In this document: positions 1-64,000 of the stretch, piece after piece
Numbering within the stretch: the first letter of the stretch is position 1
Layout of the letters: each line of letters opens with the position of its first letter
Assembly: GCF_003261175.1 (NCBI RefSeq)
Contig: NZ_QLNP01000074.1
Location: 1 to 64,000 of the forward strand
Reading direction: 5' to 3'
DNA length: 64,000 nt
From: Arthrobacter globiformis
Lineage (GTDB): Bacteria; Actinomycetota; Actinomycetes; Actinomycetales; Micrococcaceae
Notes under the pieces: model-generated
Seen by the model: the letters and a program-made list of their open reading frames with translations, nothing else
What the model was told of the DNA's origin: nothing
The model's database searches: none
Made by a program: the position numbers and the translations under genes

Positions 1-407
1 TTGAACTCGCCGGTCTTTTCCAGCTCCGAGTTGGTCGCTTCGCGCTGGGCGACGGAGAGGTAGCCCTGGCCGCTGGCGCCGCCGGCCTGCAGAACCAGGG
101 TGCGTAGCCCCTCGGCGCGTTCCTGGGGACCGTAGTGAACGCTTTCCGGGAAGTAGCCGACCCAGCCCTCTTCCAGGTAGTCGGTCTCGGAGTAGGGCAG
201 CCGGCCCTGGATGACGTAGCGGACCTGGTCGAAGTTGTGCCGGTGCCGCGGGGTGCGCCACCCGCCGCCACCGGTGTGGCCCATGTTCAGGTCGTAGTTG
301 TTCGGCGAACCGTCTTCACCGAACAGCAGGTGCTTCTGGTCCAGCTTTCCCTCACGCATGGATCCGACTGCTTCGATGTCCGTTTCCGCTGCCTTGCTTA
401 CGCGCAT
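1..407 (-). CDS. Cupin-domain protein, partial (runs off left edge)
   Basis: Only the first 135 residues are in the window; the 3' end lies beyond base 1. The ATG at 407 is preceded by GAAGGAG at good spacing. Residues 53-68 (PRHRHNFDQVRYVIQG) give the HxH metal pair and following Gly of a cupin beta-barrel, and residues ~80-95 (EGWVGYFPES) resemble the next strand. Cupins of this kind include small dioxygenases, isomerases and sugar-binding regulators. It is divergent from the dehydrogenase operon starting at 742, so it may act on the same substrate or regulate it. Soluble and cytoplasmic: no signal peptide or membrane segment. The family call is good; the enzymatic role is not known. Confidence 0.75.
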   Translation of the reverse strand, partial: MRVSKAAETDIEAVGSMREGKLDQKHLLFGEDGSPNNYDLNMGHTGGGGWRTPRHRHNFDQVRYVIQGRLPYSETDYLEEGWVGYFPESVHYGPQERAEGLRTLVLQAGGASGQGYLSVAQREATNSELEKTGEF

Positions 408-741
408 CTGCTGCTCCTTCACAAAAGTCGATTCAACCCCGGCACGAACGGCGGGGGACGGCGGCCGGCCAGCCGCTGCAATACCTTGCCGGCCGACCGC
501 ACAGAATTAGGAACATCCCTACTGCAGATTGGGCTGATCAATTTCTGTCCAGGGGCAATAAAAGTGCACGCAACGCTCTTGACCGAATCCCAGATAACGG
601 GATATCGTTGATAAAAATAAGTTCGCCGAGCCTCTCGCAGGGACTCGACTGACGGAGCGTGGGGCTTGAGTGCCTCAACAAGCAGCTTCAATCACCACGC
701 CTGCCACCACAATCATGACGACGATGCCACAAGGACCGACT
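408..741. promoter_or_regulatory. Divergent intergenic region with AACG-N6-CGTT palindrome
   Basis: This 334-bp gap separates the leftward cupin gene from the rightward catabolic operon, so it must hold two divergent promoters. A palindrome AACGGGATATCGTT sits at 596-609 next to an AT-rich stretch (610-622), a plausible repressor operator. No regulator gene is adjacent inside the window. The operator assignment is inference. Confidence 0.35.
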
Positions 742-1563
742 ATGACGACACCCCTGACTCACACCCCCCAAGATTCTGGCGTTCCCGCGTCCGCCCGGGA
801 CTTCAGCGTTGAAGGGCGCGTCGTGATCGTCACCGGCGCGGCACAGGGCATTGGGCGGGAGCTTGCCCGTCAGTTCGCTGCAGCTGGAGCCCTTGCCGTG
901 ATCGCTGACCTCGACATTAAGAAGGCCGAAGCGGTGGCCAAGGAAATCCATGATGCCGGTGGGACAGGTCTGGCCGTCAAGGTCAACGTGGCCGACGAAC
1001 CCTCCGTCACCGCGATGGTCGCGACCGTCATCGAGACTTGGGGGCGAGTTGATGTGCTGATCAATAACGCCTCGATCTTCGCCACCCTGGATAAGGTCCC
1101 GTTCGACCAGATCCCTTTGGCGCAGTGGGAAAACGTCCTGAAAGTGAATATCACGGGCACCTACCTGTGCGCCCGGGCTGTTGCCGAACACATGCGCCAG
1201 GCCGGCTTTGGCCGCATCATCAATATTTCCTCCGACGCGGTCACCCGCGGCACGGTCAACTACCTGCACTACGTGACCTCCAAGTCGGCAGTGATTGGCA
1301 TGACCAACTCCCTTGCCCGCGAGCTCGGCCACCATGGCATCACCGTGAACTGCATCCGGCCCGGCAGCGTAGCCACCGAGGTCGAACGCACAGTCAACCC
1401 CACCGTGGAGGTCCGCGAACGCGCGGCATCCCTGCAGTGCATCCCCCGCGGCATGGTCCCGCCCGACCTGGTCGGCATTATGCTCTTCCTCGCCACGCCC
1501 GCGTCCGCTTTCATCACCGGCCAGACGATCGCCTGCGACGGCGGCTACACCCACAGCAGCTAA
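742..1563 (+). CDS. Short-chain dehydrogenase/reductase (SDR), FabG-like
   Basis: A 273-residue NAD(P)-dependent oxidoreductase of the classical SDR family. The nucleotide-binding motif TGAAQGIG is at residues 31-38, the NNAS motif follows around residue 113, and the catalytic Tyr177 and Lys181 (YVTSK) are preceded by a conserved Ser in IISS-like context; the C-terminus has the usual DGGY. I chose ATG 742 because AAGGA lies 6 nt upstream; an in-frame GTG at 670 would add 24 poorly structured residues. First gene of an operon with the aldehyde dehydrogenase 35 bp downstream. It probably oxidises a hydroxyl group of the catabolic substrate; the substrate cannot be read from sequence. Confidence 0.88.
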   Translation: MTTPLTHTPQDSGVPASARDFSVEGRVVIVTGAAQGIGRELARQFAAAGALAVIADLDIKKAEAVAKEIHDAGGTGLAVKVNVADEPSVTAMVATVIETWGRVDVLINNASIFATLDKVPFDQIPLAQWENVLKVNITGTYLCARAVAEHMRQAGFGRIINISSDAVTRGTVNYLHYVTSKSAVIGMTNSLARELGHHGITVNCIRPGSVATEVERTVNPTVEVRERAASLQCIPRGMVPPDLVGIMLFLATPASAFITGQTIACDGGYTHSS

Positions 1564-1598
1564 CCCCCAAAAGCACAGGCAGCACAGGAGAACCGCTC

Positions 1599-3050
1599 AT
1601 GAAGCAGTACCCGCACATCTACATTGATGGCCAATGGACCGAACCGGCGGGCTCCCGGGTCGTGGAGCTTATCGATCCCACCCGTGAGGAGCCCTTCGCA
1701 CAAGTCACTTTAGGGACGGCCGAGGACGTGGACCGTGCGGTGGCAGCGGCACAGAAGGCATTTGAGACTTTCTCCACCACCACCGTGGAAGAACGCATCG
1801 CGCTGATCAACCGGATCATCGACGCTTACGAATCCCGAATCGATGAGTTCTCCGAGCTGATCGCCCGCGAAGAGGGCATTCCGGTTAACAATCGGGCTCA
1901 GGTTGTCGGCCCGGCCGAACACATGCGCGTTGCCCGGGACATCCTGCGCGAATACCCGTTCGAGACCCGTATCGGCGGTGCCATCGTCCGCCGCGAGCCC
2001 ATCGGCGTGTGCGCCCTGATCTCTCCCTGGAACTGGCCCATCCAAACTGGCGTCATCAAACTCATCTACGCCCTGGCTGCCGGCTGCACCATCGTTGCCA
2101 AGCCCAGCATCAACTCCGCGGCCAGCGGTGCGCTCCTTGCCCAGGTGCTGCACGAAGCCAAGGTCCCGGCAGGTGTATTCAACCTCGTCACCGGTACCGG
2201 CCGCGAGGTAGGCGATGCTCTGTCCCGTCACCCCGGCGTTGACATGATCTCCTTCACCGGATCCACCGGCGCAGGCCAGCAGGTAGGAGCAGCCGCCGCG
2301 GAAACCGTCAAACGTGTCAGTCTCGAACTCGGCGGCAAATCAGCCAACATCGTACTCCCCGACGCCGACCTCGAAAAAGCCGCCCGCTGGAACATTCAAC
2401 GCGCCTTCTTCAACGCCGGCCAGTCCTGCCACGCCCCCACCCGCATGCTGGTCCATGAAAGCCAGATCGACCAGATTACCCCGTTCCTGGTCGACGAAGT
2501 ACGACGGTTCCGCCTCGGTGATCCGCTCGACACCACCACGACCATGGGGCCGGTCGTCACCGCCGCCCAGTACAAATCCATCCGGGACCTGATCCAAAGC
2601 GGCATCAACGAAGGCGCCGAGCTCGTCACCGGCGGACTGGACCGGCCGGCAGGCCTGGACCAGGGCTACTTCGTCCAGCCCACCGTGTTCACCGGAGTCA
2701 CCCCCGATATGACCATCGCCCGCGAGGAAATCTTCGGACCGGTCCTCGCAGTTATCCCTTACAAGGATGAGGAAGAAGCCCTTCGCATCGCCAACGACTC
2801 CCCCTACGGACTCGGTGGCTACGTCTTCGGCGAAGACCGGGCAAACGCCCGCCGCGTCGCCAACGGCCTTCGTGCCGGACGGGTGAGCTATAACGGGGCA
2901 GCCACCGACTCCTACACCCCTATGGGCGGATACAAGCAGTCCGGCATCGGCCGCTCGATGGGCCGGTTCGGGCTCGAGGAATACCTGGAAATCAAGTCTG
3001 TCTACGGCTTCGAGGACGAAGCCCAAGCGTTGCCGACTCTCTTCGGCTGA
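1599..3050 (+). CDS. NAD(P)-dependent aldehyde dehydrogenase
   Basis: A 483-residue aldehyde dehydrogenase of normal family length that oxidises an aldehyde to its acid. The general base Glu243 lies in LELGGKS and the catalytic nucleophile Cys277 in NAGQSCHAP; the cofactor motifs PWNWP and FTGSTGAGQQV are present. The start at 1599 follows AGGAG by 8 nt. An open frame extends much further upstream, but that part overlaps the SDR gene in another frame and has no ribosome site. It sits between the SDR and the HpcH/HpaI aldolase genes and is most likely co-transcribed with them. The aldehyde it uses is probably a pathway intermediate; the exact subfamily is unassigned. Confidence 0.92.
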   Translation: MKQYPHIYIDGQWTEPAGSRVVELIDPTREEPFAQVTLGTAEDVDRAVAAAQKAFETFSTTTVEERIALINRIIDAYESRIDEFSELIAREEGIPVNNRAQVVGPAEHMRVARDILREYPFETRIGGAIVRREPIGVCALISPWNWPIQTGVIKLIYALAAGCTIVAKPSINSAASGALLAQVLHEAKVPAGVFNLVTGTGREVGDALSRHPGVDMISFTGSTGAGQQVGAAAAETVKRVSLELGGKSANIVLPDADLEKAARWNIQRAFFNAGQSCHAPTRMLVHESQIDQITPFLVDEVRRFRLGDPLDTTTTMGPVVTAAQYKSIRDLIQSGINEGAELVTGGLDRPAGLDQGYFVQPTVFTGVTPDMTIAREEIFGPVLAVIPYKDEEEALRIANDSPYGLGGYVFGEDRANARRVANGLRAGRVSYNGAATDSYTPMGGYKQSGIGRSMGRFGLEEYLEIKSVYGFEDEAQALPTLFG

Positions 3051-3083
3051 AAAAAATTCGAGTCGATCAGGAGACGCAAAAAA

Positions 3084-3875
3084 ATGAGCACCACAGCTGC
3101 ACCCGTCCTGCGAAACCACGTCAAGGACAAGCTGGCCAAAGGCGAAACCGTATACTCCATGACCGTCAGGTTGGTGCGAACCGTGGACATCGCCTCCATC
3201 GCCCACACGGCAGGATTCGACTCCGTCTACATCGACATGGAGCACAGCAGCTTTTCCCTGGAGGCCGCAGGGCAGATCTGCATGGCCTGCAACCACCTCG
3301 GCGTCACACCCCTGGTCCGTGTTCCGGGCCTGGACCCGGCCTACATCGCCAGAGTCATGGACTCGGGCGCCATGGGCATCATTGTGCCCGATGTGGAATC
3401 GGCCGATCAGGCCCGTGCCCTCGTCCGGGCAGTCAAACACGCACCCCTTGGCGGACGCTCCCTTGCCGGTGCCGCACCCCAACTGAACTACCGGACATAC
3501 CCACCCGCCGACGTCGTTCGGGTGCTTGACGAATCCTCCATGGTCGTGGCGATGATCGAATCCCAGACAGGACTCGACGCCGTCGAAGAAATAGCCGCCG
3601 TGGACGGGCTCGACATGATCCTCGTCGGAGCGAACGACCTCAGCGTCGGGCTCGGCATCGCGGGGCAAATGGACCACCCCAAAGTGCACGACGCCTACCT
3701 GCGGGTCATCAAAGCCTGCCAGTCGAATGGGGTTTCGGTTGGAATCGGTGGCCTTGGCGGCTGGCCAGACCTGATCCGCCAGTACCTCGAGCTCGGCGCC
3801 AGCTACGTATCCACCGGCAACGACATCACCTTCCTCAGCACCGCAGCCAAGCAAAAACGCCAGCAGTTCGCCTAG
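3084..3875 (+). CDS. HpcH/HpaI-family class II aldolase/citrate lyase-type protein
   Basis: A 263-residue TIM-barrel lyase. Family hallmarks are the base-bearing YIDMEHS motif (residues ~51-57), the metal-binding Glu in VAMIESQTG (~155) and Asp in GANDLSVGLG (~177). Members cleave 4-hydroxy-2-oxoacids to pyruvate plus an aldehyde, or run related C-C bond reactions, with Mg or Mn. AGGAG stands 10 nt before the ATG. It lies between an aldehyde dehydrogenase and a ketopantoate-reductase-like gene, which fits a pathway that releases an aldehyde and oxidises it. HpaI itself gives succinate semialdehyde, and a matching dehydrogenase lies at 7721; linking the two is inference. Confidence 0.85.
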   Translation: MSTTAAPVLRNHVKDKLAKGETVYSMTVRLVRTVDIASIAHTAGFDSVYIDMEHSSFSLEAAGQICMACNHLGVTPLVRVPGLDPAYIARVMDSGAMGIIVPDVESADQARALVRAVKHAPLGGRSLAGAAPQLNYRTYPPADVVRVLDESSMVVAMIESQTGLDAVEEIAAVDGLDMILVGANDLSVGLGIAGQMDHPKVHDAYLRVIKACQSNGVSVGIGGLGGWPDLIRQYLELGASYVSTGNDITFLSTAAKQKRQQFA

Positions 3876-3899
3876 TCACGACATCACGGAACAGGGAAC

Positions 3900-4886
3900 A
3901 TGAAAATCTGCATATACGGGGCAGGAGCCGTCGGCGGGCACATCGCCGGGCGGCTCGCTGGAACTGAAGCGGAGGTCTCGCTAATCGCCCGCGGTGAACA
4001 GCTTGCCGCCATCCGGCAAAATGGGCTGCGGGTGGAAACCCGCGACGGGACGCTCCTGTCCCGCCCGACTGCCATCGACCAGCCAGCCGACCTTGGCCCC
4101 CAAGACATCGTCATCGTCACAGTCAAGGCACCTGCACTGCCATTCATCGCCGAGGGCATCAAATCCCTGCTTCATGATGACAGCCTCGTGCTGTTCGTCA
4201 TGAACGGCATCCCCTGGTGGTACTTCCACGCCCACGGCGGAGACCTCGACGGCACGCAGTTACGGCGGCTGGATCCCGAGGGAACGCTATGGGACCTCAT
4301 CGGGCCGGAACGTGCGGTCGGTGCAGTCGCCTACACCGCCTGCACCCTCATCGAACCCGGAGTAGTACGTGCAGAAAACGCACGCAACCGCCTCATCATC
4401 GGCCGTCCCGACGGAAATGCCGACCCCAGACTGGGTACGCTGGCGTCGCTGCTAAATCCCACCGGGCTCGAGGTCAGCGTCACGACCAAGATCCGCGACG
4501 CCATTTGGGCCAAACTGGTCATGAACCTCATCGGGGGGTCGCTGGCCACCCTGAGTGCCTCCCCGATGAAGGATGTTCTCAACAAACCCGCGATAGCCGG
4601 CACCGCCAAGGCAATGGCAGACGAGGGCGTAGCTATCGCCCGTGCCCTTGGTTGTGATCCGGGTGATCCGGATAAGGGGTTGGCAAAGCTCGCCACCTCG
4701 AATCACCTGCAAAGCATCGCCCAGGACCTGCTCGCCGGCCGACCCATGGAAATCGACGGGCTGTTCCGCGTCCCGCTCGACCTCGCCGAACTCGCCCAAG
4801 TCCCAACCCCAAACCTTGACCTGATCATCGAACTTGCCACACAGCGCGCACGGGCTGCAGGCCTCTACCTCGACAGCACCGGCTGA
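3900..4886 (+). CDS. 2-dehydropantoate 2-reductase (ApbA/PanE) family protein
   Basis: A 328-residue NADPH-dependent reductase-type protein with an N-terminal Rossmann motif GAGAVGG (residues 7-13) and a helical C-terminal ketopantoate-reductase domain (KIRDAIWAKLVMNLIGG, residues ~199-215). True PanE makes pantoate for coenzyme A. Paralogues inside catabolic operons act on other 2-oxo or 2-hydroxy acids, and that is the likelier role here because the gene is the last of the SDR/ALDH/aldolase operon (24-bp gap to the aldolase gene). The substrate is unassigned. Confidence 0.82.
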   Translation: MKICIYGAGAVGGHIAGRLAGTEAEVSLIARGEQLAAIRQNGLRVETRDGTLLSRPTAIDQPADLGPQDIVIVTVKAPALPFIAEGIKSLLHDDSLVLFVMNGIPWWYFHAHGGDLDGTQLRRLDPEGTLWDLIGPERAVGAVAYTACTLIEPGVVRAENARNRLIIGRPDGNADPRLGTLASLLNPTGLEVSVTTKIRDAIWAKLVMNLIGGSLATLSASPMKDVLNKPAIAGTAKAMADEGVAIARALGCDPGDPDKGLAKLATSNHLQSIAQDLLAGRPMEIDGLFRVPLDLAELAQVPTPNLDLIIELATQRARAAGLYLDSTG

Positions 4887-4988
4887 CACGGAGGCAACGG
4901 TTGCCGACCACGAGGCGCTTATCCAGCCACGTTGGTGAGGCACTGAAGGATAATCAACTCCCACAGCACCGACCATTTGAAGGAAAAG

Positions 4989-5291
4989 ATGATTCCCGAA
5001 GATCGGCAAGACGACAACAACGACAGCAGTTGGAAACTGGCTGCAGGTGAAAAAGTCGAAGTGCAAATGTCCCGTGCTGTTACCAGGCGAGGGATTATCG
5101 AGGCAGTCATGAAAGACAAGTCGGGCTTCTGGTTGGCGGCCGACGGAGTGGAACCCCGTGTCTTCGTTCATCTTGGGGAAGACTCCCAAAGCATACGGCT
5201 CATACCCTCGCCTGGAGAACGTAGCCCGGGACTACTCCTGCTTACCGGTGTAGGGCAACATCCCACGCACTGGTGTGGCATAAGTTCCTAG
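4989..5291 (+). CDS. Small hypothetical protein
   Basis: About 100 residues, starting at an ATG with AAGGA 4 nt upstream. The N-terminal 20 residues are acidic and polar (EDRQDDNNDSS); the middle (KLAAGEKVEVQMSRAVTRRGIIEAVM) looks like a small beta-rich, SH3-like fold. No catalytic motif or membrane segment is seen. The last 30 residues look less protein-like, so the true stop may have been lost. It lies after the ketopantoate-reductase-like gene with a 102-bp gap. Function unknown. Confidence 0.5.
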   Translation: MIPEDRQDDNNDSSWKLAAGEKVEVQMSRAVTRRGIIEAVMKDKSGFWLAADGVEPRVFVHLGEDSQSIRLIPSPGERSPGLLLLTGVGQHPTHWCGISS

Positions 5292-5952
5292 TCAGAGGCT
5301 GCTCGCCCGGTCTCACTCGAGGAGCGATCTTGCCGGGCCGACCGTGCTCGAACCAGTCGGTCCGGCAATCCAGTCAGGAACAGCAGCATAATCCGGATCC
5401 CAGTGACAGAACCGGATCCGAGTGACAGAAGCAGTAGAGGGGAAGACAGGCAAGTGGAAATGCCGACACAAATAGTTAGGAACAATTCTTTACAGTCCGA
5501 AACGTACAGACCGCCGTTTTGCGACGGGACCGGAAACAGAACCGACTGTCCCTTCTGCACCGGACCCGAAACCGATTAGCCGTGCCCCAGAACCAACGAA
5601 TCTTCCTGGGCATCGCAGCCGTCTCGAAGTCAGCGGTTCGCTGCCGTCCCGCTCTATCTTCCCGCGACTGTTCTTAGGAAAACTTCCCAAATTGCGGTTC
5701 CCACAGCCTTCCCCCAGGGCATCCGAAGCGAGACCGAGCTCACGGTACCGGTCGCTGCGGGGATGATGAACCCCCCCCAAACGCGTCAGGCTGAAGTGCT
5801 TATGGCGCAGTGATGCTACGACGATCGGCAGGACAGATCGTCGCCGGCGTTCACTCCTTATAAAACACTGCGGCCAGGTTCTCATTCGACTGTGAAACTG
5901 AATCCACCCCCAAATACATACCGAAACAAAAACTACAAAAGGCACCCCAGCA
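5292..5952. other. Long intergenic region upstream of the ThDP enzyme
   Basis: A 661-bp stretch without a convincing gene. The reverse-strand open frame here is biased, overlaps the ThDP gene and shows no family signal. The region contains a tandem 19-bp repeat (5393-5430) and must hold the promoter of the gene at 5953. A purine/pyrimidine-biased tract lies near 5760-5790. I see no terminator hairpin. Confidence 0.5.
5393..5430. repeat. Tandem 19-bp direct repeat (possible operator)
   Basis: Two head-to-tail copies of CCGGATCCnAGTGACAGAA (5393-5411 and 5412-5430) differ at one base. Related ACCGGA...CAGAACCGA words occur at ~5527-5545. A two-site binding array for a transcription factor upstream of 5953 is plausible but unproven. 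Confidence 0.55.
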
Positions 5953-7635
5953 ATGACGCAAACCATGGCCGAACCCACCGAGACAACGAATAAGCCGGCG
6001 CGCACAATGAAATCAGCCGGTCACGTCATCGTCGACACCCTTGTTGCCCATGGGATCAAGCGGGCCCACGTGGTGCCGGGTGAAAGCTTCCTTGATGTTC
6101 TTGACGGACTGCACGGCTCTGAGATTGAAACCATCGTATGTCGCCACGAAGGTGGTGCAACATACATGGCCGAGGCCGACGGGAAGATGAACCAACTCCC
6201 CGGCATTGCCATGGTTACGCGCGGTCCTGGCGCGGCGAACGCCCACGTTGGCCTGCATACCTCCTGGCAGGACTCCACACCCATGGTGCTGTTCGTTGGA
6301 CTCATCCCCTTCGCTCACCGTGACCGCGAGGCCTTCCAGGAATTCGACATTAAGGCCTGGTTCGACACCGGTGCCAAACGCGTCATGGTTCTGGATCACG
6401 CCGAGCGTGCCTCGGAAATCGTCGCCGAGGCCGTGTTCGCGGCCATGAGCGGACGTCCCGGCCCGGTCGTCGTCGGCTTGCCCGAGGATGTCATCCGCCA
6501 GCAGATTCCGGCCGACCTCCACCCCCCGATCCCTGTGGCCACCGGTGGCATGACCACCGCGGACTCGGAAGCCCTGGCCGCGGCCCTCACCGCATGCCGC
6601 AAGCCCCTGTTCGTTACTGGCGGCAACGACTGGACCCAGGAAGGCGCCGACCGGCTGACCGGATGGCTGGAGAAGCACAAAATCCCTGCCGCGGCGGAGT
6701 GGCGCACCGAAGGTACCGTCCCGTTCGACTCGCCCTCATACGTTGGCCCCATCGGCTACGGACGCCCCCGTCCCACCTATGACCTGCTCGAAGAAACAGA
6801 CCTGCTGATCTTCGTTGGAACCGTTCCGGGAGACGTTATTACCGACGGTTTCGTCTGCCGTCAGGACTGGAATAAGAAGAACTTTCTAGTCACCATCGAT
6901 CCGTCCCTCCGTGGCCGTTCCGGCCCCGTCTCCTATCAGATTGTTGCCAAGCCGGACGTGTTCGTTCGCGACCTCGCAAAGATCGAGCTCCCCGTCAAGG
7001 ACGAATGGAAGGCCTGGACCGCACGGATGCGCTACGAACAGGAGTCGTTTGCCACCCTCCCTACGGCCGCGCCATCAGAAGGCCGGGCCCGGATGGACAC
7101 CCTCATGGCCCACCTCGTGCCGACCTTGCCCAAGGACGCGATGGTCACCCTCGGCGCGGGAGAACACACCAACTGGGCCCACCGCTACTTTCCCACTCAG
7201 CGCTACGCCTCCATGATCAGCGCACGCAATGGTTCCATGGGCTATTCCATCCCGTCCGCCATCGCGGCGTCCCTGGAATATCCGGGCCGGCGGGTGGTGA
7301 CGATTGCCGGTGACGGTGAGTTCCTCATGAACGGCCAGGAACTCGCCACGGCCACCCAGTACGGCGCCACTCCCCTGGTGATCGTGATGGACAACCAGGA
7401 ATACGGCACCATTCGTACGCACCAGGAACGCCATTACCCTGCGCGCGTTTCCGGAACACAGCTGAAGAACCCAGACTTTGCGCTCATGGCCCAAGCCTTT
7501 GGTGGTTTCGGCATTAAAGTCGAACACGACGCTGACGTGCCCGCCGCCATCAAGGCGGCGCTCCGGGCCATCGACAGTGACAAGGTGTTCGCTCTTATCC
7601 ACCTCGTGGTCGAGCAGAGGGTCAAGGCCTACTAA
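5953..7635 (+). CDS. Thiamine-diphosphate-dependent enzyme, acetolactate-synthase-like
   Basis: A 560-residue enzyme with the three-domain layout of the acetolactate synthase/2-oxoacid decarboxylase family. The cofactor-activating Glu66 is in CRHEGGA, and the metal/diphosphate motif begins GDGEFLMN at ~453 and ends at the Asn of VIVMDNQEYG about 28 residues later. Partners such as the SDR, aldolase and aldehyde dehydrogenases suggest it decarboxylates or ligates a 2-oxoacid to give an aldehyde; biosynthetic acetolactate synthase is unlikely because no regulatory subunit gene adjoins. The start ATG at 5953 has a weak ribosome site; ATGs at 5965 and 6007 are alternatives. It is followed 85 bp later by a dehydrogenase of the succinate-semialdehyde type. 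Confidence 0.88.
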   Translation: MTQTMAEPTETTNKPARTMKSAGHVIVDTLVAHGIKRAHVVPGESFLDVLDGLHGSEIETIVCRHEGGATYMAEADGKMNQLPGIAMVTRGPGAANAHVGLHTSWQDSTPMVLFVGLIPFAHRDREAFQEFDIKAWFDTGAKRVMVLDHAERASEIVAEAVFAAMSGRPGPVVVGLPEDVIRQQIPADLHPPIPVATGGMTTADSEALAAALTACRKPLFVTGGNDWTQEGADRLTGWLEKHKIPAAAEWRTEGTVPFDSPSYVGPIGYGRPRPTYDLLEETDLLIFVGTVPGDVITDGFVCRQDWNKKNFLVTIDPSLRGRSGPVSYQIVAKPDVFVRDLAKIELPVKDEWKAWTARMRYEQESFATLPTAAPSEGRARMDTLMAHLVPTLPKDAMVTLGAGEHTNWAHRYFPTQRYASMISARNGSMGYSIPSAIAASLEYPGRRVVTIAGDGEFLMNGQELATATQYGATPLVIVMDNQEYGTIRTHQERHYPARVSGTQLKNPDFALMAQAFGGFGIKVEHDADVPAAIKAALRAIDSDKVFALIHLVVEQRVKAY

Positions 7636-7720
7636 GAACGCTCCCCCGCGCTGCCCGCAACTCACCGCCGCAGTTGAACCAAGATCACGACAGCTACTGA
7701 CACTTCCCAAGGATATTCTT

Positions 7721-9223
7721 ATGACTCTTTCTGCACTATTCCCTGCCATCTCACCGGAGCGGGAGGCGGAGCTGCTCGCGTCGGTGCCGACCGGCCTGCT
7801 CATCAACGGGCAGTGGCGGGACGCGTCCGACGGCGGCACGTTCGACGTGCACGACCCCGCCACGGGCGAGGTACTCGCCACCCTCGCGTCAGCCACCAGC
7901 GAGGACGCACTCGCCGCCCTCGACGCGGCCGACGCGGCCCAGGCGTCCTGGGCCCGCACTGCCCCAAGGGTTCGGGCGGAGATCCTGCGCCGCGCCTTCG
8001 GCCTGGTCACCGCACGCGCCGAGGACTTCGCGCTGCTGATGACCCTGGAAATGGGCAAGCCCCTAGCCGAAGCCCGTGGCGAAGTCACCTACGGCGCCGA
8101 GTTCCTGCGCTGGTTCTCCGAGGAAACCGCCCGCGACTACGGCCGCTACCTCACTTCCCCCGAGGGCAAGAACAAGATCCTCGTCCAGCACAAACCGGTC
8201 GGCCCGTGCCTGCTCATCACCCCTTGGAACTTCCCGCTCGCGATGGCCACCCGCAAGGTCGCCCCGGCTGTCGCCGCGGGCTGCACCATGGTCCTCAAGC
8301 CAGCAAAGCTCACCCCCTTGACGGCCCAGTACTTCGCCCAGACCATGCTCGACGCCGGCCTCCCGGCCGGAGTCCTCAACGTGGTGGCCTCCTCCAGCGC
8401 TTCAGGGATTTCCGGGCCGCTGCTGAAGGACGCCCGCCTGCGGAAGGTCTCCTTCACCGGCTCCACACCCGTGGGCAAGCGCCTCATGGCGGACGCCGCC
8501 CAGAACGTCCTGCGGACTTCCATGGAGCTCGGCGGGAACGCGCCCTTCATCGTGTTCGAAGACGCCGACCTCGATGCCGCCGTCGAGGGTGCGATGGCGG
8601 CGAAGATGCGAAACATGGGCGAAGCCTGCACCGCCGCCAACCGGTTCCTCGTCCACGAAACCGTCGCCCAGGAGTTCACCCGCAAGTTCGCCGCCGCGAT
8701 GGGCGCCCTCACCACCGGCAGGGGCACCGAACCCGAAACCCAGGTCGGTCCCCTGATCGGCGCCGGCGCCCGCGACGACGTTCATGCTCTGGTGAGTGCC
8801 GCCCTCGATGCCGGAGCAGTGACTGTCACCGGTGGCGCACCCGTCGACGGGCCCGGATACTTTTACCAGCCCACCGTGCTCGCAGACGTCCCCCACGACG
8901 CGGCCATCCTGGGCCAGGAGATCTTCGGACCCGTCGCCCCCGTGGTCACCTTCACCACCGAAGAGCAGGCCATCCGCCTGGCCAACTCTTCCGAGTACGG
9001 CCTCGCCTCCTACCTCTACAGCCGCGACTTCAACCGGCTCCTGCGCGTGGCCGAACAGATCGAGTTCGGGATGGTGGGCTTCAATGCCGGCGTCATCTCC
9101 AACGCCGCGGCACCCTTCGGCGGCGTCAAACAATCCGGACTCGGCCGCGAGGGCGGTACCGAAGGCATCGCCGAATACACCACCACCCAGTACATCGGCA
9201 TCGCCGACCCCTACGTCGGCTAG
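7721..9223 (+). CDS. NAD(P)-dependent succinate-semialdehyde dehydrogenase-type ALDH
   Basis: A 500-residue aldehyde dehydrogenase. Catalytic residues are Glu269 (MELGGNAP) and Cys303 (MGEACTAANRF). PWNFPLAM, FTGSTPVGKRLM and the PFGGVKQSGLGREGG C-terminal signature match the GabD (succinate-semialdehyde dehydrogenase) branch, which makes succinate for the TCA cycle. ATG 7721 follows AAGGA by 7 nt; the longer upstream frame overlaps the ThDP gene. The second ALDH of the island (at 1599) belongs to another branch. A strong terminator follows at 9233. The family call is solid; substrate specificity is inferred from motif resemblance. Confidence 0.88.
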   Translation: MTLSALFPAISPEREAELLASVPTGLLINGQWRDASDGGTFDVHDPATGEVLATLASATSEDALAALDAADAAQASWARTAPRVRAEILRRAFGLVTARAEDFALLMTLEMGKPLAEARGEVTYGAEFLRWFSEETARDYGRYLTSPEGKNKILVQHKPVGPCLLITPWNFPLAMATRKVAPAVAAGCTMVLKPAKLTPLTAQYFAQTMLDAGLPAGVLNVVASSSASGISGPLLKDARLRKVSFTGSTPVGKRLMADAAQNVLRTSMELGGNAPFIVFEDADLDAAVEGAMAAKMRNMGEACTAANRFLVHETVAQEFTRKFAAAMGALTTGRGTEPETQVGPLIGAGARDDVHALVSAALDAGAVTVTGGAPVDGPGYFYQPTVLADVPHDAAILGQEIFGPVAPVVTFTTEEQAIRLANSSEYGLASYLYSRDFNRLLRVAEQIEFGMVGFNAGVISNAAAPFGGVKQSGLGREGGTEGIAEYTTTQYIGIADPYVG

Positions 9224-9232
9224 TCGGTCCTC

Positions 9233-9271
9233 AAGGCCAGGCCTACGTTTATCCGGGGGCCGGCCTTTTTT
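9233..9271 (+). terminator. Rho-independent terminator after the ALDH gene
   Basis: AAGGCCAGGCC pairs with GGCCGGCCTT (one bulge) followed by six T residues at 9266-9271. It lies 10 bp after the stop codon at 9223 and closes the catabolic island. Confidence 0.85.
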
Positions 9272-9730
9272 GATGATTTCGATGTCTCCGATGCACGATG
9301 AACCATTGGCAGTGATGTTGAGGACGTCAGCCATGGCTTGCTGCTGGCAGCCCACGCTCCATTGCCCACATTGGAAGGAAGGAGGTCAATGGACACCAGA
9401 ACAATCCGGCTGACGACAACTGACTGCCACAATCCGGGGACACTCATAACCGGTTGAATCGGAATGTGCTTCATGAGCCCAGGCGCCCGCTTCGGCCGGA
9501 CCGATGGTGCCGTTCTTGGCCGGAGAGCCGGATTACCGACGGGTACGCAGGACAGATTGTGAGCGCAAGTGCAGTGTCCGGGTGGGCGCTCTCAGCGGCA
9601 GTCGTTGCCGCGACGGCATATGCGACGCCATTAGGTGACTGAGCGTTATGCAATGTTCTCAGCCGGGGACGATCAGCCTCCTCTGCCGCGACGGTGGTAA
9701 ATGCTAAAGCTGTTCCACCAAAGCTGTTTG
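9272..9730. other. Intergenic, no supported gene
   Basis: Reading frames here are short or overlap the neighbouring pseudogene. The region marks the junction between the catabolic island and decayed genes; no inverted repeats of an insertion sequence were recognised. Confidence 0.4.
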
Positions 9731-10690
9731 CTACTGTCCGCTCCCGGGGGCGGTGGGGCGAATCAAGAGACCTGCGCCAGCGCTCATGAGTACCAAGACT
9801 GCCGCGATGAGCAGACTTGCCTGGAGGCCACTTAGGAAGCCATCGGTGCTGGCCAGCAGCGCTCCGAATATCGCAACGCCAACAGCAGCGCCAAGCTGGC
9901 GGAATGTGTTGAAGACAGCAATTGCGGTGGGTACGGGCGGCAGACACGTTGTCGAGAATGAGGGCAGTGACGGGCGGCAGGGTGAGCGCGCCGCCTACCC
10001 CAACCGGAATCATGAGAGCGCCGACCAGAACCAGGGAGCCCAGTGGTGCGGTGATGAGCATGGCTGTGAGCCCGAGGGCCATAGTCAGCTGCCCTGCTGC
10101 GGCCGGAACGTGCGGCCCGAACCGAGCCGCCAAGCGGCCAGCTACAACGTTACTGGCAGCAATGAGTACCGAAGTTGGGAGTGAGAACCCCGCCTAAGGC
10201 CGGTCCCGCGACTGCCGAGACGGCACCGCCGAGGGACCAGATGCCGATTGCCCTTGCGCGGCGCTGCGCGTCCGGGATTCGCTTCGCGGAGCAGCGCTAA
10301 GGACGCCGGCAGCATAAGCGCAGCCGCGCTTCCCTGCAGGAACCGTGCCAGAATGAGCGTCATCAGTTCGGGCGCAAGGGAGCAGGCGGCGGAGGCTAGG
10401 GTAAACATGTCCAGCCCGATGCGGAAGGCCCGCTTCGCTCCGACCCGGTCGGCGAGGTTGCCGGCAAACAACAGCAGCGACGCAAACATTAGCGTGTAGC
10501 TATCGACAATCCACTGTTGGCCAACGGTGCCGCCACCAGACTGCCGACCGATAGTCGCGAGAGCTACGTTCACGATCAGCGTGTCAAGGGTGATCATGAA
10601 GAAGCCCAGCAAAGACACCGCCAACGCAGTGCGTGGCCGGACTGCCTCCAGCGGTGCAACCGATTCGGCTAGATGATCTGAGCGGGTCAC
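9731..10690 (-). pseudogene. MFS drug/proton antiporter (DHA2-type), decayed
   Basis: Read leftward from GTG 10690 (AGGA 7 nt upstream), the protein begins like a 14-helix DHA2 exporter: LAVSLLGFFMITLDTLIVNVAL, WIVDSYTLMFASLLLFAGNLADRVGAKR and LQGSAAALMLPASLALL. It then shifts frame near 10260 (continuing RARAIGIWSLGGAVSAVAGPALGGVLTPNFG). Near 10180 it jumps directly to a late-helix segment (NVVAGRLAARFGPHVP), so roughly 180 residues in the middle are missing. A further shift near 9930 leads to AVFNTFRQLGAAVGVAIFGALL and the natural end GSGQ at 9731. At least two frameshifts and one internal deletion make it non-functional. The locus may once have conferred antibiotic or solvent efflux. Confidence 0.8.
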
Positions 10691-11015
10691 AAGCAATTCC
10701 TGTCTTAAGGAGGGGAAAATCGCACTTCCCTCGCCGTAAATCTGCCCGACACCTCCATGGGTAGCCCTTCTGCGCGACCACCGCATGTCGGTGGTGGGCG
10801 GGTCGTGAACGTGAAACCTGTTGTGGTTATGCGCGGTTAGTTGCAACGTCATTGAGCGGGTTCAACAACTGATCCATGATGTGACCGGTGGATCTGCGTC
10901 GTGTTGTCCTGGTGGGAGGCGACAGTCTTGGACAGTGCGTGGTCGAAGCAGTTGAGGCGTTTCCTTGACGAGCCTTGTTGTAACCACCGGCGGCTGACGT
11001 ATGCCATTGCTGTGC
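10691..11015. other. Intergenic, no supported gene
   Basis: 325 bp between two decayed leftward genes. No convincing ribosome site with a coding frame, and no terminator recognised. Confidence 0.4.
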
Positions 11016-11937
11016 CTATCTGTTTGCTGGGTGAAACAGACGCCCGGCGGCTCTTTCGGATGCTCCCGTCTGATCAAGATACGGCGTGATTCCTCCCAGG
11101 TGCAGTGGCCAGCCGGCTCCTGCGATCATGCAGAGATCGATGTCCTGGGGATCGGGGACCACTCCTTCATCGAGCATCAGGGCGATCTCTTCGGCCAGTG
11201 CGTCCTGTACTCGGGCCAGGAGTTCGTCCGATGTGCTGGGACTACAGCCAATTTCCAGCAGTCCCACGGTGCGGGCGGGAATGACGGGGTCGCCCTCTGG
11301 TTTCTGTTCCCAGAGGGATGTGATGCCATGCTCGATGAGCCTCTGTTGGTTGGGCGATACAGGGAACCGTTCACCGAAGGCTGTGTTCAGCGACTGAGTG
11401 ACGTGCAGGCAGACGGGGAGCCCGATCATGGCCAGCAAGTTGAACGGTGTCATGGGCAGACCCATTGGCTTGAGTGCTTGGTCTGCGACATCTGCAGGGG
11501 TTCCGTCGTCGAAAGCGCGGAGCACCTCACCCATAAGCCGTAGCAACACCCGGTTAACGACGAAGGCGGTGCAGTCTTGAACCAGAACGCTGGTTTTTCG
11601 CAGTGCCCGCCCCAGTGCGAACGCGGTGGCGAGGACTTCATTGCTGGTCTCGGGCGCTTGAATAATCTCCAGCAACGGCATGGCCGCCACCGGGTTGAAA
11701 AAGTGAAAGCCCACTAGGCGCTCGGGATTGGTCAGGTCCGAAGCCATCTCCGCCACCGAAAGCGACGAGGTGTTGGTCGCCAGGATGCAGTCTGCTCTTA
11801 TGACGGCTTCGATTTCTGCAAAGACGTGCTTCTTGACCGAGATTTCTTCGAAAACGGCCTCGATCACAAAGTCAGCGTCAGCGAATACCTCCTTGAGCAC
11901 CTTCGCGAGGGCAATCCAGGAGGACGCGGGTCAGGTT
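11016..11937 (-). pseudogene. 3-hydroxyacyl-CoA dehydrogenase (FadB/FadJ-like), 5'-truncated
   Basis: The frame encodes the 3' part of a multifunctional beta-oxidation protein: the end of the Rossmann domain (ADFVIEAVFEE, ATNTSSLSV, RLVGFHFFNPV with the catalytic His region) and the C-terminal helical dehydrogenase domains (CTAFVVNRVL..., ending GWPLHLGGITPYLD). The enoyl-CoA hydratase domain and the N-terminal GxGxMG nucleotide motif are absent; an in-frame stop lies near 11938. The break is next to a Tn3-type resolvase relic, so transposition probably removed the 5' part. If translated from GTG ~11900 the product would lack cofactor binding. Confidence 0.8.
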
Positions 11938-12068
11938 TGAGGACACCCCAACCTGACGTCAGGCGCGCCTCGTAGAGCACGTCAGAATAGGGTGATCGGC
12001 AGAATATATTGGCACCTTAGGTCCGGGGTCTAAGATTTCAACCGGACACTATTCACCAGGAGGGTGCA

Positions 12069-12240
12069 GTGGGCGGGCAGCGTATCGGTTACATCAGGGT
12101 CGGCAGACTGGACCAGCGCACCGAACGCCAACTCGAGGGCGTGGAAGTGGACCTGTCTTCACCGACAAGGCCTCGGGCAAGGACATGAAACGGCCCCCAG
12201 CTCAATGAGCTGCTCTCGTTCGCCCGCAAAGGCCGGCCGA
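12069..12240 (+). pseudogene. Tn3-family resolvase (TnpR) relic
   Basis: GTG 12069 follows AGGAGGG. The reading gives GQRIGYIRVGRLDQRTERQLEGVEVD, the N-terminal catalytic start of a serine resolvase, but the catalytic Ser (normally RVSxxDQ) is Gly here. The frame shifts at ~12150 into LVFTDKASGKDMKRPQ, then again into LNELLSFARKG, after which homology ends. Two frameshifts and loss of most of the protein make it a relic. The AT-rich stretch at 11980-12065 may be the remains of a res site. Confidence 0.75.
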
Positions 12241-12412
12241 TGAAGGACGCTGGGATCCCGTCGACAGCCCATCAGCCGCAATGCGCGGCCTTCGCATTGT
12301 TACACGTTCTCTGACTATTTAGGTCTTGCCTTCCTTGCCCAAACTGGACGGAGCTAAGTACACCTCGGCGGATCGTAAAATTCAGATGTTGCCGCCAATG
12401 TAAGGGGAAAGC

Positions 12413-13741
12413 GTGGGAGTCATTGAAGACTTCGTCAGCGAGTATGAACGAGAGATTGACTTCTGGGAGGCCGCGGCACGAACGGCCTCTGGACTCTTGG
12501 AGACAGAGCTTGCCAGCTCGGGTCTTCGTGCCATCGTGACGAGTCGTGCTAAGTCTGTTGACCGATTAGTAGAGAAGTTGCGTGTCCGTGATCGTAGGAC
12601 GCCGTATGCGTCGGTTTCGGCGATTCGAGAGGACATCGTCGACCTTGCCGGAGTACGCGTAGCTCTCTACTTCCCTGGACAGATGGATGAAGCCGAGCGC
12701 ATCATTCAATCCACACTGCATGTGAACGCCCGCAAGACGTTCCCGGCGGGCAAGGTTCCTGGCGCAGATCCCGATGGCTCCGACGTTGCCGCATCGCAAT
12801 CTGTGGCGGTGCATTTGCCGCGGTTCTCTGGTTACGGTGCACGCCACTTCCGGGTTCACATTCCCGAATCGAGATTGAATCAGGACCAGGAGCGATACGC
12901 CTCGGCCCTTATTGAAGTCCAAGTAGCGTCTGTTCTTATGCATGCTTGGTCCGAGGTTGAACATGATCTGGTGTACAAGCCGCTTGAGGGTGCGCTGTCG
13001 CCGTCGGAGTATGCGCTACTTGACCAACTCAACGGCCTGGTTCTTGCTGGCGAGATTGCGCTTGAACAACTTCAGAAGGCTGGCGACGAAAGGCTTGCCG
13101 CCGCTAAGACCCCATTTCGGGACCACTACGAGCTGGCTGAATTTCTTCGCACACAGGTGTCGGCACTGGGCATCGACCTCACGGAGGCAACTTTGGGTCG
13201 AGTTGATGTGCTCTTTAGGTTCCTCACTGATGAACGGGAGGCCACGGCGTCTTACGTGGAACCTTACGTGGGCTTGCTGGAGCAGGACTTCGAGAAGCGA
13301 CCGGTTGCCGACCAGTTGGCCGACCTCATGCTCTCTGGCAACCCCAACCGATACGAGGCCTACTCGCGAGCTATGGCAGAGGCACGCCGCGGCTCGTCTC
13401 GACGCCTTACCGTCGCCGATGTGAAAGCTACCGCGCCTGAGACTATTGCAATTGGTGAGTTCATGGCGGCATGGATCTTGTTTGAAGCTCTTCTAAGAAA
13501 TCTCTCAAAGTCCTCGAAGCCGGTCCCCCCGGGGGTTATGATTCGGCGGTTGGTCGCTGCCGGCATTCTTTCGCCTGTCCAACAGGAGGAGCTGGCGATA
13601 ATGCGTGAGCTACGAAATCACGTCGTGCATGGAAAGGCTGGTGAAGTCCCGCTCACTCGGTTGAGCGAGGCGACTGCTTGGCTACGTGATATAACTGCGA
13701 CCATCGAGGATCGCGCACCTGAAGACGGTAGAAGCTTGTAG
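12413..13741 (+). CDS. RelA/SpoT-type nucleotidyltransferase fused to a HEPN-like domain
   Basis: A 442-residue soluble protein starting at GTG 12413 (AAGGGGA 5 nt upstream). Residues ~45-190 carry the (p)ppGpp-synthetase fold: RAKSVDRLVEKL (45-56), DLAGVRVALYF (~75-85), GYGARHFRV (~140) and the signature EVQVASVLMHAWSEVEHDLVYK (~167-188) with the catalytic Glu and the WxxxEH helix. No HD hydrolase domain precedes it. The C-terminal part is helical and has RELRNHVVHG at 398-407, where R401-N402-x3-H406 matches the Rx4-6H motif of HEPN ribonucleases. Fused small alarmone synthetases include toxins that poison tRNA or respond to phage (toxSAS, CapRel). The gene stands alone between a resolvase relic and an IS, a typical defence-gene setting. 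The defence role is inference. Confidence 0.78.
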   Translation: MGVIEDFVSEYEREIDFWEAAARTASGLLETELASSGLRAIVTSRAKSVDRLVEKLRVRDRRTPYASVSAIREDIVDLAGVRVALYFPGQMDEAERIIQSTLHVNARKTFPAGKVPGADPDGSDVAASQSVAVHLPRFSGYGARHFRVHIPESRLNQDQERYASALIEVQVASVLMHAWSEVEHDLVYKPLEGALSPSEYALLDQLNGLVLAGEIALEQLQKAGDERLAAAKTPFRDHYELAEFLRTQVSALGIDLTEATLGRVDVLFRFLTDEREATASYVEPYVGLLEQDFEKRPVADQLADLMLSGNPNRYEAYSRAMAEARRGSSRRLTVADVKATAPETIAIGEFMAAWILFEALLRNLSKSSKPVPPGVMIRRLVAAGILSPVQQEELAIMRELRNHVVHGKAGEVPLTRLSEATAWLRDITATIEDRAPEDGRSL

Positions 13742-13899
13742 CGCCCAGCATCCCTGCCCGCTGAGGCGTGTGTGGACGTGTCCCATAACTAACGATGAGT
13801 TCACCGATTGAACAAGAAACTTATGCGACATAGTCCGAGCTGCGGAGCCGCTCCGCGGCGTTGTGGTGGGACTGCCCCGGCTTTCGTTGACTCGGGGTC

Positions 13900-14721
13900 T
13901 TAGGCCGCTGTGAGCGCGGCCCGGTTGATTGTTTCATATTCGATGGGCGTGAGCTTCCCCAGCCGTCTTTGCCGTCGCCGGCGGTGATAGGTCCGCTCGA
14001 TCCAGACTGTGATGGCCAGGCGCAGGTCCTGCCTGTTTTGCCATCGCTGACGGTCCAGAACGTTCTTTTGCAGCAACGAGAAGAAAGATTCCATGGCGGC
14101 GTTGTCCGCGCACGCACCGACTCGGCCCATCGAGCCTGTGAGCCCGTGGTGCCGGAGTGATTCGACGAAGCGGCGGGACCGGAATTGGGACCCACGGTCG
14201 GAATGCACCACGGTTCCCGCCGGGCGGCGTGCCCGCACCGCGTTCTCCAACGCAGCGACGGCCAGCGACGACTTCATCCGCGAGTCCATCGAGTACCCGA
14301 CGATCCTTCCGGAATACACGTCCTTCACAGCGCAGAGATAGAGCTTCCCCTCGGCCGTGGGATGCTCGGTGATGTCCGTCAGCCACAGCTCGTTCGGTGC
14401 CGTGGCGGTGAAGTCCCGCTCGACCAGGTCGTCGTGGACCGGTGGCCCAGGCTTCCGGTTCAGGCCCCGCTTCTTGGAGAACACCGACCAGATGCCGTGG
14501 TCTCTGCATAAGCGCTGGACCCTGTTCTCGCCCGCCACGATGCCTTTCCCGGGGAGCTCGTCAGCGATGAACCGGTATCCGAAAGCCGGGTCGTCTGCGT
14601 GGATGTCCAGTGCGGCGTTGACCAGGTGCGCATCGACCCAGTCGCGTTCCGTCACCGGGTTGGCCTTCCACCGGTAATAGCCTTGCTTACTGAATCCCAA
14701 CACCCTGCAGGTCACCGCCAC
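13900..14721 (-). CDS. IS3-family transposase OrfB (5' end displaced by IS110)
   Basis: 273 residues from GTG 14721; the natural frame continues upstream to ~14758 (YPLVTDLAVDGVPVAVTCRVLGFSKQ) where IS110 sequence begins. The HTH_21 helical region comes first, then the rve integrase core with DDE residues: Asp in LWLTDITEHPT, Asp in VHSDRGSQF, Glu in NAAMESFFSLL. Integration chemistry needs the OrfAB fusion made by frameshifting from orfA; that link is physically broken here by the nested insertion. Confidence 0.9.
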   Translation of the reverse strand: MAVTCRVLGFSKQGYYRWKANPVTERDWVDAHLVNAALDIHADDPAFGYRFIADELPGKGIVAGENRVQRLCRDHGIWSVFSKKRGLNRKPGPPVHDDLVERDFTATAPNELWLTDITEHPTAEGKLYLCAVKDVYSGRIVGYSMDSRMKSSLAVAALENAVRARRPAGTVVHSDRGSQFRSRRFVESLRHHGLTGSMGRVGACADNAAMESFFSLLQKNVLDRQRWQNRQDLRLAITVWIERTYHRRRRQRRLGKLTPIEYETINRAALTAA

Positions 14722-14764
14722 GGGAACACCATCGACGGCAAGATCCGTGACCAGCGGGTAGATC

Positions 14765-15028
14765 TGTAATGGTCATGTGCCGGCCCGAGGCCGGCTGGCA
14801 GGCTGGTCCCGGAGAGCGGGGCGTGACTCAGGGTATATCCGACCCGTGTTTGCGGTGTCTTGAAAATGACTCGTCCGCTTCGTTCCCCGGGCACCGGCCT
14901 GCCCGCGGCGGATGACCTGATCAGAAGACTGTCCACCCTTGGGTGTGACCCGTTACAGATGCGTCTCCGAAGCGACCCAGGGCAGGCTCCTGCCACCTGT
15001 CCGGTTCAATGAAAAAGGAGAACGCACT
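14765..15028 (+). ncRNA. Candidate IS110 bridge-RNA region
   Basis: IS110 elements of the IS621 type make a bridge RNA from the non-coding sequence next to the transposase gene. Here that region shows hairpins at 14778-14794 (GCCGGC-CCGAG-GCCGGC) and at about 14806-14820 (CCCGG-AGAG-CGGGG). No RNA boundaries can be read from the sequence, and target- and donor-binding loops were not assigned. Confidence 0.3.
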
Positions 15029-16078
15029 ATGGCGATCATCGCCGAAGAATTTGAGTTCGTCGTCGGAGTCGACACCCACGCCCGCACCCACACTTTCACA
15101 GCCGTCCACTCCGCAACCGGTGCAGTGGTCGATACCGCCGCTTTCCCGGCCACCTCCGCGGGGATGGACCGTGCAATTACCTGGATCCGGCGGCGCACCG
15201 CCGAGGAGAGGGTCTTCGCGGCCGTCGAGGGCACGTCCTCCTACGGTGCCCGGCTCACCCAGGCCTTGCTGGCCGCTGACATCGAGGTGGGCGAGGTCAG
15301 ACCACCCACCCGCTCGTCCCGGGCGCTCATCGGCAAATCGGACCCGATCGACGCCGAAGCTGCGGCCCGTTCCGTCCTCGGGCGGCGGCGAGATCAGGTG
15401 ATCGAGCCGCGCGCTGCCGGCACCAGGGCCGCTATCAGGATCCTGCTTGCCTCACGGTCCCTGCTGGATCACCAACGCACCGCGAACCGCAACGCCCTCA
15501 CCGCCCTGCTCCGCGGCACAGATCTCGGAATCGACGCCCGGTCATCCCTGCGGGACGCCCAGATCACCGCCATCGCAGCATGGCGGACCTCAAACAGCAC
15601 CGACCCCCTGATCCGGATTGCCCGCGCCGAGGCCAAACGCCTCGCCCTGGCCGTCAAGGACCTCACCGGCCGGCTCGCCGAAAACCACAAAGAATTGGCC
15701 CAGCTCACCGAAGAACTGGCGCCGGGCCTTCAATCCATCGCCGGGGTCGGGCCCGTGACAGCAGCGATCATCATGTGCGCCTACTCCCACCACGGCCGCA
15801 TCCGTTCAGAGTCAGCCTTCGCCGCACTCGGCGGCGTCGCACCCCGCCCGGCCTCCTCTGGCAACACCACCCGCCACAGGCTCAACCGCTCCGGCGACCG
15901 CCAGCTCAACCGCGCCTTCGACGTCATCGTCCGCACCCGAATGAGCTTCGACACCGCAACCAAGGACTACGTGGCACGCAGCAGGGCAACAGGAAAATCA
16001 AACCGCGAAATCCGCCGCAACCTCAAACGCTACGTCTGCCGCTCCATCTTCCGCCAGCTCCAAGCCATCATGGCTTGA
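15029..16078 (+). CDS. IS110-family transposase (DEDD recombinase), intact
   Basis: 349 residues from ATG 15029, preceded by AAGGAG at 8 nt. The N-terminal RuvC-like DEDD domain has Asp15 in VVGVDTHART, Glu in AAVEGTSSYG and the Asp pair in KSDPIDAEAAAR. The C-terminal Tnp_20 domain has the SIAGVGPVTAA helix-hairpin-helix and the conserved Ser in PASSGNTTRH. Length and motifs are complete, so the enzyme may be active. The upstream frame back to 14939 lacks a ribosome site. Confidence 0.92.
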   Translation: MAIIAEEFEFVVGVDTHARTHTFTAVHSATGAVVDTAAFPATSAGMDRAITWIRRRTAEERVFAAVEGTSSYGARLTQALLAADIEVGEVRPPTRSSRALIGKSDPIDAEAAARSVLGRRRDQVIEPRAAGTRAAIRILLASRSLLDHQRTANRNALTALLRGTDLGIDARSSLRDAQITAIAAWRTSNSTDPLIRIARAEAKRLALAVKDLTGRLAENHKELAQLTEELAPGLQSIAGVGPVTAAIIMCAYSHHGRIRSESAFAALGGVAPRPASSGNTTRHRLNRSGDRQLNRAFDVIVRTRMSFDTATKDYVARSRATGKSNREIRRNLKRYVCRSIFRQLQAIMA

Positions 16079-16095
16079 CAGAACCCATAGAAGAG

Positions 16096-16389
16096 TCATT
16101 TTGGGTTGATGTCCCTGGCCAGATAGGCAGCGGCCCGGCGCAGAATCTCATTCTCCTGCTCCAACAGGCGGTTCCGTTTCTTCAGCTCCCGCATCTCAGC
16201 CGACTCCGCTCCCACGGTCGCTGCCGTCCCGGATTCCTTACGTTCGGCAATGGCGAGCCAGCGCTTCAGTGTCGTGACCGAGAGCCCGAAATCCTTCGCG
16301 ATCTGCGCCAGCGGCGCCTCGCCCTTGCGGGCCACATCAATAACATCCTGGCGGAACTCCGCCCCATACGGCGTGGGCATGGTCAACAT
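16096..16389 (-). CDS. IS3-family transposase OrfA (helix-turn-helix)
   Basis: 97 residues. The N-terminal homeodomain-like HTH (YGAEFRQDVIDVARKGEAPLAQIAKDFGLSVTTLKRW in outline) is followed by a leucine-zipper coiled coil (ELKKRNRLLEQENEILRRAAAYL). It ends RDINPK at an ATGA overlap that would normally start orfB; the nested IS110 element separates the two. Confidence 0.9.
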   Translation of the reverse strand: MLTMPTPYGAEFRQDVIDVARKGEAPLAQIAKDFGLSVTTLKRWLAIAERKESGTAATVGAESAEMRELKKRNRLLEQENEILRRAAAYLARDINPK

Positions 16390-16450
16390 CCTTCCACGAG
16401 CACAAGCTCGCTAGGTCAAGGAGTCAACGAAAACCGGGGGCAGTCCCGGT

Positions 16451-17990
16451 CTTGAGAAAACGGCCTTGTGGCCGGGCTGGGTGGCGACGCATGATGGCGG
16501 TGTCGCGGTCGACGCCGGTGATTCTTAGTGCTTAGAGCCTGTTTGCGAGCGTGGTGTGAAGGGCTTCCACGGGAACCGTGGATTGGTGCCGCAAGCTCAG
16601 CAGCATCGGGTTTGATGAGCCCGTTTAGTAGATTCCTGAATCATTTACCCGCCCTTCCCGCGGCGCCTGGCACCACCAGCCGGTGGCGTTGTTGGACCGG
16701 ATCCGAGGAGCAGATGATGGACATCGTGCATGAGCGTGCGGCGGGAATGGATATCTCCAAACGTGATGCGAAGGTCTGCATCCGGGTACCGGGTGCGCGG
16801 GCCGGAACGTCCAGTAGGACAGTGACCACATATGGGGCGACGACGAATGAGATCGTGCGCCTGCGCCGTGATCTGGAGGCCGCCGCGGTGACGGTGGTCG
16901 TGATGGAAGCCACCGGCGACTACTGGAAACCGTTCTACTTCCTGCTGGCGGAATCGCTGAATGTGCAACTGGTCAATGCTAAAGCTGCGCGGAATATTCC
17001 GGGACGGAAGAGCGATGTTTCAGACGCGACGTGGCTGGCGGAGCTCGCTGCCCACAACCTGCTGCGGGCCAGTTTCGTGCCGCCCGAGCCGATCCGCCAG
17101 TAGCGGGATTTGACCCGGACGCGGTCGAACCTGACTCATGAGTGCACCCGCGAATACTCGCGACTGGAAAAAGGGCTGGAGGACTCCAGCATCAAATTGT
17201 CCTCGGTCGTCAGCACGTTGAGCACCCGATCCGCGCGCAATATCCTCGACGCTCTCATATCCGGGGAACGTGACCCACAGACCTTGGCTTCGCTGGCGCA
17301 CGCCTCGATGGGCCGCAAATCCGCGGCGCTGGTTGAAGCCCTCACGGGCCGTTTCACCGACCACCATGCATTCATGGTTAAGCTGCACCTGGACCGCATC
17401 GACCAGATCGAGGCGACCCTCGAAGCCCTCGACGCCCGCATCGACACGGTGATGCAACCTTTCGCCTTGGCCCGGGAGCTGCTGATGACCGTCCCCGGGA
17501 TATCGAAGAATGTCGCCAACGTCATCATCGCCGAAGCCGGCGTCGACATGAACGTCTTTGACACCGCGGGCCACCTCGCATCGTGGGCGGGAGTGTGTCC
17601 GGGCCGGAACGAGTCCGCTGGACGAATCAAATCAACCCAAACCCGACCCGGCGACCATTACCTCAAAGCCGCCCTGGGAATCGCGGCGCTGGCCGTGTAC
17701 CGATCAAAAACGACCTATCTCGCCGTGAAATACCGTCGCATTCAGTCCCATGCCGGTGCCCTGCGAGCCGTAGTCGCTCTCCAACACACGCTGCTCGTCA
17801 TCATCTGGAACATGCTCCACGACGGCGTCGCCTATGACGAACTCGGCGTCGATCATTACGACAAAACGAACCCCGAACGCGCCAAGAAACGCCTCCTGCG
17901 CCGAATGGTTTCGCTCGGATTCGAACCCAACCTCACCCCAATTTCCGCAGGGATCTCACCTTCGTTTTCTTAGTAGAATCACCGCCTGTC
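16451..17990 (+). mobile_element. Second IS110-family element, transposase interrupted
   Basis: This element directly abuts the IS3 right end. It has ~260 bp of 5' non-coding sequence and a transposase frame with one internal stop (16714-17973). Ends are approximate because IS110 elements lack clear inverted repeats. The two IS110 copies are not close relatives: their transposases differ in length and motifs. Confidence 0.7.
16714..17973 (+). pseudogene. IS110-family transposase with in-frame TAG
   Basis: Start ATG 16714 (or 16717) follows GAGGAG. The N-terminal DEDD domain (AAGMDISKRDAKV, VVMEATGDYWKPF, KSDVSDATWLAEL) runs to PPEPIRQ, where TAG at 17101-17103 replaces what is usually a Leu codon. 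The same frame continues RDLTRTRSNLTHE through the C-terminal domain (LLMTVPGISKNVANVIIAEAG, WAGVCPGRNESAGR) to 17973. Total length ~419 residues, normal for the family. A single nonsense change inactivates it unless it is read through. Confidence 0.88.
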
Positions 17991-18112
17991 TCGAACCCGC
18001 TCTGACCTACTGGAATTGTGCTGACGCCGCCCAAGGTGAATACTCGCTCAGCGAGACGTCTCGTATCTCAAGGGCTGTGAGACGCCGCTCAGTATGCACC
18101 TACACTTTCGAC

Positions 18113-18685
18113 ATGACACTCACGGTTGTTCTGCCTGCTGCAATTGGACTCCTGGGAGTCCTAATCGGCGGTTATCTTGCTGGTCGTCGCGATCAGGTGA
18201 ACGCAGTCATCCAGATGAACATGCAGGACTATGCCGAGAGCAAGGCAATATGTCGGGATGCTTTCGGCCTCCTATTGAAACTTCATCGGAATGTGAAGGG
18301 CATGGCCTCGGGAATGAAGCCGGACAGGGAGTTGGCCGATAGCCTTACCGATTTGCAGGCCCGGGCGGAATTTCATCTTCCCGCACCGCTGCCGGAAAAG
18401 CTTAGGGCAGCGGTGGAAGCGATGACTCCCGTCACGTCTGCAGTGAAGGCAGGGGACTTCATATCTGCCCAGAAGATTGTTGAAGACGGCTCGATTAAGG
18501 CTGCGCGAGTGGAGTTTCTGGAGTCTGTGCAGAAGGAGTTTGATCGGCTTCACTTGCACATCTACAAAATGGGAGCGTCTCCGGTAACGCTCGCATGGCG
18601 TACCGTCTTTCGCCGTTGGCCAGAAGGGTCCCGTTCAAGTGGGACCCCTCTTACCCGCGAGGCTGACCACAGGCAGGCGATGTAG
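18113..18685 (+). CDS. Hypothetical protein with one N-terminal membrane helix
   Basis: 190 residues from ATG 18113. Residues 2-23 form a glycine-rich membrane helix (VVLPAAIGLLGVLIGGYLAG) followed by RR, so the remaining mostly helical, charged part should be cytoplasmic. The next gene starts 33 bp later at 18719 and encodes a HEPN protein, so the pair may be an operon. I do not recognise the family. Confidence 0.6.
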   Translation: MTLTVVLPAAIGLLGVLIGGYLAGRRDQVNAVIQMNMQDYAESKAICRDAFGLLLKLHRNVKGMASGMKPDRELADSLTDLQARAEFHLPAPLPEKLRAAVEAMTPVTSAVKAGDFISAQKIVEDGSIKAARVEFLESVQKEFDRLHLHIYKMGASPVTLAWRTVFRRWPEGSRSSGTPLTREADHRQAM

Positions 18686-18718
18686 CAGCGTTAGCCTAAT
18701 TACGGTTAGCTTCAGTGA

Positions 18719-19879
18719 ATGATCGACGACAAGACCGATAAAAGGTACGACCCAAGGGTGACCCTTCACAACATCGAGACGGGCGAGGCAACACGGGTAG
18801 CAGCGAACTTGGTGCAGGGCTTGGACGAGTTTAGTGAAGCCTGGGAATCCCAAGTCGAGACGCCATCATCGATGGCATTCGAAGGCTGGCAAATGTCGGA
18901 CGACGAGCACCCGCCAGGGGGTGGCCGCCCTGCATACCGAATCGTTTACAAGACGTTACGGACAATCGTCGTACCTCAGGTGAGGCTAGAAATGCCCAAC
19001 CTTCTCGTGAAATTCACCAACGGGGAGGTCACCATCGGCAAGCCGATTTTTCACGGCACCCTTGATTCAAGGAAGCCAGGTCACTTCATCGTTCCCGAGT
19101 GGGGGTCAGTCACCCTCGATGAGAGCGGGAACGGGATGCAGTACGAATATGACCTCAACCGCAACGTGCACGTACAGGCCGCGCAGGACACTTACCCACC
19201 CTGCAACTATGTGGAAGTGCTTTATGTGCTCAACGACGGCGCCTCCTCTACGTACGAGACCTCCATGTCAGCAGGTCGAGCCGGAATCGCTCCTTTTACT
19301 GCCATGCTGGACCTGGCGTATGGAGATCGGTTGCTCGGTCCAATCCTTACTGAGGAAGTTGGAGAGCTTTTCGATGATTGGCATTGGAACCGACGTCTTG
19401 GCGGCCGCACTGTATCCCTCGAGTCACAGGCGAGCATGAAGACGATTTCTGGTCACCTTTTGTCGGACGGCCTACGAGCAGCGGTTGATCGTCAGCTGGA
19501 GCTCAGCGACCAATGCCGTGCTTCCGCTGGGGTCGCCGCGCAGTGGTACTGGGAGGCCGAGAGCCAGTCTGATCTCGGCCTCAGTTTCGCTTCGTATTGG
19601 CTTGTGTTGGAAGCTCTCGAGTTGGGGCAGAATGCGAACATCCGACCACTACGGATGGCCTTCTCGGCAATGCTCGGTTGCAAGGAAGATGACCTGAAGG
19701 AGTCGATGGGGCGGCTATACGGAGAACGAAGCGGGTTGCTGCACGGCAACGTACGCGACGTGGACGAGAAGGAAGTTGCGAAGGTTAGGGCACTCGCCAG
19801 CGCATTGCTGCATAAACATCTTTTTGGCTATGTACCCAATGAGCGAGTGCAAGAAGTACGCCAAGTCCTCCTACCGTAA
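18719..19879 (+). CDS. ApeA-like HEPN-domain protein
   Basis: A 386-residue soluble protein. The N-terminal ~220 residues are beta-rich and unassigned (start MIDDKTDKRYDPR). The C-terminal ~150 residues are helical, with a long segment FASYWLVLEALELGQ and then YGERSGLLHGN, where R337-x4-H342 fits the HEPN ribonuclease motif; this layout resembles ApeA/Apea-like HEPN proteins, some of which are abortive-infection phage defences. It follows a membrane-anchored gene by 33 bp, next to IS elements. The HEPN call rests on the motif and helical context; a defence role is inference. Confidence 0.6.
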   Translation: MIDDKTDKRYDPRVTLHNIETGEATRVAANLVQGLDEFSEAWESQVETPSSMAFEGWQMSDDEHPPGGGRPAYRIVYKTLRTIVVPQVRLEMPNLLVKFTNGEVTIGKPIFHGTLDSRKPGHFIVPEWGSVTLDESGNGMQYEYDLNRNVHVQAAQDTYPPCNYVEVLYVLNDGASSTYETSMSAGRAGIAPFTAMLDLAYGDRLLGPILTEEVGELFDDWHWNRRLGGRTVSLESQASMKTISGHLLSDGLRAAVDRQLELSDQCRASAGVAAQWYWEAESQSDLGLSFASYWLVLEALELGQNANIRPLRMAFSAMLGCKEDDLKESMGRLYGERSGLLHGNVRDVDEKEVAKVRALASALLHKHLFGYVPNERVQEVRQVLLP

Positions 19880-20271
19880 CCGGTGCTGAAACGTCACGAT
19901 GAAGGGATCGTGTTGTAGACGGCCGCCCCCGTCTGGTGTGCCTCATATCCCCTGTGTCCCGAGCTACCAGGGCACCCTCATCGGGCAGCTCTAGGAATCT
20001 CCCTGGTTGCCCATGCTTGGAAGTGGCCACGCCTGCGGCACAAGTGACATGTTCTTCCCCTCTGCTGCACTTGGCCTCGATGCGAATGTCTACTTAATCT
20101 TCCCGCCTAGGACCGCAAGCCCCTTCTGCACTTGAAGACCAGAATCCAGTGCGGAAGAAAGCGCAGCAAGCTAGTATCGTGCTCAGCCCCCGATGTCGGC
20201 GCGCAGCGGATAGGCCCTCTTCTCGTCGAGTAGAGGTGCCGCAGCGTTCCGGGGTCGGAAGGTGGTCCGAC
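19880..20271. other. Intergenic, no supported gene
   Basis: 392 bp downstream of the HEPN gene. I see no terminator with a T tract and no reading frame with a ribosome site before 20272. Confidence 0.4.
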
Positions 20272-20409
20272 ATGGCTGAGAAGTCGTCGGGGAAGTGGCA
20301 GTGCAACTGCCCCTGTCGAAACCGTTGGTGGCTCGCCACCCGGCTCGCATGGTCAGCAGCACTCGCTATTGGGTTGTTCGTCCTTCGGCACTTTCTGGGC
20401 TGGGGGTGA
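20272..20409 (+). CDS. Small membrane protein (45 aa)
   Basis: ATG 20272 opens a 45-residue frame: a polar, Cys-containing head (KWQCNCPCRNRWW) and one membrane helix (WSAALAIGLFVLRHFLGW). A perfect 15-bp terminator hairpin begins 7 bp after the stop, which supports real expression. The CxCxC-like head could bind metal. A longer in-frame start at 20149 is less likely. Function unknown. Confidence 0.45.
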   Translation: MAEKSSGKWQCNCPCRNRWWLATRLAWSAALAIGLFVLRHFLGWG

Positions 20410-20415
20410 ACAACC

Positions 20416-20455
20416 GGAGGGTAGGCCAGCGAGCTGGCCTACCCTCCCCTTTTTC
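20416..20455. terminator. Strong rho-independent terminator
   Basis: A perfect 15-bp stem (GGAGGGTAGGCCAGC / GCTGGCCTACCCTCC, 20416-20430 and 20433-20447) is followed by CCTTTTT. It closes the small gene at 20272 and separates it from the leftward gene ending at 20550. Confidence 0.9.
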
Positions 20456-20549
20456 CGGCGCAGGACTTTTCAGGGGCAAGACTGGCTTTCTGTGGCGCAC
20501 CAGACCCAGTGGCCGTTTTTGACTGCCTTTGGTGATGTTTTGGGAGTTC

Positions 20550-21209
20550 CTAGTCCGTGAGCCAGGGGCCATTGACGGGCTGAATTTCAATTAGGGTTCC
20601 GTCGCCGTGTCGCTTCCAGCAGACGCCCGCGGAGTCAACAAACTTCGCGAAAGCCATGAAGTCGCTCGTACTGCGGTGGAACTCGATCTCGCCCCCCGGG
20701 ACAAGAACTTCCTGCCTGCTCGAAGTTCTAAGATCGTGTGGCCCGGCGTAAAGGAGCACGTTGTAAATGGCCAGCGGGCTGTTGTTCTGGATGAAATACC
20801 GATAATTGACAGAGCGGTCACCGATTTCATCAAAGTTCACCGTTCTGACGCATCCCACGGTAACGGCTGATGCTTGACTCCGGTGCTGGTCCTTAACCTG
20901 TCGTCGGAAGGTTACAGCCCCAAGCCAAAGGGCACCTGCCGTTCCAACCGCGCCCACAGCGCCGCCCACAGCGCTGATCCAGTCGGTAACAGACGTGTCC
21001 TTGCCGGCACTCGACGCTGCCGGCGGATTCCGAAGTGCCTCCTCGTGGTTCACCCATATCGTCACGAACGTGATCAAGGAGATACTGAACACCAGCAGGG
21101 CTGTGAGGATGACATTCTGGACGTTGCCAGTGAGGCCGGGCTGGTTCGTGAAGCCGCCCTCAACGGGAGCGACAGCCTCCTCCCCATCTTGCGGATAAGG
21201 ACTCGCCAC
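20550..21209 (-). CDS. Hypothetical membrane protein with two N-terminal helices
   Basis: 219 residues from GTG 21209. Two membrane helices (residues ~30-52, VILTALLVFSISLITFVTIWV; and ~78-100, ISAVGGAVGAVGTAGALWLGAV) precede a ~120-residue soluble beta-rich domain containing YRYFIQNNSPLAIYNVLL and a late VDSAGVCWKRHGDG. The layout, two helices plus a beta-sandwich-like tail, matches the protein at 43562, so they may be distant relatives. The small gene at 21212 ends 2 bp upstream. Family not recognised. Confidence 0.6.
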   Translation of the reverse strand: MASPYPQDGEEAVAPVEGGFTNQPGLTGNVQNVILTALLVFSISLITFVTIWVNHEEALRNPPAASSAGKDTSVTDWISAVGGAVGAVGTAGALWLGAVTFRRQVKDQHRSQASAVTVGCVRTVNFDEIGDRSVNYRYFIQNNSPLAIYNVLLYAGPHDLRTSSRQEVLVPGGEIEFHRSTSDFMAFAKFVDSAGVCWKRHGDGTLIEIQPVNGPWLTD

Positions 21210-21211
21210 TA

Positions 21212-21394
21212 CTAGGTGCCCAGCCCCTGCCGCCGGTTATTCTTGCTCAGCCTCGCCTCACGTAAACTTCCGACCGGAGACTGCGCCCACACCCCGCCGC
21301 TTGCCGTGGCAATGATTCTGATCGTCTCCCCGTCCACTGCATAAGCATAGGCTGCATGTTTCATCGTTGTTGCTCGGAAGCCCTTCGCGTTCAT
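21212..21394 (-). CDS. Small hypothetical protein
   Basis: 60 residues (or 50 from the internal ATG at 21364: MKHAAYAYAVDGETIRI). The sequence reads like a short beta-rich domain (ETIRIIATASGGVWAQSPVGSLREA). It ends 2 bp before the start of the membrane-protein gene at 21209, so the two could be translated together. No clear ribosome site. Function unknown. Confidence 0.4.
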   Translation of the reverse strand: MNAKGFRATTMKHAAYAYAVDGETIRIIATASGGVWAQSPVGSLREARLSKNNRRQGLGT

Positions 21395-21562
21395 GCTTCA
21401 GATACTCCACAGCCGGGGATAATCCCTTAAGGGTCATCCACCGCTACTCCTGCTGAGGGAGCTTTCCTGACGGCTCCTGATTTCAGCCCTGGATAACCCG
21501 GATTGCCCCCACCATGGACAGCCCGCGTGGTCACCTTAAGCGTTGAAGTCACAAGGCTCGGT

Positions 21563-21985
21563 TTAGAACAGCCCTGCGGGGGGTTCCTCGCAGGGTAGAG
21601 GGGCGAGTTTGGTGCGGTGGCCGTCGTCCGGGGTGCAGCCCTTGAAGGGCCCGTCGGTTGAGAGCAGGACGGACATGTGGTGGTCTGCGTGGTCGCGCCA
21701 CCAGACGCTCATTCCTGTGGTGCCGTCCAGGCGCAGGAATTCCCAGGCCCGCCAGAGGGCTTCCAGCCGGCTGATCGCTTCGGCGTGCTTCCACCATTGT
21801 GGGCACCAGGTCACACCGCCCTGGACGTTGAGCTGCCGGCGGTAGGTGGTGGCCAGCTTGCCGCTGACGAATTCGGCCACGTTCGGGTAGAACAGCTCAG
21901 GGGCGTCCGAATCCTCCCCGGCCGGCTCCGTGACTGCTGCAGTGTCGTCCAACTCGTCGTCCCACTCCCCCAGGCCCTCACTCAT
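21563..21985 (-). CDS. DUF4913 family protein
   Basis: 140 residues starting at ATG 21985, which overlaps the stop of the VirD4-like gene by 8 bp. After an acidic N-terminus the DUF4913 core begins (FYPNVAEFVSGKLATTYRR) and includes WCPQWWKHAEAISRLEALWRAWE and MSVWWRDHADHHMSVLLS. The family is found in actinobacterial conjugative and integrative elements next to the coupling protein. Its biochemical role is not known. It is the last gene of the leftward transfer operon. Confidence 0.82.
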   Translation of the reverse strand: MSEGLGEWDDELDDTAAVTEPAGEDSDAPELFYPNVAEFVSGKLATTYRRQLNVQGGVTWCPQWWKHAEAISRLEALWRAWEFLRLDGTTGMSVWWRDHADHHMSVLLSTDGPFKGCTPDDGHRTKLAPLPCEEPPAGLF

Positions 21986-23753
21986 GGGAAGCCCCTGCGG
22001 TGATCCAGCGGTTCCCGGCCGCGGTCGCGGCTGCGGGCTTGTTCGCCGGGTCATGTGCGGTGATGGAGGCCCGGACTGCCTCGGCGTGCGGGCCGTTCAT
22101 CCAAGGCACCGTCTCCAGCAACGCCGCCGGTGCGCCGGAGGCGAACATGATGGCCCGGCCACGTGGGAACGCGGCGAGGTCCGAGACGTCCAGGGTGCGT
22201 TCTTTGCGGTCGTTGTCGTGGCTGTAGGAGGTGCCTTGTTTGGAGCGGCTTCTGGTCACGTTGGAGTACCGGTATTCGCCGACGAGCTGTGCGAGCTCGT
22301 TGAGGAATTCGGCTTCGGCGACGCCGCCGCCGTAGACCTTGATGTTGGACGCGGACCACAGCTTGCGCATGCCGTCGCGGCCCCACACTTCAACACCTTG
22401 GGACCAGGACTGGAGGATGGTCATGAGGACGATGCCGCGGGAGCCGTAGTGGCTGTAGAGGTTGGGCAGTTCGCGCCAGCGGCAGACGTTTGCTGCTTCG
22501 TCCAGGACACCGATCATGGGTGTGGCGAGCCGGCCGCCGGGTGAGTGGACGGCGAGTTCTTCGGCAGCTTCGACGGTGGCAACGGTCAGCGCCGTCACGA
22601 GCGGGCCGGCGGTGCCTTTGCCTTCCTTGGACAGGCTGTACAGCGTGCCTTTGGAGCGGACGAATTCTGCCGGGTCGAACTGCGGCCGCTGGTCCTTGTC
22701 GCCCTGGGGTGTTACCCAGCGTGCGACCTGGCGGTTGGTGAGGCAGGAAGCCATTTGTAGTGCCGTGCCGTACACGCCGCCGCGTTGTTTCTCGGGGGCG
22801 TTGATGACGCCGCCGACTGCGTTGGCGGTCTGCAGGTAGCCGTGGGCCTTGAGGATGTCCACTGCTTCATCCTCAGCGGGACGGGTCAGCCAGGCGTGAA
22901 CCTGTGTGATCGGCTGGCCGTCGAGGGCCGCAGCGAGCAGGAGGCCGGCGAGGAGATCCTGCCCGGCAGGGTCGAAGTACGCGTCCGTCTTCGCATCCGG
23001 TCCACGCGAACCTGCGGCGAAGTGATCGGCCAGGCGTGCGGCTTTCACTTCGTCGGTGACGTAGGACAGGGGGTTCCACCACCACGTGGTTTCCTCGAGG
23101 GCGACGGACTGCGGATCGAAGACCCAGACCGGGCCCTCGGCGGCGCGGACGTCGCGTGTTCCATCGACGATGTCCCGCTTATTCGAGGTCACGAGGGCGG
23201 CGCCCGGTGCGGCGAGGATTGCAGGGATGGCCCGGGATGTGGTCTTGCCCGTGCGGGGTCCCCAGATGTCGATGTGCATGTCTTCCCAGGAGCCGTAGAC
23301 CATTTGCCCGCCCAAGACTGCCTTGCCTACGGGGACACCGGGTGAGCCTTTCACTCCGAGACGTTCGGCGGTGGCTGTGGCACCGCGCAGGTTCAGGGCG
23401 CGCAGGTCCCGGCCTTTGGCCATGTGCTGGGCGGCGGCGTCCACTCGGGAACGCGTGGACCGCCGGCGCATTACTGCACGGGCCAACAGCACGGCCACGA
23501 GGATGATGAGAACGCCGAAGCCGATCAGTACCCAGGTGGCGGCCGGAGGCCAAACGACCTTGTGGGAGAGCAGGCCGAAGACCAGTTCAAAGGGGTTGGT
23601 CGGCAGCTTCTGCCCGTCACCGGACAGCAACGATCCCAAGTGCACGGCGCCGGTGACCGAGCCGACGCCGAGCGCCACGACGGTGATGAAGACCCAGAGC
23701 AGGATTGTTTCGGTGTCGAACTGGAAAAGTTTGCCGCTGCTAGGTGCGCCCAC
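21978..23753 (-). CDS. Type IV coupling protein, VirD4/TraG family ATPase
   Basis: 591 residues. Two N-terminal membrane helices (~17-42 and ~72-94) anchor a cytoplasmic P-loop ATPase: Walker A GPRTGKTTS (165-173, Lys170) and Walker B MIGVLDEAAN (~419-428). The middle has the FDPQ and NPLSYV segments typical of VirD4/TraG. It would hand the relaxase-DNA complex to the mating channel. It starts at GTG 23753, overlapping the upstream membrane gene by 14 bp, and overlaps DUF4913 downstream, so the genes form one operon. Confidence 0.92.
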   Translation of the reverse strand: MGAPSSGKLFQFDTETILLWVFITVVALGVGSVTGAVHLGSLLSGDGQKLPTNPFELVFGLLSHKVVWPPAATWVLIGFGVLIILVAVLLARAVMRRRSTRSRVDAAAQHMAKGRDLRALNLRGATATAERLGVKGSPGVPVGKAVLGGQMVYGSWEDMHIDIWGPRTGKTTSRAIPAILAAPGAALVTSNKRDIVDGTRDVRAAEGPVWVFDPQSVALEETTWWWNPLSYVTDEVKAARLADHFAAGSRGPDAKTDAYFDPAGQDLLAGLLLAAALDGQPITQVHAWLTRPAEDEAVDILKAHGYLQTANAVGGVINAPEKQRGGVYGTALQMASCLTNRQVARWVTPQGDKDQRPQFDPAEFVRSKGTLYSLSKEGKGTAGPLVTALTVATVEAAEELAVHSPGGRLATPMIGVLDEAANVCRWRELPNLYSHYGSRGIVLMTILQSWSQGVEVWGRDGMRKLWSASNIKVYGGGVAEAEFLNELAQLVGEYRYSNVTRSRSKQGTSYSHDNDRKERTLDVSDLAAFPRGRAIMFASGAPAALLETVPWMNGPHAEAVRASITAHDPANKPAAATAAGNRWITAGASHE

Positions 23754-24816
23754 GGGACGTCTGCTCCTTTGTTCTTCTTCTCGTATGTTTGGGGAGTGCT
23801 CGCTGTTTCACGCGCGTGTGTATCCAACCAACGATGAGGGGTACTAGGCCAGCTAGGACACCGATGATAAAGGTGATGTTGCTTTGGCGTTCCTGCATGC
23901 CGAGCACGATTGTGGATCCATGGGCACGGAAGGAATTGCTTCCGGTCTGTACCCAGGTCAAATCGTCGTCACCACCGCTCGGTTCTGGCGCGGCTATTTC
24001 GAGTTTTTCGTCAAACTGAAGATTGCGGTAATCGACTGTTAACTGCGACACATCCGGGTCGAACAATTCCTTTGCGTCAAAAACCTCTTTCGTGGGTGTC
24101 CAGTCAGGTGACCTATAGCCCGTGCCGACATTTGGCAGGGCGAACGCGGTACGAGATGCCCCAGCCGAAGTCCATCCGTTGGTCGCAGCGACAGTGAAGG
24201 TGGTGTGTAGGATGCCGCCTTGCTCCCGAACCAGAGTTCCAGAAAGTACTTGAGCTTGAGCAAGAGGGATGTACTTAGGAGGATCCTGCAGTTTCCTGGC
24301 ATCCGAACAGCTGGGTGCGACGTCGTCACCATGAAAATCGACCTCGAGGCTGCAGTCTCCGATTTTAGGGACGAACTCTTGCTCGGGACGTCGGAAGTTG
24401 TCCCCCCTTATCGCCACACTGAAGCCGACGGTGTCTTCCTCGTAGCTTGGCTCGACGAAAAGATTGATGTACACGGAGTTGAACTCTCCGCTTCCCGTAC
24501 TCCAGTCCTCGAAACTTACTGACGCACGGAGCGGCACGTGCGGCCTATCCGTGAATATCAAGATTGATTGATCAGCTGCGGACGGGGCGTTCGGCGAGGC
24601 TGTCGTTTCATGGAACCAGATACCTAACCAAAGGAATCCATTCAAAAGCAGCAGTGTGCTTAGGGTGCTGGGGACCCACCAGTGAATTGCCCTTGCCCAG
24701 GAAGCCCCTAACCTTGCCCATAAAGCCCCTAATTTCGATGTGCGGACTGCTTCTCGACGGCGCGCCTTTCTGAAGATGCGCCCTCTCCTAACAGCAGGGC
24801 GCGGTCGGCGCTTCAA
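23740..24816 (-). CDS. Hypothetical membrane protein of the transfer operon
   Basis: 358 residues starting at TTG 24816, whose TTGA overlaps the stop of the VirB4 gene (translational coupling). A basic N-terminus (RRPRPAVRRGRIFRKARRR) and a helix at ~48-68 (STLSTLLLLNGFLWLGIWF) are followed by a ~220-residue probably extracytoplasmic beta-rich domain with a Cys pair (GDCSLEV, PSCSDA). A second helix at ~313-333 (ITFIIGVLAGLVPLIVGW) leads to a basic C-tail. Not recognised. Its tight position between virB4 and virD4 suggests a channel or partner subunit, or a cargo insertion into the operon. Confidence 0.65.
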   Translation of the reverse strand: MKRRPRPAVRRGRIFRKARRREAVRTSKLGALWARLGASWARAIHWWVPSTLSTLLLLNGFLWLGIWFHETTASPNAPSAADQSILIFTDRPHVPLRASVSFEDWSTGSGEFNSVYINLFVEPSYEEDTVGFSVAIRGDNFRRPEQEFVPKIGDCSLEVDFHGDDVAPSCSDARKLQDPPKYIPLAQAQVLSGTLVREQGGILHTTFTVAATNGWTSAGASRTAFALPNVGTGYRSPDWTPTKEVFDAKELFDPDVSQLTVDYRNLQFDEKLEIAAPEPSGGDDDLTWVQTGSNSFRAHGSTIVLGMQERQSNITFIIGVLAGLVPLIVGWIHTRVKQRALPKHTRRRTKEQTSRGRT

Positions 24817-26447
24817 CTTTCGACCTCGTGGTGCCAGCGCTTGTTGGTGTCGTGCAGTTTCTCCTCAACGCTGGTCAGTTTGAGGGCGACGGGGATGCCG
24901 GGGCGGCCGCCGACTTTGAAGAGGAATTTGCCCAGGCCCGGGCGGACGCGTTTGCGGGATCCGCCGACGTCGGTCCATGATCCCGGGTCGGCCCAGGAGA
25001 TGAGGCGGGCCTGTTCGGCCCGGGAGAGGGTGACGGCTTTGTTGAGTTTTTCCATTTCGGCTCCGGGGAGCGCGCCGCAGACGACCATGCCGGAGCGTTC
25101 GACGAAGCCGCGGGCTTTCATCCGTTCGGCCTCGGTAGGCAGGGCTTCGAGGTCGCTCATGGTGTGCGTGATCATGGCCTGCCCGACGCCCTCGGTACGG
25201 TTCAGGCGGGTCAGGGAGTCGACCCGGTCGACCATGCCTTCACCGGAGCGCAGCGCCCGCCACAGTTCGTCCATGACGACGAAGTAGTTCCGGCGCGGCT
25301 CCAGGCCGGCGTCGGCCAGGGTGTGGGCGACCTGGACGGTGGCGAACCCGGTTGACCAGCAGGCCAGCAGGCAGGCGGCCTGGATGTCGCGCTGGGTGTC
25401 GGAGATCCCTGAGAGGTCGAAGACCACGGGTTTGGTCAGGTCCATCGGTTGGTCGGTGGGCTGGGAGAACATGTCCGAGAACCGGCCCGAGCCGTCGAGG
25501 GAGTACAGCGACTGGCGCAGCTGGTCGGTCGCGTCAAGGTAGCGGCTCATGTCGCCACGGTCCAGGGCGATCGCCCGGAGCTCGTCGGGGGCGTCTTTGA
25601 TGACCTCGATCAGATCCCCGATCAGCGGGACGCGGTCCAGGCGCTCGTCCAGGATGTGCAGGGCCCGGCCAATCAGGGATTCCTCGTGGGCGCTGGGCTT
25701 GGCGTTCCGCACGATGGTGATCAAAGCGGTGATCATGTTCAGGCGCCGGTTGTGCGAGTCAGCCATCAGCTGCTCGGCCAGCTTCTCCGCCTTTACCGCC
25801 GCCGCCAGCGACTGCGCTACCGCGGCCTGGTCGCCACCCGAATCGTTGAGAGTCCTGTTCGCTGTGGCCCGGTGTTCTTCCGCCGAGGCGAGCAGCCTGG
25901 CGGCGGCTTCCGTGGCTTCACCAGGGTCCAGGACGTTCAAGTGGCCGCGTCCGGGACCCAGGCTGATGACCTGCCCGCCGAGGGCTTCGATGAGGTCAAC
26001 GTAGTCCGGCTTCAGGTCACCGAGGATCAACGGGTTGATGCTCCTGCCTGCCAGGCCGAGGACGATGTGCCGGACCAGGGTGGATTTGCCGTAGTGCGGC
26101 AGGCCGAGGACGAACATGGAGGGGTTGTTGATCATGCCGTGCATGAACCAGCTGATCGGATCGGCTCCGAACGGGGCCCCGGTGTCGGTGTGAACGCCGA
26201 TTGGCACGCCCAGAATCGGGGTGCCGGACCCGCCCACGAACGGCCACAGACCGCAGACCTGGACCGAGGTGCCGCGCCATTCGTCGGCGGCCGTGACGTA
26301 GACGGCTTCGCCCTGTCCGCGGCCGCGCCAGCCCCGCAGGCCCGGGCGGCGGGCGACCGCGGCCGCGAGCTTCGTCGCTGGGGTCCGTTTGGTGTCAGGG
26401 GCCGGCTTGGTGGCGGGGGCTTGTCTGGCTTTCTTGCCGAACATCAC
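24813..26447 (-). CDS. VirB4-like conjugation ATPase
   Basis: 544 residues. Walker A is GLPHYGKST (115-123, Lys121) and Walker B is NYFVVMDELWRAL (~397-409), with DLKPDYVDL after the P-loop and THTMSDLEAL in the C-terminal part, all as in VirB4/TraC-type motors that power type IV secretion. It is shorter than canonical VirB4 because the N-terminal VirB4 domain is supplied by the separate SCO6880-family protein encoded just upstream (4-bp overlap). Confidence 0.88.
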   Translation of the reverse strand: MMFGKKARQAPATKPAPDTKRTPATKLAAAVARRPGLRGWRGRGQGEAVYVTAADEWRGTSVQVCGLWPFVGGSGTPILGVPIGVHTDTGAPFGADPISWFMHGMINNPSMFVLGLPHYGKSTLVRHIVLGLAGRSINPLILGDLKPDYVDLIEALGGQVISLGPGRGHLNVLDPGEATEAAARLLASAEEHRATANRTLNDSGGDQAAVAQSLAAAVKAEKLAEQLMADSHNRRLNMITALITIVRNAKPSAHEESLIGRALHILDERLDRVPLIGDLIEVIKDAPDELRAIALDRGDMSRYLDATDQLRQSLYSLDGSGRFSDMFSQPTDQPMDLTKPVVFDLSGISDTQRDIQAACLLACWSTGFATVQVAHTLADAGLEPRRNYFVVMDELWRALRSGEGMVDRVDSLTRLNRTEGVGQAMITHTMSDLEALPTEAERMKARGFVERSGMVVCGALPGAEMEKLNKAVTLSRAEQARLISWADPGSWTDVGGSRKRVRPGLGKFLFKVGGRPGIPVALKLTSVEEKLHDTNKRWHHEVES

Positions 26448-27955
26448 ATGGCCTCGCGGATCTCTTCGGGAACCTTCAGGTGCTTGGGCAGGACCAGTCC
26501 CAGCGGCAGGGACGCGGCAAAGGCAGAATCCTGCGACCCGTAAGCGCGCCGCAGCAGCAGACGCGCCGACGGGCCGAGGTTGCCCTCCACCACGGCCACG
26601 GCGTCATCAAGGTCACGGGAGGACAACACCGTGGCGGTGACCACCATGCCGAAGTTGACCAGCCCTGCACCCTTAGCTTCCTCGGCCGCGGTGGCCTGGG
26701 CTGCGCGGGCGTCGACCAGGGCGCGGGCTGTGGGCCGGTTGGTCGAGGACGCCCGGGTGAGGGCGTTGGTCTGGTCCGACTCCACGATGGCGGCCGCGCG
26801 GCCGGCTTCGATCGGCCGGTACAGCAAGGTCACGCGTTTGCGCGCAATCTCCCCATGCGGTGCGACCAGGCGGGCCAAAGCTGATGCCAGGATGTGGCCG
26901 CGGGGTGCGCCCGTCATGGACCAGGACACCGAGTGCCCGGAATCGTGGCGGTAGCCGTCCCAGTCGGCCTGGTGGGCGGACGGCCCGACGTCGCTCCAGT
27001 CCAGGTCAACAGGGGTGCCCTGGTAATGGGCTTCGTCAATGAGCCGTGCCGCTGCAGGGTCGTACGCGACCCGCACGACCTCACACAGTTCCTGGGCGTT
27101 CAACGGTGCGCACGCACCGGCGCCGGTGGATTCCAGACGCTCGGTGAGGCTGGGGAGCCGTGAGGCGAGATCCTTGGCGGTCTCGTCGGCGGTGCGTCGC
27201 TTGCCGCCGGCCCTCGCGGCGGCGCTGAACGTCAATGCGACCCAGGCCCGGATGGTGGCCGATCCCTGCGGGTATGTTCTCAGGGCCTCCCGGAGCATGG
27301 CCTTGGCGACGTCCGGGGCGTCGTCGTGGATGTTCGACTCAACTTCCCGGCGCAGCCGGGCCCCGGAATCGGGGGCAGTTTCGACCGTGACGGAGGCAGC
27401 CACGACGGCAGGTTCGTTCGACAACGACGCCAGCCAGCCGCCCCAGTTAGCCACCCAGGCATCAATCTGTTCGGGATCGACCAACGACGCCCCGTCAGGC
27501 TGTGTGCCGAAGACCACGGTGTAGTGCGCGGTGGAGGGAAGGTGGATCAACGCGAACGGGCGCCCATAGGAGTCCGTGAACTCGTACAGCTTGGAACCGG
27601 CGGCGATCCCCGGCAGCTGGAACTCGCCCCAGGGCGTCAGTCCCAACGGGCCGGAACGGTAGATGTTGGCCTTCCTGCGCCGTGCCAGGCCGAACGCCAC
27701 ACGGCCGAAGACCCGCTCCCCCACAGACTTGTTGTGCTTGTCGGTCACCGAGACGACGGCCAGCGCCACCCCCAGGACGAGCAGGGCAACCAGCCCGGCG
27801 AACCAGCCTCCGACGAAGAAACAGATCACCGTGATGATGAGGCCAACAAACAGTCCTGCCGTGGCCAGCCCGCCAAGAGTACCGATCCCGGCCTTACGCG
27901 GACGTCGCCAGTTGCCGTAGGTCGGTTCCCTGTAGGTGTTCTCGATCGCTGCCAT
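26444..27955 (-). CDS. SCO6880-family type IV secretion protein
   Basis: 503 residues from ATG 27955, with GGGGGG 8 nt upstream; GTG 27964 is an alternative start. After THGNWRRP-like residues (TYGNWRRPRKAGIG), two membrane helices (residues ~25-65) lead to a long soluble domain with LRREVESNIHDDAP, RPTARALVDARAA and the C-terminal LPLGLVLP. The SCO6880 family, named after a Streptomyces protein, resembles a VirB3-VirB4 N-terminal fusion and always accompanies a VirB4-type ATPase in actinobacterial transfer loci. The operon order here agrees. Confidence 0.85.
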   Translation of the reverse strand: MAAIENTYREPTYGNWRRPRKAGIGTLGGLATAGLFVGLIITVICFFVGGWFAGLVALLVLGVALAVVSVTDKHNKSVGERVFGRVAFGLARRRKANIYRSGPLGLTPWGEFQLPGIAAGSKLYEFTDSYGRPFALIHLPSTAHYTVVFGTQPDGASLVDPEQIDAWVANWGGWLASLSNEPAVVAASVTVETAPDSGARLRREVESNIHDDAPDVAKAMLREALRTYPQGSATIRAWVALTFSAAARAGGKRRTADETAKDLASRLPSLTERLESTGAGACAPLNAQELCEVVRVAYDPAAARLIDEAHYQGTPVDLDWSDVGPSAHQADWDGYRHDSGHSVSWSMTGAPRGHILASALARLVAPHGEIARKRVTLLYRPIEAGRAAAIVESDQTNALTRASSTNRPTARALVDARAAQATAAEEAKGAGLVNFGMVVTATVLSSRDLDDAVAVVEGNLGPSARLLLRRAYGSQDSAFAASLPLGLVLPKHLKVPEEIREAM

Positions 27956-27956
27956 C

Positions 27957-29342
27957 TCAGGCACCCCCCGTTGATTCTTCAGTCATGGTCTTCACGGCAC
28001 CGGCGGCAGCCTGGCCGGCCTCAATGCCCTTCTGGGCCGCGGCCACACCAAGTGCAGCCGGCCCCGCCGCCGCTGCCCCGCCTGCCGCTGCCGCGCCCGA
28101 GGCGGCACCCGTGCCCCCGGCTGCCGCGCCGGAGGCGGCACCGCTGCCCCCAGCCGCCGTGGCACCGCTGCCGGCGGTTTCTGTTGCAGCAGCCTCAGTA
28201 CCGGCTCCGGACGGGGCGGCCGCCGAAGTGCCCTCTCCCCCGGTCTCGCCCGGGGTCCCTGACGAACCGGCCGTTCCAGAGTCCCCGGACCCTGATGGAC
28301 CCTCGGAGCCCCCTGATCCGCTGGAACTGCCGGCTGGTGCGGAAGCAACCGAACCACCACTGCCACCGCCGCGGCCGGCGCTGCCCATGCTGACAGCACC
28401 GGAAGCCAGTGCGCCGACCGTTCCCGCAGCCAAAGCTCCACCCCCGCCAGCCACGGCACCCACCATCGGAGTCACGAACCGCATCAGCGCGGGCATAGCG
28501 AACAAAGCAATGACCATCAGGGCCAAACCGGTAATTGTCGTCATCAGTGCTGAGCCGAAGTCCTTGCCGTCACCGGCGTTCCCGAAGATCTTGCTGCCGC
28601 TCAGTTGGAACGCCGTGGCGTAGACGATGGCGGCCGCGGGCTTGTAGAGAATGAAAGCGATCAGCCAGGCCGTGCACTTCTGGAACCAGCCCTTGCCGGC
28701 CTCGGTATTCGTAAAAGCTGCAGCCGTAGGGAAAATCCCTGTCAGGATGACGAGCAGCCCACCGCGGACGATCATGAGGACAATCTGCATCACGGAGGCC
28801 AGAATCGCGATCAGCCCCAGGAGGATGATCATGACCGACCCGATCGGGCTGGTTGCCGAAAGTTGCAACAGGGACGCGATGTTCTCGTTAAACGACGTCC
28901 CATCCGTGGAGCTCTCGATAATCCAGGCAGAGAACTTATCCGCGGCGACCGTCAGAAGGCCCACCGCTGCTACGCCCGCGCCCGACACGACGACCAGGGT
29001 CGCCAGCGAACGCCCCAGATCACGCAAGGGTGCACCCCTTCGCTCGATCACCATCTTTGCCGCCCCCACAAGGACGGACAGCACAGCCAGCGACGCAGTC
29101 CAAAAATAGAGACTGTCCTGCAGGAACAACACCGGATCACTCGCGCTGGATCCACCCGGGGCTGAGGTTAGGTCGGGAGTCCCCACATTCACCCAGAACG
29201 TCCCGAGCGTCTTCACAGTCTGTCCTACGGCATCAGCAATCGCTTTAGCCATGTTCTTGATTGAGTCGTTCGCGGCGTCCTCGATTGCCGCACCCGCCTG
29301 GCAAAAGGGATTTATGACATCCAGGCCTGAGCACTCAGCCAT
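27957..29342 (-). CDS. VirB6/TrbL-like polytopic channel protein
   Basis: 461 residues. After a soluble N-terminus with two Cys (AECSG, PFCQAG) there are about six membrane helices between residues ~75 and ~305. A ~150-residue tail is almost wholly Gly, Ala, Ser and Pro. The layout is that of VirB6/TrbL inner-membrane channel subunits of type IV secretion. The low-complexity tail is probably flexible. ATG 29342 abuts the TAA of the upstream gene, so they are co-translated. Confidence 0.82.
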   Translation of the reverse strand: MAECSGLDVINPFCQAGAAIEDAANDSIKNMAKAIADAVGQTVKTLGTFWVNVGTPDLTSAPGGSSASDPVLFLQDSLYFWTASLAVLSVLVGAAKMVIERRGAPLRDLGRSLATLVVVSGAGVAAVGLLTVAADKFSAWIIESSTDGTSFNENIASLLQLSATSPIGSVMIILLGLIAILASVMQIVLMIVRGGLLVILTGIFPTAAAFTNTEAGKGWFQKCTAWLIAFILYKPAAAIVYATAFQLSGSKIFGNAGDGKDFGSALMTTITGLALMVIALFAMPALMRFVTPMVGAVAGGGGALAAGTVGALASGAVSMGSAGRGGGSGGSVASAPAGSSSGSGGSEGPSGSGDSGTAGSSGTPGETGGEGTSAAAPSGAGTEAAATETAGSGATAAGGSGAASGAAAGGTGAASGAAAAGGAAAAGPAALGVAAAQKGIEAGQAAAGAVKTMTEESTGGA

Positions 29343-30068
29343 TTAGACGCCAGACCATTCGATGTAGCCGCCAAGGTCTGTAATCTGCCTCGCACCTGTG
29401 TCCCCCGTAGCCGGGACAACGAACTTCCAGTCGCCGCCGTACCACTGGAGCGGAACGGGGATGGAGACGAAGGTTCCGTTGGCTCCTTTGAAGGCAAGAT
29501 CAATGACGGCTCGGTCAGCCTCATAGGAGCGGAACGTGAATCCGGCCAATTGAGCGGTGACGGAGTTCGGGGCAGCTGTAGGGGAGGATTTCAGCACGGC
29601 GTCCCGCTCCGGGCTTGGTACTGCCAACTGCTCGTAAACGAGGTCCGCTTTTCCAGCTGCCGACAATGCGGTCATACTTGCCGCTGCGTACAGCGCCCCG
29701 GTTGGTGAGTGAGCGAAGCAGGAACGGAGGCCGTTGGCTTCTGTCTTGCCGGGCCCGAACTGGGTAGGTGATGTTGGCGCGGCGACCTTTCCGACCAACT
29801 CCCATTTGGTGTCAGCCGGAGCGGTGGCGGGTTTGGCCTGGTCACCCGAGGGCAGGCCGCAGACGCTTGCGTCAGCTGTCGAACTGGGCCGCATGCTGGC
29901 GGGGCCAGATCCGGAGCTGCTTGGCTCGGCTGCAGGGTTTCCTCCCCCTTTGGGGAGCAGGGCCAGGATGATCCCGAGCGCGACTATGATCGCCACGACA
30001 ACGGCCGAGATGATGAACTTAGGTTTGGTCAGCGGGTTCTGGTCTTCGTTCACTGTCGGTTCAGTCAT
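29343..30068 (-). CDS. Membrane-anchored transfer protein (VirB8/TcpC-position)
   Basis: 241 residues. One N-terminal membrane helix (~18-39, FIISAVVVAIIVALGIILALL), a Ser/Pro-rich linker, then an extracytoplasmic alpha+beta domain (~85-241) with two Cys (SVCGLP, RSCFAH) and PVPLQWYGGDWKFVVPA. The size and topology match VirB8-like scaffold proteins, which have an NTF2-like fold, and the position between VirB2-like and VirB6-like genes agrees. Direct homology cannot be shown by eye. Confidence 0.65.
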   Translation of the reverse strand: MTEPTVNEDQNPLTKPKFIISAVVVAIIVALGIILALLPKGGGNPAAEPSSSGSGPASMRPSSTADASVCGLPSGDQAKPATAPADTKWELVGKVAAPTSPTQFGPGKTEANGLRSCFAHSPTGALYAAASMTALSAAGKADLVYEQLAVPSPERDAVLKSSPTAAPNSVTAQLAGFTFRSYEADRAVIDLAFKGANGTFVSIPVPLQWYGGDWKFVVPATGDTGARQITDLGGYIEWSGV

Positions 30069-30080
30069 GGCTTTCGCTCC

Positions 30081-30368
30081 TTAGACCAGGGCGCCTACGA
30101 CACCGCCTGCGGAGGCTGCCAGGATGCAGCCGCCGAGAACCCATGCCAGGCGGCCGGCGTGCTCGCCGCCTTCGCCGCGCCGGTTGTTGATCATCATCGT
30201 TCCGGCGGTGATCAGGATGCCGGCCACGGCCAGGCCGAAAACGATCCACGCGATCCATTTGAGGATTGTCAGCAAACCTTCGGAGCCGGGAGGTGCTTCG
30301 CCGGTGCCCGGGTTCGGTATCTCGGTGATGGCAAAGCTTGACCATTCCATGGCCTTGGAGAACAACAT
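30081..30368 (-). CDS. Small two-helix membrane protein (VirB2/pilin-like position)
   Basis: 95 residues from ATG 30368, after a purine-rich AGAAAGAAG ribosome site. An amphipathic start is followed by helices at ~37-60 (LKWIAWIVFGLAVAGILITAG) and ~72-94 (RLAWVLGGCILAASAGGVVGAL). Size and topology resemble VirB2/TrbC pilin-type subunits. It is the second gene of the leftward transfer operon. The pilin role is an inference from size and place. Confidence 0.65.
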   Translation of the reverse strand: MLFSKAMEWSSFAITEIPNPGTGEAPPGSEGLLTILKWIAWIVFGLAVAGILITAGTMMINNRRGEGGEHAGRLAWVLGGCILAASAGGVVGALV

Positions 30369-30382
30369 AGGGTTTCTTCTTT

Positions 30383-31000
30383 CTACTTGGCCGGGAGTGC
30401 GGCGGTGGCAGTTACTGCGAGGCGTACCTGCTCGAGGATGGTGCGGGCTTCTTTGGGAAGTTCTTCGGGGGCGAGGTCGTGGCCGTAGCGCCATCCGTCC
30501 ACCCAGGGAAAGTGCCACACGTGGGGCACTCCCCCACCGACGATGCGGGAGAAGTCGCGGATTTCTTTGGGGAGCCGTCCGGGAGCGTCGGCCATCACCA
30601 CCAGGCCGGCGACCTGGATTTCGGCTAGCGACCGTGAAGCCCATTCACGTGCGGCCAACCGGGCCGCGGCCAGGCCGGGGATATTGGAACGGGCAACCAG
30701 GACGACGACGGATCCGGTTGCCGTCAAGGGCCAGTGATGATCGGCTGCCCTGGTGTTCTTGTCCAGGCGTGCCAGCGACGTTTCGCCCGCGCCGCCGTGC
30801 ACGCCAAGCCACCAGAAACCCGGTTCCCTCCCCGCAACGTTCTTTCGGGGAAGCCGGTCCGCTTGGTCCGGCTGCGGAACACTGAGCTGCGGCCTCGTCG
30901 CCCCCGTAGGGATGAACGGCGGCTCTTCCGGGATGGCTGGAACAGGTTCGTCGATAGTTTCTGCGCCGAGCGTCACCCAGCGATTCTTTGAGACCGGCAT
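30383..31000 (-). CDS. DUF6668-like, ParA-superfamily-related protein
   Basis: 205 residues from ATG 31000 (AGGGG 9 nt upstream); a longer frame to 31096 has no ribosome site. The core starts PGFWWLGVHGGAGETSLARL, where GVHGGAGETS looks like a degenerate P-loop of a MinD/ParA protein (KGGxGKT without the Lys). Later segments VVLVARSNIPGLAAA and LVVMADAPGRLPKEI fit a ParA-like fold. It is the first gene of the leftward transfer operon. DUF6668 assignment is from memory of the family motif; ATP binding is doubtful. Confidence 0.62.
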   Translation of the reverse strand: MPVSKNRWVTLGAETIDEPVPAIPEEPPFIPTGATRPQLSVPQPDQADRLPRKNVAGREPGFWWLGVHGGAGETSLARLDKNTRAADHHWPLTATGSVVVLVARSNIPGLAAARLAAREWASRSLAEIQVAGLVVMADAPGRLPKEIRDFSRIVGGGVPHVWHFPWVDGWRYGHDLAPEELPKEARTILEQVRLAVTATAALPAK

Positions 31001-31083
31001 TTCACATCCCCTACTAATGTCCGCAAAGATCGTATCGGTACCATCCGACACGAAAGGCCTTAAGTGACTCCCAATAACAGCTT

Positions 31084-31120
31084 TAGTACCTTTCAATCAC
31101 TCCCAGTACATCACAGTACA
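31084..31120. promoter_or_regulatory. Helically phased AGTAC boxes between divergent transfer operons
   Basis: TAGTACC (31084) and two CAGTACA copies (31104 and 31114) put AGTAC at spacings of 20 and 10 bp, about two and one helical turns. They lie between the leftward operon (start 31000) and the HTH gene (start 31144). This is a plausible operator for the HTH protein encoded beside it. Confidence 0.45.
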
Positions 31121-31143
31121 AATTTGTGGTCTATGCTGGCTCT

Positions 31144-31413
31144 ATGCGGTGGGACGGACTGAGCGTGGACCCCAAGTATCTGGAGGCACTTTTCGCCAAG
31201 TACCCGGAGCGTCTTACGCCTCAGGACCTCGAAGAGATCTTCGGGTTGTCCCGGAACACCGTGTACCGCTGGCTCCAAACCGGAGTGATTCCTGCCTACC
31301 AAGTCGAGAAGACATGGTTAATCGCCAGAGATCAAGTTAAGGACTGGGTCTGGGAGAACCGGAACACACTCAGGAAGGGCCAGACACCGGAAGCGAACGA
31401 GGACCAGCCCTAG
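31144..31413 (+). CDS. Excisionase/MerR-type helix-turn-helix DNA-binding protein
   Basis: 89 residues from ATG 31144 (GTG 31126 would add six). The winged HTH is LTPQDLEEIFGLSRNTVYRWLQTGVIPAYQVEKTW in outline, followed by RDQVKDWVWENR, as in excisionase-type HTH_17 domains. The weak or absent ribosome site suggests near-leaderless translation. It sits at the head of the rightward transfer operon and next to phased AGTAC boxes, so it probably regulates both divergent operons. Confidence 0.72.
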   Translation: MRWDGLSVDPKYLEALFAKYPERLTPQDLEEIFGLSRNTVYRWLQTGVIPAYQVEKTWLIARDQVKDWVWENRNTLRKGQTPEANEDQP

Positions 31414-31460
31414 GGCGAAGCCACCAGACAGATTGAGCCGGACAGATGTGAGGGGGACAC

Positions 31461-32543
31461 ATGCCATCACCAACGAGCGCGCCCGTGCTGGTCGCCGGTG
31501 CCGTCCTTGCGCCCGTCGGCTTGGTCGTGTCCATCATCCTGTTCGGCGGGGGCTCCCAGGCCGCGGCCGACGTCTGCTCACCGACCGGGTCCAGCGTCAG
31601 CGTTGACGCACGCCAGCTGCCCAAGGTGGCTGTCGCCGGCTACGGGGGCGAGCAGCTGAAGAATGCCGCCCTGATCATCAATGCAGGCAAAGCCCTTGGC
31701 CTGTCTGCCCGGGGGCAGACGATCGGTGTCATGACGGCCATGGGCGAGTCCGGGCTGAGCGTCCTGGACCACGGCGACGGACCGGGACCTGATTCCCGGG
31801 GACTGTTCCAGCAGCGCGACAACGGCGCCTGGGGCACCTACCGGGACCGGATGAACCCCACGGCCTCCGCCAGCAACTTCTTCAAGGCCCTGAAGAAGAT
31901 CAACGGCTGGGAACAGCTCGAACCCACCACGGCCGCGCACAGGGTGCAGCGCAACGCGGACCCGTTCCACTACAGGCCTTACTGGGTGGCCGCCGTCGAG
32001 GCCGTCGCCGCCCTGGGCGACGTGAAGATCACCGACGCCGGCGGGGACAGCTCCTGCGGCATCCCCGGCCAATCCGGCAAAGACGATGACCTGCCCTGGA
32101 GCACGGCCAAGATCTACGAGCCATCCCCGCTGGGCATGTTCAACCGCGAATGCGTCGACTTCGCCCTCTGGCGGATCAACCAGCAGCTCGGCAGCACCAC
32201 CGCCCCCTACAAGATCCTCAACAGCACCTTCCGGCCCGACGGCGCCCTGCTCGGCTCGGCCCTGACCTGGAAGGACGGCTGGGACGCCAAAGGCTGGCCC
32301 ACCGGCACCACCCCACGTGTCGGAGCGGTCGTCTGGTACTCCCCCGGCACCGGAGGCGCAGACGGCACCTACGGCCACGTCGCCATCGTCAAGGCCGTCA
32401 ACGGTGACGGCAGCTTCCTCGAAGAGGGCTACAACGGCAACCCCGCCCCCAACGACCACACCTACTACACCCGCACCGTACAGAACGGCACTCCCAGCGC
32501 CTTTCTCTACCTGCCCGGCAGCGACTCACCGGAGGAACCATGA
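31461..32543 (+). CDS. Peptidoglycan hydrolase: lytic-transglycosylase-like plus CHAP domain
   Basis: 360 residues with an N-terminal export helix (~6-29). Residues ~80-180 resemble a lysozyme/transglycosylase-like domain (GVMTAMGESGL with a candidate catalytic Glu, SRGLFQQRDNGAWG). Residues ~215-350 form a CHAP amidase/endopeptidase domain with Cys in NRECVDFALWR and His in YGHVAIVKA. Such two-domain enzymes open the cell wall for the mating channel (VirB1 role). ATG 31461 follows GAGGGGG. Its stop overlaps the next gene by 4 bp (ATGA). Confidence 0.87.
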   Translation: MPSPTSAPVLVAGAVLAPVGLVVSIILFGGGSQAAADVCSPTGSSVSVDARQLPKVAVAGYGGEQLKNAALIINAGKALGLSARGQTIGVMTAMGESGLSVLDHGDGPGPDSRGLFQQRDNGAWGTYRDRMNPTASASNFFKALKKINGWEQLEPTTAAHRVQRNADPFHYRPYWVAAVEAVAALGDVKITDAGGDSSCGIPGQSGKDDDLPWSTAKIYEPSPLGMFNRECVDFALWRINQQLGSTTAPYKILNSTFRPDGALLGSALTWKDGWDAKGWPTGTTPRVGAVVWYSPGTGGADGTYGHVAIVKAVNGDGSFLEEGYNGNPAPNDHTYYTRTVQNGTPSAFLYLPGSDSPEEP

Positions 32544-33067
32544 AACGCATCCTGACGGCCCTCACGGCCCTGCTCCTCTGTACCTCCTGCGCGCCAGCAT
32601 CCAGCACAACGCCCGCACAACCGTCACCCAACACTTCCACCACGGCGTCCACTACCGCTCCGGCCACCCTCAGCGCTGGCGGCAAGCCCCAGGCGCCCGG
32701 CGGAACAGCTCCGGCCACGCTGGGCATTGCCTGGGACGAGGCAAGTAAAACTGCCGCGCTGGAGACCGCGACCAAGGCCATGACGCTCTACGCCCGCCCC
32801 ACGGTCATGGACAAGGTTTGGATCCAGGACCTCGGCCAGCTCCTGACCGTCCAGGCCACCGCCGATTACCAATACGTTGACCCGGCCAACATCCCGGTCA
32901 CCAAGGTCACCGGAACAGGCCAGCTGAAGATCGATGAGAACAACGGCTTCGGCTGCCATGTCGTGTTCCCCACCGACGCCGGCGACTACGACGTCCAGCT
33001 GCTCCGCAGCGCAGCCGGCAAGCCTTGGCAGGTCAACCGTTTCACACCCCCGAACGGCAAAAAGTAA
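32540..33067 (+). CDS. Predicted lipoprotein of the transfer operon
   Basis: 175 residues. A signal peptide ends in the lipobox LCTSC (Cys ~17), followed by a Thr/Ser/Pro-rich linker (to ~60) and a ~110-residue alpha+beta domain (IAWDEASKTAALETATKAM..., ending QVNRFTPPNGKK). It is translationally coupled to the cell-wall hydrolase by a 4-bp overlap. A surface-exposed, membrane-anchored transfer accessory protein is likely; a VirB7-type role is speculation. Confidence 0.75.
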   Translation: MKRILTALTALLLCTSCAPASSTTPAQPSPNTSTTASTTAPATLSAGGKPQAPGGTAPATLGIAWDEASKTAALETATKAMTLYARPTVMDKVWIQDLGQLLTVQATADYQYVDPANIPVTKVTGTGQLKIDENNGFGCHVVFPTDAGDYDVQLLRSAAGKPWQVNRFTPPNGKK

Positions 33068-33073
33068 GGACAG

Positions 33074-34522
33074 ATGATGGAAACCCAAGCTCTCGACTTC
33101 CCCAGGATCAACGCCGTTCTCCGCACCAACGGAACCGGCGAAGTCACCATCAACGGGACATCGCACGCGATCGAGGCCGCCGACGAAGCCGCCGTCCTGA
33201 CCGACGCGCTACGCATCATCACCGAAACCGCTGCCCAGCTCGGCCGACCCGTGCGCGTCAGCACCACCGATCCGGACGGGCGGGGCCTCATCATCGTCTC
33301 CCCCGAAGGCGTCGTCAGCGAGGCCACTCCCAACAAGCCGACCCCCAAGCGGGAGCAGGACACCTTGCCAATTACGGGCACCCCTTCACCCGAACCGGCC
33401 AAAGTCACTGCCGCGCCTGCTCCGGCAGCACCCGTTGCCCCTCCGGTCGAGGAAACGGCCGCGCACCCTGCCGGCGCGGCCCCTGTGACCTTCGGTGCAG
33501 CTGTCTCGGATGCGGCCGCCCAGGAGCCCGCACCGGCCGCCACACCAGCCGCTGCGGAGCCTGCCACCGGGCCCAGCCTCAAAGACACTTCGTTCCTCAT
33601 CAGCACCCCCGTGCTCCAGCCCGCCACCCGCGGGTGGCGCGGCGCTCTCAGCCGCCTGGGCTTCCGCATGGACCCCTCGCCCGAGGAGCTGGCCGAACGC
33701 GAAGACATCCGCACCGTGAGCCAACACTGGCCCGGCCCCCGCACCGTCGCGGTCGTCAACCGCAAGGGCGGGGCGAACAAGACGCCCACCGTCGTCATGC
33801 TCAGCGCGATCCTGGCCCGCTACAGCGGCGCTGCGACCGTCGCCTGGGACAACAACGAATCACAAGGGACGCTGGGCTGGCGCACCGAACAGGGCGGCCA
33901 CAACAACAGCGTGCTGGACCTCATCGACTCATCCCAGGCCCTGCTCTCCCCCAGCGCGCAGGCAGCCGAGATCGCCCGGTTCGTTCACCACCAAACAGCC
34001 GACAAGTTCGACGTCCTGCGCTCGGACGAGAACGACGAAGGCGACCATGAAGTGACCGCCGAGGAGGTGGATATCGCCCACCAGGTACTCACGCGCTACT
34101 ACCGGCTCATCGTCATGGACTCCGGAAACACGGCCCGCGCCGCCAACTGGCGGCGAATGATCCACCACACCAACCAGCTCGTCGTCCCAGTGACAGCCAT
34201 CGAAAACCGCGCCGAGGCCGCGCGCCTGACCCTCCAGACGCTCGAATCCCGCGGTGGCCACGATGCCGAACTGGCCCGGAATGCCGTCGTCATCGTGTCC
34301 GAGTCCACCGACGCCAAGCGAAGCATGAGCGGCGACGCGCTCAAGCGCGCCAGAGACGAGGCCCGGCGGATCGCTGACGGCTTCGCCCCCCACGTACGCG
34401 CCGTGGTGCGGATCCCCTACGACCCCGCCCTGGTCAACGGACCCATCCGCTACGAAGCACTCCAAGAGGCAACACAGCGCGCATGGCTCGCCGCCGGAGC
34501 AGCCGTAGCTGGGGGCTTCTGA
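33074..34522 (+). CDS. ParA/MinD-like ATPase with variant Walker A
   Basis: 482 residues; AAGGA precedes ATG 33074 (or 33077). The first ~100 residues form a small alpha+beta domain, ~100-190 is an Ala/Pro-rich linker, and ~225-480 is a MinD/ParA-type domain. The deviant Walker A reads VNRKGGANKTPT (~228-239): the usual KGGxGKT Gly is Asn and the following Thr is TPT. VAWDNNESQGTLGW and LIVMDSGN correspond to switch regions. Such proteins occur in actinobacterial transfer and ESX loci and probably position the machinery. It closes the rightward operon. Partition itself is served by parA at 37947. Confidence 0.78.
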   Translation: MMETQALDFPRINAVLRTNGTGEVTINGTSHAIEAADEAAVLTDALRIITETAAQLGRPVRVSTTDPDGRGLIIVSPEGVVSEATPNKPTPKREQDTLPITGTPSPEPAKVTAAPAPAAPVAPPVEETAAHPAGAAPVTFGAAVSDAAAQEPAPAATPAAAEPATGPSLKDTSFLISTPVLQPATRGWRGALSRLGFRMDPSPEELAEREDIRTVSQHWPGPRTVAVVNRKGGANKTPTVVMLSAILARYSGAATVAWDNNESQGTLGWRTEQGGHNNSVLDLIDSSQALLSPSAQAAEIARFVHHQTADKFDVLRSDENDEGDHEVTAEEVDIAHQVLTRYYRLIVMDSGNTARAANWRRMIHHTNQLVVPVTAIENRAEAARLTLQTLESRGGHDAELARNAVVIVSESTDAKRSMSGDALKRARDEARRIADGFAPHVRAVVRIPYDPALVNGPIRYEALQEATQRAWLAAGAAVAGGF

Positions 34523-34715
34523 AATGAACAACCGCCGAGCTATCCGTCACAAATGCGACACGCGGCCGTTTTCTGAAAACAAATCCCCCGGAGGGCAATT
34601 ACACGGTGGTAGTTTCGGAGCAGTCGCAACGGCATCGAAGTCAGTGCTAGCGGCTGGCCATACAACGATGAAGCTGTGTTCGCTACGGCGGATGCAAAAT
34701 TCAAAGGACATGCAC

Positions 34716-34952
34716 ATGACGGCAGTAGCAGTAAATCGAGGCGGCGGGCGCCCTAGCAAAGGCCTGCGTAAGTTCATTGGTTTCCGCACACCGGAACACA
34801 CTGCTGACGGTATCGCCAAAGTGGCAGCCCACAGGGGCCTGACCGTCACCGAATACGTTCTGTCCGTTGTAGAGCCAAAGCTTAAAGAGGACCTTGCTGC
34901 GCTCGACCAGGATGACTACCAGCAGGAGCTGCCGATCCGCATCGCCTCATAA
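34716..34952 (+). CDS. Small ribbon-helix-helix-like protein
   Basis: 78 residues from ATG 34716; AAAGGA ends 6 nt upstream, better spaced than for ATG 34710. A basic Gly-rich start (NRGGGRPSKGLRKFIGFRTPE) leads to a helical part (ADGIAKVAAHRGLTVTEYVLSVVEPKLKEDL) resembling RHH/MobC-type accessory DNA-binding proteins. It is followed at once by a bidirectional terminator. Possible roles are relaxosome accessory factor or copy-control repressor next to the Rep gene; both are inference. Confidence 0.6.
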   Translation: MTAVAVNRGGGRPSKGLRKFIGFRTPEHTADGIAKVAAHRGLTVTEYVLSVVEPKLKEDLAALDQDDYQQELPIRIAS

Positions 34953-34960
34953 CAAAAAAG

Positions 34961-34983
34961 AAGGCCCGCACAAGGCGGGCCTT
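34961..34983. terminator. Hairpin terminator
   Basis: AAGGCCCGC - ACAAG - GCGGGCCTT is a perfect 9-bp stem, preceded by six A residues (T tract on the minus strand). It ends the small gene at 34716 and works best leftward. Confidence 0.75.
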
Positions 34984-35062
34984 CGAAGCTTGAGACTTAC
35001 CCTCTGGATTGCTTGCCGGCGGATCAGATTGTAAGTCGTGGAGAGCCTGAAAAGGCCATCCT

Positions 35063-36997
35063 TTGTGTTGCTATGAAACCGATCTGGCAGGATCGGCCCT
35101 TTTTCGTACCTCAATCCCCGAAAGGATTACCCACATCGTACATCAGCACGTCTCTGTGCTTCCAGCGCGCCCAGATTTGGGCGTGTCATGGCAGCCAGAC
35201 GACCCAGCAACCGTTTGGGCTGCGCTAGCTCCGCTGCTCGCTGGCCAGCCTCGTGTCCGATTGTCTCGTGACGCAGGGAAGACCTACCCGCAGAAACACG
35301 AACGGAACCTCTCCGAATCCCTTCCTTCATTGCCTGCTGCAGTACGAATTTTCGGGAAGGACGGCACCTGCGCGGCGATCTTCCTCGACTTCGACTCCTC
35401 GGTAGCAGGTACTGAGCGGGTCCATGCCGACGTCCGCGCCGTTCAGGCATGGTTGCATTCGGTTGGGGCCCGGTGGATTGAGGACTTCTCACCGAACGGT
35501 GGCCGGCATGTTTACGTCCCGCTGGCGCAGCGGGTCACTTTCTCCGAGGCGCGTGATCTTGTCGAGGCGCTGGGCACCCGGTACCGGACCTTGGATAAGA
35601 CCCCGCACCAGAACCTGCTTCACGGCTGCATGCGAACCCCCGGGTCACCGCACAAGCGTGGCGGCCACCAGGAACTGGCGATGAGTCTGTCCATGGCCTA
35701 CGACATTGCCCGACGTCCTAACAACACCTCGGTATGGGCCGCCATGACCAAGGATCTAGCCGCCGAGATAAGAGCTGTCCGCGCCCTCCGCCAGGAAGAG
35801 TCCTTCAGCCGGTCCACCGCCGAAGCGCCCGTCATCGACCAGCCTAGGGGGCGGATGTCCCGCCCCATGCAGGTGCTCGCCCAGACCGGTCTGTACGACA
35901 CGAACCGGTACGTCTCGGACTCGGACGCACGCCAAGCCGTCATCGTATCGGCCGTGGCCGCCGGGTTGCAGCTAATTGATGTTGAACGCCGCATGCTGCA
36001 AGGAACATGGCCGGGCCTGGCCTCCTTCTACGCGCGCTACTCCACAAAGAACCGGCTCCCTTCCCTGCGGCGTGACTGGCAGAACGCCCTCAAATACCTC
36101 AGCAAAAACAAGGCCGCCAGCAACGGAAAGAACACTGTCCGCAGATCCCCCACAAGCCAGCCAAATACACAGCCCCCCGCACTGCAGGGCATAAATCCAA
36201 TTTCGAATCCCGATGCAGAGCATCGGTTCATCCGCACATGGCGCAACGCTCTGCGGATCAGGGAGGTGAACTACCAGCAATCCAGGACAGGCATGGCGAG
36301 GAGGATGGTGCTGCGGTCCATGGGGGAGGCAGCACACATGACGGCGTCCAGGTTCGTGGAGTTCGGTGTCCGTTCTATTGCCATCGCGAGCGGCTTGGAC
36401 CACACCACCGTAGCGATGCATCTCCGGGAACTGCGGACCGAGGAAAATCCGCTGCTCACCTTGGTTGAGGAAGGCCGCGGAACCAAGGGAGACCTCTATA
36501 TGCTCACCATCCCGGAAGAGCTGAAGACAGCGGCCGAGGATGCCAGCTGGCACAAAGGGAGAATCCACGCCCTTCGCCCGGTGTTCCGTGAACTGGGGCT
36601 GCCGGCAGCGTTCGTGTATGAGGCCTTGGAGCACTCCCCCGCCATGCTGACATCAGAAATCGTACGCGTAACCAGGCTCTCCCGGTCTGCCGTGAACGAA
36701 GCCCTGGAAGTCCTGGCTGCCTGGAATCTCATCACCCGCAGCGCCGCCCGCTCCTGGTCCACCGTCGCGGCCACCTCACTGAAGCAGCTCGCAGAGCAGT
36801 TTGGCGTCCTGGAAGCTGTCGCTGCACAGATACAGCGCTACCGCAACGATCGGATCATCTGGCGGGAATGGCTAGCCAAGAACGTCAACACCGTCGCCGA
36901 GCTGCTCTCCCCCGACGACGACTATCCGTGGGAGATGTTCGAGGAGCCACCCGACGAATGGTCACTGTCCGACATAGCTTTCAATAGAACGGGATGA
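35063..36997 (+). CDS. Plasmid replication protein with AEP-type primase domain
   Basis: Up to 644 residues (TTG 35063; the true start is uncertain because no good ribosome site is visible, and GTG codons to ~35180 are possible). Residues ~100-230 carry archaeo-eukaryotic-primase-like motifs: AAIFLDFDSSVAG with the metal Asp pair, FSPNGGRHVYVPL (the sGGrG-H motif) and LHGCMRTPGSPHKRGGHQEL (the Arg..His..Gly motif). The C-terminal half holds winged-helix segments (VRSIASGLDHTTVAMHL in outline, and VTRLSRSAVNEAL), probably for origin binding. With parAB encoded convergently just downstream it defines the replication-partition core of the replicon. Confidence 0.75.
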   Translation: MCCYETDLAGSALFRTSIPERITHIVHQHVSVLPARPDLGVSWQPDDPATVWAALAPLLAGQPRVRLSRDAGKTYPQKHERNLSESLPSLPAAVRIFGKDGTCAAIFLDFDSSVAGTERVHADVRAVQAWLHSVGARWIEDFSPNGGRHVYVPLAQRVTFSEARDLVEALGTRYRTLDKTPHQNLLHGCMRTPGSPHKRGGHQELAMSLSMAYDIARRPNNTSVWAAMTKDLAAEIRAVRALRQEESFSRSTAEAPVIDQPRGRMSRPMQVLAQTGLYDTNRYVSDSDARQAVIVSAVAAGLQLIDVERRMLQGTWPGLASFYARYSTKNRLPSLRRDWQNALKYLSKNKAASNGKNTVRRSPTSQPNTQPPALQGINPISNPDAEHRFIRTWRNALRIREVNYQQSRTGMARRMVLRSMGEAAHMTASRFVEFGVRSIAIASGLDHTTVAMHLRELRTEENPLLTLVEEGRGTKGDLYMLTIPEELKTAAEDASWHKGRIHALRPVFRELGLPAAFVYEALEHSPAMLTSEIVRVTRLSRSAVNEALEVLAAWNLITRSAARSWSTVAATSLKQLAEQFGVLEAVAAQIQRYRNDRIIWREWLAKNVNTVAELLSPDDDYPWEMFEEPPDEWSLSDIAFNRTG

Positions 36998-37120
36998 GGT
37001 CCAGCGCCAAGGTTTGGTAGTTGTGAGCCCGGCTCCCCCGGCCTGTACACCTCGACGGGGATCGTTGTGGCCGTCCGCCGTACTCAGTCCCTAGTAAAGT
37101 CTTGGCGCTCTGCGTTTTCG

Positions 37121-37157
37121 TGCCATAACCCATGCCATAGTTCAAGCCATAAGTACT
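37121..37157. repeat. Three 12-bp-phased GCCATA repeats (iteron/centromere candidate)
   Basis: GCCATA occurs at 37122, 37134 and 37146, exactly 12 bp apart, in the 200-bp AT-richer gap between the 3' ends of rep and the parB-like gene. Two further copies in inverted orientation with the same 12-bp phase (TATGGC at 39334 and 39346) lie upstream of parA. A binding site for the RHH partition protein or for Rep is likely. Confidence 0.55.
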
Positions 37158-37197
37158 GCTAGTATCCGGGTCGCGCTCTCCGCAAAAAGATTCAAGA

Positions 37198-37950
37198 TCA
37201 CTCTGACGAAGTTTGTGTCGCCTGGATATAAAGCTTGAACGCGGCTGAGACCAGGGCGCTACGTGACGGTGCGTCGAATTCGGCGACCTTCTCATCCAGC
37301 CAGGCAACCTGCAGCCCGTCGAGACGGAGCTGGATCTGAATGCCAGCCTCTCCTCGCTTCCGCGGGGCACGACGGGGTATTCCGGATCTGGTCAGTTTGG
37401 TCTCGGTGGTGAACTCCTTGGCGATCTGCTTGTCGTCGACGGCTTCGAAGGCGTCGATTAGCAGTTCCGCATACGTGGTCCGCTCCTGGTAAATGGCATC
37501 TTTCACTTGCGCCAGGAGCGCCGGTGGCAGGTACACGCCGACGTTGCGCAGCGCCCCGGGAACCAGCTCCGAGGCTTTGGTCGCGGTAGCAACTTTCTTG
37601 GAACCAGGCTTCTGCCGCACGGCGGCCTTTGGTGCCTGGATGGATGTAGGCGTGTGCTCCGGCTGCTCTTCTGCCGCCTCAAGGGGCGTCTCCTCAGCAA
37701 GTCCCTGCTCAGTGAGTCGCTTATCCGCTTGCGGCTGCTCAGTAGGTACCTGCATGTCAGCGGGCTCCGGTGCTGGTGTTGGCGGCACCTGGATAAGTTC
37801 CCGGGCCGGTGCCTCCACGGACTCTGCGGGTTTGAGTTCCGGTGTAGGCGCGCCCCTCCCCCGCTTCGGAGCCAGCAACCCTTGCAGTGCTGCACCGCGG
37901 GCGGGCGCTACAGGTGCGAATGCCCCGGCAAGGCTCTGTCGGCCGCTCAT
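37198..37950 (-). CDS. ParB-like partition protein with C-terminal ribbon-helix-helix units
   Basis: 250 residues. The first ~125 are disordered and Pro/Glu/Gln-rich. Two ribbon-helix-helix-like units follow: RNVGVYLPPALLAQVKDAIYQERTTYAELLIDAFEAV (~136-172) and IQIQLRLDGLQVAWLDEKVAEFDAPSRSALVSAAFKLY (~205-242), given here in outline. It overlaps the parA stop by 4 bp, so the pair is translationally coupled, as with type Ib partition cassettes whose RHH protein binds short repeated centromere boxes. The phased GCCATA repeats beside it are candidates for those boxes. Confidence 0.75.
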   Translation of the reverse strand: MSGRQSLAGAFAPVAPARGAALQGLLAPKRGRGAPTPELKPAESVEAPARELIQVPPTPAPEPADMQVPTEQPQADKRLTEQGLAEETPLEAAEEQPEHTPTSIQAPKAAVRQKPGSKKVATATKASELVPGALRNVGVYLPPALLAQVKDAIYQERTTYAELLIDAFEAVDDKQIAKEFTTETKLTRSGIPRRAPRKRGEAGIQIQLRLDGLQVAWLDEKVAEFDAPSRSALVSAAFKLYIQATQTSSE

Positions 37951-38888
37951 GCTTCGTTCGCGCTTTCGATCTCGTTCAGTCGGGCAAGGATCTCGCCGGT
38001 CAGCTGCTCGTACTCTTCAGCGAGTCCACCGGCGTTGCGCGAAAAGAAGCCGTCTGCAGGCTTCTCCCCCGCCCGGAGCGCCTTTAGGCGCTTCTTCTGC
38101 GCGTCGGTTACGGCACCTTCAAGCTCGTGGAAGAGCAGGCCTTTGCGGCGGGCATCCGCGCTTGCGCTCTCCAGGTTCCTGATGCGGGTTGCGAAGACGG
38201 GTGCGACGGTGCCGAGCATTTCTTCCAACGTGTCTCGGACGCTGCGTTCGAGGCGCATGGAGCGCGGGCCGACACCGAACAGGACGATGCCCGCCAGCTG
38301 CAGGGATGGGTTCCGGTCACGTACAGCCATGAAGCGGCGTGCGATGCGTTCGACGCCATCGATGCTCGCATCGTCGGAACGGGTGGGAATGACGACTGCA
38401 CTGGAGATCGCGAAGGCGCCTTCTACGAGGATCCGCTCCCCCGGAGGGGTGTCGATCAGGATCAAGTCGTAATCGTCTGCCAACGGGGCCAGGACGGCGT
38501 AGAGCATATCGCCGAAGTCGCCGGCGTCGGAGCGACTGGAGCGGGACACCATTAGGCCTTGGATGTCTTCAAGGTCCTGGCCGCCCGGGATGACGTCAAG
38601 GTTTTCCCGCACGTCGCGAAGGATCATCGGGGGCGTGCCGGCGATCAGGGCCTGGAAGAATTCTCTCCCTGTCTGTCGGTCGTATCCAAGGTCGCGGGCT
38701 AGGTCGCCCTGCGGGTCAAGGTCGATCAGCAGCACACGGGAGCCAGCCAGCGCGACGTACCCGCCAACGTTTGCTGCCGTGGTCGTCTTGCCGACTCCGC
38801 CTTTGCCGTTCGCCAAGGAGATGACCCGGTCAATGGCCCGTGTTGCTTGAGGTTTCGGGGGTGCAGGGGTTTGCAGTGATCGTGCCAT
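37947..38888 (-). CDS. parA: Plasmid partition ATPase ParA
   Basis: 313 residues. The deviant Walker A LANGKGGVGKTTTAAN (Lys at ~29 and ~34), A' motif VLLIDLDPQGDLA and Walker B LILIDTPPG are complete. Length without an N-terminal HTH domain suggests a ParA that does not itself repress transcription. It moves the replicon along the nucleoid together with the RHH partner encoded downstream with a 4-bp overlap. No ribosome site stands out strongly at the ATG 38888. Confidence 0.92.
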   Translation of the reverse strand: MARSLQTPAPPKPQATRAIDRVISLANGKGGVGKTTTAANVGGYVALAGSRVLLIDLDPQGDLARDLGYDRQTGREFFQALIAGTPPMILRDVRENLDVIPGGQDLEDIQGLMVSRSSRSDAGDFGDMLYAVLAPLADDYDLILIDTPPGERILVEGAFAISSAVVIPTRSDDASIDGVERIARRFMAVRDRNPSLQLAGIVLFGVGPRSMRLERSVRDTLEEMLGTVAPVFATRIRNLESASADARRKGLLFHELEGAVTDAQKKRLKALRAGEKPADGFFSRNAGGLAEEYEQLTGEILARLNEIESANEA

Positions 38889-39333
38889 CGGCCGGTGACT
38901 CTCCTACCTGGTGGTTTGCATGTTGTTCTGCTGTCAACGCTATGTGCAGTCTTGCCGAGTTGCTGGTAGTGACACGCATGCGAAGCAAGACAGGACGTTG
39001 AACCATTTTTTTCATCGGTCCCCACGTTGATACAAAGGCTTGACGTCGTATGCGTACCCCTATGTGAATCTAGGTTGGGGGTCCCGTTTGGGTCTCAGTT
39101 CGGTTTCATACCTGAAGGGACGTGTGGTTTCTCGTCTGCCGGTCGGTAAGGGCCTCAACCGGATTGAGGGTTGGGCCTGCTATAGGGCCTGTTGTTGTTT
39201 TGCCGATAAGAGCCCGTGTAGAACTGGCCATGGGGCAACTGGTCCGCATCCAAACGGTATCTCCCGCCGCTTTCGCTGCGGGAGATACGGCGGTTCTTCA
39301 AGCGCGTCTTATTCTTGACGCTCCCATAGGAGC

Positions 39334-39351
39334 TATGGCACGACTTATGGC
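39334..39351. repeat. Two 12-bp-phased TATGGC repeats (inverse of the GCCATA boxes)
   Basis: TATGGC at 39334 and 39346 repeats with the same 12-bp phase as the array at 37122-37151 but on the other strand. Together the arrays flank parAB symmetrically. Confidence 0.5.
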
Positions 39352-39718
39352 GTGAAATGCCGTTGGGGAAATGGTGTGGTGCAACAAAGAATGCAGTTGC
39401 GCCGTCGGCCTGACCTCTCATGCTACCTAGTGGCCCGCCAGAACGTTCCCCGCTGGTCAGCGGTCCGCTACGTAGCGTCTGTTGCGTCACGGGCTGGTCG
39501 ACGTGAGCCACGAGACGGGGCGCAGAGCCACCGGCTATCCCGCGGCAGCACATCGGCCCGTGAGTTCGTGGCGTGTGCGCTGGGACGCATTAGGGGAGTA
39601 GTGGACTGAAGGCGCCGATGTGCAGCTACCCGACATTGAGCCGGGATGGTCAATATCGACCGTTTCTGACCTGCCTCCGGCAGGCCTCCTAAAAATGTCG
39701 CAAATGTGCTCATATCGT

Positions 39719-39758
39719 TGGTCAAAACTGGTTTTCGAAATGAAAGCTGGTCAAAACC
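39719..39758. repeat. Direct repeats GGTCAAAAC upstream of the serine recombinase
   Basis: GGTCAAAACTGG at ~39720 and GGTCAAAACC at ~39749 form direct copies; the first is also followed by the near-inverted GGTTTTCG. They lie just before the recombinase start at 39779 and could be its crossover or res subsites. Confidence 0.45.
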
Positions 39759-39778
39759 TACTGAGGAGGCTTTTTGAC

Positions 39779-40370
39779 GTGTCTGGGAATGTAATTGGGT
39801 ATGCGAGGGTCAGCACCCGGGGGCAGTCGTTGGATTCCCAGGTGGATGCACTCGTCGCTGCCGGGGCCGTACGCGTGTTTTCAGGAGTATGCTTCCGGCG
39901 CCACCCAGGCGAGGACCCGATGGAAGGAATGCCTGGATTACCTGCAGCCCGGCAATGTGCTGACTGTCGCCGATCTGACCAGACTCGGCCGCAGTACCGC
40001 TGACCTGGCTGACATCGTGACGGTACTGGGTCGCCGGGGGATAGGCTTCCGTTCCCTCGCTGAACCGTGGCTGGATACCACTAGCGCACACGGCAAGCTG
40101 ATCTTCGACATGTTCGCGTCCCTTGCAGAGTACGAACGGTCCAGGCTGTCTGAACGGACAAAGGCTGGCCTGGCGGCGGCGAAAGCACGTGGCCGACTCG
40201 GCGGCCGCCCCCGAACGATGACTCCGTCTAAGATAGAGGCCGCCCTGCAGCTGCGCGTCCAGGGGAAAACTCTGAAGGAGACAGCTCAGATACTTAGCGT
40301 CAGCGTCTCGTCACTGACTCGGGCTCTGAGCCGGAATGACGTGCCAGAAGTCGAAACTGCAGATGCATAG
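39779..40370 (+). pseudogene. Serine recombinase (resolvase/invertase family), one frameshift
   Basis: Start GTG 39779 follows GAGGAGG. The N-terminal catalytic start VIGYARVSTRGQSLDSQVDALVAAG (outline; Ser in RVST) breaks at a TTTT run (39877-39880). Removing one T restores FQEYASGATQARTRWKECLDYLQPG, the TRLGRS motif, the long E helix and the C-terminal HTH (SKIEAALQLRVQGKTLKETAQILSVSVSSLTRAL in outline). About 196 residues if restored. A homopolymer slip may be a real mutation, a sequencing error or, less likely, programmed. Confidence 0.85.
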
Positions 40371-40454
40371 CGAGCTGTTAGTTTTGGAATAAGTTGTTGG
40401 ATACCAAGATTACGGAAGCTGGCTTTCCGGCAGCAGGGCAATTGGCCGGGGCTT

Positions 40455-40664
40455 CTAGTCGGTAGTTTCCAGCACGGCCAGCACTTGTCTGGCGGCATCC
40501 AGATGACGCACCACGACGCCGACGGCATTACGTGCCGTCCCGTACGACTGCTCAGCATCTCTTGCCAACGACAGCCGGTCATCTGCCATCAGTTCGTTGA
40601 GCTGGTCCTGAACGTCCAACAGCAGGCGGTAAAGCTCGTCAGCTGTAGCTCTCTCAATGTTCAT
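40455..40664 (-). CDS. Small hypothetical helical protein
   Basis: 69 residues from ATG 40664, with GAGGG 6 nt upstream; a longer frame to 40760 lacks a ribosome site. The sequence is helical throughout (ADELYRLLLDVQDQLNELMADD, AVGVVVRHLDAARQVLAVL) and looks like a small coiled-coil dimer. No family recognised. Convergent with the recombinase gene. Confidence 0.6.
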   Translation of the reverse strand: MNIERATADELYRLLLDVQDQLNELMADDRLSLARDAEQSYGTARNAVGVVVRHLDAARQVLAVLETTD

Positions 40665-40850
40665 TTGGTCCCTCAGATTCCATGTCGGGTGGCGGTACAC
40701 ACGGTACCCTGTGAGGCGCCAGCGTTCCCGCCATGGCTCACCTGTCGGTATTTGAACCACCGTCTGCTGTGACCCGTCAGGCTTAATCGTCGAAGGTAGT
40801 AGCGGCCGGCGACATCGGCGAGAAATGGCGAGCTCTGAGTTGCCGGTGAG

Positions 40851-41027
40851 CTACCGGGTTCCGTAAGCGGCGAATAGTGCCCGAAGTGCGTTCATCAGGA
40901 GTTTGGCTGTAGCGGCGCTGGCGAGCAGAACGATAAAGGCCCCGAGGTGACAGAGGAACATCAGGAACCCAATACCTAGGGTGCCGGCATATACGAGATT
41001 GAAGACCAGAGTGGAGGAGTCGTGCAT
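40851..41027 (-). CDS. Small two-helix membrane protein (58 aa)
   Basis: ATG 41027 abuts the TGA of the upstream gene (41028), so the two are co-translated. The 58 residues comprise MHDSSTLVFN, a helix VYAGTLGIGFLMFLCHLGAF merging into IVLLASAATAKLLMNALRALFAAY, and end at TAG 40851. Two closely spaced membrane helices or one long hairpin are likely. Function unknown; the operon link to an HTH protein hints at regulation together. Confidence 0.6.
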   Translation of the reverse strand: MHDSSTLVFNLVYAGTLGIGFLMFLCHLGAFIVLLASAATAKLLMNALRALFAAYGTR

Positions 41028-41603
41028 TCAGTGCCCGTCAGGCGGTCGTCGCTGGGGTTCCTCTACATGAAGCGGCGCAGCCTTGTCGGCCCAGCGTTCG
41101 TGGGCGGACTGGCGGCTGATGCCTACTGCACGGCCTATATCTGCCCAAGACGCCCCGGTCGCCTTCGCAGCGGCGACGGTCTTGGCCAGTCGGCGGCCTG
41201 CCCGGTTGTAGTCGCGCGCGGCTGCTTCCAGGCCGAGAAGCGCTTCAGAGGGTGCGACGTGGGCGTTCCACTCGTTGTGGATGGCGTCTTCGACTCTTAG
41301 TGAGGCGTGAGCGGAATCGTCCGCGGAGATGTAGTCACGGCGGCGGTTGAAGTCGGCAGCCGTGGGGGAGGCGACCCTTTCCCACCTGTCGCCTTGCCAT
41401 CCGCACGAGCAGTGTCCCCGCCACCCGACGATCTCGCTGTCGGGGACCACCTCGTAGTCGGGCCGCATCCTGTCAGGCTCGTAGCGGCCGGTCAAACCGC
41501 GAAAAAGCATTCCTGCGCCTGATGATGTTATGGACAGCCGCCCGTCAGGGGCAACGCACGCTGCCCAGCCCTCGTGCTCGTTATCTGTTGATACCCAGCC
41601 CAT
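41028..41603 (-). CDS. Hypothetical protein with C-terminal HTH
   Basis: 191 residues from ATG 41603, with GAGGGGGG 10 nt upstream. The N-terminus (GWVSTDNEHEGWAACVAPDG) is followed by a small Cys-containing module (GWRGHCSCGWQGDRW). The C-terminal third is a resolvase-type HTH (KATGASWADIGRAVGISRQSAHERW). It is probably DNA-binding. A truncated copy of its first ~24 codons and upstream region lies at 50716-50821. A palindrome GTCAGG-N4-CCTGAC is conserved upstream of both, which suggests autoregulation. Confidence 0.72.
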   Translation of the reverse strand: MGWVSTDNEHEGWAACVAPDGRLSITSSGAGMLFRGLTGRYEPDRMRPDYEVVPDSEIVGWRGHCSCGWQGDRWERVASPTAADFNRRRDYISADDSAHASLRVEDAIHNEWNAHVAPSEALLGLEAAARDYNRAGRRLAKTVAAAKATGASWADIGRAVGISRQSAHERWADKAAPLHVEEPQRRPPDGH

Positions 41604-41622
41604 GACCTTCGACCCCCCTCGT

Positions 41623-41638
41623 GTCAGGCACTCCTGAC
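41623..41638. promoter_or_regulatory. Palindrome GTCAGG-N4-CCTGAC (operator candidate)
   Basis: Perfect 6-bp arms with a 4-bp spacer, 20 bp upstream of the start at 41603. The same arms with a different spacer stand at the same place before the truncated paralogue (50838-50853), which argues that the arms are conserved for protein binding. Confidence 0.55.
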
Positions 41639-41769
41639 GATCATTGTGGCAGGGGTCAGAGGTAAGGAATAGAGGAGTCCGGCCAACGGAACCGATGTGC
41701 TGGCACGCCCAAGCGAGCCGCTAGCGGTTGGCAAAAAGGATCATGGCCGGCCGAAAAGTGTCGAAGCAT

Positions 41770-42408
41770 CTAGCTGCGGAGACAATGCAGGTCTGTCAGC
41801 GCCATTGCTTCTCCCGCCCCTGAGGTGTCCGTCAGCTTCACAATGGCATCTTTGCCCTGGGGAAGCGCAGCGGTAATGCTGTTGGCTTTGCCGACAGATG
41901 CGCCGCCGGCGTCGACCGTAGCCTCCACGTACAGGCCACCCGGACAACCCGCCGGTGCCATGGTGGTGACGTGCACGACGAGGCATTTGGAGTAGCTGCA
42001 GCTGTAGTCGGACTTGTCCGCGAACTGGTAGTAGAAGTCACCGGAAAACTGCTTCCAGCCGAGCTTCTCCATTTCGGTCTTGGTCCTCTCGGCTTCGCCT
42101 CCATCGCTTGCTTCGAAGTCGGCAAGGGCCTTCGCGTCCTTTTCGCGCTGGGCCTTGTTGTCCGCGTCCACTTTGGCCCAAAATGCGTCGGATTCGGCCT
42201 TCTTCTTCTCGGCCGCCTCATCCTCTTTCGCCTTTGCTGCCGCCTGCGCCTGAGCAACCTGTTGGGCGGGCAAAGCCTGTCCCAACCAATAGAGTCCCGC
42301 TAAGGCGAGCATGATGGCCAGACCGATTCCGGACAGGACGAACGGAAGCCGGCGCTTTGGTGTGCCATTGACCTTGATGGGTTTCGGCAGCTTGACTTTC
42401 CCGGACAT
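41770..42408 (-). CDS. Membrane-anchored coiled-coil protein
   Basis: 212 residues. One membrane helix (~24-46, FVLSGIGLAIMLALAGLYWLG) is followed by an Ala/Lys/Glu-rich coiled coil (~50-105) and an extracytoplasmic domain (~110-212) with Cys at YSCSYSKC, AGCPGG and LHCLRS that could form two disulfides. No family recognised. A neighbouring lipoprotein gene lies upstream on the same strand. Confidence 0.65.
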   Translation of the reverse strand: MSGKVKLPKPIKVNGTPKRRLPFVLSGIGLAIMLALAGLYWLGQALPAQQVAQAQAAAKAKEDEAAEKKKAESDAFWAKVDADNKAQREKDAKALADFEASDGGEAERTKTEMEKLGWKQFSGDFYYQFADKSDYSCSYSKCLVVHVTTMAPAGCPGGLYVEATVDAGGASVGKANSITAALPQGKDAIVKLTDTSGAGEAMALTDLHCLRS

Positions 42409-42529
42409 AGTTTCCCCCTTGCGCCCCGGCTTTGCCGCCGGTGAAGCTTTTCAAGAGAGGATATGTGGTCAGCGTCTGTTTTCCGCTGTGTGTCGCAGCG
42501 GGGTCATGGAGCGAACTATCCAGCGCTAC

Positions 42530-43060
42530 CTAACGGTAAAAATCCTCGATATTCGGACTAACTTCGACCCATCCGTCGAGTTTCTCCGCGATGCCTTCGG
42601 CTTCGAGTTCAGTACGGTCGACCCCGCCGCTCATCCGATAGTCACTTTTGCTGAGGAGACCTGGAGTAACGGAAACCATCCAATTTTCTCCCATGGCCTG
42701 AGAGGCTCCCTTAAATCTTGAGACAGAGTCTGCGAAACCCGTAGTGGAATGCCCGACTACTGCGACCAGCTTCAAGCTAGGTGCGTGATCGCAGACCACC
42801 ACGTCAACTGTCATTGACTCGGATACCCGCTTCTCTTCTGGACTCTCACATTCCTCACCAGTCAGGTAGGAGTGACTCTCAAGAACGTCTTGCAGAGACA
42901 CTAAATCTGGATTCGGCGTGCTGGTTGTAGGCATGCTCTCTCCCACCGAAGTGGTGGAACAACCGGCCAAAATGGGCGTTCCGGCAGCGAGGGCTCCGAC
43001 GGCAAGTGCCCTAAGGATTTTCGACTTTAATGCGTGGCGCGACGCCGGAGTGGGCAGCAT
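42530..43060 (-). CDS. Predicted lipoprotein
   Basis: 176 residues. A basic N-terminus and hydrophobic core end in the lipobox LAGC (Cys ~34), followed by a ~140-residue domain with further Cys at EECESPEEK and VVCDHAP. AAAGG precedes ATG 43060. It is surface-anchored and of unknown function. It may be co-transcribed with the coiled-coil gene downstream (121-bp gap). Confidence 0.68.
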   Translation of the reverse strand: MLPTPASRHALKSKILRALAVGALAAGTPILAGCSTTSVGESMPTTSTPNPDLVSLQDVLESHSYLTGEECESPEEKRVSESMTVDVVVCDHAPSLKLVAVVGHSTTGFADSVSRFKGASQAMGENWMVSVTPGLLSKSDYRMSGGVDRTELEAEGIAEKLDGWVEVSPNIEDFYR

Positions 43061-43412
43061 GGATAGGACCTTTTTCTCAAATTTCTAACAGGGCTTCCGC
43101 CAGCGCTATGACCCGTCAATTACTGGGATTCACGCCTTGATGCCGGGGTCAGCCCGGGATGGCACCAAAGTATGCTAGCAGCGTTACGGGCTATGTCAGG
43201 CATAATCGTTCGCACCCTGCAAGAGAGGTGAACATGGGATACGAGGCGTCTCACGGACTGAGCACCGCGAGGACTCTCATCCAGACTCCTGGGTGGAGGC
43301 GGTCACGAGCGCTTGCGAACTAGCTGCGGCTGCGTCCTGAAAGTCACTTTTGTGACAGGGTTTGTGGCGGAGCCTTTTGGGACAACATCCGGAGCAGTCA
43401 GATTACCCCGTT

Positions 43413-43434
43413 CCCCCGGATCCCGATCCGGGGG
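43413..43434. terminator. Perfect hairpin before site A
   Basis: CCCCCGGAT - CCCG - ATCCGGGGG, a 9-bp perfect stem without a T tract, ends 16 bp before site A. It may be a terminator or part of the recombination-site structure. Confidence 0.5.
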
Positions 43435-43450
43435 AGCGCCCCACCCGAAG

Positions 43451-43480
43451 ACGTTTCAGCTCCAAGGAAGCGGGACACTC
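43451..43480 (+). repeat. Cassette-boundary site A
   Basis: First of six ~30-bp sites. Reads ACGTTTCAGCTCC then AAGGAAGCGGGACACTC. Shares with the others an invariant T at column 4, pyrimidine-purine at columns 7-8, C at 12, AAGGA at 14-18, GG at 22-23 and C at 28. Confidence 0.7.
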
Positions 43481-43561
43481 CTGCAGGGCCACCAGAGTCA
43501 CAACCTCAAGCACCTTGAGCTGGGGAGGCGGTTGCGCTCCCGGTATGTGGGCGAGCCCGAG

Positions 43562-44176
43562 CTAGAGGCGTTCCGGGCTGCTCGTGGAACTACGACGCCA
43601 ATCTTGTCCGTCAATGTGATAGGTCATTCCGGCAGTGAAACGGATCATCGGCTTACCGCTAAGTTCCTCTGCCCGCGCAGGTACATCCTCAATCTCGATC
43701 AGCTGGCGGAAGTCGGATCCCGGCTGAATGTGAAAGTCAGCAGGCAATGAACGCTTGGGTTTTAGCTGCTCATCGAGGGTTATGGCATGCACGGAGGCAC
43801 CGTACTTTGAGCGGTTCTTAATCCAGACATGAATGCTCGTCATCATTTGCCCCGGCCCAGAACCGTGGGCAGCACCACCCTCCAAAGAAATGGACACGCT
43901 TTTGGCCTGATTTATCTCGGCCTGTTCGCGCGCGAGCTGCCCAGCTCTGTCTTTCTCATGTTCGGCCTGACGAGTTCTCTCCCGCTCTGCCTGATCCGAC
44001 CGGAAACTTCGGACGGCCCAGAGAAGTGTGAGGACCGTTGCTACAGCACCAAACCAAGTGCCAGTCGCTTCAATCCAATCGGGCGTCCAGCTGTTCACGA
44101 TCAACAACGCGAGGCACGCGCCGAGAGTGAGCCCGGCGATTCCCCACATGAGATGAACGATCATTCGAGAAGACAT
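43562..44176 (-). CDS. Membrane protein with two helices, coiled coil and beta-rich tail (module A-B)
   Basis: 204 residues. Helices at ~8-28 (LMWGIAGLTLGACLALLIV) and ~40-56 (TWFGAVATVLTLLWAV) are followed by a charged coiled coil (RSFRSDQAERERTRQAEHEKDR...) and a soluble C-terminal domain (SIHVWIKNRSKYGASVHAITL). The layout resembles the protein at 20550 and many small actinobacterial membrane proteins of unknown role. It is the only gene between sites A and B and points against the site orientation. Confidence 0.65.
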   Translation of the reverse strand: MSSRMIVHLMWGIAGLTLGACLALLIVNSWTPDWIEATGTWFGAVATVLTLLWAVRSFRSDQAERERTRQAEHEKDRAGQLAREQAEINQAKSVSISLEGGAAHGSGPGQMMTSIHVWIKNRSKYGASVHAITLDEQLKPKRSLPADFHIQPGSDFRQLIEIEDVPARAEELSGKPMIRFTAGMTYHIDGQDWRRSSTSSPERL

Positions 44177-44265
44177 GGCACCACAGTAGCTACAAGACGC
44201 CTCAACCCAATTTTTGGCAGATTACGCGGGATCCTGTTTCGGATAGGGAGTGTCCCCGTTTCGGG

Positions 44266-44295
44266 GCGTTCTGGTTCCAAGGAAGTGGCACACTC
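44266..44295 (+). repeat. Cassette-boundary site B
   Basis: GCGTTCTGGTTCC then AAGGAAGTGGCACACTC, in the divergent gap between the genes at 43562 and 44381. Preceded by a small CCCCG-TTT-CGGGG hairpin (~44254-44266). Confidence 0.75.
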
Positions 44296-44380
44296 TCTGT
44301 CGGGGGTTTGTGGTGTGCTCCTAGGAGGACTGTCAGCTTGAATAGGCCTTAATTTCTATGGACTTTGGGGGGAGAAAGAG

Positions 44381-45577
44381 ATGCCACTTGCCGCTTACCT
44401 AGCTGGTGAACGCATTGAGGCGCCGTTTGTGAACGACGCAGACTGGGAAGATCTGCGCGGGCGGTGCAAAACAGGGGAGACCCTGACTATGTCTTGCGGC
44501 CAGCCGGGTAAGCCGCGGATCTCCAAAAACGGGTTGAAGCATTTTTACCATCATGGAAAGACTGACTGTTCCTTACATCCCGGTGGGGAATCTGCGGACC
44601 ACCTGGAAATGAAGTCCTTGGTGGCGGCGGCCGCACGCGACGCCGGCTGGGATGCCGTCATCGAACAGGCCGCCCCTGATAGGTCATGGATTGCTGATGT
44701 GATGGCTACCCGGGGGACAGAGAAATGGGCTCTCGAAATTCAATTCTCGCGCCAGGACGCTGCCGAGTTTCGGCGACGGCAGGAACGCTACGAAGCAGAG
44801 GGCATACGGTGCTTTTGGTTAGTTCCGGAAGTGAATCGTGAAGCTGCTGCAGCTGTGCCGTCGGCACTGATTGGTGGAGAGTCGGGAGCAAGGACTCTCA
44901 GCCTGCCTGGCCCGTTCATCGTTCCTGTCACCACCGGTCCTGCTGAAGCTATCAACAGCTTGCTGAACCACGGAATTAAGCAGCGCATTGAACCGGTCGT
45001 TCGGGCGTACTCATTGGAAACGGCGATGATCAAATGCTGGCGAGAGAGCTGTAAGCGGTGGATCACGGCATGGAGGCTCGAAAGCCTTCAGGTGGAAACA
45101 AGGTGTGGATACACGGGCAGTTTGGTCGCAATCCACCACTACGACTCCAGGGACTTCCTCACAGACAGGGTTGAGCGGCTTATTGCAGCCAGGGTCATGC
45201 CCATGCTTAAGCAGGCGGATCTGCCGGCACCCATGTTTTTGGCGACCAGGTTCAGTAAAGCGGCGGACCGCTCTTACCTGGCATTCTGTTGTCCCTTCTG
45301 CAATAGCCTCCAGGGCGATACCCCGCTCAACCATGGCAGCGTCAACTGGCGCAGTTACGTCGTGGAAGGATGGTTGCCATTGCCCATCAGTCAAGGCGTC
45401 CTGTCTCGCGAGCACCTTTGCGTAGACGTCGGGCGAGGGCATTGCAGCCAAGAGCCTCATGCGCCAGAGGGACCAACTTTTCCGGACGGCAAGGCTCACT
45501 GGGTTAGAGCGACACCCGAGCTGTTGGGCAGCGAACTTCCCCCGCTACCACGGCGCGGAGAACGGAAGGGCCAGTAA
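44381..45577 (+). CDS. CoiA-like nuclease-domain protein (module B-C)
   Basis: 398 residues. Residues ~30-65 form a Cys/His-rich start (MSCGQPGKPRISKNGLKHFYHHG), then a CoiA-type PD-(D/E)XK nuclease domain: Glu in ESADHLEMKSLV, Asp in WIADVMA and the ALEIQFS strand with E-x-Q, continuing YEAEGIRCFWLVPE. The C-terminal part has further Cys pairs (KCWRESCKRW, FCCPFCNSL), probably zinc-binding. CoiA aids competence in firmicutes; in actinobacteria solitary CoiA-like genes sit in accessory islands. It is the only gene between sites B and C. A nuclease or defence role is plausible but untested. Confidence 0.75.
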   Translation: MPLAAYLAGERIEAPFVNDADWEDLRGRCKTGETLTMSCGQPGKPRISKNGLKHFYHHGKTDCSLHPGGESADHLEMKSLVAAAARDAGWDAVIEQAAPDRSWIADVMATRGTEKWALEIQFSRQDAAEFRRRQERYEAEGIRCFWLVPEVNREAAAAVPSALIGGESGARTLSLPGPFIVPVTTGPAEAINSLLNHGIKQRIEPVVRAYSLETAMIKCWRESCKRWITAWRLESLQVETRCGYTGSLVAIHHYDSRDFLTDRVERLIAARVMPMLKQADLPAPMFLATRFSKAADRSYLAFCCPFCNSLQGDTPLNHGSVNWRSYVVEGWLPLPISQGVLSREHLCVDVGRGHCSQEPHAPEGPTFPDGKAHWVRATPELLGSELPPLPRRGERKGQ

Positions 45578-45584
45578 GGGGGCA

Positions 45585-45614
45585 ACGTTCCGGTACCAAG
45601 GAATTGGTACGCCT
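45585..45614 (+). repeat. Cassette-boundary site C
   Basis: ACGTTCCGGTACC then AAGGAATTGGTACGCCT. Its arms GTACC/GGTAC pair perfectly around the AAGGAATT centre, although the arm bases differ from those of other sites. Confidence 0.75.
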
Positions 45615-45809
45615 AGCGCATAGGCCACCTGACCTGGCTAATGTCCGCCTTCCAATCAGCCAGGGCTGCCACCCACGCACCGAAACAGCAGCCCACGAAG
45701 AGCGCCGTAACCAGCAACCGTTGTCGTGATCGGCGGCACCTGTGTGCTTCGACGGTGCTGTTCCCGAGGGATTCCGCGGCGCCGGACCGGGTAGGGCAAG
45801 ATACTTCCC

Positions 45810-48800
45810 ATGGGTTCAGCAAGTTTCGAAGACGTCCTCGACCGCCTCTACTTCTCGGCGACCGACCAGCACGACAAGGGGACGAAATTCGAGCACCTTA
45901 TGAAGCGCTACCTGGAGCTTGAACCCAAATACGCTGACCAGTTCTCCGATGTCTGGCTGTGGAGTGAATGGCCGGACCGGAACGGGCACGTTGACACGGG
46001 CATCGACCTGGTCGCCAGGGACCGATACACGGGCGAACTGACAGGCATCCAGTGCAAGTTCTACGACCCGGCCCGGACCCTGGACAAGAAGCAGATCGAC
46101 TCGTTCTTCACCGCCGTCGGCAAGAACGATTTCTCGTACGGCATGGTGGTCTCCACCACCGACAAGTGGTCCAAGCACGCCGAGGACGCCCTGGAGGGCC
46201 AGTCCAAACCGATGACCCGGCTGCGATTCGCGGACCTGGCTGACTCCACCATTGACTGGTCCGAGTTCAGCATCGACGCACCCGAGCAGATGAAGCAGCT
46301 GGGCGGCAAGGAACCCCGCAAGTACCAGCGCGAAGCCATCGAAGACGTGAAGAAGGGCTTCGCCCTCAGCGACCGCGGCAGGCTCATCATGGCCTGCGGC
46401 ACCGGCAAGACCTACACCTCTCTGAAGATGGTCGAAGAGATCGTTCCCATCGGCGGCTCGGTTCTGTTTCTGGTGCCCTCCATCGCCCTGCTGCAGCAGA
46501 CCCTGAATGAATGGACCGCCCAGGCCTCCGTCCCGCTGCGGCCCCTGGCCGTCTGCTCCGACACCAAGGTCGGCCGTAAAGAGCACGAGGACGTCAGCGT
46601 CCACGACCTCGCGTTCCCGGCCACCACCGACCCGGCGAAGCTGCTGAACCGGGCGAAGATCAGCTCCGGCCAGGAAGCCATCACGGTCGTCTTTTCCACC
46701 TACCAGTCGATCGATGTGATCCACCAGGCCCAGAAGGATGGCCTGTCCGAATTCGACCTCATCGTCTGCGACGAGGCGCACCGGACCACCGGCATCACCG
46801 AAGCCAGCCACGACGACTCGGCGTTCGTGAAGGTGCACGACAACACCTACATCGAGTCCGGCAAGCGGCTCTACATGACCGCCACCCCAAGGATCTATGT
46901 CCAGGAGGCCAAGGCCAAGGCCGGCCAGGACGACGTCAAGATGTACTCCATGGACGACGAGGACGTCTACGGCCCGGAATTCCACCACCTCGGCTTCGGC
47001 AAGGCTGTGGAGATGGGCCACCTCGCCGACTACAAGGTCCTGGTCCTCGCGGTAGACGAGGAAACCGTCAGCAAGTCCTTCCAGAGCCTGTTCGAAGACA
47101 ACGGTGACCTAAACCTGGACGACGCCGCCCGGATCGTCGGCTGCTGGAACGGCCTCTCCAAACGCGGGGTAAACGGCCAACGGCTGGACATCACCGATAC
47201 ATCCCCCATGCGCCGGGCTGTCGCCTTCGCGCGGAACATCAAGGAATCCAAGAAGCTGGCCGCCGACTTCGAACTCGTCGGCCGTCAGCTGCTCGTCAAC
47301 CGGGGCGAGTCCGACGCGCTGGCGTTGAAGCTGGAAGCCGACCACGTGGACGGCACCTTCAACGTCCTGGAACGCTCCTCCAAGCTGGACTGGCTCAAAG
47401 CCGAATACACTTCAACCGCCGACGGCGAAGACACCTGCCGGATCCTCTCCAACGCCCGCTGCCTCTCTGAAGGCGTCGACGTTCCGTCCCTGGACGCGGT
47501 GTTGTTTCTGAACCCCCGCAACTCCCAAGTCGACGTCGTCCAGTCCGTCGGACGCGTCATGCGCAAGGCCGAAGGCAAGGAGTACGGCTACATCATCCTG
47601 CCCATCGCCGTCCCGGCCAGTCAGGACCCGGAAACGGCACTGAACGACAACAAGAAGTACAAGGTCGTCTGGGACGTCCTGCAGGCGCTCCGGGCTCACG
47701 ACGACCGGTTCGACGCGATGATCAACAAGCTCGAGTTGAATCGGAACGCCAACAATAAGATCGACGTCATCACCGTGGCCGACCCCTTCGGTGACGGCCC
47801 GGGTGGCGGTGGGAGCGACAAGCCCAGCGGGACTGGCACCGAGGCCTTGTTCCACATGGCCGGCGCCGACCAGTGGCGCAACGCGATCTTCGCCCGCATG
47901 GTCAAGAAAGTCGGCGACCGCCGCTACTGGGAGTCCTGGGCCAAGGACGTCAAGGAGATCGCCGACCGGCACGTGTTGCGGATCCGCACCATCCTTGAGG
48001 GCGAAGACCAGCGGCCGCGGGAGGAATTCAGCGTCTTCCTGCAGGGCCTGCGCGGAAACCTGAACGACTCCATCTCCCAGTCGGATGCGATCGACATGCT
48101 CTCTCAGCACCTGATCACCAAACCGGTGTTCGAGGCGCTCTTTGAGGGCTACTCGTTCGCGGCCAACAACCCGGTCTCCCAGGTCATGGACTCCATGGTC
48201 GACATCCTGGAGAAGTACAACCTGGACTCCGAGGTCGCCAGCTTGGAATCCTTCTACCGTTCCGTCCGGGTTCGGGCTGAAGGCATCACCAACGCCGAAG
48301 GCAAGCAGAAGATCGTCACGGAACTGTACGAGAAGTTCTTCAAACTGGCCTTCCCCCGCACCGCGGAATCCCTCGGCATCGTCTACACACCGGTGGAGGT
48401 CGTCGACTTCATCATCCGCGCCGTCGACGACGTCCTCGCCAAGGATTTTGGGGCATCCATCAGTGACGAAGGCGTCCACGTCCTGGATCCCTTCACCGGG
48501 ACCGGAACCTTCATCGTGCGGCTGCTCCAGTCCGGCCGGATCAAGCCGGAAGACCTGCTGCGCAAGTACACCCAGGAGCTCCACGCCAACGAGCTGCTGC
48601 TGATGGCCTACTACATCGCCGCGATTAACATCGAGGCCACCGTCCACGGACTCCTGGAAGAACAGGCGGCGGCCGACGGCAAGGACCCTGGCGAAGTGCC
48701 GTACCTGCCGTTCGACGGCATCGTCCTGACCGACACCTTCCAGATGACCGAAGACGGCGACACCCTGGACGACTTCGTGTTCACCTCCAACAACGACCGC

Positions 48801-50648
48801 GTGAAGGCGCAGAACGCCCTCGACATCCGCGTCATCATAGGGAACCCGCCCTACTCCGTGGGCCAGTCCAGCGGCAACGATAACAACGCCAACCTGAAGT
48901 ACCCGACCCTGGATGACTCGATCCGCCGGACTTACGCGGACCTCTCCTCGGCCACTAACAAGAACTCCCTCTACGACTCCTACATCCGTGCTTTCCGCTG
49001 GGGCTCCAACCGGATCCTCAATTCCCCCCACGGCGGGGTCCTCTGCTACGTCTCCAACGGCGGGTACATCGACGGCAACACCGCGGATGGCCTGCGGAAA
49101 ACCCTCGTCTCCGAGTTCCACGACATCTACGTCTACAACCTCCGCGGAAACCAGCGGACCGCCGGCGAACAGAGCCGTCGCGAGGGCGGCAAAATCTTCG
49201 ACTCCGGGAGCCGCAACACTGTGGCCATCCTCCTGCTCGTGAAGCGCCCGGGACCCGTCGATGACTGCGCACTTCACTACCGCGACATCGGGGACTACCT
49301 CGACCGGAAGCAGAAACTCTCAATTGTCGACGGCGGCAACATCGCGGACGTTCCTTGGGAACTTGTCGCGGCTAGTGCCGACGGGGACTGGATAAATCAG
49401 CGCAGCAGCATTTTCGAGAGTTACGCGCCCATCGGCAGCAAGGACTCTGGACCAGCCATCTTTGGGGCTTTTTCCAGGGGGCTGGAATCTGGCCGGGATG
49501 CGTGGGTTTACAACTCGTCGCACGAGGAACTTACCCAGAATGTCCGCCGCATGGTGGACTTCTACAACGCAGAAGTTGATCGCTACATCGCCGCCGGCTC
49601 CCCTGGAGAAGTGGACTCATTCATTTCAACTGACCCGGCACAAATTAGCTGGACCCGCAGCCTTCGCAGTGCCCTACGCAAACATGACCGACTCGAATAT
49701 TTAGGCTCAGCTCACCGTACGGCCCTCTACCGGCCGTTCTGCAAGCAAGAGGTCTATTTCGCACCTCTTGCCAATCATGAGCGGTCACAGCAGCCACGCT
49801 TCTTTCCCTCACTCGCTACTTCGAACTTAGGCATTTACTACGTCGGTAGTGGATCTGCAGTGCCTTTCAGTGTTCTCATGACCGACAGCCTTCCCGATCT
49901 TCATGTCACTGGTGCCGGTAGCGGCGGTCAGTTTTTTCCCCGATACAGCTATGCCATCCCGGCTAAGGGGACTCTGTTTGATGCAATAGGCGATGATGAC
50001 CAGGGACCGCAGCGTATCGACAACATCACTGATGCTGCACTCACCAGCTACCGGTCTGTCTACGGGCCGGCCGTCAGCAAGGACGACATTTTCCATTACG
50101 TCTACGGCCTGCTTCACTCCCCCGAGTACAGGACCAGGTTCGCCGCGGACCTGAAGAAACTGCTGCCCCGCATCCCCCAGGTGCCCGATACTGAGCGCTT
50201 CCGTGCCTTCGTGGACGCTGGCAAGGCACTCTCGGATCTGCACATCGGATACGAGTCATTGGAGCCGTACGCGCTTACAGAGGTGGCCACCGGCCTTGCC
50301 GTGGAGCAGGACGACTACGCCCGTTTTGCCGTGACAAAGATGAAGTACGCGGGCAAAGCCGGGACCTGGGACAAGACGCGCATCGTATACAACGCGCACA
50401 TCACCTTGGAAGGCATCCCGGAGGAGGCCCAGCAGTACATGCTCGGCTCCCGCTCAGCCGTGGACTGGATCCTGGAGCGTTACCAGGTCAAGACGGACAA
50501 GGCCTCGGGCATCGTGAACGACCCGAATGATTGGTCCCGTGAACACAAGCAGCCCCGCTACATCATCGAACTGATCGGCCGCATCGTGGCTCTCAGCCTG
50601 GAGACCAACCGGATCGTCGAATCACTGCCTGAGCTCGGGCTGGATTAG
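45810..50648 (+). CDS. Type ISP restriction-modification enzyme (single polypeptide; module C-D)
   Basis: 1,612 residues, the full size of Type ISP enzymes such as LlaGI. Domains in order: Mrr-like PD-(D/E)XK nuclease (Asp66 in GIDLVARD; Gln81-x-Lys83 in GIQCKFY); superfamily-2 helicase-type translocase (~170-640) with Walker A CGTGKT (~195-200) and DEAH box VCDEAHR (~319-325); a helical coupler; a gamma-class N6-adenine methyltransferase with motif I DPFTGTGTF (~893) and motif IV NPPY (~1012); and a C-terminal target-recognition domain (~1150-1612). It methylates one strand of its site and cleaves unmodified phage DNA after translocation. No partner genes are needed. It is the only gene between sites C and D. 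All key motifs are intact. Confidence 0.93.
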   Translation: MGSASFEDVLDRLYFSATDQHDKGTKFEHLMKRYLELEPKYADQFSDVWLWSEWPDRNGHVDTGIDLVARDRYTGELTGIQCKFYDPARTLDKKQIDSFFTAVGKNDFSYGMVVSTTDKWSKHAEDALEGQSKPMTRLRFADLADSTIDWSEFSIDAPEQMKQLGGKEPRKYQREAIEDVKKGFALSDRGRLIMACGTGKTYTSLKMVEEIVPIGGSVLFLVPSIALLQQTLNEWTAQASVPLRPLAVCSDTKVGRKEHEDVSVHDLAFPATTDPAKLLNRAKISSGQEAITVVFSTYQSIDVIHQAQKDGLSEFDLIVCDEAHRTTGITEASHDDSAFVKVHDNTYIESGKRLYMTATPRIYVQEAKAKAGQDDVKMYSMDDEDVYGPEFHHLGFGKAVEMGHLADYKVLVLAVDEETVSKSFQSLFEDNGDLNLDDAARIVGCWNGLSKRGVNGQRLDITDTSPMRRAVAFARNIKESKKLAADFELVGRQLLVNRGESDALALKLEADHVDGTFNVLERSSKLDWLKAEYTSTADGEDTCRILSNARCLSEGVDVPSLDAVLFLNPRNSQVDVVQSVGRVMRKAEGKEYGYIILPIAVPASQDPETALNDNKKYKVVWDVLQALRAHDDRFDAMINKLELNRNANNKIDVITVADPFGDGPGGGGSDKPSGTGTEALFHMAGADQWRNAIFARMVKKVGDRRYWESWAKDVKEIADRHVLRIRTILEGEDQRPREEFSVFLQGLRGNLNDSISQSDAIDMLSQHLITKPVFEALFEGYSFAANNPVSQVMDSMVDILEKYNLDSEVASLESFYRSVRVRAEGITNAEGKQKIVTELYEKFFKLAFPRTAESLGIVYTPVEVVDFIIRAVDDVLAKDFGASISDEGVHVLDPFTGTGTFIVRLLQSGRIKPEDLLRKYTQELHANELLLMAYYIAAINIEATVHGLLEEQAAADGKDPGEVPYLPFDGIVLTDTFQMTEDGDTLDDFVFTSNNDRVKAQNALDIRVIIGNPPYSVGQSSGNDNNANLKYPTLDDSIRRTYADLSSATNKNSLYDSYIRAFRWGSNRILNSPHGGVLCYVSNGGYIDGNTADGLRKTLVSEFHDIYVYNLRGNQRTAGEQSRREGGKIFDSGSRNTVAILLLVKRPGPVDDCALHYRDIGDYLDRKQKLSIVDGGNIADVPWELVAASADGDWINQRSSIFESYAPIGSKDSGPAIFGAFSRGLESGRDAWVYNSSHEELTQNVRRMVDFYNAEVDRYIAAGSPGEVDSFISTDPAQISWTRSLRSALRKHDRLEYLGSAHRTALYRPFCKQEVYFAPLANHERSQQPRFFPSLATSNLGIYYVGSGSAVPFSVLMTDSLPDLHVTGAGSGGQFFPRYSYAIPAKGTLFDAIGDDDQGPQRIDNITDAALTSYRSVYGPAVSKDDIFHYVYGLLHSPEYRTRFAADLKKLLPRIPQVPDTERFRAFVDAGKALSDLHIGYESLEPYALTEVATGLAVEQDDYARFAVTKMKYAGKAGTWDKTRIVYNAHITLEGIPEEAQQYMLGSRSAVDWILERYQVKTDKASGIVNDPNDWSREHKQPRYIIELIGRIVALSLETNRIVESLPELGLD

Positions 50649-50685
50649 GCCTTCTCAAACGCGGCGCAGGCGAAGACGGCCGTTA

Positions 50686-50715
50686 GTGTCCTGAGTCCAA
50701 GGAAGTGGGACACGC
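50686..50715 (+). repeat. Cassette-boundary site D
   Basis: GTGTCCTGAGTCC then AAGGAAGTGGGACACGC, 38 bp after the Type ISP stop. The truncated paralogue at 50716-50821 begins right at its edge. Confidence 0.78.
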
Positions 50716-50821
50716 GAAAAGCGAGAAGCTCTTGGTCTGTTGAGGATGCGGACAGCCGCCCGTCCGGTGCGACGCACGCTGCCCAGCCCTCGTGCTCGTT
50801 GTCGGTTGATTTCCAGCCCAT
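50716..50821 (-). pseudogene. Truncated copy of the 41028-41603 gene
   Basis: From ATG 50821 leftward the frame reads MGWKSTDNEHEGWAACVAP then DGRLS, nearly identical to the start of the 191-residue gene at 41603. The homology then stops and the frame runs into site D. At nucleotide level about 70 bp are ~90% alike, and the upstream palindrome is conserved. The gene was cut at, or close to, the site D junction. Confidence 0.82.
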
Positions 50822-50837
50822 GATCCACAACCTTCCT

Positions 50838-50853
50838 GTCAGGTATCCCTGAC
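50838..50853. promoter_or_regulatory. Palindrome GTCAGG-N4-CCTGAC (second copy)
   Basis: Same arms and place as the palindrome at 41623, upstream of the truncated paralogue; only the spacer differs. Confidence 0.5.
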
Positions 50854-50928
50854 GGGAAGTGCGTCAGTGACCCCTGACAATCATCAGGGGTGCTGCTTCG
50901 GCAGGCCCCCGCCGCGCAGCTCAAAGGT

Positions 50929-50960
50929 GAGGGGAGGGGGTGCCTTGACCCCCTCCCCTC
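50929..50960 (-). terminator. Strong GC hairpin after the 23-codon frame
   Basis: GAGGGGAGGGGGT pairs perfectly with ACCCCCTCCCCTC around TGCCTTG-type loop bases. Read leftward it begins 2 nt after the stop of the frame at 50963. There is no long T tract, so termination strength is uncertain. Confidence 0.6.
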
Positions 50961-50962
50961 AG

Positions 50963-51034
50963 TTACAAGGGCTCGATAGTAATTTCGAGACCAGCTACTG
51001 TAAGACGCACAGTTATTCGGAAGCCGTGACTCAC
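50963..51034 (-). CDS. Candidate 23-residue microprotein
   Basis: GTG 51034 is preceded by AAAGGAGGT with 6-7 nt spacing, one of the best ribosome sites in the window. The peptide (MSHGFRITVRLTVAGLEITI plus EPL) alternates polar and hydrophobic residues like a beta hairpin. It is framed by a hairpin upstream (51057-51094) and a perfect 13-bp hairpin immediately downstream. It might be a leader peptide, a toxin-like microprotein or chance; no family is known to me. Confidence 0.4.
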   Translation of the reverse strand: MSHGFRITVRLTVAGLEITIEPL

Positions 51035-51331
51035 TCGGTTACCTCCTTTCTCTAAGAGATGGTCCCCTCGCCGGCCAGGGCGGGGGGACCATCTGCTTCC
51101 CCTCCATCATTGGGTCTAGGTGAGCCTCCGACAAGCCACAGACCCCCGCCTTTCGAGCGGTACAGGATGGCGCTTGCAGCGCCGTGAGAGGTCGTTCGCG
51201 GCGGGTTAGTTGAGCATTTGCAGCATGGACCATCTACGCTTGTTGCGGAATCTAGTTAAGAAAGAAGAAGTACAAGGACACCAAGGACTCCGCGAATCAC
51301 GTGGACTGCAGGTCGTTCCGCCAAGAGTGCA

Positions 51332-52078
51332 ATGTTTGTTGAGAGGATCGCTTTGGACGAGCCGGTTGACGCCTTAGTGAGGCTGAAGAACGCTGTAGAT
51401 CGAGCCAAGCGAAGCTCCTCAGTTCAATTCCCCATCGTCTTCGTACGCAGGGAAGAGGAGGAGCCGCTGCTTTCACAGTTGATGCGCGGCGGCCGCGGAG
51501 GCGAGGTCAGACTGCGGCTCTACCTCACACTGAGGATGCAGGCGACAAGACATCCTTACGTGCTTCGGCAGAAGACGGCTAGAGGGCTCGCAGCCATGCT
51601 TAACCTGCCGGCTGACACCGGTCCCCGGCAAATAAACGCTGCTCTGAAATGGCTGGAATCAAAGCGCTTGATTCGGCGCGAGTTTGAGCCAGGGAAGATT
51701 CCTCACATCACTCTGCTGAGGCCTGACGGTACGGGGGAAGAATGGGGTGCGAGATTCGAGCGGCGCTATGTAACGCTTCCGATCGAACTGTGGGCGAACG
51801 GATGGATCCTCAAGCTGAATGGCCGTTCCTTAGCCGTATACCTTGCACTCCGCGAGCTCACGGGCGGAACGGGCCAGAATGGAGAAGTCATGGCAGGGCA
51901 CCGAAAGACCCAATATGGCATGTCCAATGACACATGGACGCGGGCCACGAAGGAGCTCGAAGACCTCGGACTCCTCACAATGTCGTCCGAAGTGTATGGA
52001 GACGACGACCTAAGAATGCGCGTTCGTAAGCGCTATCGCCTCAAAGCCTTGGCGGACATCGGCTCCCCGTCCTGGTGA
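51332..52078 (+). CDS. Helix-turn-helix domain protein (module D-E)
   Basis: 248 residues. The middle holds two helix-rich winged-helix-like segments: RQINAALKWLESKRLIRREFE (~105-125) and KTQYGMSNDTWTRATKELEDLGLLTMSS in outline (~190-220), with LNGRSLAVYLALRELTGG between. This two-wing layout resembles plasmid replication initiators and phage replication/regulatory proteins of actinobacteria, but no catalytic motif is present. The ATG 51332 lacks a strong ribosome site. It is the main gene between sites D and E and is convergent with the gene at 52261. Confidence 0.62.
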   Translation: MFVERIALDEPVDALVRLKNAVDRAKRSSSVQFPIVFVRREEEEPLLSQLMRGGRGGEVRLRLYLTLRMQATRHPYVLRQKTARGLAAMLNLPADTGPRQINAALKWLESKRLIRREFEPGKIPHITLLRPDGTGEEWGARFERRYVTLPIELWANGWILKLNGRSLAVYLALRELTGGTGQNGEVMAGHRKTQYGMSNDTWTRATKELEDLGLLTMSSEVYGDDDLRMRVRKRYRLKALADIGSPSW

Positions 52079-52249
52079 AACGGCGCCAACCGCTGGCCTT
52101 GCTGCTCACCCGAGCTGAGTCATCCCTAGGGTATTTCGTTCATCGCAGGGCGTGCTGAAGCCAGAGAGTATCAGGGGTGCTATCCGCATGCAGTGAATCG
52201 AACCGCTCGAGGCCGGGTTTCGCCCTGGACCTTTGTGTCCACGGACCGA

Positions 52250-52279
52250 CCATCCCAGTTCTAAGGAAATGGGACACCG
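52250..52279 (+). repeat. Cassette-boundary site E
   Basis: CCATCCCAGTTCT then AAGGAAATGGGACACCG. It overlaps the last codons (GVPFP-stop) of the leftward gene ending at 52261, so that gene's C-terminus is encoded by the site. Confidence 0.72.
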
Positions 52280-54162
52280 GACCGTTCGTGGGGGCAGTCT
52301 GGTCCTCCAGTAAGACCAAGATCCCCTCGTGACGGCTCATCGACGCGCTGTGATCCGTCCTTAGACGTTTTGCCAGCACTATGTAGGTCCCAAATGGGCC
52401 AGTCCTGAAACTGGACCAGTTGAGCTTCATCTAGACGACTCAGGCAGTAGGCAATTTCTTCCTCGTCGCCAAGCAAAATTGCGCAGGCAGTCTCTGCAAA
52501 GAGTGGATTGTCAATCTCATGCCTGCTTGCTTGGCCCTTCAATGAGCGGATTTCGAGCCGCTGATCCTGTCTAAGTTGACCTTTCCTAACAGCAATCTGC
52601 CAATGGTTAATTTGGTGATTCGGAAGGTCGCCTTGCTTCGATACCAACCAGTTGTTAAGGCTGAAGGCAGCATCCAAGAACTCCGACTTTCGGACTTCAA
52701 CAACATCGGCGGCACGAATTAAATTGAGCACGGTTGCATTAGCATAGTCCGCAGCGCCAGGGTATTCAAATATATCGTTGTATGCGTTGACTAAGTTATC
52801 GAGGTGCAAATTGAGCGTGAACGGTAGGTGTTCGCGATCCACAATCTCATATGGCGTCACTCTGGTAATTTGAAGCTCGCCTGCTTCGTCTTCCCAACTC
52901 ATGACGAATTGCTGCCCTAGTTCTGGATGGAAAAGATCACGACACAGCCACTTGCCCTTGGCGCTATCTTGTGCAACAAGCAGTTGAAGGCTCCAGCGGC
53001 CCATGGGCTGCAAGATTCTGCCAGGTTCATGATGCGCGACACTAATCTCTTCTCCCCCAAGCATGACTCCATGTAGCCCGACAAGCTGCCGACCTCTCTT
53101 GCCTTCTAAGGGCTCCAGCTCGACAAGACTTGAATTGACTCCCAAGTGGTCGCACAAGGACATCAGAGTCGTCAGGTATTCGAAGTGTTCACGCAGGTCT
53201 TGTTGGTCGTCGCATGAGGCGACCTGAACCCTATTTTCAATCCCGTCGATACTGAAAACTTGATCGTCTACGCATGTGAGGTAGAAGCCAAGGTCATTGA
53301 AGCGTTCCCTCAGAGTCTCACGCATCGTCAGTGATACAGAGCCTGTGGCAGCCTGGTCTGTTCCCGTTCTCCGCAGCTTCAGGCCGTCACTGAGTTCAAG
53401 CTCAACAGTGTCCCGGTCTACTCGTCGTCTTGTTGGGTTGCGAAACTCAAAGTCCCCGCTGGCAACAGATAGCTCCGTCGGCTCACCAACATACTCCGGA
53501 GGCGTGATGACGAGTTCCTCATCAACGGACAGGGCCATTCCTCCGGAGGTTTCGAATACGAGGGTGAAATCGAAGTCATCGCGCGTCAGTCTTACCGGGG
53601 CATCCAGATTCAGGCTCCCATCGGTATAGAGGGTGATGCGGCTCAAATCCTTGAGTTGCTTTAGATCGATGCGCGCGGCAGGGTTTTCAGCAGCCGATTG
53701 TAGCGCCAGTTTGATTATGTCTTCGATTTTTGCTGGATCAGAGGGGAACCGCTTTATGTTTACTCCAATCCGGCTTTTACGACCCATTTTCCTAATAAGA
53801 AACTGAATTTTAAATGGATTCAGCAACACATATGATGGAATTGCCTTGCCGGTCCTAGGGTTAACGAACACAATAAAATAGAGCACGCTATGATTCTTCA
53901 GGTAGCCGGTGAGATCGGTCTTAGTGATCGCAAATGTACGCGGGGGCTTCGTGCTGACCGTCGCTGTCCGTCCTTTGACTTGGACATTTACACGTCCCTC
54001 AAAGGTCTCCTTACTGTGCGATTCTGAAGAATGAACATCGATATGTCCGTCAGTTAATAGAGTCTTATCATTTGAATCAATGAATGCTTTCAAATGTGGG
54101 CATTTAGAGACCCTGTGACCTATCTCGTAAACGGCTAGCATTTCAACGTCCATAGGTGCCAT
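52261..54162 (-). CDS. Large protein with DUF4365-like nuclease-type N-terminus (module E-F)
   Basis: 633 residues. Residues ~1-150 resemble DUF4365: GHRVSKCPHLKAFI, DGHIDVHSSES, then VNVQVKGRTATV with the Q-x-K of a PD-(D/E)XK-like core, and LKNHSVLYFIVFVNPRTGKA. This domain probably binds or cuts nucleic acid. Residues ~170-460 are beta-rich (FTLVFETSGGMALSVDEEL), and ~470-600 are helical (NLHLDNLVNAYNDIFEY, TACAILLGDEEEIAYCLSRL). Such single large DUF4365 proteins occur in defence islands, but I cannot name a system. The last residues are encoded by site E. Codon use looks somewhat AT-richer than that of the neighbours at 52.4-54.1 kb, a sign of transfer. Confidence 0.7.
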   Translation of the reverse strand: MAPMDVEMLAVYEIGHRVSKCPHLKAFIDSNDKTLLTDGHIDVHSSESHSKETFEGRVNVQVKGRTATVSTKPPRTFAITKTDLTGYLKNHSVLYFIVFVNPRTGKAIPSYVLLNPFKIQFLIRKMGRKSRIGVNIKRFPSDPAKIEDIIKLALQSAAENPAARIDLKQLKDLSRITLYTDGSLNLDAPVRLTRDDFDFTLVFETSGGMALSVDEELVITPPEYVGEPTELSVASGDFEFRNPTRRRVDRDTVELELSDGLKLRRTGTDQAATGSVSLTMRETLRERFNDLGFYLTCVDDQVFSIDGIENRVQVASCDDQQDLREHFEYLTTLMSLCDHLGVNSSLVELEPLEGKRGRQLVGLHGVMLGGEEISVAHHEPGRILQPMGRWSLQLLVAQDSAKGKWLCRDLFHPELGQQFVMSWEDEAGELQITRVTPYEIVDREHLPFTLNLHLDNLVNAYNDIFEYPGAADYANATVLNLIRAADVVEVRKSEFLDAAFSLNNWLVSKQGDLPNHQINHWQIAVRKGQLRQDQRLEIRSLKGQASRHEIDNPLFAETACAILLGDEEEIAYCLSRLDEAQLVQFQDWPIWDLHSAGKTSKDGSQRVDEPSRGDLGLTGGPDCPHERSGVPFP

Positions 54163-54509
54163 TGTTGCCTATGGCTGTCTGGGCCGAGTAACCCGCCGCG
54201 GCTAGACCCCAATCGACCTACAAGCTCGCTCAACACCGTCCCCTCGCGGAACCGTAGTTGTTAACGACCGTCGTTGGCCGCCATGACAGATCCACCGGCC
54301 TTGATTGGATGGGAAGTGGCCCAGCAAGGGTGTTCCAGGCCCAAGGATGTGGGCGCTCGTTAGGACGTTGTAGGAATCCGACAACTTAGGAAGGGAGCGG
54401 CAGAGAAGAGCGCCCGTAGCTGCCCGCGGACGGGCCTTATCTACACGGCCCCTAATGCCCCCCTCGCGCCCGAACAGTAAGCTGAACACAAGCTGAAGGG
54501 GGACAAGAA
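54163..54509. other. Intergenic region holding site F
   Basis: 347 bp between the start of the DUF4365-like gene and the HicB-like gene. It includes site F (54330-54359) and otherwise no supported gene. Confidence 0.45.
54330..54359 (+). repeat. Cassette-boundary site F (most diverged copy)
   Basis: GTGTTCCAGGCCC then AAGGATGTGGGCGCTCG. It keeps the invariant columns, and GCCC/GGGC arms pair, with compensating changes relative to sites B, C and D. Confidence 0.6.
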
Positions 54510-54692
54510 TTGAAGCTCACCGCCCAAATCGGGACTGCGGCCGACGGCAGGCTCAACCTGCGTGTCCTGGAACTGCCGGAACTGAAGACACACGCCCGGC
54601 GGGTCGACGAGATTCCTGATGCTGTCAGGGACGCTGCGGCAAAGCTGACTGGCCGCCCGAAAGATGACTTCGACATCGAAGTCAGATACTGA
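54510..54692 (+). CDS. HicB-like small protein (orphan antitoxin type)
   Basis: 60 residues from TTG 54510, with AAGGGGG 7 nt upstream. The N-terminal half is a beta strand pair (KLTAQIGTAADGRLNLRVLELPELKT); the rest reads ARRVDEIPDAVRDAAAKLTGRPKDDFDIEVRY in outline, matching HicB-type antitoxin partial-RNase-H folds common in actinobacteria. No HicA toxin gene adjoins, so it is an orphan or a translation-regulation homologue. Confidence 0.68.
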   Translation: MKLTAQIGTAADGRLNLRVLELPELKTHARRVDEIPDAVRDAAAKLTGRPKDDFDIEVRY

Positions 54693-54811
54693 CCCAAGTC
54701 CTAGAGGGAGGGCCGGGATGGGCGCCCTGCGCACAACAGGGCATCCTTGGTCCCGGTTGTCCAATGATTCCTCTTGAACCTGTTCCGACGGAGTCATGAA
54801 CAAAACAGGGC

Positions 54812-55279
54812 ATGATTCTGGGTATGACTTCACTTCGTAATCCGGAACGGACCAAAGGAAACAGACAGAGTTTCGTAGTCCTGGTTTTGATCCCGATACT
54901 CGTGCTCGTGATTTTTACCGCTTTGACTTCCGCGTCTGTAGCGAACTTTCTGGGAGCGACGTTTGTAGGAATCGGTGGGTGGGTGATGGTCCTGATCCGG
55001 CAAGCTCAGCAGAACGCTGCTCGTGCGGCACAATCAGCACAAGGTTCTGCATTGAAGCCCCCGCGTGGCTCATGGTTCACAGCAGCCATCGTCGGTTTGG
55101 TAAAGCTGCCGTCGCGTTCGGCGAGGAAAGCAGAGAGAGAAAAAATCAAAGCAGATAATGATCAAGCAGCGGCATTCAAAAAGGCCGTGGAGGATGCCGA
55201 AGACCTTGGGTTCGGGCTCTTGGGCCTTGGAGGACTAATGGTCGCAGCGGGGGCATTTCGATCAATGATGGGGTGGTAG
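54812..55279 (+). CDS. Hypothetical membrane protein
   Basis: 155 residues (or 151 from ATG 54824; neither start has a strong ribosome site). Helices at ~25-46 (FVVLVLIPILVLVIFTAL), ~52-68 (FLGATFVGIGGWVMVLI) and ~135-150 (LGFGLLGLGGLMVAAGAF), with a charged helical loop (RKAEREKIKADNDQAAAFKKAVEDAEDLG in outline) between. Unknown function. A perfect terminator-like hairpin follows at 55346. Confidence 0.55.
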   Translation: MILGMTSLRNPERTKGNRQSFVVLVLIPILVLVIFTALTSASVANFLGATFVGIGGWVMVLIRQAQQNAARAAQSAQGSALKPPRGSWFTAAIVGLVKLPSRSARKAEREKIKADNDQAAAFKKAVEDAEDLGFGLLGLGGLMVAAGAFRSMMGW

Positions 55280-55345
55280 GCGGTAACTTTGGCCAACCAA
55301 CGCGGCAGGCGCTCTAAAGCACTCGATAAAACCAGTTCTTGGTGA

Positions 55346-55375
55346 GGTGTTGCCCGGGAAGATCCGGGCAACACC
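55346..55375. terminator. Perfect 12-bp hairpin
   Basis: GGTGTTGCCCGG - GAAGAT - CCGGGCAACACC. It lies between the convergent genes ending at 55279 and 55423 and probably terminates both directions; the T tract is poor. Confidence 0.75.
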
Positions 55376-55422
55376 AGCACTAATCAAGGCTCCAAGCCTG
55401 GGCTACTCCCGCCGTGCGTGTT

Positions 55423-55617
55423 TCACCGAACCCGAAACGAAAATCTCTCACCATGGTGAACGGCTTGAGCCCACATCCTTAGAGTTTGCTCTCCCAGCGG
55501 GAACTTAATCGCTTCTGTTTCTTCCCTGGCCGCCGCCAAAATATTCTCGATGGGCAAACCCTCAAGCTTCCTTACCCGCGCGAGCATCCTATCCACGCGA
55601 ACATCTCCTGAACTCAT
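55423..55617 (-). CDS. Small hypothetical protein
   Basis: 64 residues from ATG 55617; AAGGAG lies 7 nt upstream. It reads as an all-helical small domain (VDRMLARVRKLEGLPIENIL, AAAREETEAIKFPLGEQTLRMWAQAV), possibly protein- or DNA-binding. Convergent with the gene at 54812. No family recognised. Confidence 0.55.
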   Translation of the reverse strand: MSSGDVRVDRMLARVRKLEGLPIENILAAAREETEAIKFPLGEQTLRMWAQAVHHGERFSFRVR

Positions 55618-55872
55618 TGTCATACTCCTTCTACTACCAACCACTGGACAGGCTGACGATAGGTCCGATCCTCACCGCCGTGGGGGACGGGGGCCGTGGC
55701 GACTATGGTGGTTTGACTCAGGACCGGTGTGATGGGTTTGAACCAGCACCGCCCGTGGCTCGCCGGGCACTTGGGACGGGTATTCGTGGCCCCACCTTCA
55801 ACATTGAGATTCAGACGGTCTCGCCCGCTCGTGGTGTTTAGAACCTGCCCAGCTTCCACACGCAGGACGTAT

Positions 55873-56133
55873 CTAAAGTATTTGCAAACGCCGGCTATTA
55901 ATAGGGCATGACTGCCCAACCCCTCCAGGAGTATCCCGGAATGAGGTCACTCCGGTCTCCTGGGCGGCCCGCCGGAGTTCGGCCCGAGCCTCTTCCAGGT
56001 CTGCCAGCTGCGCGGGCGTCAGCGGTACGTGTTCGACGGCCGCCCGCCGAGCGGCGGCAGTGGTTCCGGCTTCGCTGGTCCCGACTACAGACGGCTTCCG
56101 CCGGCGCCGGCGCAGCAAATCCCGAAGTCCCAC
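55873..56133 (-). CDS. Small basic/helical hypothetical protein
   Basis: 86 residues from GTG 56133, with AAGGGG 6 nt upstream. A basic start (LRDLLRRRRRKPSVV) is followed by a helical ARRAAVEHVPLTPAQLADLEEARAELRRAAQ segment in outline. Longer frames upstream lack ribosome sites. The final residues (QSCPINSRRLQIL) look like read-through, so the native stop may be lost. A hairpin stands just upstream at 56161. Function unknown. Confidence 0.5.
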   Translation of the reverse strand: MGLRDLLRRRRRKPSVVGTSEAGTTAAARRAAVEHVPLTPAQLADLEEARAELRRAAQETGVTSFRDTPGGVGQSCPINSRRLQIL

Positions 56134-56637
56134 AGTGTGCCCCTTGCGTCTAAGAAGAATGTCCCGCCTGGGATTGGGGGAACCAGGCGGGACACTGCCC
56201 CCCAACGTACCAGCCCATTCGCGCAGTTCCGGGTCAGGAGCATGCTCGCGGGGCTCGCACTGGTTTCCGCTGCGCTTCAACCTCGGGCGTCCACTCCGCT
56301 TCGCTCCGTGGCCGGCTGTTGGGTGCTGCCGGTCCGGCGCAGAGCTCCTGCCCGTCATCACCTGGTTGTCTACGACGTTTCTTGGCTGCTGTCCTTATGT
56401 TGTTACCGGGCTCAGTTCCGCGGTCATTGTAGGGTCGTGGCTACCCAGGGGAGGCGGGTATGGCTTGGCTGCTGTGGTCCGCACGCTTGCACGTGACGGC
56501 TCCGTAGGATTGGCCGCCCGCCACCCCGCGATGACCCGACCGCTGATTGAGAGACGCGACATGATCGCCGGATAAGGACACGACGGCGCGGTTATCTGCT
56601 GGGCTCTTCCCATCCAACAGACTGGAGGCTGTTCTTG
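56134..56637. other. Intergenic and 5' non-coding part of the third IS110
   Basis: 504 bp. After the hairpin, the last ~230 bp (about 56400-56637) are probably the 5' non-coding end of the IS110 element, the usual place of its bridge RNA. I could not fix the element's left end. Confidence 0.4.
56161..56193. terminator. Perfect 11-bp hairpin
   Basis: GTCCCGCCTGG and CCAGGCGGGAC pair around an 11-nt loop. No T tract; it may be a terminator or an operator upstream of the small gene starting at 56133. Confidence 0.55.
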
Positions 56638-57845
56638 GTGCAATTATGGGCCGGCATCGATGCCGGCAAAGCCCATCATCACTGCGTTGTAATCGATGGC
56701 GAGGGGAACCGGCTGCTCTCACAGAAGGTTCCCAACGACGAAGCGGCGCTCATCCAACTTTTGGCCACCGTCCTGGAGCTGTCGGATGGGGGCCCTTTGG
56801 TGTGGGCGATGGACTTGAATCATGGCGGGCCGGCGCTGCTGATCGCGTTGCTTGTCGGTCATGGGCAGAACCTTCTCTATATTCCTGGGCGGACGGTGCA
56901 CCACGCCTCAAAGATTTATCGGGGTGACGGCAAGACAGATGCGAAGGACGCCGCGGTTATCGCCGACCAAGCGCGGATGCGGACGGACCTGCAGCCTTTG
57001 CGCGCCGGTGATGAGATCAGCGTCGGGTTGCGACTTCTGACCGCTAGGCGGGCTGATAAGTCGGCGGATCGGGTGAGGGCGATCAATCGCCTGAAGGCTC
57101 AGCTTCTGGAGTATTTCCCCGGGCTGGAGCGGGCCTTCGATTACAGCAGGTCCAAAGCTGCACTGTTGTTGCTGACCAAGTATCGGACTCCGGATGGGAT
57201 CCGTCGTGCAGGCCAGGCGAGAATTCAGGCCTGGTTGAAGAAGCACGGTGCTCGTTCCTCCGCAGCGGTTGCTGCCGCTGCGGTGGAAGCCGCGAAGGCC
57301 CAGCAGACCGTAGTTCCTGCCCAGCGCATGGGGGAGATGATTGTCGCCGCCCTCGCCAGGGAGGTGGCGGTTTTGAACGAGGAACTGGAAGAACTGGATG
57401 CGCTGATCAGTGAGAAGGTCACCGAACACCGGCACACCGAGGTGCTGTTGAGCATGCCCGGCTTCGGGCCTGTCCTCGCTGCCGAATTCCTGGGTGCCAC
57501 CGGCGGGGACATGGCTGTCTTCCAATCTGCGGACCGGTTCGCCGGTGTTGTTGGGTTGGCGCCGGCACCGCGGGACTCCGGACGGATCAGCGGCAACCAC
57601 CACCGGCCAAGACGATACGACCGGCGGCTGCTCCGCGTCTTCTTCCTCTCCGGGCTCTCGGCGCTTAAATCCTGTCCATCCTCACGTGGCTACTACGACC
57701 GAAAACGGATAGAAGGAAAATCGCACATCCAGGCAATGCTCTCGCTTGCCCGGCGACGGCTCAACGTATTGTGGGCCATGCTGCGCGACGGGGCCCTCTA
57801 TACGCCGATGCCGGTGGCCACACCACTGGCTGCCTGATTCAGGGC
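56400..57845 (+). mobile_element. Third IS110-family element, intact transposase
   Basis: Contains the full transposase at 56638-57837 and a non-coding 5' end. The boundaries are approximate: there are no inverted repeats, and the right limit is set by the recombinase gene ending at 57853. Confidence 0.65.
56638..57837 (+). CDS. IS110-family transposase, intact
   Basis: 399 residues from GTG 56638 (TTG 56635 possible). DEDD domain: Asp in LWAGIDAGKAHHH, Asp/His context VWAMDLNHGGPAL in place of the usual Glu, and KTDAKDAAVIADQAR. The C-terminal domain has LLSMPGFGPVLAAEFLG and the Ser in APRDSGRISGNHHRP. The AMD instead of VEA at the second acidic position is a branch feature of actinobacterial IS110 relatives, so activity is possible. 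It is not a close copy of the two IS110 elements at 14.8-18 kb. Confidence 0.88.
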   Translation: MQLWAGIDAGKAHHHCVVIDGEGNRLLSQKVPNDEAALIQLLATVLELSDGGPLVWAMDLNHGGPALLIALLVGHGQNLLYIPGRTVHHASKIYRGDGKTDAKDAAVIADQARMRTDLQPLRAGDEISVGLRLLTARRADKSADRVRAINRLKAQLLEYFPGLERAFDYSRSKAALLLLTKYRTPDGIRRAGQARIQAWLKKHGARSSAAVAAAAVEAAKAQQTVVPAQRMGEMIVAALAREVAVLNEELEELDALISEKVTEHRHTEVLLSMPGFGPVLAAEFLGATGGDMAVFQSADRFAGVVGLAPAPRDSGRISGNHHRPRRYDRRLLRVFFLSGLSALKSCPSSRGYYDRKRIEGKSHIQAMLSLARRRLNVLWAMLRDGALYTPMPVATPLAA

Positions 57846-57852
57846 CCATGCG

Positions 57853-58449
57853 TCACTTCGGCGGGTTTTGGCGGATAGTTGCTGCTTGCTGATGACGGTA
57901 GAGCGTAGCTCTGCTCCAGCCGACCAGGCGTGCAGCATCTTTCGCAGTGTGTCCTTTGGCCCGGGCATCCCTGGCGACGGCGAGTTTTTCTGCGATGAGG
58001 CCAGGATCGGATGCCGGGCGGCCGAAGCGGGTGCCGTTCTGTTTCGCTGCGGCAATCCCGGCATTTATCCGTTCGAGGATGAGCTCGCGTTCGTATTCGG
58101 CAAGTGTGGCCAGCATGTTCAGCATGAGCCGACCGGTCGAGGTCGTGGGGTCGATACCGTCTGAAATGGAGCGGACGTTGATACCCCGGTCCCGGAGCAG
58201 CGCCACCGTGTTCAGGACATCGATCAGCGACCGGCCTAGTCGGTCGACGCGCCAGACCACAACGGTGTCACCGGGCTCGGCGTACTCGAGAAGCCTTTTC
58301 ATGCCTGGTCGCTCGATCGCGGTGCGGCTGCCGGAGGTGACATCGGCGAAAACATCGCGCTTCTGGACCCCGGCCGCGACCAACGCGTCGAGCTGCAGCT
58401 GCGCGTCCTGGCTGGATGTGCTGACCCGTGTATAGCCAAGGTGTCTCAC
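57853..58449 (-). CDS. Serine recombinase (resolvase family), intact
   Basis: 198 residues from GTG 58449. Catalytic Ser10 is in YTRVSTSSQD; RVDRLGRSLID and DGIDPTTSTGRLMLNMLATLAEYERELILER show the resolvase core and E helix. The C-terminal HTH reads KDAARLVGWSRATLYRHQQ. A paralogue, broken by a small deletion, lies inverted at 62250-62835. The pair flank the TniA/TniB transposon and diverge from it. Roles may be cointegrate resolution or inversion of the intervening DNA. Confidence 0.92.
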   Translation of the reverse strand: MRHLGYTRVSTSSQDAQLQLDALVAAGVQKRDVFADVTSGSRTAIERPGMKRLLEYAEPGDTVVVWRVDRLGRSLIDVLNTVALLRDRGINVRSISDGIDPTTSTGRLMLNMLATLAEYERELILERINAGIAAAKQNGTRFGRPASDPGLIAEKLAVARDARAKGHTAKDAARLVGWSRATLYRHQQAATIRQNPPK

Positions 58450-58734
58450 CCTGCGAAAAGGCCCTTTGAAGGCAGGGCTGAGACGTACCCCGCTGAGACG
58501 ACTTAGCGAGACCTCGGTCGGACTGGAATGACGCGGATCAAGATTCCTGTAGCCGGCCTCGGAGGGGTGTCTTGGAAAGCTTTTGCTTAACGGGACACGA
58601 GTTAAAGGACGCTGGACTATCAGGCTGCGGTGAAGACTTCCTTAGCTGTGACTGTTAGCGAAAATTGGCGGTTAAATCGCAGTTCGAGCTGGCGGTTGCG
58701 GCTCAGGCTGAGGGGGTGCCTTCGGCGGCGGGGG
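58450..58734. other. Intergenic region with left transposon end
   Basis: Holds the left terminal inverted repeat of the TniA/TniB transposon at 58647-58700; the remainder (58450-58646) lies outside the transposon and shows no gene. Confidence 0.5.
58647..58700 (+). repeat. Left terminal inverted repeat of the Tni transposon
   Basis: TGTGACTGTT, 7 nt, ATTGGCGGTT, 2 nt, ATCGCA, 8 nt, TGGCGGTT. The repeated TGGCGGTT words are probably transposase-binding sites. Every block and every spacer length is matched by the inverted copy at 62097-62150. Confidence 0.8.
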
Positions 58735-59307
58735 TCAGGTTCGTCCGTCGCTTCCGATGTTCAGGTAGCGGTATATCGTCGCCCGGCTGCGTCCGGTCAT
58801 CTTTCCGATGTCGACAGGTCTGAGCCCTGCGGCTTTGAGTTCGTGGGCGCGTTTGACGGCCGCGTTTTCTGCTGTGATGACAGGTCGTCCGCCTCGGCGT
58901 CCGTGGGCTGCTGCGAAGGCCATGCCTGCCTGCGTTCGCTCGGTTGTTGTGTCACGTTCGAGCCGGGCGAGAGCGGTCAGGATGGTCAGCATCGCCTTGC
59001 CGTTTGGGCCGGTGGTGGTGATGCCCTCGGTCAGGGACCTGAACGTCACGCCTTTCGTGTCAAGTAGTTCGATGAAGTGGAGTAGCTTTTTCGTGGTGCG
59101 ACCTAGGCGGTCCAGCCTCCAGATCACCAGGTCGTCTCCGGGACGCAGGTGGTCAAGTACGGCGTTCAGCTCGGGTCTGTCTGCGAGTTTGCCGGTCCCA
59201 TCCTGATCTGTGAAGATCCGGTCGCAGCCGGCTTTCCGCAGCGCGGCTGTTTGGAGCTCTGCAGATTGCTCTGCGGTGCTGACTCTGGCGTATCCGATGG
59301 TTACCAC
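58735..59307 (-). CDS. Serine recombinase, probable transposon resolvase (TniR type)
   Basis: 190 residues from ATG/GTG 59307. Catalytic Ser in YARVSTAEQSAEL, WRLDRLGRTTKKLL, TGPNGKAMLTILTALARLERDTTTER and a C-terminal HTH (PVDIGKMTGRSRATIYRYL). It lies inside the left transposon end and downstream of tniB in the same orientation, the tniR position of Tn402/Tn5053 elements. Not a close paralogue of the recombinases at 57853 or 62250. Confidence 0.9.
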   Translation of the reverse strand: MVTIGYARVSTAEQSAELQTAALRKAGCDRIFTDQDGTGKLADRPELNAVLDHLRPGDDLVIWRLDRLGRTTKKLLHFIELLDTKGVTFRSLTEGITTTGPNGKAMLTILTALARLERDTTTERTQAGMAFAAAHGRRGGRPVITAENAAVKRAHELKAAGLRPVDIGKMTGRSRATIYRYLNIGSDGRT

Positions 59308-59357
59308 TTCGTCCTGCTTGTCTCATCGACTGTTGGTCTGGGTTCGTTCCGGTGCGG

Positions 59358-60171
59358 TTAGCTGATGCCGATGACGAGTGTTGAGCGTGCGGCTTCGATG
59401 ACGTCGTCGGTGATGGTGTTGAGTTCGTTGATTTTCATGACGCGTTCGACCTGGGTGAAGAGCCGGTCGATGAGGCGGAAGTTTCCCCTGGTTATGCGGG
59501 CGACGGCGGCGATGGCCTGAGCGTCTGTGAAGTCGTCGGGGTCCAGGTCTTGTCCTAGTTTGTGCCAGCGTCGGTGCAGGACGAAGTGAAGTTCTTCCTG
59601 TTCGAGGGGACGGTATTCGTGGGCGAATCCGACCCTGCTGTAGAGCTGTGGGTAGCGGCTGAACCATTTTTCGATGCCGGGCATGCCGATGAGGATCAGG
59701 GCTACGTTGTCGCGATCGTAGCGGTCGCGTAACAGTTCCAGGGCTGTGGCGCTGAGGCGCTCGGATTCGTCGATGATGAGCAGTTCGACATGCTTGTTGA
59801 TGCGGGTGTGGGGTCCCGTTCCCTTGCCGATGTCTGACAGGTGTTGGTCCACGCAGATTGATACGCGAGTGCTGGTGTGCTCGATGTCCGTGTGGATCTG
59901 TTTGGGTGTGGTGAGTACGGCTGGGGTGTAGAAAACGGTGCGGGAGCGGGAGAGCGCGGCATAGACCTTGATGGTCGGAATCCTCCCGTGGTCCCCACTC
60001 TTCCAGGAGCCTCTGTGCCTTGTGCCAGTTGGCGTAGCGTCTGGCGGAGATGGTCTTTCCGATGCCGGCTTGGCCGTAGCAAATACCGATGGTGTGCTGG
60101 CGGCGCACTGCATCGGCGAACTCGACGAATCTGCGGTGTTCTTTCGTGGCGATGAAGCCTTGCCCTGTCAT
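59358..60171 (-). pseudogene. tniB: TniB-like AAA+ transposition ATPase, one frameshift
   Basis: ATG 60171 overlaps the tniA stop (ATGA). The first frame gives MTGQGFIATKEHRRFVEFAD and the Walker A GQAGIGKTISARRYA, then changes frame near 60000 (after EEWG). The second frame continues IPTIKVYAALSRSRTVFYTP with Walker B HVELLIIDESERLS, LILIGMPGIEKWFSRYP and the C-terminal ARITRGNFRLIDRLFTQ to the stop at 59358. About 270 residues if corrected. TniB activates and targets the TniA transposase. One indel inactivates it unless it is a sequencing error. Confidence 0.83.
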
Positions 60172-60300
60172 CGGTTGTCCTCCAGATAGGTGCGGAGCTT
60201 TGGACGCTTCTTCGGCCGGTCCGTGGGCTCAGGGGTCGGGACTTGTTTGTGCTGCCATATGCGCCACCATTTCCGGACAGTGCATGGGTCCGGTCCAACG
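60168..60300 (-). pseudogene. tniA: TniA transposase, 3' remnant
   Basis: The C-terminal ~40 codons, ending RKWWRIWQHKQVPTPEP then TDRPKKRPKLRTYLEDNR, run straight into the tniB start with the canonical 4-bp overlap. Upstream of ~60300 the frame is lost, so the DDE domain is gone. The basic, Pro-rich end is typical of Mu/TniA transposases. Confidence 0.65.
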
Positions 60301-60517
60301 GGACGGCGCCTCTTGTGAAGTGCCGTTGTCCCATGTCCGGGATACACGTGTCCAAACAGGGACCGGCTTACGGGACGCTAGGCGGACTGGCCTCTTTCGA
60401 GACCATTGTTGCCCTTGTGGCCTTGTGGCAGACTCCTCTGATCCTGCATGGTGAGCGGAAAGGTTCGTAGACGGATTCAGAAAATATCGGGACGTCTTTT
60501 AGGAGAACGAGGTTCCC

Positions 60518-60703
60518 ATGGCGTGGATGCTTATAGTTCTTTGCACACTTTTCTTGTTTGCAGGTCTAGCCGCGTTCTTCGTTCCGGTTGTCCGGTCTCG
60601 ACAACTGTCGTCTCAAGTAGTGACCAAAAAGAACTGGGCCCTGTTCTGGATATTCCTGTTCGCATCGGCTGCTACCGGGTTCATCTACAGTCAGGTGGAC
60701 TAG
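60518..60703 (+). CDS. Small two-helix membrane protein (transposon cargo)
   Basis: 61 residues from ATG 60518; AGGAG lies 12 nt upstream (ATG 60527 is an alternative). Helices MLIVLCTLFLFAGLAAFFVPVV and WALFWIFLFASAATGFIYS are separated by a basic loop. Unknown function. It begins a set of small genes in the right half of the Tni transposon. Confidence 0.55.
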   Translation: MAWMLIVLCTLFLFAGLAAFFVPVVRSRQLSSQVVTKKNWALFWIFLFASAATGFIYSQVD

Positions 60704-60756
60704 AGGCAACAACTCGATGGTGAAAGTAGCCACCGTGCAGCGTGACCCTCAAGGGG

Positions 60757-60915
60757 TTACAGGAAAGCCATCAAGATAAGGGTTGCTAGCGCCAGGATGG
60801 CGACCAAGAAGATGGCCAATAGCTCGGGGTATTTGCTAAAAAACACCAACAGTCGCATGAACCGTGGCATCCGCTCTTGCCCGTTGCCTTCGTGGCCAGT
60901 ATGTCCGTGGAGCAT
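60757..60915 (-). CDS. Small one-helix membrane protein (52 aa)
   Basis: ATG 60915 has AGGAG 6 nt upstream. A His/Gly-rich head (MLHGHTGHEGNGQERMPRF) is followed by a helix ELLAIFLVAILALATLILMA near the C-terminus, ending at TAA 60757. Its good ribosome site and clean hydropathy support it despite its size. Convergent with the gene at 60518. Function unknown. Confidence 0.55.
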   Translation of the reverse strand: MLHGHTGHEGNGQERMPRFMRLLVFFSKYPELLAIFLVAILALATLILMAFL

Positions 60916-61128
60916 CCGTCACTCCTAGTGGTGTAGCCGCTTGTGTTGGGGCGAACCGAGCGGGGTCAATTGTATGCCCGTTTCAACCGGCAGCCCCGGT
61001 GTCACTTCGCAGGCACAGACTAACTCGCCCCGGCCCGTCCCCATAGGGGTTCCCTCAGGAACGTGAGTCGGAAGGCCTCCGATGCGCAGGGCGTTCCGTT
61101 CTACATGAGCCGCGGTTAGATTTGCACC

Positions 61129-61371
61129 ATGGTGAGTGCATCTGAGGGTCCGCTCTTAAGGAAATTCAAGATCATTGGGATAGTCGGCGTCTTTGCAATC
61201 CCGCTCGTTGGTGCGCTGATTACCGGAGCCACGGGCTGGTCCCCTTGGGTTACATACGGTGTTCCGCTGCTTACCTTGATTTTGGCAACCCTGCCATTAC
61301 TGTCCGCGGCCCGACGCCAGCAAGCAGAAATACGCAGTGCACCCGCGAAGTCCAAAGAAGAGCCCCGGTAG
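61129..61371 (+). CDS. Small two-helix membrane protein (80 aa)
   Basis: 80 residues from ATG 61129. Helices ~13-33 (FKIIGIVGVFAIPLVGALITGA) and ~38-58 (WVTYGVPLLTLILATLPLLS), then a charged tail. No ribosome site is obvious. Unknown function; part of the transposon cargo. Confidence 0.5.
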   Translation: MVSASEGPLLRKFKIIGIVGVFAIPLVGALITGATGWSPWVTYGVPLLTLILATLPLLSAARRQQAEIRSAPAKSKEEPR

Positions 61372-61431
61372 TCGTTCGGCTCTTGGTAAGCCGACCGTCA
61401 GAGAAGCGAATCCGAAAGATAAGATGCGCGG

Positions 61432-61945
61432 ATGAGGATGTCGTACCCGCACTGGATCCAATTTCGAGGTCAAACGCTTGGCCTCGTGTGGCAAACGGAC
61501 GACGAGGCCGGCGATGAAGGGGATACTGACGGTGTTCTCGTCTCTAAGGGCCAGATCGTATCGGCCCGCACTCAAGAGGACTTTTTGGAGCTGGCCCGGC
61601 AACACAACATCGTCTTGGAAGCGGGCAACCCGGAACCTCAGAACCTTGACGGGATCGAGGAACTTCTCCAGTTGCCGGCATCAGATGACACCTGCGCGCA
61701 GCTGCTGAATGCGTGGAACCTCCTCGGCGACATTGCACGCAGCGTGAACGCATCACTGGATGACCGAGGACCGGAGGCGGACAAGTGCTACGACAAACTC
61801 TTCTACGGCAATAACCTCCCCAGCATCACACCCCCCCGGTGAGCACTACAGCCCGTATTTCGAAGACCACGAGCAGCGCGTTATTACCGAGATCCTGGAC
61901 CGTGGCCGGGTGATCTTGGCCAGCCGCCTTACTGTCGCGGGGTAG
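61432..61945 (+). pseudogene. Hypothetical acidic protein, frameshifted at a C7 run
   Basis: The frame from ATG 61432 (or 61438) encodes WIQFRGQTLGLVWQTDDEA..., ...LLNAWNLLGDIARSV and YDKLFYGNNLPSITPP, then hits a run of seven C (61832-61838). Shifting frame there continues smoothly GEHYSPYFEDHEQRVITEIL and VILASRLTVAG to 61945. About 170 residues if corrected, soluble and acidic, of immunity-protein-like size. Without the shift it ends at 61842. It could be intact if the C run is miscounted. Confidence 0.6.
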
Positions 61946-62249
61946 AGCCTGAAAACCGACCTCGATTGGGCTAGTCCGCCGGAACCGATCTGGTTACCGT
62001 TCCTCAGCAGAGACTTCGTGCCTGGGACCAGGCTCGACGTCCACGCCCCCACTCGATGACTCGAAACGTATGCTGCCATGCAGGTCGGCGGCGCCGGAGA
62101 ACCGCCATTCTAAGTTGCGATTAGACCGCCAATCTGAATGAACAGTCACACGGGAGGAACTGTCGGCCACTCGACGTCTCGTAAAGGCGTCTCGCAGTAA
62201 ATCGTCTCGCCACGGGTACATCGGGGGCATTTCGAGTCAGAATTGCCTT
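61946..62249. other. Intergenic region with right transposon end
   Basis: Contains the right terminal inverted repeat (62097-62150). A 78-codon leftward frame (61994-62230) overlaps the repeat and lacks family signal, so I do not call it. Confidence 0.45.
62097..62150 (-). repeat. Right terminal inverted repeat of the Tni transposon
   Basis: On the minus strand it reads TGTGACTGTT, 7 nt, ATTGGCGGTC, 2 nt, ATCGCA, 8 nt, TGGCGGTT, block for block like the left end. Confidence 0.8.
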
Positions 62250-62835
62250 GTGAGGCAACTGGGTTACACCCGGGTCAGTACTTCCAGCCAGGACGCGCAA
62301 CTGCAGCTGGATGCGCTGGTTGCCGCGGGCGTGCAGAAACGCGATGTCTTTGCCGATGTGACCTCCGGAAGCAAGACGGCGATAGAGCGACCGGGAATGA
62401 AGAGGCTCCTCGAGTACGCCGAAGCAGGCGACGTTGTTGTTGTGTGGCGGGTCGACCGCTTAGGCCGGTCGCTGATTGACGTCCTGAACACGGTGGCTCT
62501 GCTACGCGGCCGTCCGATCCATCTCCGATGGCATAGACCCGGCAACCTCCACCGGCAGGCTGATGTTGAACATGCTCGCGACCCTTGCCCAATATGAGCG
62601 CGAGCTCATAGTCGAGCGGGTCAACGCCGGGATCGCCGCCGCAAGACAAAACGGAACTCGCTTCGGCCGGCCGCTGTCCGATCCCGCCGTCATTGCAGAC
62701 AAGCTTGCGATCGCCCAGGACGCCCGCGGCAAGGGGCGAACCGCCGAAGACGCCGCCCGTCTCGTTGGCTGGAGCCGCGCAACGCTGTACCGCCACCAGC
62801 AAGCCCGTGCTGCCCGCGAAAGCACCACAACCTAA
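62250..62835 (+). pseudogene. Serine recombinase, inverted paralogue with a small deletion
   Basis: From GTG 62250 the protein is nearly identical to the recombinase at 57853 (YTRVSTSSQDAQLQLDALVA, RVDRLGRSLIDVLN). After VALLR (~62515) about 11-14 nt are missing relative to the paralogue (DRGIN lost), and the frame shifts. The correct frame resumes VRSISDGIDPATSTGRLML and runs through the E helix and HTH to 62835. Inactive unless suppressed. Confidence 0.87.
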
Positions 62836-62895
62836 GGTCTAGGATTCAGCTTGGCAGCATGAGGGGGTGCTGTCCTGGCGGAAGGAACGGCGTTC

Positions 62896-63681
62896 GTGCG
62901 GGTGATTCGTAATGCGAAGCGGGTGTCTGTCGTTGGTGGAGGGGTCTTAGTCATTGCGGGTGGCCTTGGCCTGTGGCGGACCGCGGTGCTCTTGAACGAG
63001 CCTGAACCGGGCAGAGTCGCAGCGTTGACTGGAATGCTCGCTGCCGTGGCCTTTATCCGAGGTTTCGTCATTCTGTTTTGGGACCGCCGGTCGACACCCA
63101 GTGCTCTGATGCGGCCGCAGGCGGCAGATACCCTGTTAGCGATTTTGCCTGTGGTCGTCGTCGTGCCCTTCGTCGTGGCTCTCCCGGAAATTAGAGATCC
63201 CGCCAGTCCCGCCCCTTGGTTGTTTATCCTGGTTGTTGCCTCGGCGACCATTTCAGTGAAACCGGCAAAAACTGCTTCGCTCTTGAAGATTCCGCCACTT
63301 CGCTCGATGAACTCCTTGGATTGGGTGCGAATCCAGAGCTTCGGTACAGGAACTCTTCTCATCGCAGTCTGGTTTTCGGTGCTGTACTTAACTTCCCCAC
63401 TAAGTGTCGGTACTTGGACGCCCTGGGTTATCACGACCGCACTCGCTCAAGCCGGCGTAAGCATCTGGCGGGTGCTGGAACAACATCAGGTGGGCAAGAC
63501 AGGACCGCGCCTAACTGGCATGCAGATCATCTGGTTGCGAGCCATTCACGTAAATCAAGGACACGCCGCTGCCGTTAAGGAGCTGCGAATGATGCACCCC
63601 AAGATCGGAACAACCCACGCCGAGAGAGTCATCGAAAACCTCTACCGGACTGAGGAAGAACCGCGGCTGCAGCGTAACTGA
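62896..63681 (+). CDS. Polytopic membrane protein of unknown function
   Basis: 261 residues from GTG 62896 (AAGGA ~10 nt upstream). About six hydrophobic segments between residues ~10 and ~190 (VSVVGGGVLVIAGGLGLW, ADTLLAILPVVVVVPFVVAL, PWLFILVVASATI, GTGTLLIAVWFSVLYLT, TPWVITTALAQAGVSI) are followed by a ~70-residue cytoplasmic tail with HTH-like helices (AAAVKELRMMHPKIGTTHAERVIENL). No family recognised. Confidence 0.65.
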   Translation: MRVIRNAKRVSVVGGGVLVIAGGLGLWRTAVLLNEPEPGRVAALTGMLAAVAFIRGFVILFWDRRSTPSALMRPQAADTLLAILPVVVVVPFVVALPEIRDPASPAPWLFILVVASATISVKPAKTASLLKIPPLRSMNSLDWVRIQSFGTGTLLIAVWFSVLYLTSPLSVGTWTPWVITTALAQAGVSIWRVLEQHQVGKTGPRLTGMQIIWLRAIHVNQGHAAAVKELRMMHPKIGTTHAERVIENLYRTEEEPRLQRN

Positions 63682-63707
63682 ATACAGGCATAGCAGTGGA
63701 GATAGTT

Positions 63708-64000
63708 TCATCTTGGCGAGGCGCTTGGTGTTGGGTAGGAGGGTATCCCTCCGCCGGAGCCGGCGGCCATGAAGACGCCTATCTGAGTTTCTCCGTCGCT
63801 TTGGAAGACGGGGATCTCGCGCTGCGGCCGGGGGGTGCTGAAGTTCTTGACGGCATCCTCCGGGCTCGTCGGCATGGGGCCGCCGTGCAGGTCCCTGGAG
63901 TAGGCGTAACCGGATTGCCCGTTGGTGGCCATCACAGCAATCAGGTCAGGGGTTCCGTTCTCCTGGCTTTCGACGCCGTAGGTTTCACCCTTGGCATTGA
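63708..64000 (-). CDS. Secreted/surface-type hypothetical protein, partial (runs off right edge)
   Basis: The C-terminal ~97 residues are visible; the 5' end is beyond base 64000. The segment NAKGETYGVESQENGTPDLI, then VMATNGQSGYAYSRDL, EDAVKNF, and IPVFQSDGETQIGVF closely follows a pattern common in small extracytoplasmic actinobacterial proteins (NAxGxTYG...ATNGxxGYVxxxDL...IPVY...DGxTxIGxF). It stops at 63708. Whether it has a signal peptide cannot be seen. Confidence 0.7.
   Translation of the reverse strand, partial: NAKGETYGVESQENGTPDLIAVMATNGQSGYAYSRDLHGGPMPTSPEDAVKNFSTPRPQREIPVFQSDGETQIGVFMAAGSGGGIPSYPTPSASPR

Follow-up and report, generated by a model that had tools for sequence, protein, structure and literature searches.

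A run of short direct sites in a 64,000-nucleotide stretch of Arthrobacter globiformis DNA (contig NZ_QLNP01000074.1, positions 1 to 64,000; the window) is, with a probability of roughly three in four, an array of gene cassettes assembled by a small serine recombinase often found on actinobacterial plasmids, integron-like and not run by a tyrosine integrase. The short repeated sites were confirmed, five of the six being strong. A cassette-array reading, put forward in a preliminary description of the sequence, is supported: sites of one direction delimit modules that are mostly small, and modules common to strains have their breakpoints at the sites.

The array in the window

The site is a 26-bp near-palindrome, GTYCCRSTTCC-AA-GGAANTGGRACAC, in which two half-arms flank a two-base AA centre; the arms, earlier taken for recombinase half-sites, are indeed the two halves of this palindrome. 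The consensus is not a GTTRRRY core, in agreement with the remark that integron attC sites do not fit. All window sites lie on the + strand, as described, and the cassettes are given in the same direction. The sites had been treated as equivalents, which does not hold, since site 1 bears a res accessory arm. This attI-like arm (43331..43452, +) lies upstream of site 1, the head site (43453..43478, AA core 43464–43465, 31.3 bits). It was aligned with 26 other head arms and scored 70 bits against an HMM built from these 27 arms, window copy included. Two putative half-sites that resemble a site II, direct repeats of 12 bp, were placed at 43375..43398 (+, coordinates counted by eye); they are weak in the window arm and absent from its own best four half-site matches.

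Cassette 1 (43465..44279) carries an ORF of 204 aa (43562–44176, −) and is followed by site 2 (44268..44293, AA core 44279–44280, 35.7 bits), which is preceded by a partial arm of marginal score (9.7 bits, E 0.008). Cassette 2 (44280..45598) encodes a CoiA-like nuclease (44381–45577, +) and ends at site 3 (45587..45612, AA core 45598–45599, 30.9 bits). A Type ISP restriction-modification enzyme (45810–50648, +) occupies cassette 3 (45599..50699), bounded by site 4 (50688..50713, AA core 50699–50700, 32.6 bits). Cassette 4 (50700..52263) holds an ORF of 248 aa (51332–52078, +) and a relic at about 50731–50880. Site 5 (52252..52277, AA core 52263–52264, 40.4 bits) overlaps the stop end of the 633-aa ORF (52261–54162, −) of cassette 5 (52264..54343). 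Site 6 (54332..54357), GTTCCAGGCCCAAGGATGTGGGCGCT, scored 9.9 bits, under the threshold applied elsewhere; counted earlier as a full member, it looks like a decayed copy, apparently one base short.

One main gene per interval, on either strand, was found as stated. Family searches bore out the labels CoiA-like nuclease and Type ISP; the labels membrane coiled-coil, HTH and DUF4365-like were not recovered, as searches of Pfam, NCBIfam and PADLOC gave no match to the proteins of cassettes 1, 4 and 5 at the cut-offs applied. Site 1 retains its arm with the recombinase gene gone, no relic of that gene was found left of the head in the window, and the later window sites are mostly bare.

The site family and its candidate recombinase

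Within the window, the consensus of the preliminary description gave 6 matches when up to 3 mismatches were allowed, versus 1.74 expected; five were array sites and one, at 4606, lay outside the array. One of 100 shuffles attained 6 matches, and the top shuffle gave 8. This in-window signal is modest; proof of the sites was taken from other genomes. A pattern search, which misses sites that the matrix detects, found copies in 64 of 199 genomes of the genus; read backwards, the pattern had no match among the genomes listed for this set. The site matrix was built from genus-wide copies (163 training sequences, the five window sites among them). Over 100 loci (1.85 Mb; L057–L090 and L103, a duplicate of L102, left out) it detected 173 sites that score at least 18 bits, five of them the window's. 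Reversed sequences of the same loci gave none at that level and three at 12–18 bits. The centre is AA in 159 of the 173 sites. The sites tend to lie outside genes, 31 of the 173 being inside an ORF longer than 120 aa, versus 72% of random positions.

Neighbouring sites point the same way. Counted for neighbours less than 9 kb apart with AA or TT centres, and uncorrected for common descent, 53 adjacent pairs of at least 30 bits were direct and none opposite; the counts were 62 and 1 at 25 bits or more, and 68 and 4 (4 of 72 pairs) at 18 bits or more.

The enzyme found beside the site, a small plasmid serine recombinase (~200 aa), belongs to the resolvase/invertase family. Its representative P0001 (196 aa) shows almost end-to-end homology to DNA invertase (4m6f; residues 2–190, 7e-27), Tn3/gamma-delta resolvase (residues 3–187, 1e-23, to Tn3 resolvase) and Sin (2r0q, named Tn552 invertase bin3 there; residues 1–184, 4e-19). 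A site lies 113–131 bp upstream of P0001-type recombinases at 20 of 30 loci, one pair of which is a duplicated stretch of a single contig, and at 20 of the 26 with an intact N-terminus. No site was present upstream of other serine recombinases in a hand-picked sample of 40 regions. Other families of the class (55–56% identity) had it 147–160 bp upstream in four of four recombinases. Of 12 plasmid regions retrieved, 9 had this arrangement with the site 116 or 130 bp from the recombinase, in Arthrobacter, Paenarthrobacter, Rhodococcus, Prescottella and Corynebacterium; in all three Corynebacterium plasmids the AA is reversed relative to the gene, and arm-to-gene spacing is variable. Among the 199 genomes, 28 have the recombinase, 14 of which are site-bearing at the stringency of the pattern search, as are 50 of the 171 without it. 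In 21 regions compared, a second protein group, for which no family was named, occurred in five.

Because a conserved arm of ~125 bp separates site from gene, the 26-bp site looks like the crossover site I of a res locus. The arm is conserved in 27 heads and, in relatives, ends at the recombinase start codon. Over these heads, half-site matches are enriched at about −69/−72 and −81/−84, in direct repeat and 12 bp apart. Full arms (at least 30 bits) were found at 16 of 44 first sites versus 1 of 78 later sites, and arms of at least 8 bits at 20 of 44 versus 8 of 78. These figures come from a more sensitive arm model and supersede an earlier tally of 12 at first sites, 1 at a site that is not first and 14 at single sites. 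The model found no arm at 24 of the 44 first sites, two of which (L041 and L046) adjoin another recombinase subgroup with a different arm. At some res loci, transposon-like repeats stand in place of site I. The unknown cassette recombinase of the preliminary description can now be given a candidate: we propose the small serine resolvase that has this sequence as its res site I.

Cassette sharing and cargo

Arrays elsewhere have the same layout, with direct sites, unrelated genes between them and full arms almost confined to first sites. In interval and ORF statistics, which leave out L171 onward, a single ORF was predicted in 36 of 77 intervals, the largest intervals reached 8.5 kb (limit used, 9 kb), and 100 genes between sites lay on the strand of the site and 92 on the opposite strand.

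Two cassettes were found again in different species and different contexts, and at the AA core their sequence identity switches. The suggestion of module swapping at the sites was borne out, the sharing counts being uncorrected for common descent. The CoiA-nuclease cassette of the window is also present in G205:C3, at 97% identity over 1.34 kb and bounded at both sites. Inside the cassette, the right half-site matches at 13/13 positions and the flank at 28/30, versus 8/11 in the left half and 13/30 in the flank outside it. A 0.67-kb GNAT cassette was found in four genomes. Between G080 and G112 it matches inside at 13/13 and 30/30 positions at the 5' end and at 11/11 and 30/30 at the 3' end, versus 8/30 outside at both ends. 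Other comparisons are less sharp: G080 and G167 share only 8/11 positions of the inner half at the 3' site, the match between G167 and G112 runs about 110 bp past the 5' site, and L038 against L136 gave no base-level switch at the site. Separately, segment order differs between G080 and G115, and sites could not be detected at all junctions.

Relatives of the Type ISP gene in cassette 3 were found in seven further loci among those fetched. Six of these show no site; in the seventh, L100, the relative lies 46 bp past an array site and is inverted relative to the window. A plasmid collection searched with the window cassettes returned 7 records, all matching inside the Type ISP cassette, and with the GNAT cassette 5 records of diverged GNAT genes. 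At a chromosomal hot spot, considered as a possible empty site, many genomes share the left flank, which mostly stops about 340–370 bp short of the site and matches G080 right up to it only in G048, G067 and G155. Insertion there is therefore not simply site-bounded, and it was not used as proof.

A defence payload had been suggested. This stands for the restriction enzyme of the window and perhaps for the nuclease; for arrays in general it was rejected, with 35 PADLOC models matched at 1e-8 by 72 cassette ORFs versus 29 by 72 flank ORFs. Pfam families numbered 74 and 90, respectively (25 of each listed). Both comparisons count models, not proteins, with flank ORFs filtered at GC3 >0.7 and cassette ORFs unfiltered. 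Among the 72 cassette ORFs is the last window ORF, which was entered manually; three additional GNAT-cassette copies, intervals above 5.2 kb and ORFs below the set sizes are excluded.

Proposed mechanism, rival readings and known systems

In the proposed mechanism, a recombinase gene adjoins a res locus made up of the accessory arm and then crossover site I. A cassette in circular form, bearing a single site I, would be inserted by recombination with the head site at the central AA, where the asymmetric two-base core would set direction and hence make all sites point alike. The arm would remain with the first site, repeated rounds would give the order head, cassette, site, cassette, site, and recombination between two direct sites would release a cassette again. 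The window would then be a head (43331–43478) and five cassettes left after loss of the recombinase gene, an array that could be served only in trans. The site family, its link with the recombinase, the arm, the layout and the sharing of cassettes with breaks at the core were observed directly in the sequences; from their comparison we infer that this recombinase carries out the reaction, that cassettes occur in circular form and that bare sites can serve as partners. For Sin, the excerpted text of PMC2428073 states that site II and a DNA-bending protein are required to activate site I, and mentions site I by site I recombination solely for an activated mutant. A reaction with bare sites would therefore need a relaxed enzyme or another cofactor.

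The arrays could instead be by-products of plasmid biology, eroded leftovers of a resolvase that only resolves multimers and occasionally fuses plasmids or deletes between res sites, with no dedicated cassette traffic. The recombinase lies near ParA on conjugative or mobilizable plasmids, the window itself encodes a TraG/TraD-type protein, CHAP and ParA, some later sites keep partial arms, and intervals extend to several kilobases. Fusion of whole res loci should, however, leave full arms at inner sites, where one in 78 has them. The single-ORF intervals also speak against this reading, as does a small cassette that recurs in four genomes with its ends at or close to the core, and we consider by-product formation unlikely. 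A real array moved by a different resolvase or invertase acting in trans, with the P0001 type merely sharing the site, seems improbable. Several serine recombinases do coexist in these genomes, three others are encoded in the window (61, 81 and 74 residues of 196 identical to P0001), and G000 has no recombinase of the P0001 subfamily at E 1e-40; against this, the site lies upstream of P0001-type genes at 20 of 30 loci and of none of the 40 other serine recombinases sampled.

The preliminary description had itself named an IS terminal repeat and a transcription-factor box as readings that would speak against its own, and neither agrees with the data. As the operator of a widespread regulator, the palindrome would mark promoters of accessory genes, which its near-symmetry, mostly intergenic position and place upstream of the recombinase gene might suggest. 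Genes between sites lie on both strands, though, the non-palindromic AA core is held in one direction, and homology between strains stops inside the site, so that this reading was rejected as very improbable. End remnants of a transposon or IS are hardly credible. The repeats replacing site I at some res loci point that way, as does an IS110 transposase group recurring in 3 of the 21 regions, kilobases from the sites. Transposon ends are, however, usually inverted pairs and these sites are direct; no mobile element with the 26-bp site inverted at both ends was seen, and the most widespread protein group of the 21 regions (8 ORFs in 6 regions) is of the resolvase family, not a transposase. A tyrosine integrase was rejected too: among PF00589 matches (15 genomes) on contigs that bear sites, the closest are 2.2 kb (on G049:C4) and about 5 kb (on G080:C2) beyond a site, none recurs beside sites, and those on the window's contig begin at C42:83000, outside the window. 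A phage origin was likewise dismissed, viral contigs having two remote recombinases (39–41% identity) and no exact site.

Returning to the proposed resolvase-built array, we lean towards a wider claim, that of a 'serine integron'. This would be an active actinobacterial capture platform: a plasmid resolvase would insert single-gene cassettes at the site I of its own res locus and excise them there, the head with its arm would correspond to attI and the bare 26-bp sites to attC, and cassettes would move between plasmids and chromosomal hot spots. The platform would be convergent with and unrelated to tyrosine integrons. No such resolvase-run cassette system appeared among the open-access papers listed by literature searches. 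If true, this reading would account for the shuffling of accessory genes in a common soil genus and related bacteria, on chromosomes as well as on plasmids. With short directional sites and a 200-residue enzyme, recombination between a full res and a bare site I, unexpected of wild-type Sin-type resolvases, is directly testable.

A head with an accessory arm is not known from the dif/pdif systems of Acinetobacter plasmids. There, as here, a dimer-resolution site bounds exchangeable plasmid gene modules (PMC13141974); the recombinases are the tyrosine enzymes XerC/XerD, the spacer is 6 bp, and C and D module types have opposite site orientation. Here, in contrast, the centre has two bases, mostly AA, and strong neighbours are direct by 53 to 0. 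Sin/res and Tn3-type resolution share a homologous enzyme and a palindromic site I upstream of the gene, and the putative accessory half-sites appear directly repeated as in site II of Sin (PMC2428073). The excerpts of PMC3276174 present these systems as agents of plasmid maintenance and transposon insertion hot spots, not as carriers of cassette arrays. The likeness to SCC, drawn earlier, extends to a serine recombinase and fails at the enzyme, since Ccr proteins are large serine recombinases and P0001 scores 21–23 bits versus NCBIfam Ccr cut-offs of 700–900. Composite SCC islands also have sites in the same direction.

The best-known cases of site-specific cassette capture involve tyrosine recombinases (integrons, XerCD modules). 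As in integrons, the recombinase stands by a special first site, the array extends on the side away from the gene, direct sites separate many single-gene modules of diverse cargo, and arrays occur without a recombinase, like CALINs. In contrast to integrons, whose attC sites are folded, the sites here are short, double-stranded and have a two-base core, cargo lies on both strands, and the gene beside head sites encodes a small serine recombinase, not an IntI tyrosine integrase as at attI. If the reading is true, this would be a resolvase-based counterpart, and cassette architecture would have evolved more than once from different chemistry.

A 26-bp site with a directional centre

All six sites of about 30 bp reported in the preliminary description were found to be copies of one 26-bp near-palindrome with the consensus GTYCCRSTTCC-AA-GGAANTGGRACAC, two 11-base arms flanking a central dinucleotide. 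Five of them (43453, 44268, 45587, 50688 and 52252) scored 31–40 bits with a genus-trained matrix, whose 163 training sequences included these five, whereas the sixth (54332) is degenerate at 9.9 bits, apparently a decayed copy that lacks one base. Within the window the original consensus gave six matches, one of them elsewhere than the array, against 1.74 expected, a modest excess over chance. The centre was AA in 159 of 173 copies, and most of the site's directionality comes from this dinucleotide. Serine recombinases cross over at a two-base centre of this kind.

Allowing two mismatches, the 26-base pattern was matched in 64 of 199 genus genomes, and the same pattern read backwards gave no match in the results listed for that search. 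A total of 173 sites at ≥18 bits was recovered from 100 fetched loci (1.85 Mb), picked mostly for holding a site; the reversed sequence of these loci contained none at that threshold. Only 31 of the 173 lay inside an ORF longer than 120 aa, compared to 72% of random positions. At order level a stricter pattern matched 13 of 396 genomes; nine belong to other genera (six at ≥39 bits, three at only 19–23 bits). Neither an exact site nor a close recombinase was found in viral contigs.

Taking a head to be the first, arm-bearing site of an array, 38 of the 135 non-head sites with ≥25 bits had the sequence GGGAGTGTCCC (≤2 mismatches) within the 50 bp upstream. Its usual position was some 20 bp ahead of the site. 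It was also seen in 15/26 heads, compared to 3/161 downstream controls, and is possibly an inverted extra half-site. At locus L038 (about 5880–5920) a half-site with its upstream motif is followed by unrelated DNA, a broken site.

The small serine recombinase and its conserved arm

The preliminary description had considered an unknown cassette recombinase, to be sought as a co-occurring gene, and a small serine recombinase can be proposed for this role. Resolvase-family proteins were the commonest group in the first 21 regions (eight ORFs in six regions); four adjoin a site (L041, L046, L047, L055), and the remainder comprised three other window resolvases and one fragment. The reference protein P0001 (196 aa, genome G092) showed near full-length homology to DNA invertase, Tn3 and gamma-delta resolvases and Sin. 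Of 207 genus genomes searched at E 1e-40, 29 gave a match to this type; the genome to which the window belongs did not. A site was located 113–131 bp upstream of the gene in 20/30 loci (20/26 with an intact N-terminus), versus 0/40 upstream regions of other, hand-picked serine recombinases, even at 12 bits. At four of the ten loci without a site (L058, L061, L070, L073) the arm was recognisable and site I was replaced by another repeated sequence. Repeats of the form GTGCAGNCGACTTYNGA, which occupy this position in those four loci and in L192, are probably the end of a transposon targeting res loci.

On plasmids the recombinase was detected at E 1e-40 in 49 records from ten genera, chiefly Rhodococcus, Paenarthrobacter and Arthrobacter. 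The site was present at 116 or 130 bp in 9/12 fetched plasmid regions, the misses being two Rhodococcus and one Arthrobacter; in the three Corynebacterium plasmids among them the AA was reversed relative to the gene. At class level (E 1e-55) the recombinase was found in 4/296 genomes, all four with a site 147–160 bp upstream, two in each direction.

The stretch from site to gene is a conserved arm of about 125 bp. When the 173 sites were clustered by their upstream flanks, 27 with an arm, window site 43453 included, could be aligned, and an HMM was built from these 27. A half-site model derived from site I gave an excess of direct half-sites at two positions with 12-base spacing, roughly 70 and 82 bases from the site; Sin site II has this layout according to passages of PMC2428073. 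In the window's copy the half-sites are weak, and no recombinase relic was found beside it. By this HMM a full arm (≥30 bits, counted from the listing) accompanied 16/44 first sites versus 1/78 later sites; at ≥8 bits the counts were 20/44 and 8/78. The chromosomal arrays L037, L051, L054, L145 and L155 form a group in which some 170 bp separate the arm from the first site instead of the two being adjacent, and two of the 16 are of this type. These five loci and L136 belong to a chromosomal hot spot common to several species, at which segment order differs between genomes G080 and G115.

Genes for a TraG/TraD-type protein, CHAP and ParA are present in the window, the latter two also found on plasmids pAD52 and pSI-1; the window therefore probably belongs to a plasmid, either free or integrated. 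Other subfamilies of small serine recombinase are represented, as genes or fragments, at 39795–40370, 57853–58449, 58735–59307 and 62259–62658, and an IS110-family transposase at 56635–57837. About 60 bp at 55754–55813, REP- or MITE-like, are repeated in dozens of genus genomes (83–94% identity). An ARAGORN tRNA-Arg (ccg) call at 28082–28164, within ORF 27957–29342 on the same strand, is possibly false. On the same contig beyond the window (G000:C42:83000–87586), three clustered tyrosine recombinase matches resemble a recombinase trio. Two 20-kb stretches of one contig of another genome (G205:C4; L102, L103), each with head and recombinase, are 99.97% identical, by duplication or assembly effect.

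Cassette layout, cargo and sharing

Neighbouring sites less than 9 kb apart, taking those with AA or TT centres, pointed in the same direction in 53/53 pairs at ≥30 bits, 62/63 at ≥25 and 68/72 at ≥18; with all centres counted, 72 pairs were in the same and five in opposite direction, and six had a palindromic centre. The 77 intervals held 0 to 12 predicted ORFs each, exactly one in 36, and between sites 100 ORFs ran along the site direction and 92 against it.

Cargo was evaluated on the largest ORFs of cassettes ≤5.2 kb (72 ORFs). Pfam families were diverse, with GNAT, NmrA-like, CoiA nuclease, Mrr, dihydrofolate reductase, SpoIIE, nitronate monooxygenase and barstar among the 25 listed of 74. 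PADLOC matched 35 models in these ORFs versus 29 in 72 flank ORFs; defence, as the payload had appeared in the window, is therefore not clearly the general cargo of the arrays. A Type ISP gene with 74% protein identity to that of the window (L100, 3752–8661) has its 3' end 46 bp past an array site and is reversed relative to the window. Cassette 4 contains a relic of about 150 bp (50731–50880) present in many genus genomes, and again within the window, with 81% identity, at 41519–41639, where ORF 41028–41603 starts.

All-against-all alignment of the 100 loci produced 1721 ends that were not at a locus edge, and 63 of these fell at a site in both loci; sites extended by 17 bases in each direction make up 0.33% of the sequence, and many of the 63 are the res–recombinase unit itself. 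The CoiA cassette (window sites 44268 to 45587) has a 96.6% match of 1338 bp in G205:C3 that begins within one site and ends within the next; one of the two G205 sites has a one-base gap and scores 17.8 bits, just below threshold. In the 5' site of this cassette 13/13 bases of the right half were identical, with 28/30 in the inner flank, versus 8/11 in the left half and 13/30 in the outer flank; at the 3' site agreement reached the core, bar the one-base gap and single bases, and the sequences then diverged. A 0.67-kb GNAT cassette was common to G080, G112, G163 and G167 at 92–99%. Between G080 and G112, identity was 8/30 and 10/11 outside versus 13/13 and 30/30 inside at the 5' site, and 30/30 and 11/11 inside versus 9/13 and 8/30 outside at the 3' site. 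There were two one-ended cases: G142/G082 at the 5' end (12/30 and 5/11 outside, 13/13 and 30/30 inside) and G171/G177 at the 3' end (29/30 and 10/11 inside, 10/13 and 11/30 outside). Sharing of modules between strains with breakpoints at the sites, a check proposed in the preliminary description, was seen for the CoiA and G080/G112 GNAT cassettes. The two other GNAT pairs tested were less clean, with inner halves of 11/13 and 9/11 (G163) and 13/13 and 8/11 (G167), and between G167 and G112 likeness continued about 110 bp past the 5' site; in L038/L136 the expected identity switch was absent at base level. From these comparisons we infer that the crossover lies in the AA core.

A candidate mechanism and known systems

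Judged from sequence, the cassette-array architecture is real and genus-wide and is linked to a small serine resolvase of putative activity. In the proposed reaction, a circular cassette bearing a bare site would recombine with the arm-bearing head; the arm would remain on the recombinase side and the incoming cassette would take first place. Such a reaction would account for the polarity, for the common direction of the sites, for the lack of arms at inner ones and for the exchange of half-sites. The difficulty is that activation of site I in the Sin system depends on site II and a bending protein (described in passages of PMC2428073), so that a relaxed or asymmetric reaction must be assumed. 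The chief alternative is an ordinary resolvase that occasionally fuses plasmids or deletes DNA.

The array is not SCC, to which it had been compared. Passages of PMC3276174 describe staphylococcal sin/res loci as systems for plasmid maintenance and as hot spots for transposons, and those of a paper on Arthrobacter plasmids (PMC6305408) refer to resolvases, Tn3-type and IS-borne, and to Xer modules. The dif modules, in the portion of PMC13141974 describing them, likewise have a resolution site as module border, but the array differs in enzyme, spacer and orientation. Full-text search of the open-access literature, with subscription papers and preprints outside its scope, gave no resolvase cassette array among the matches listed, as judged by titles and abstract openings.

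To our knowledge, no other cassette system has the same enzyme class and site type as these arrays. Their logic is that of integrons, from which they differ in having a serine enzyme and no attC.
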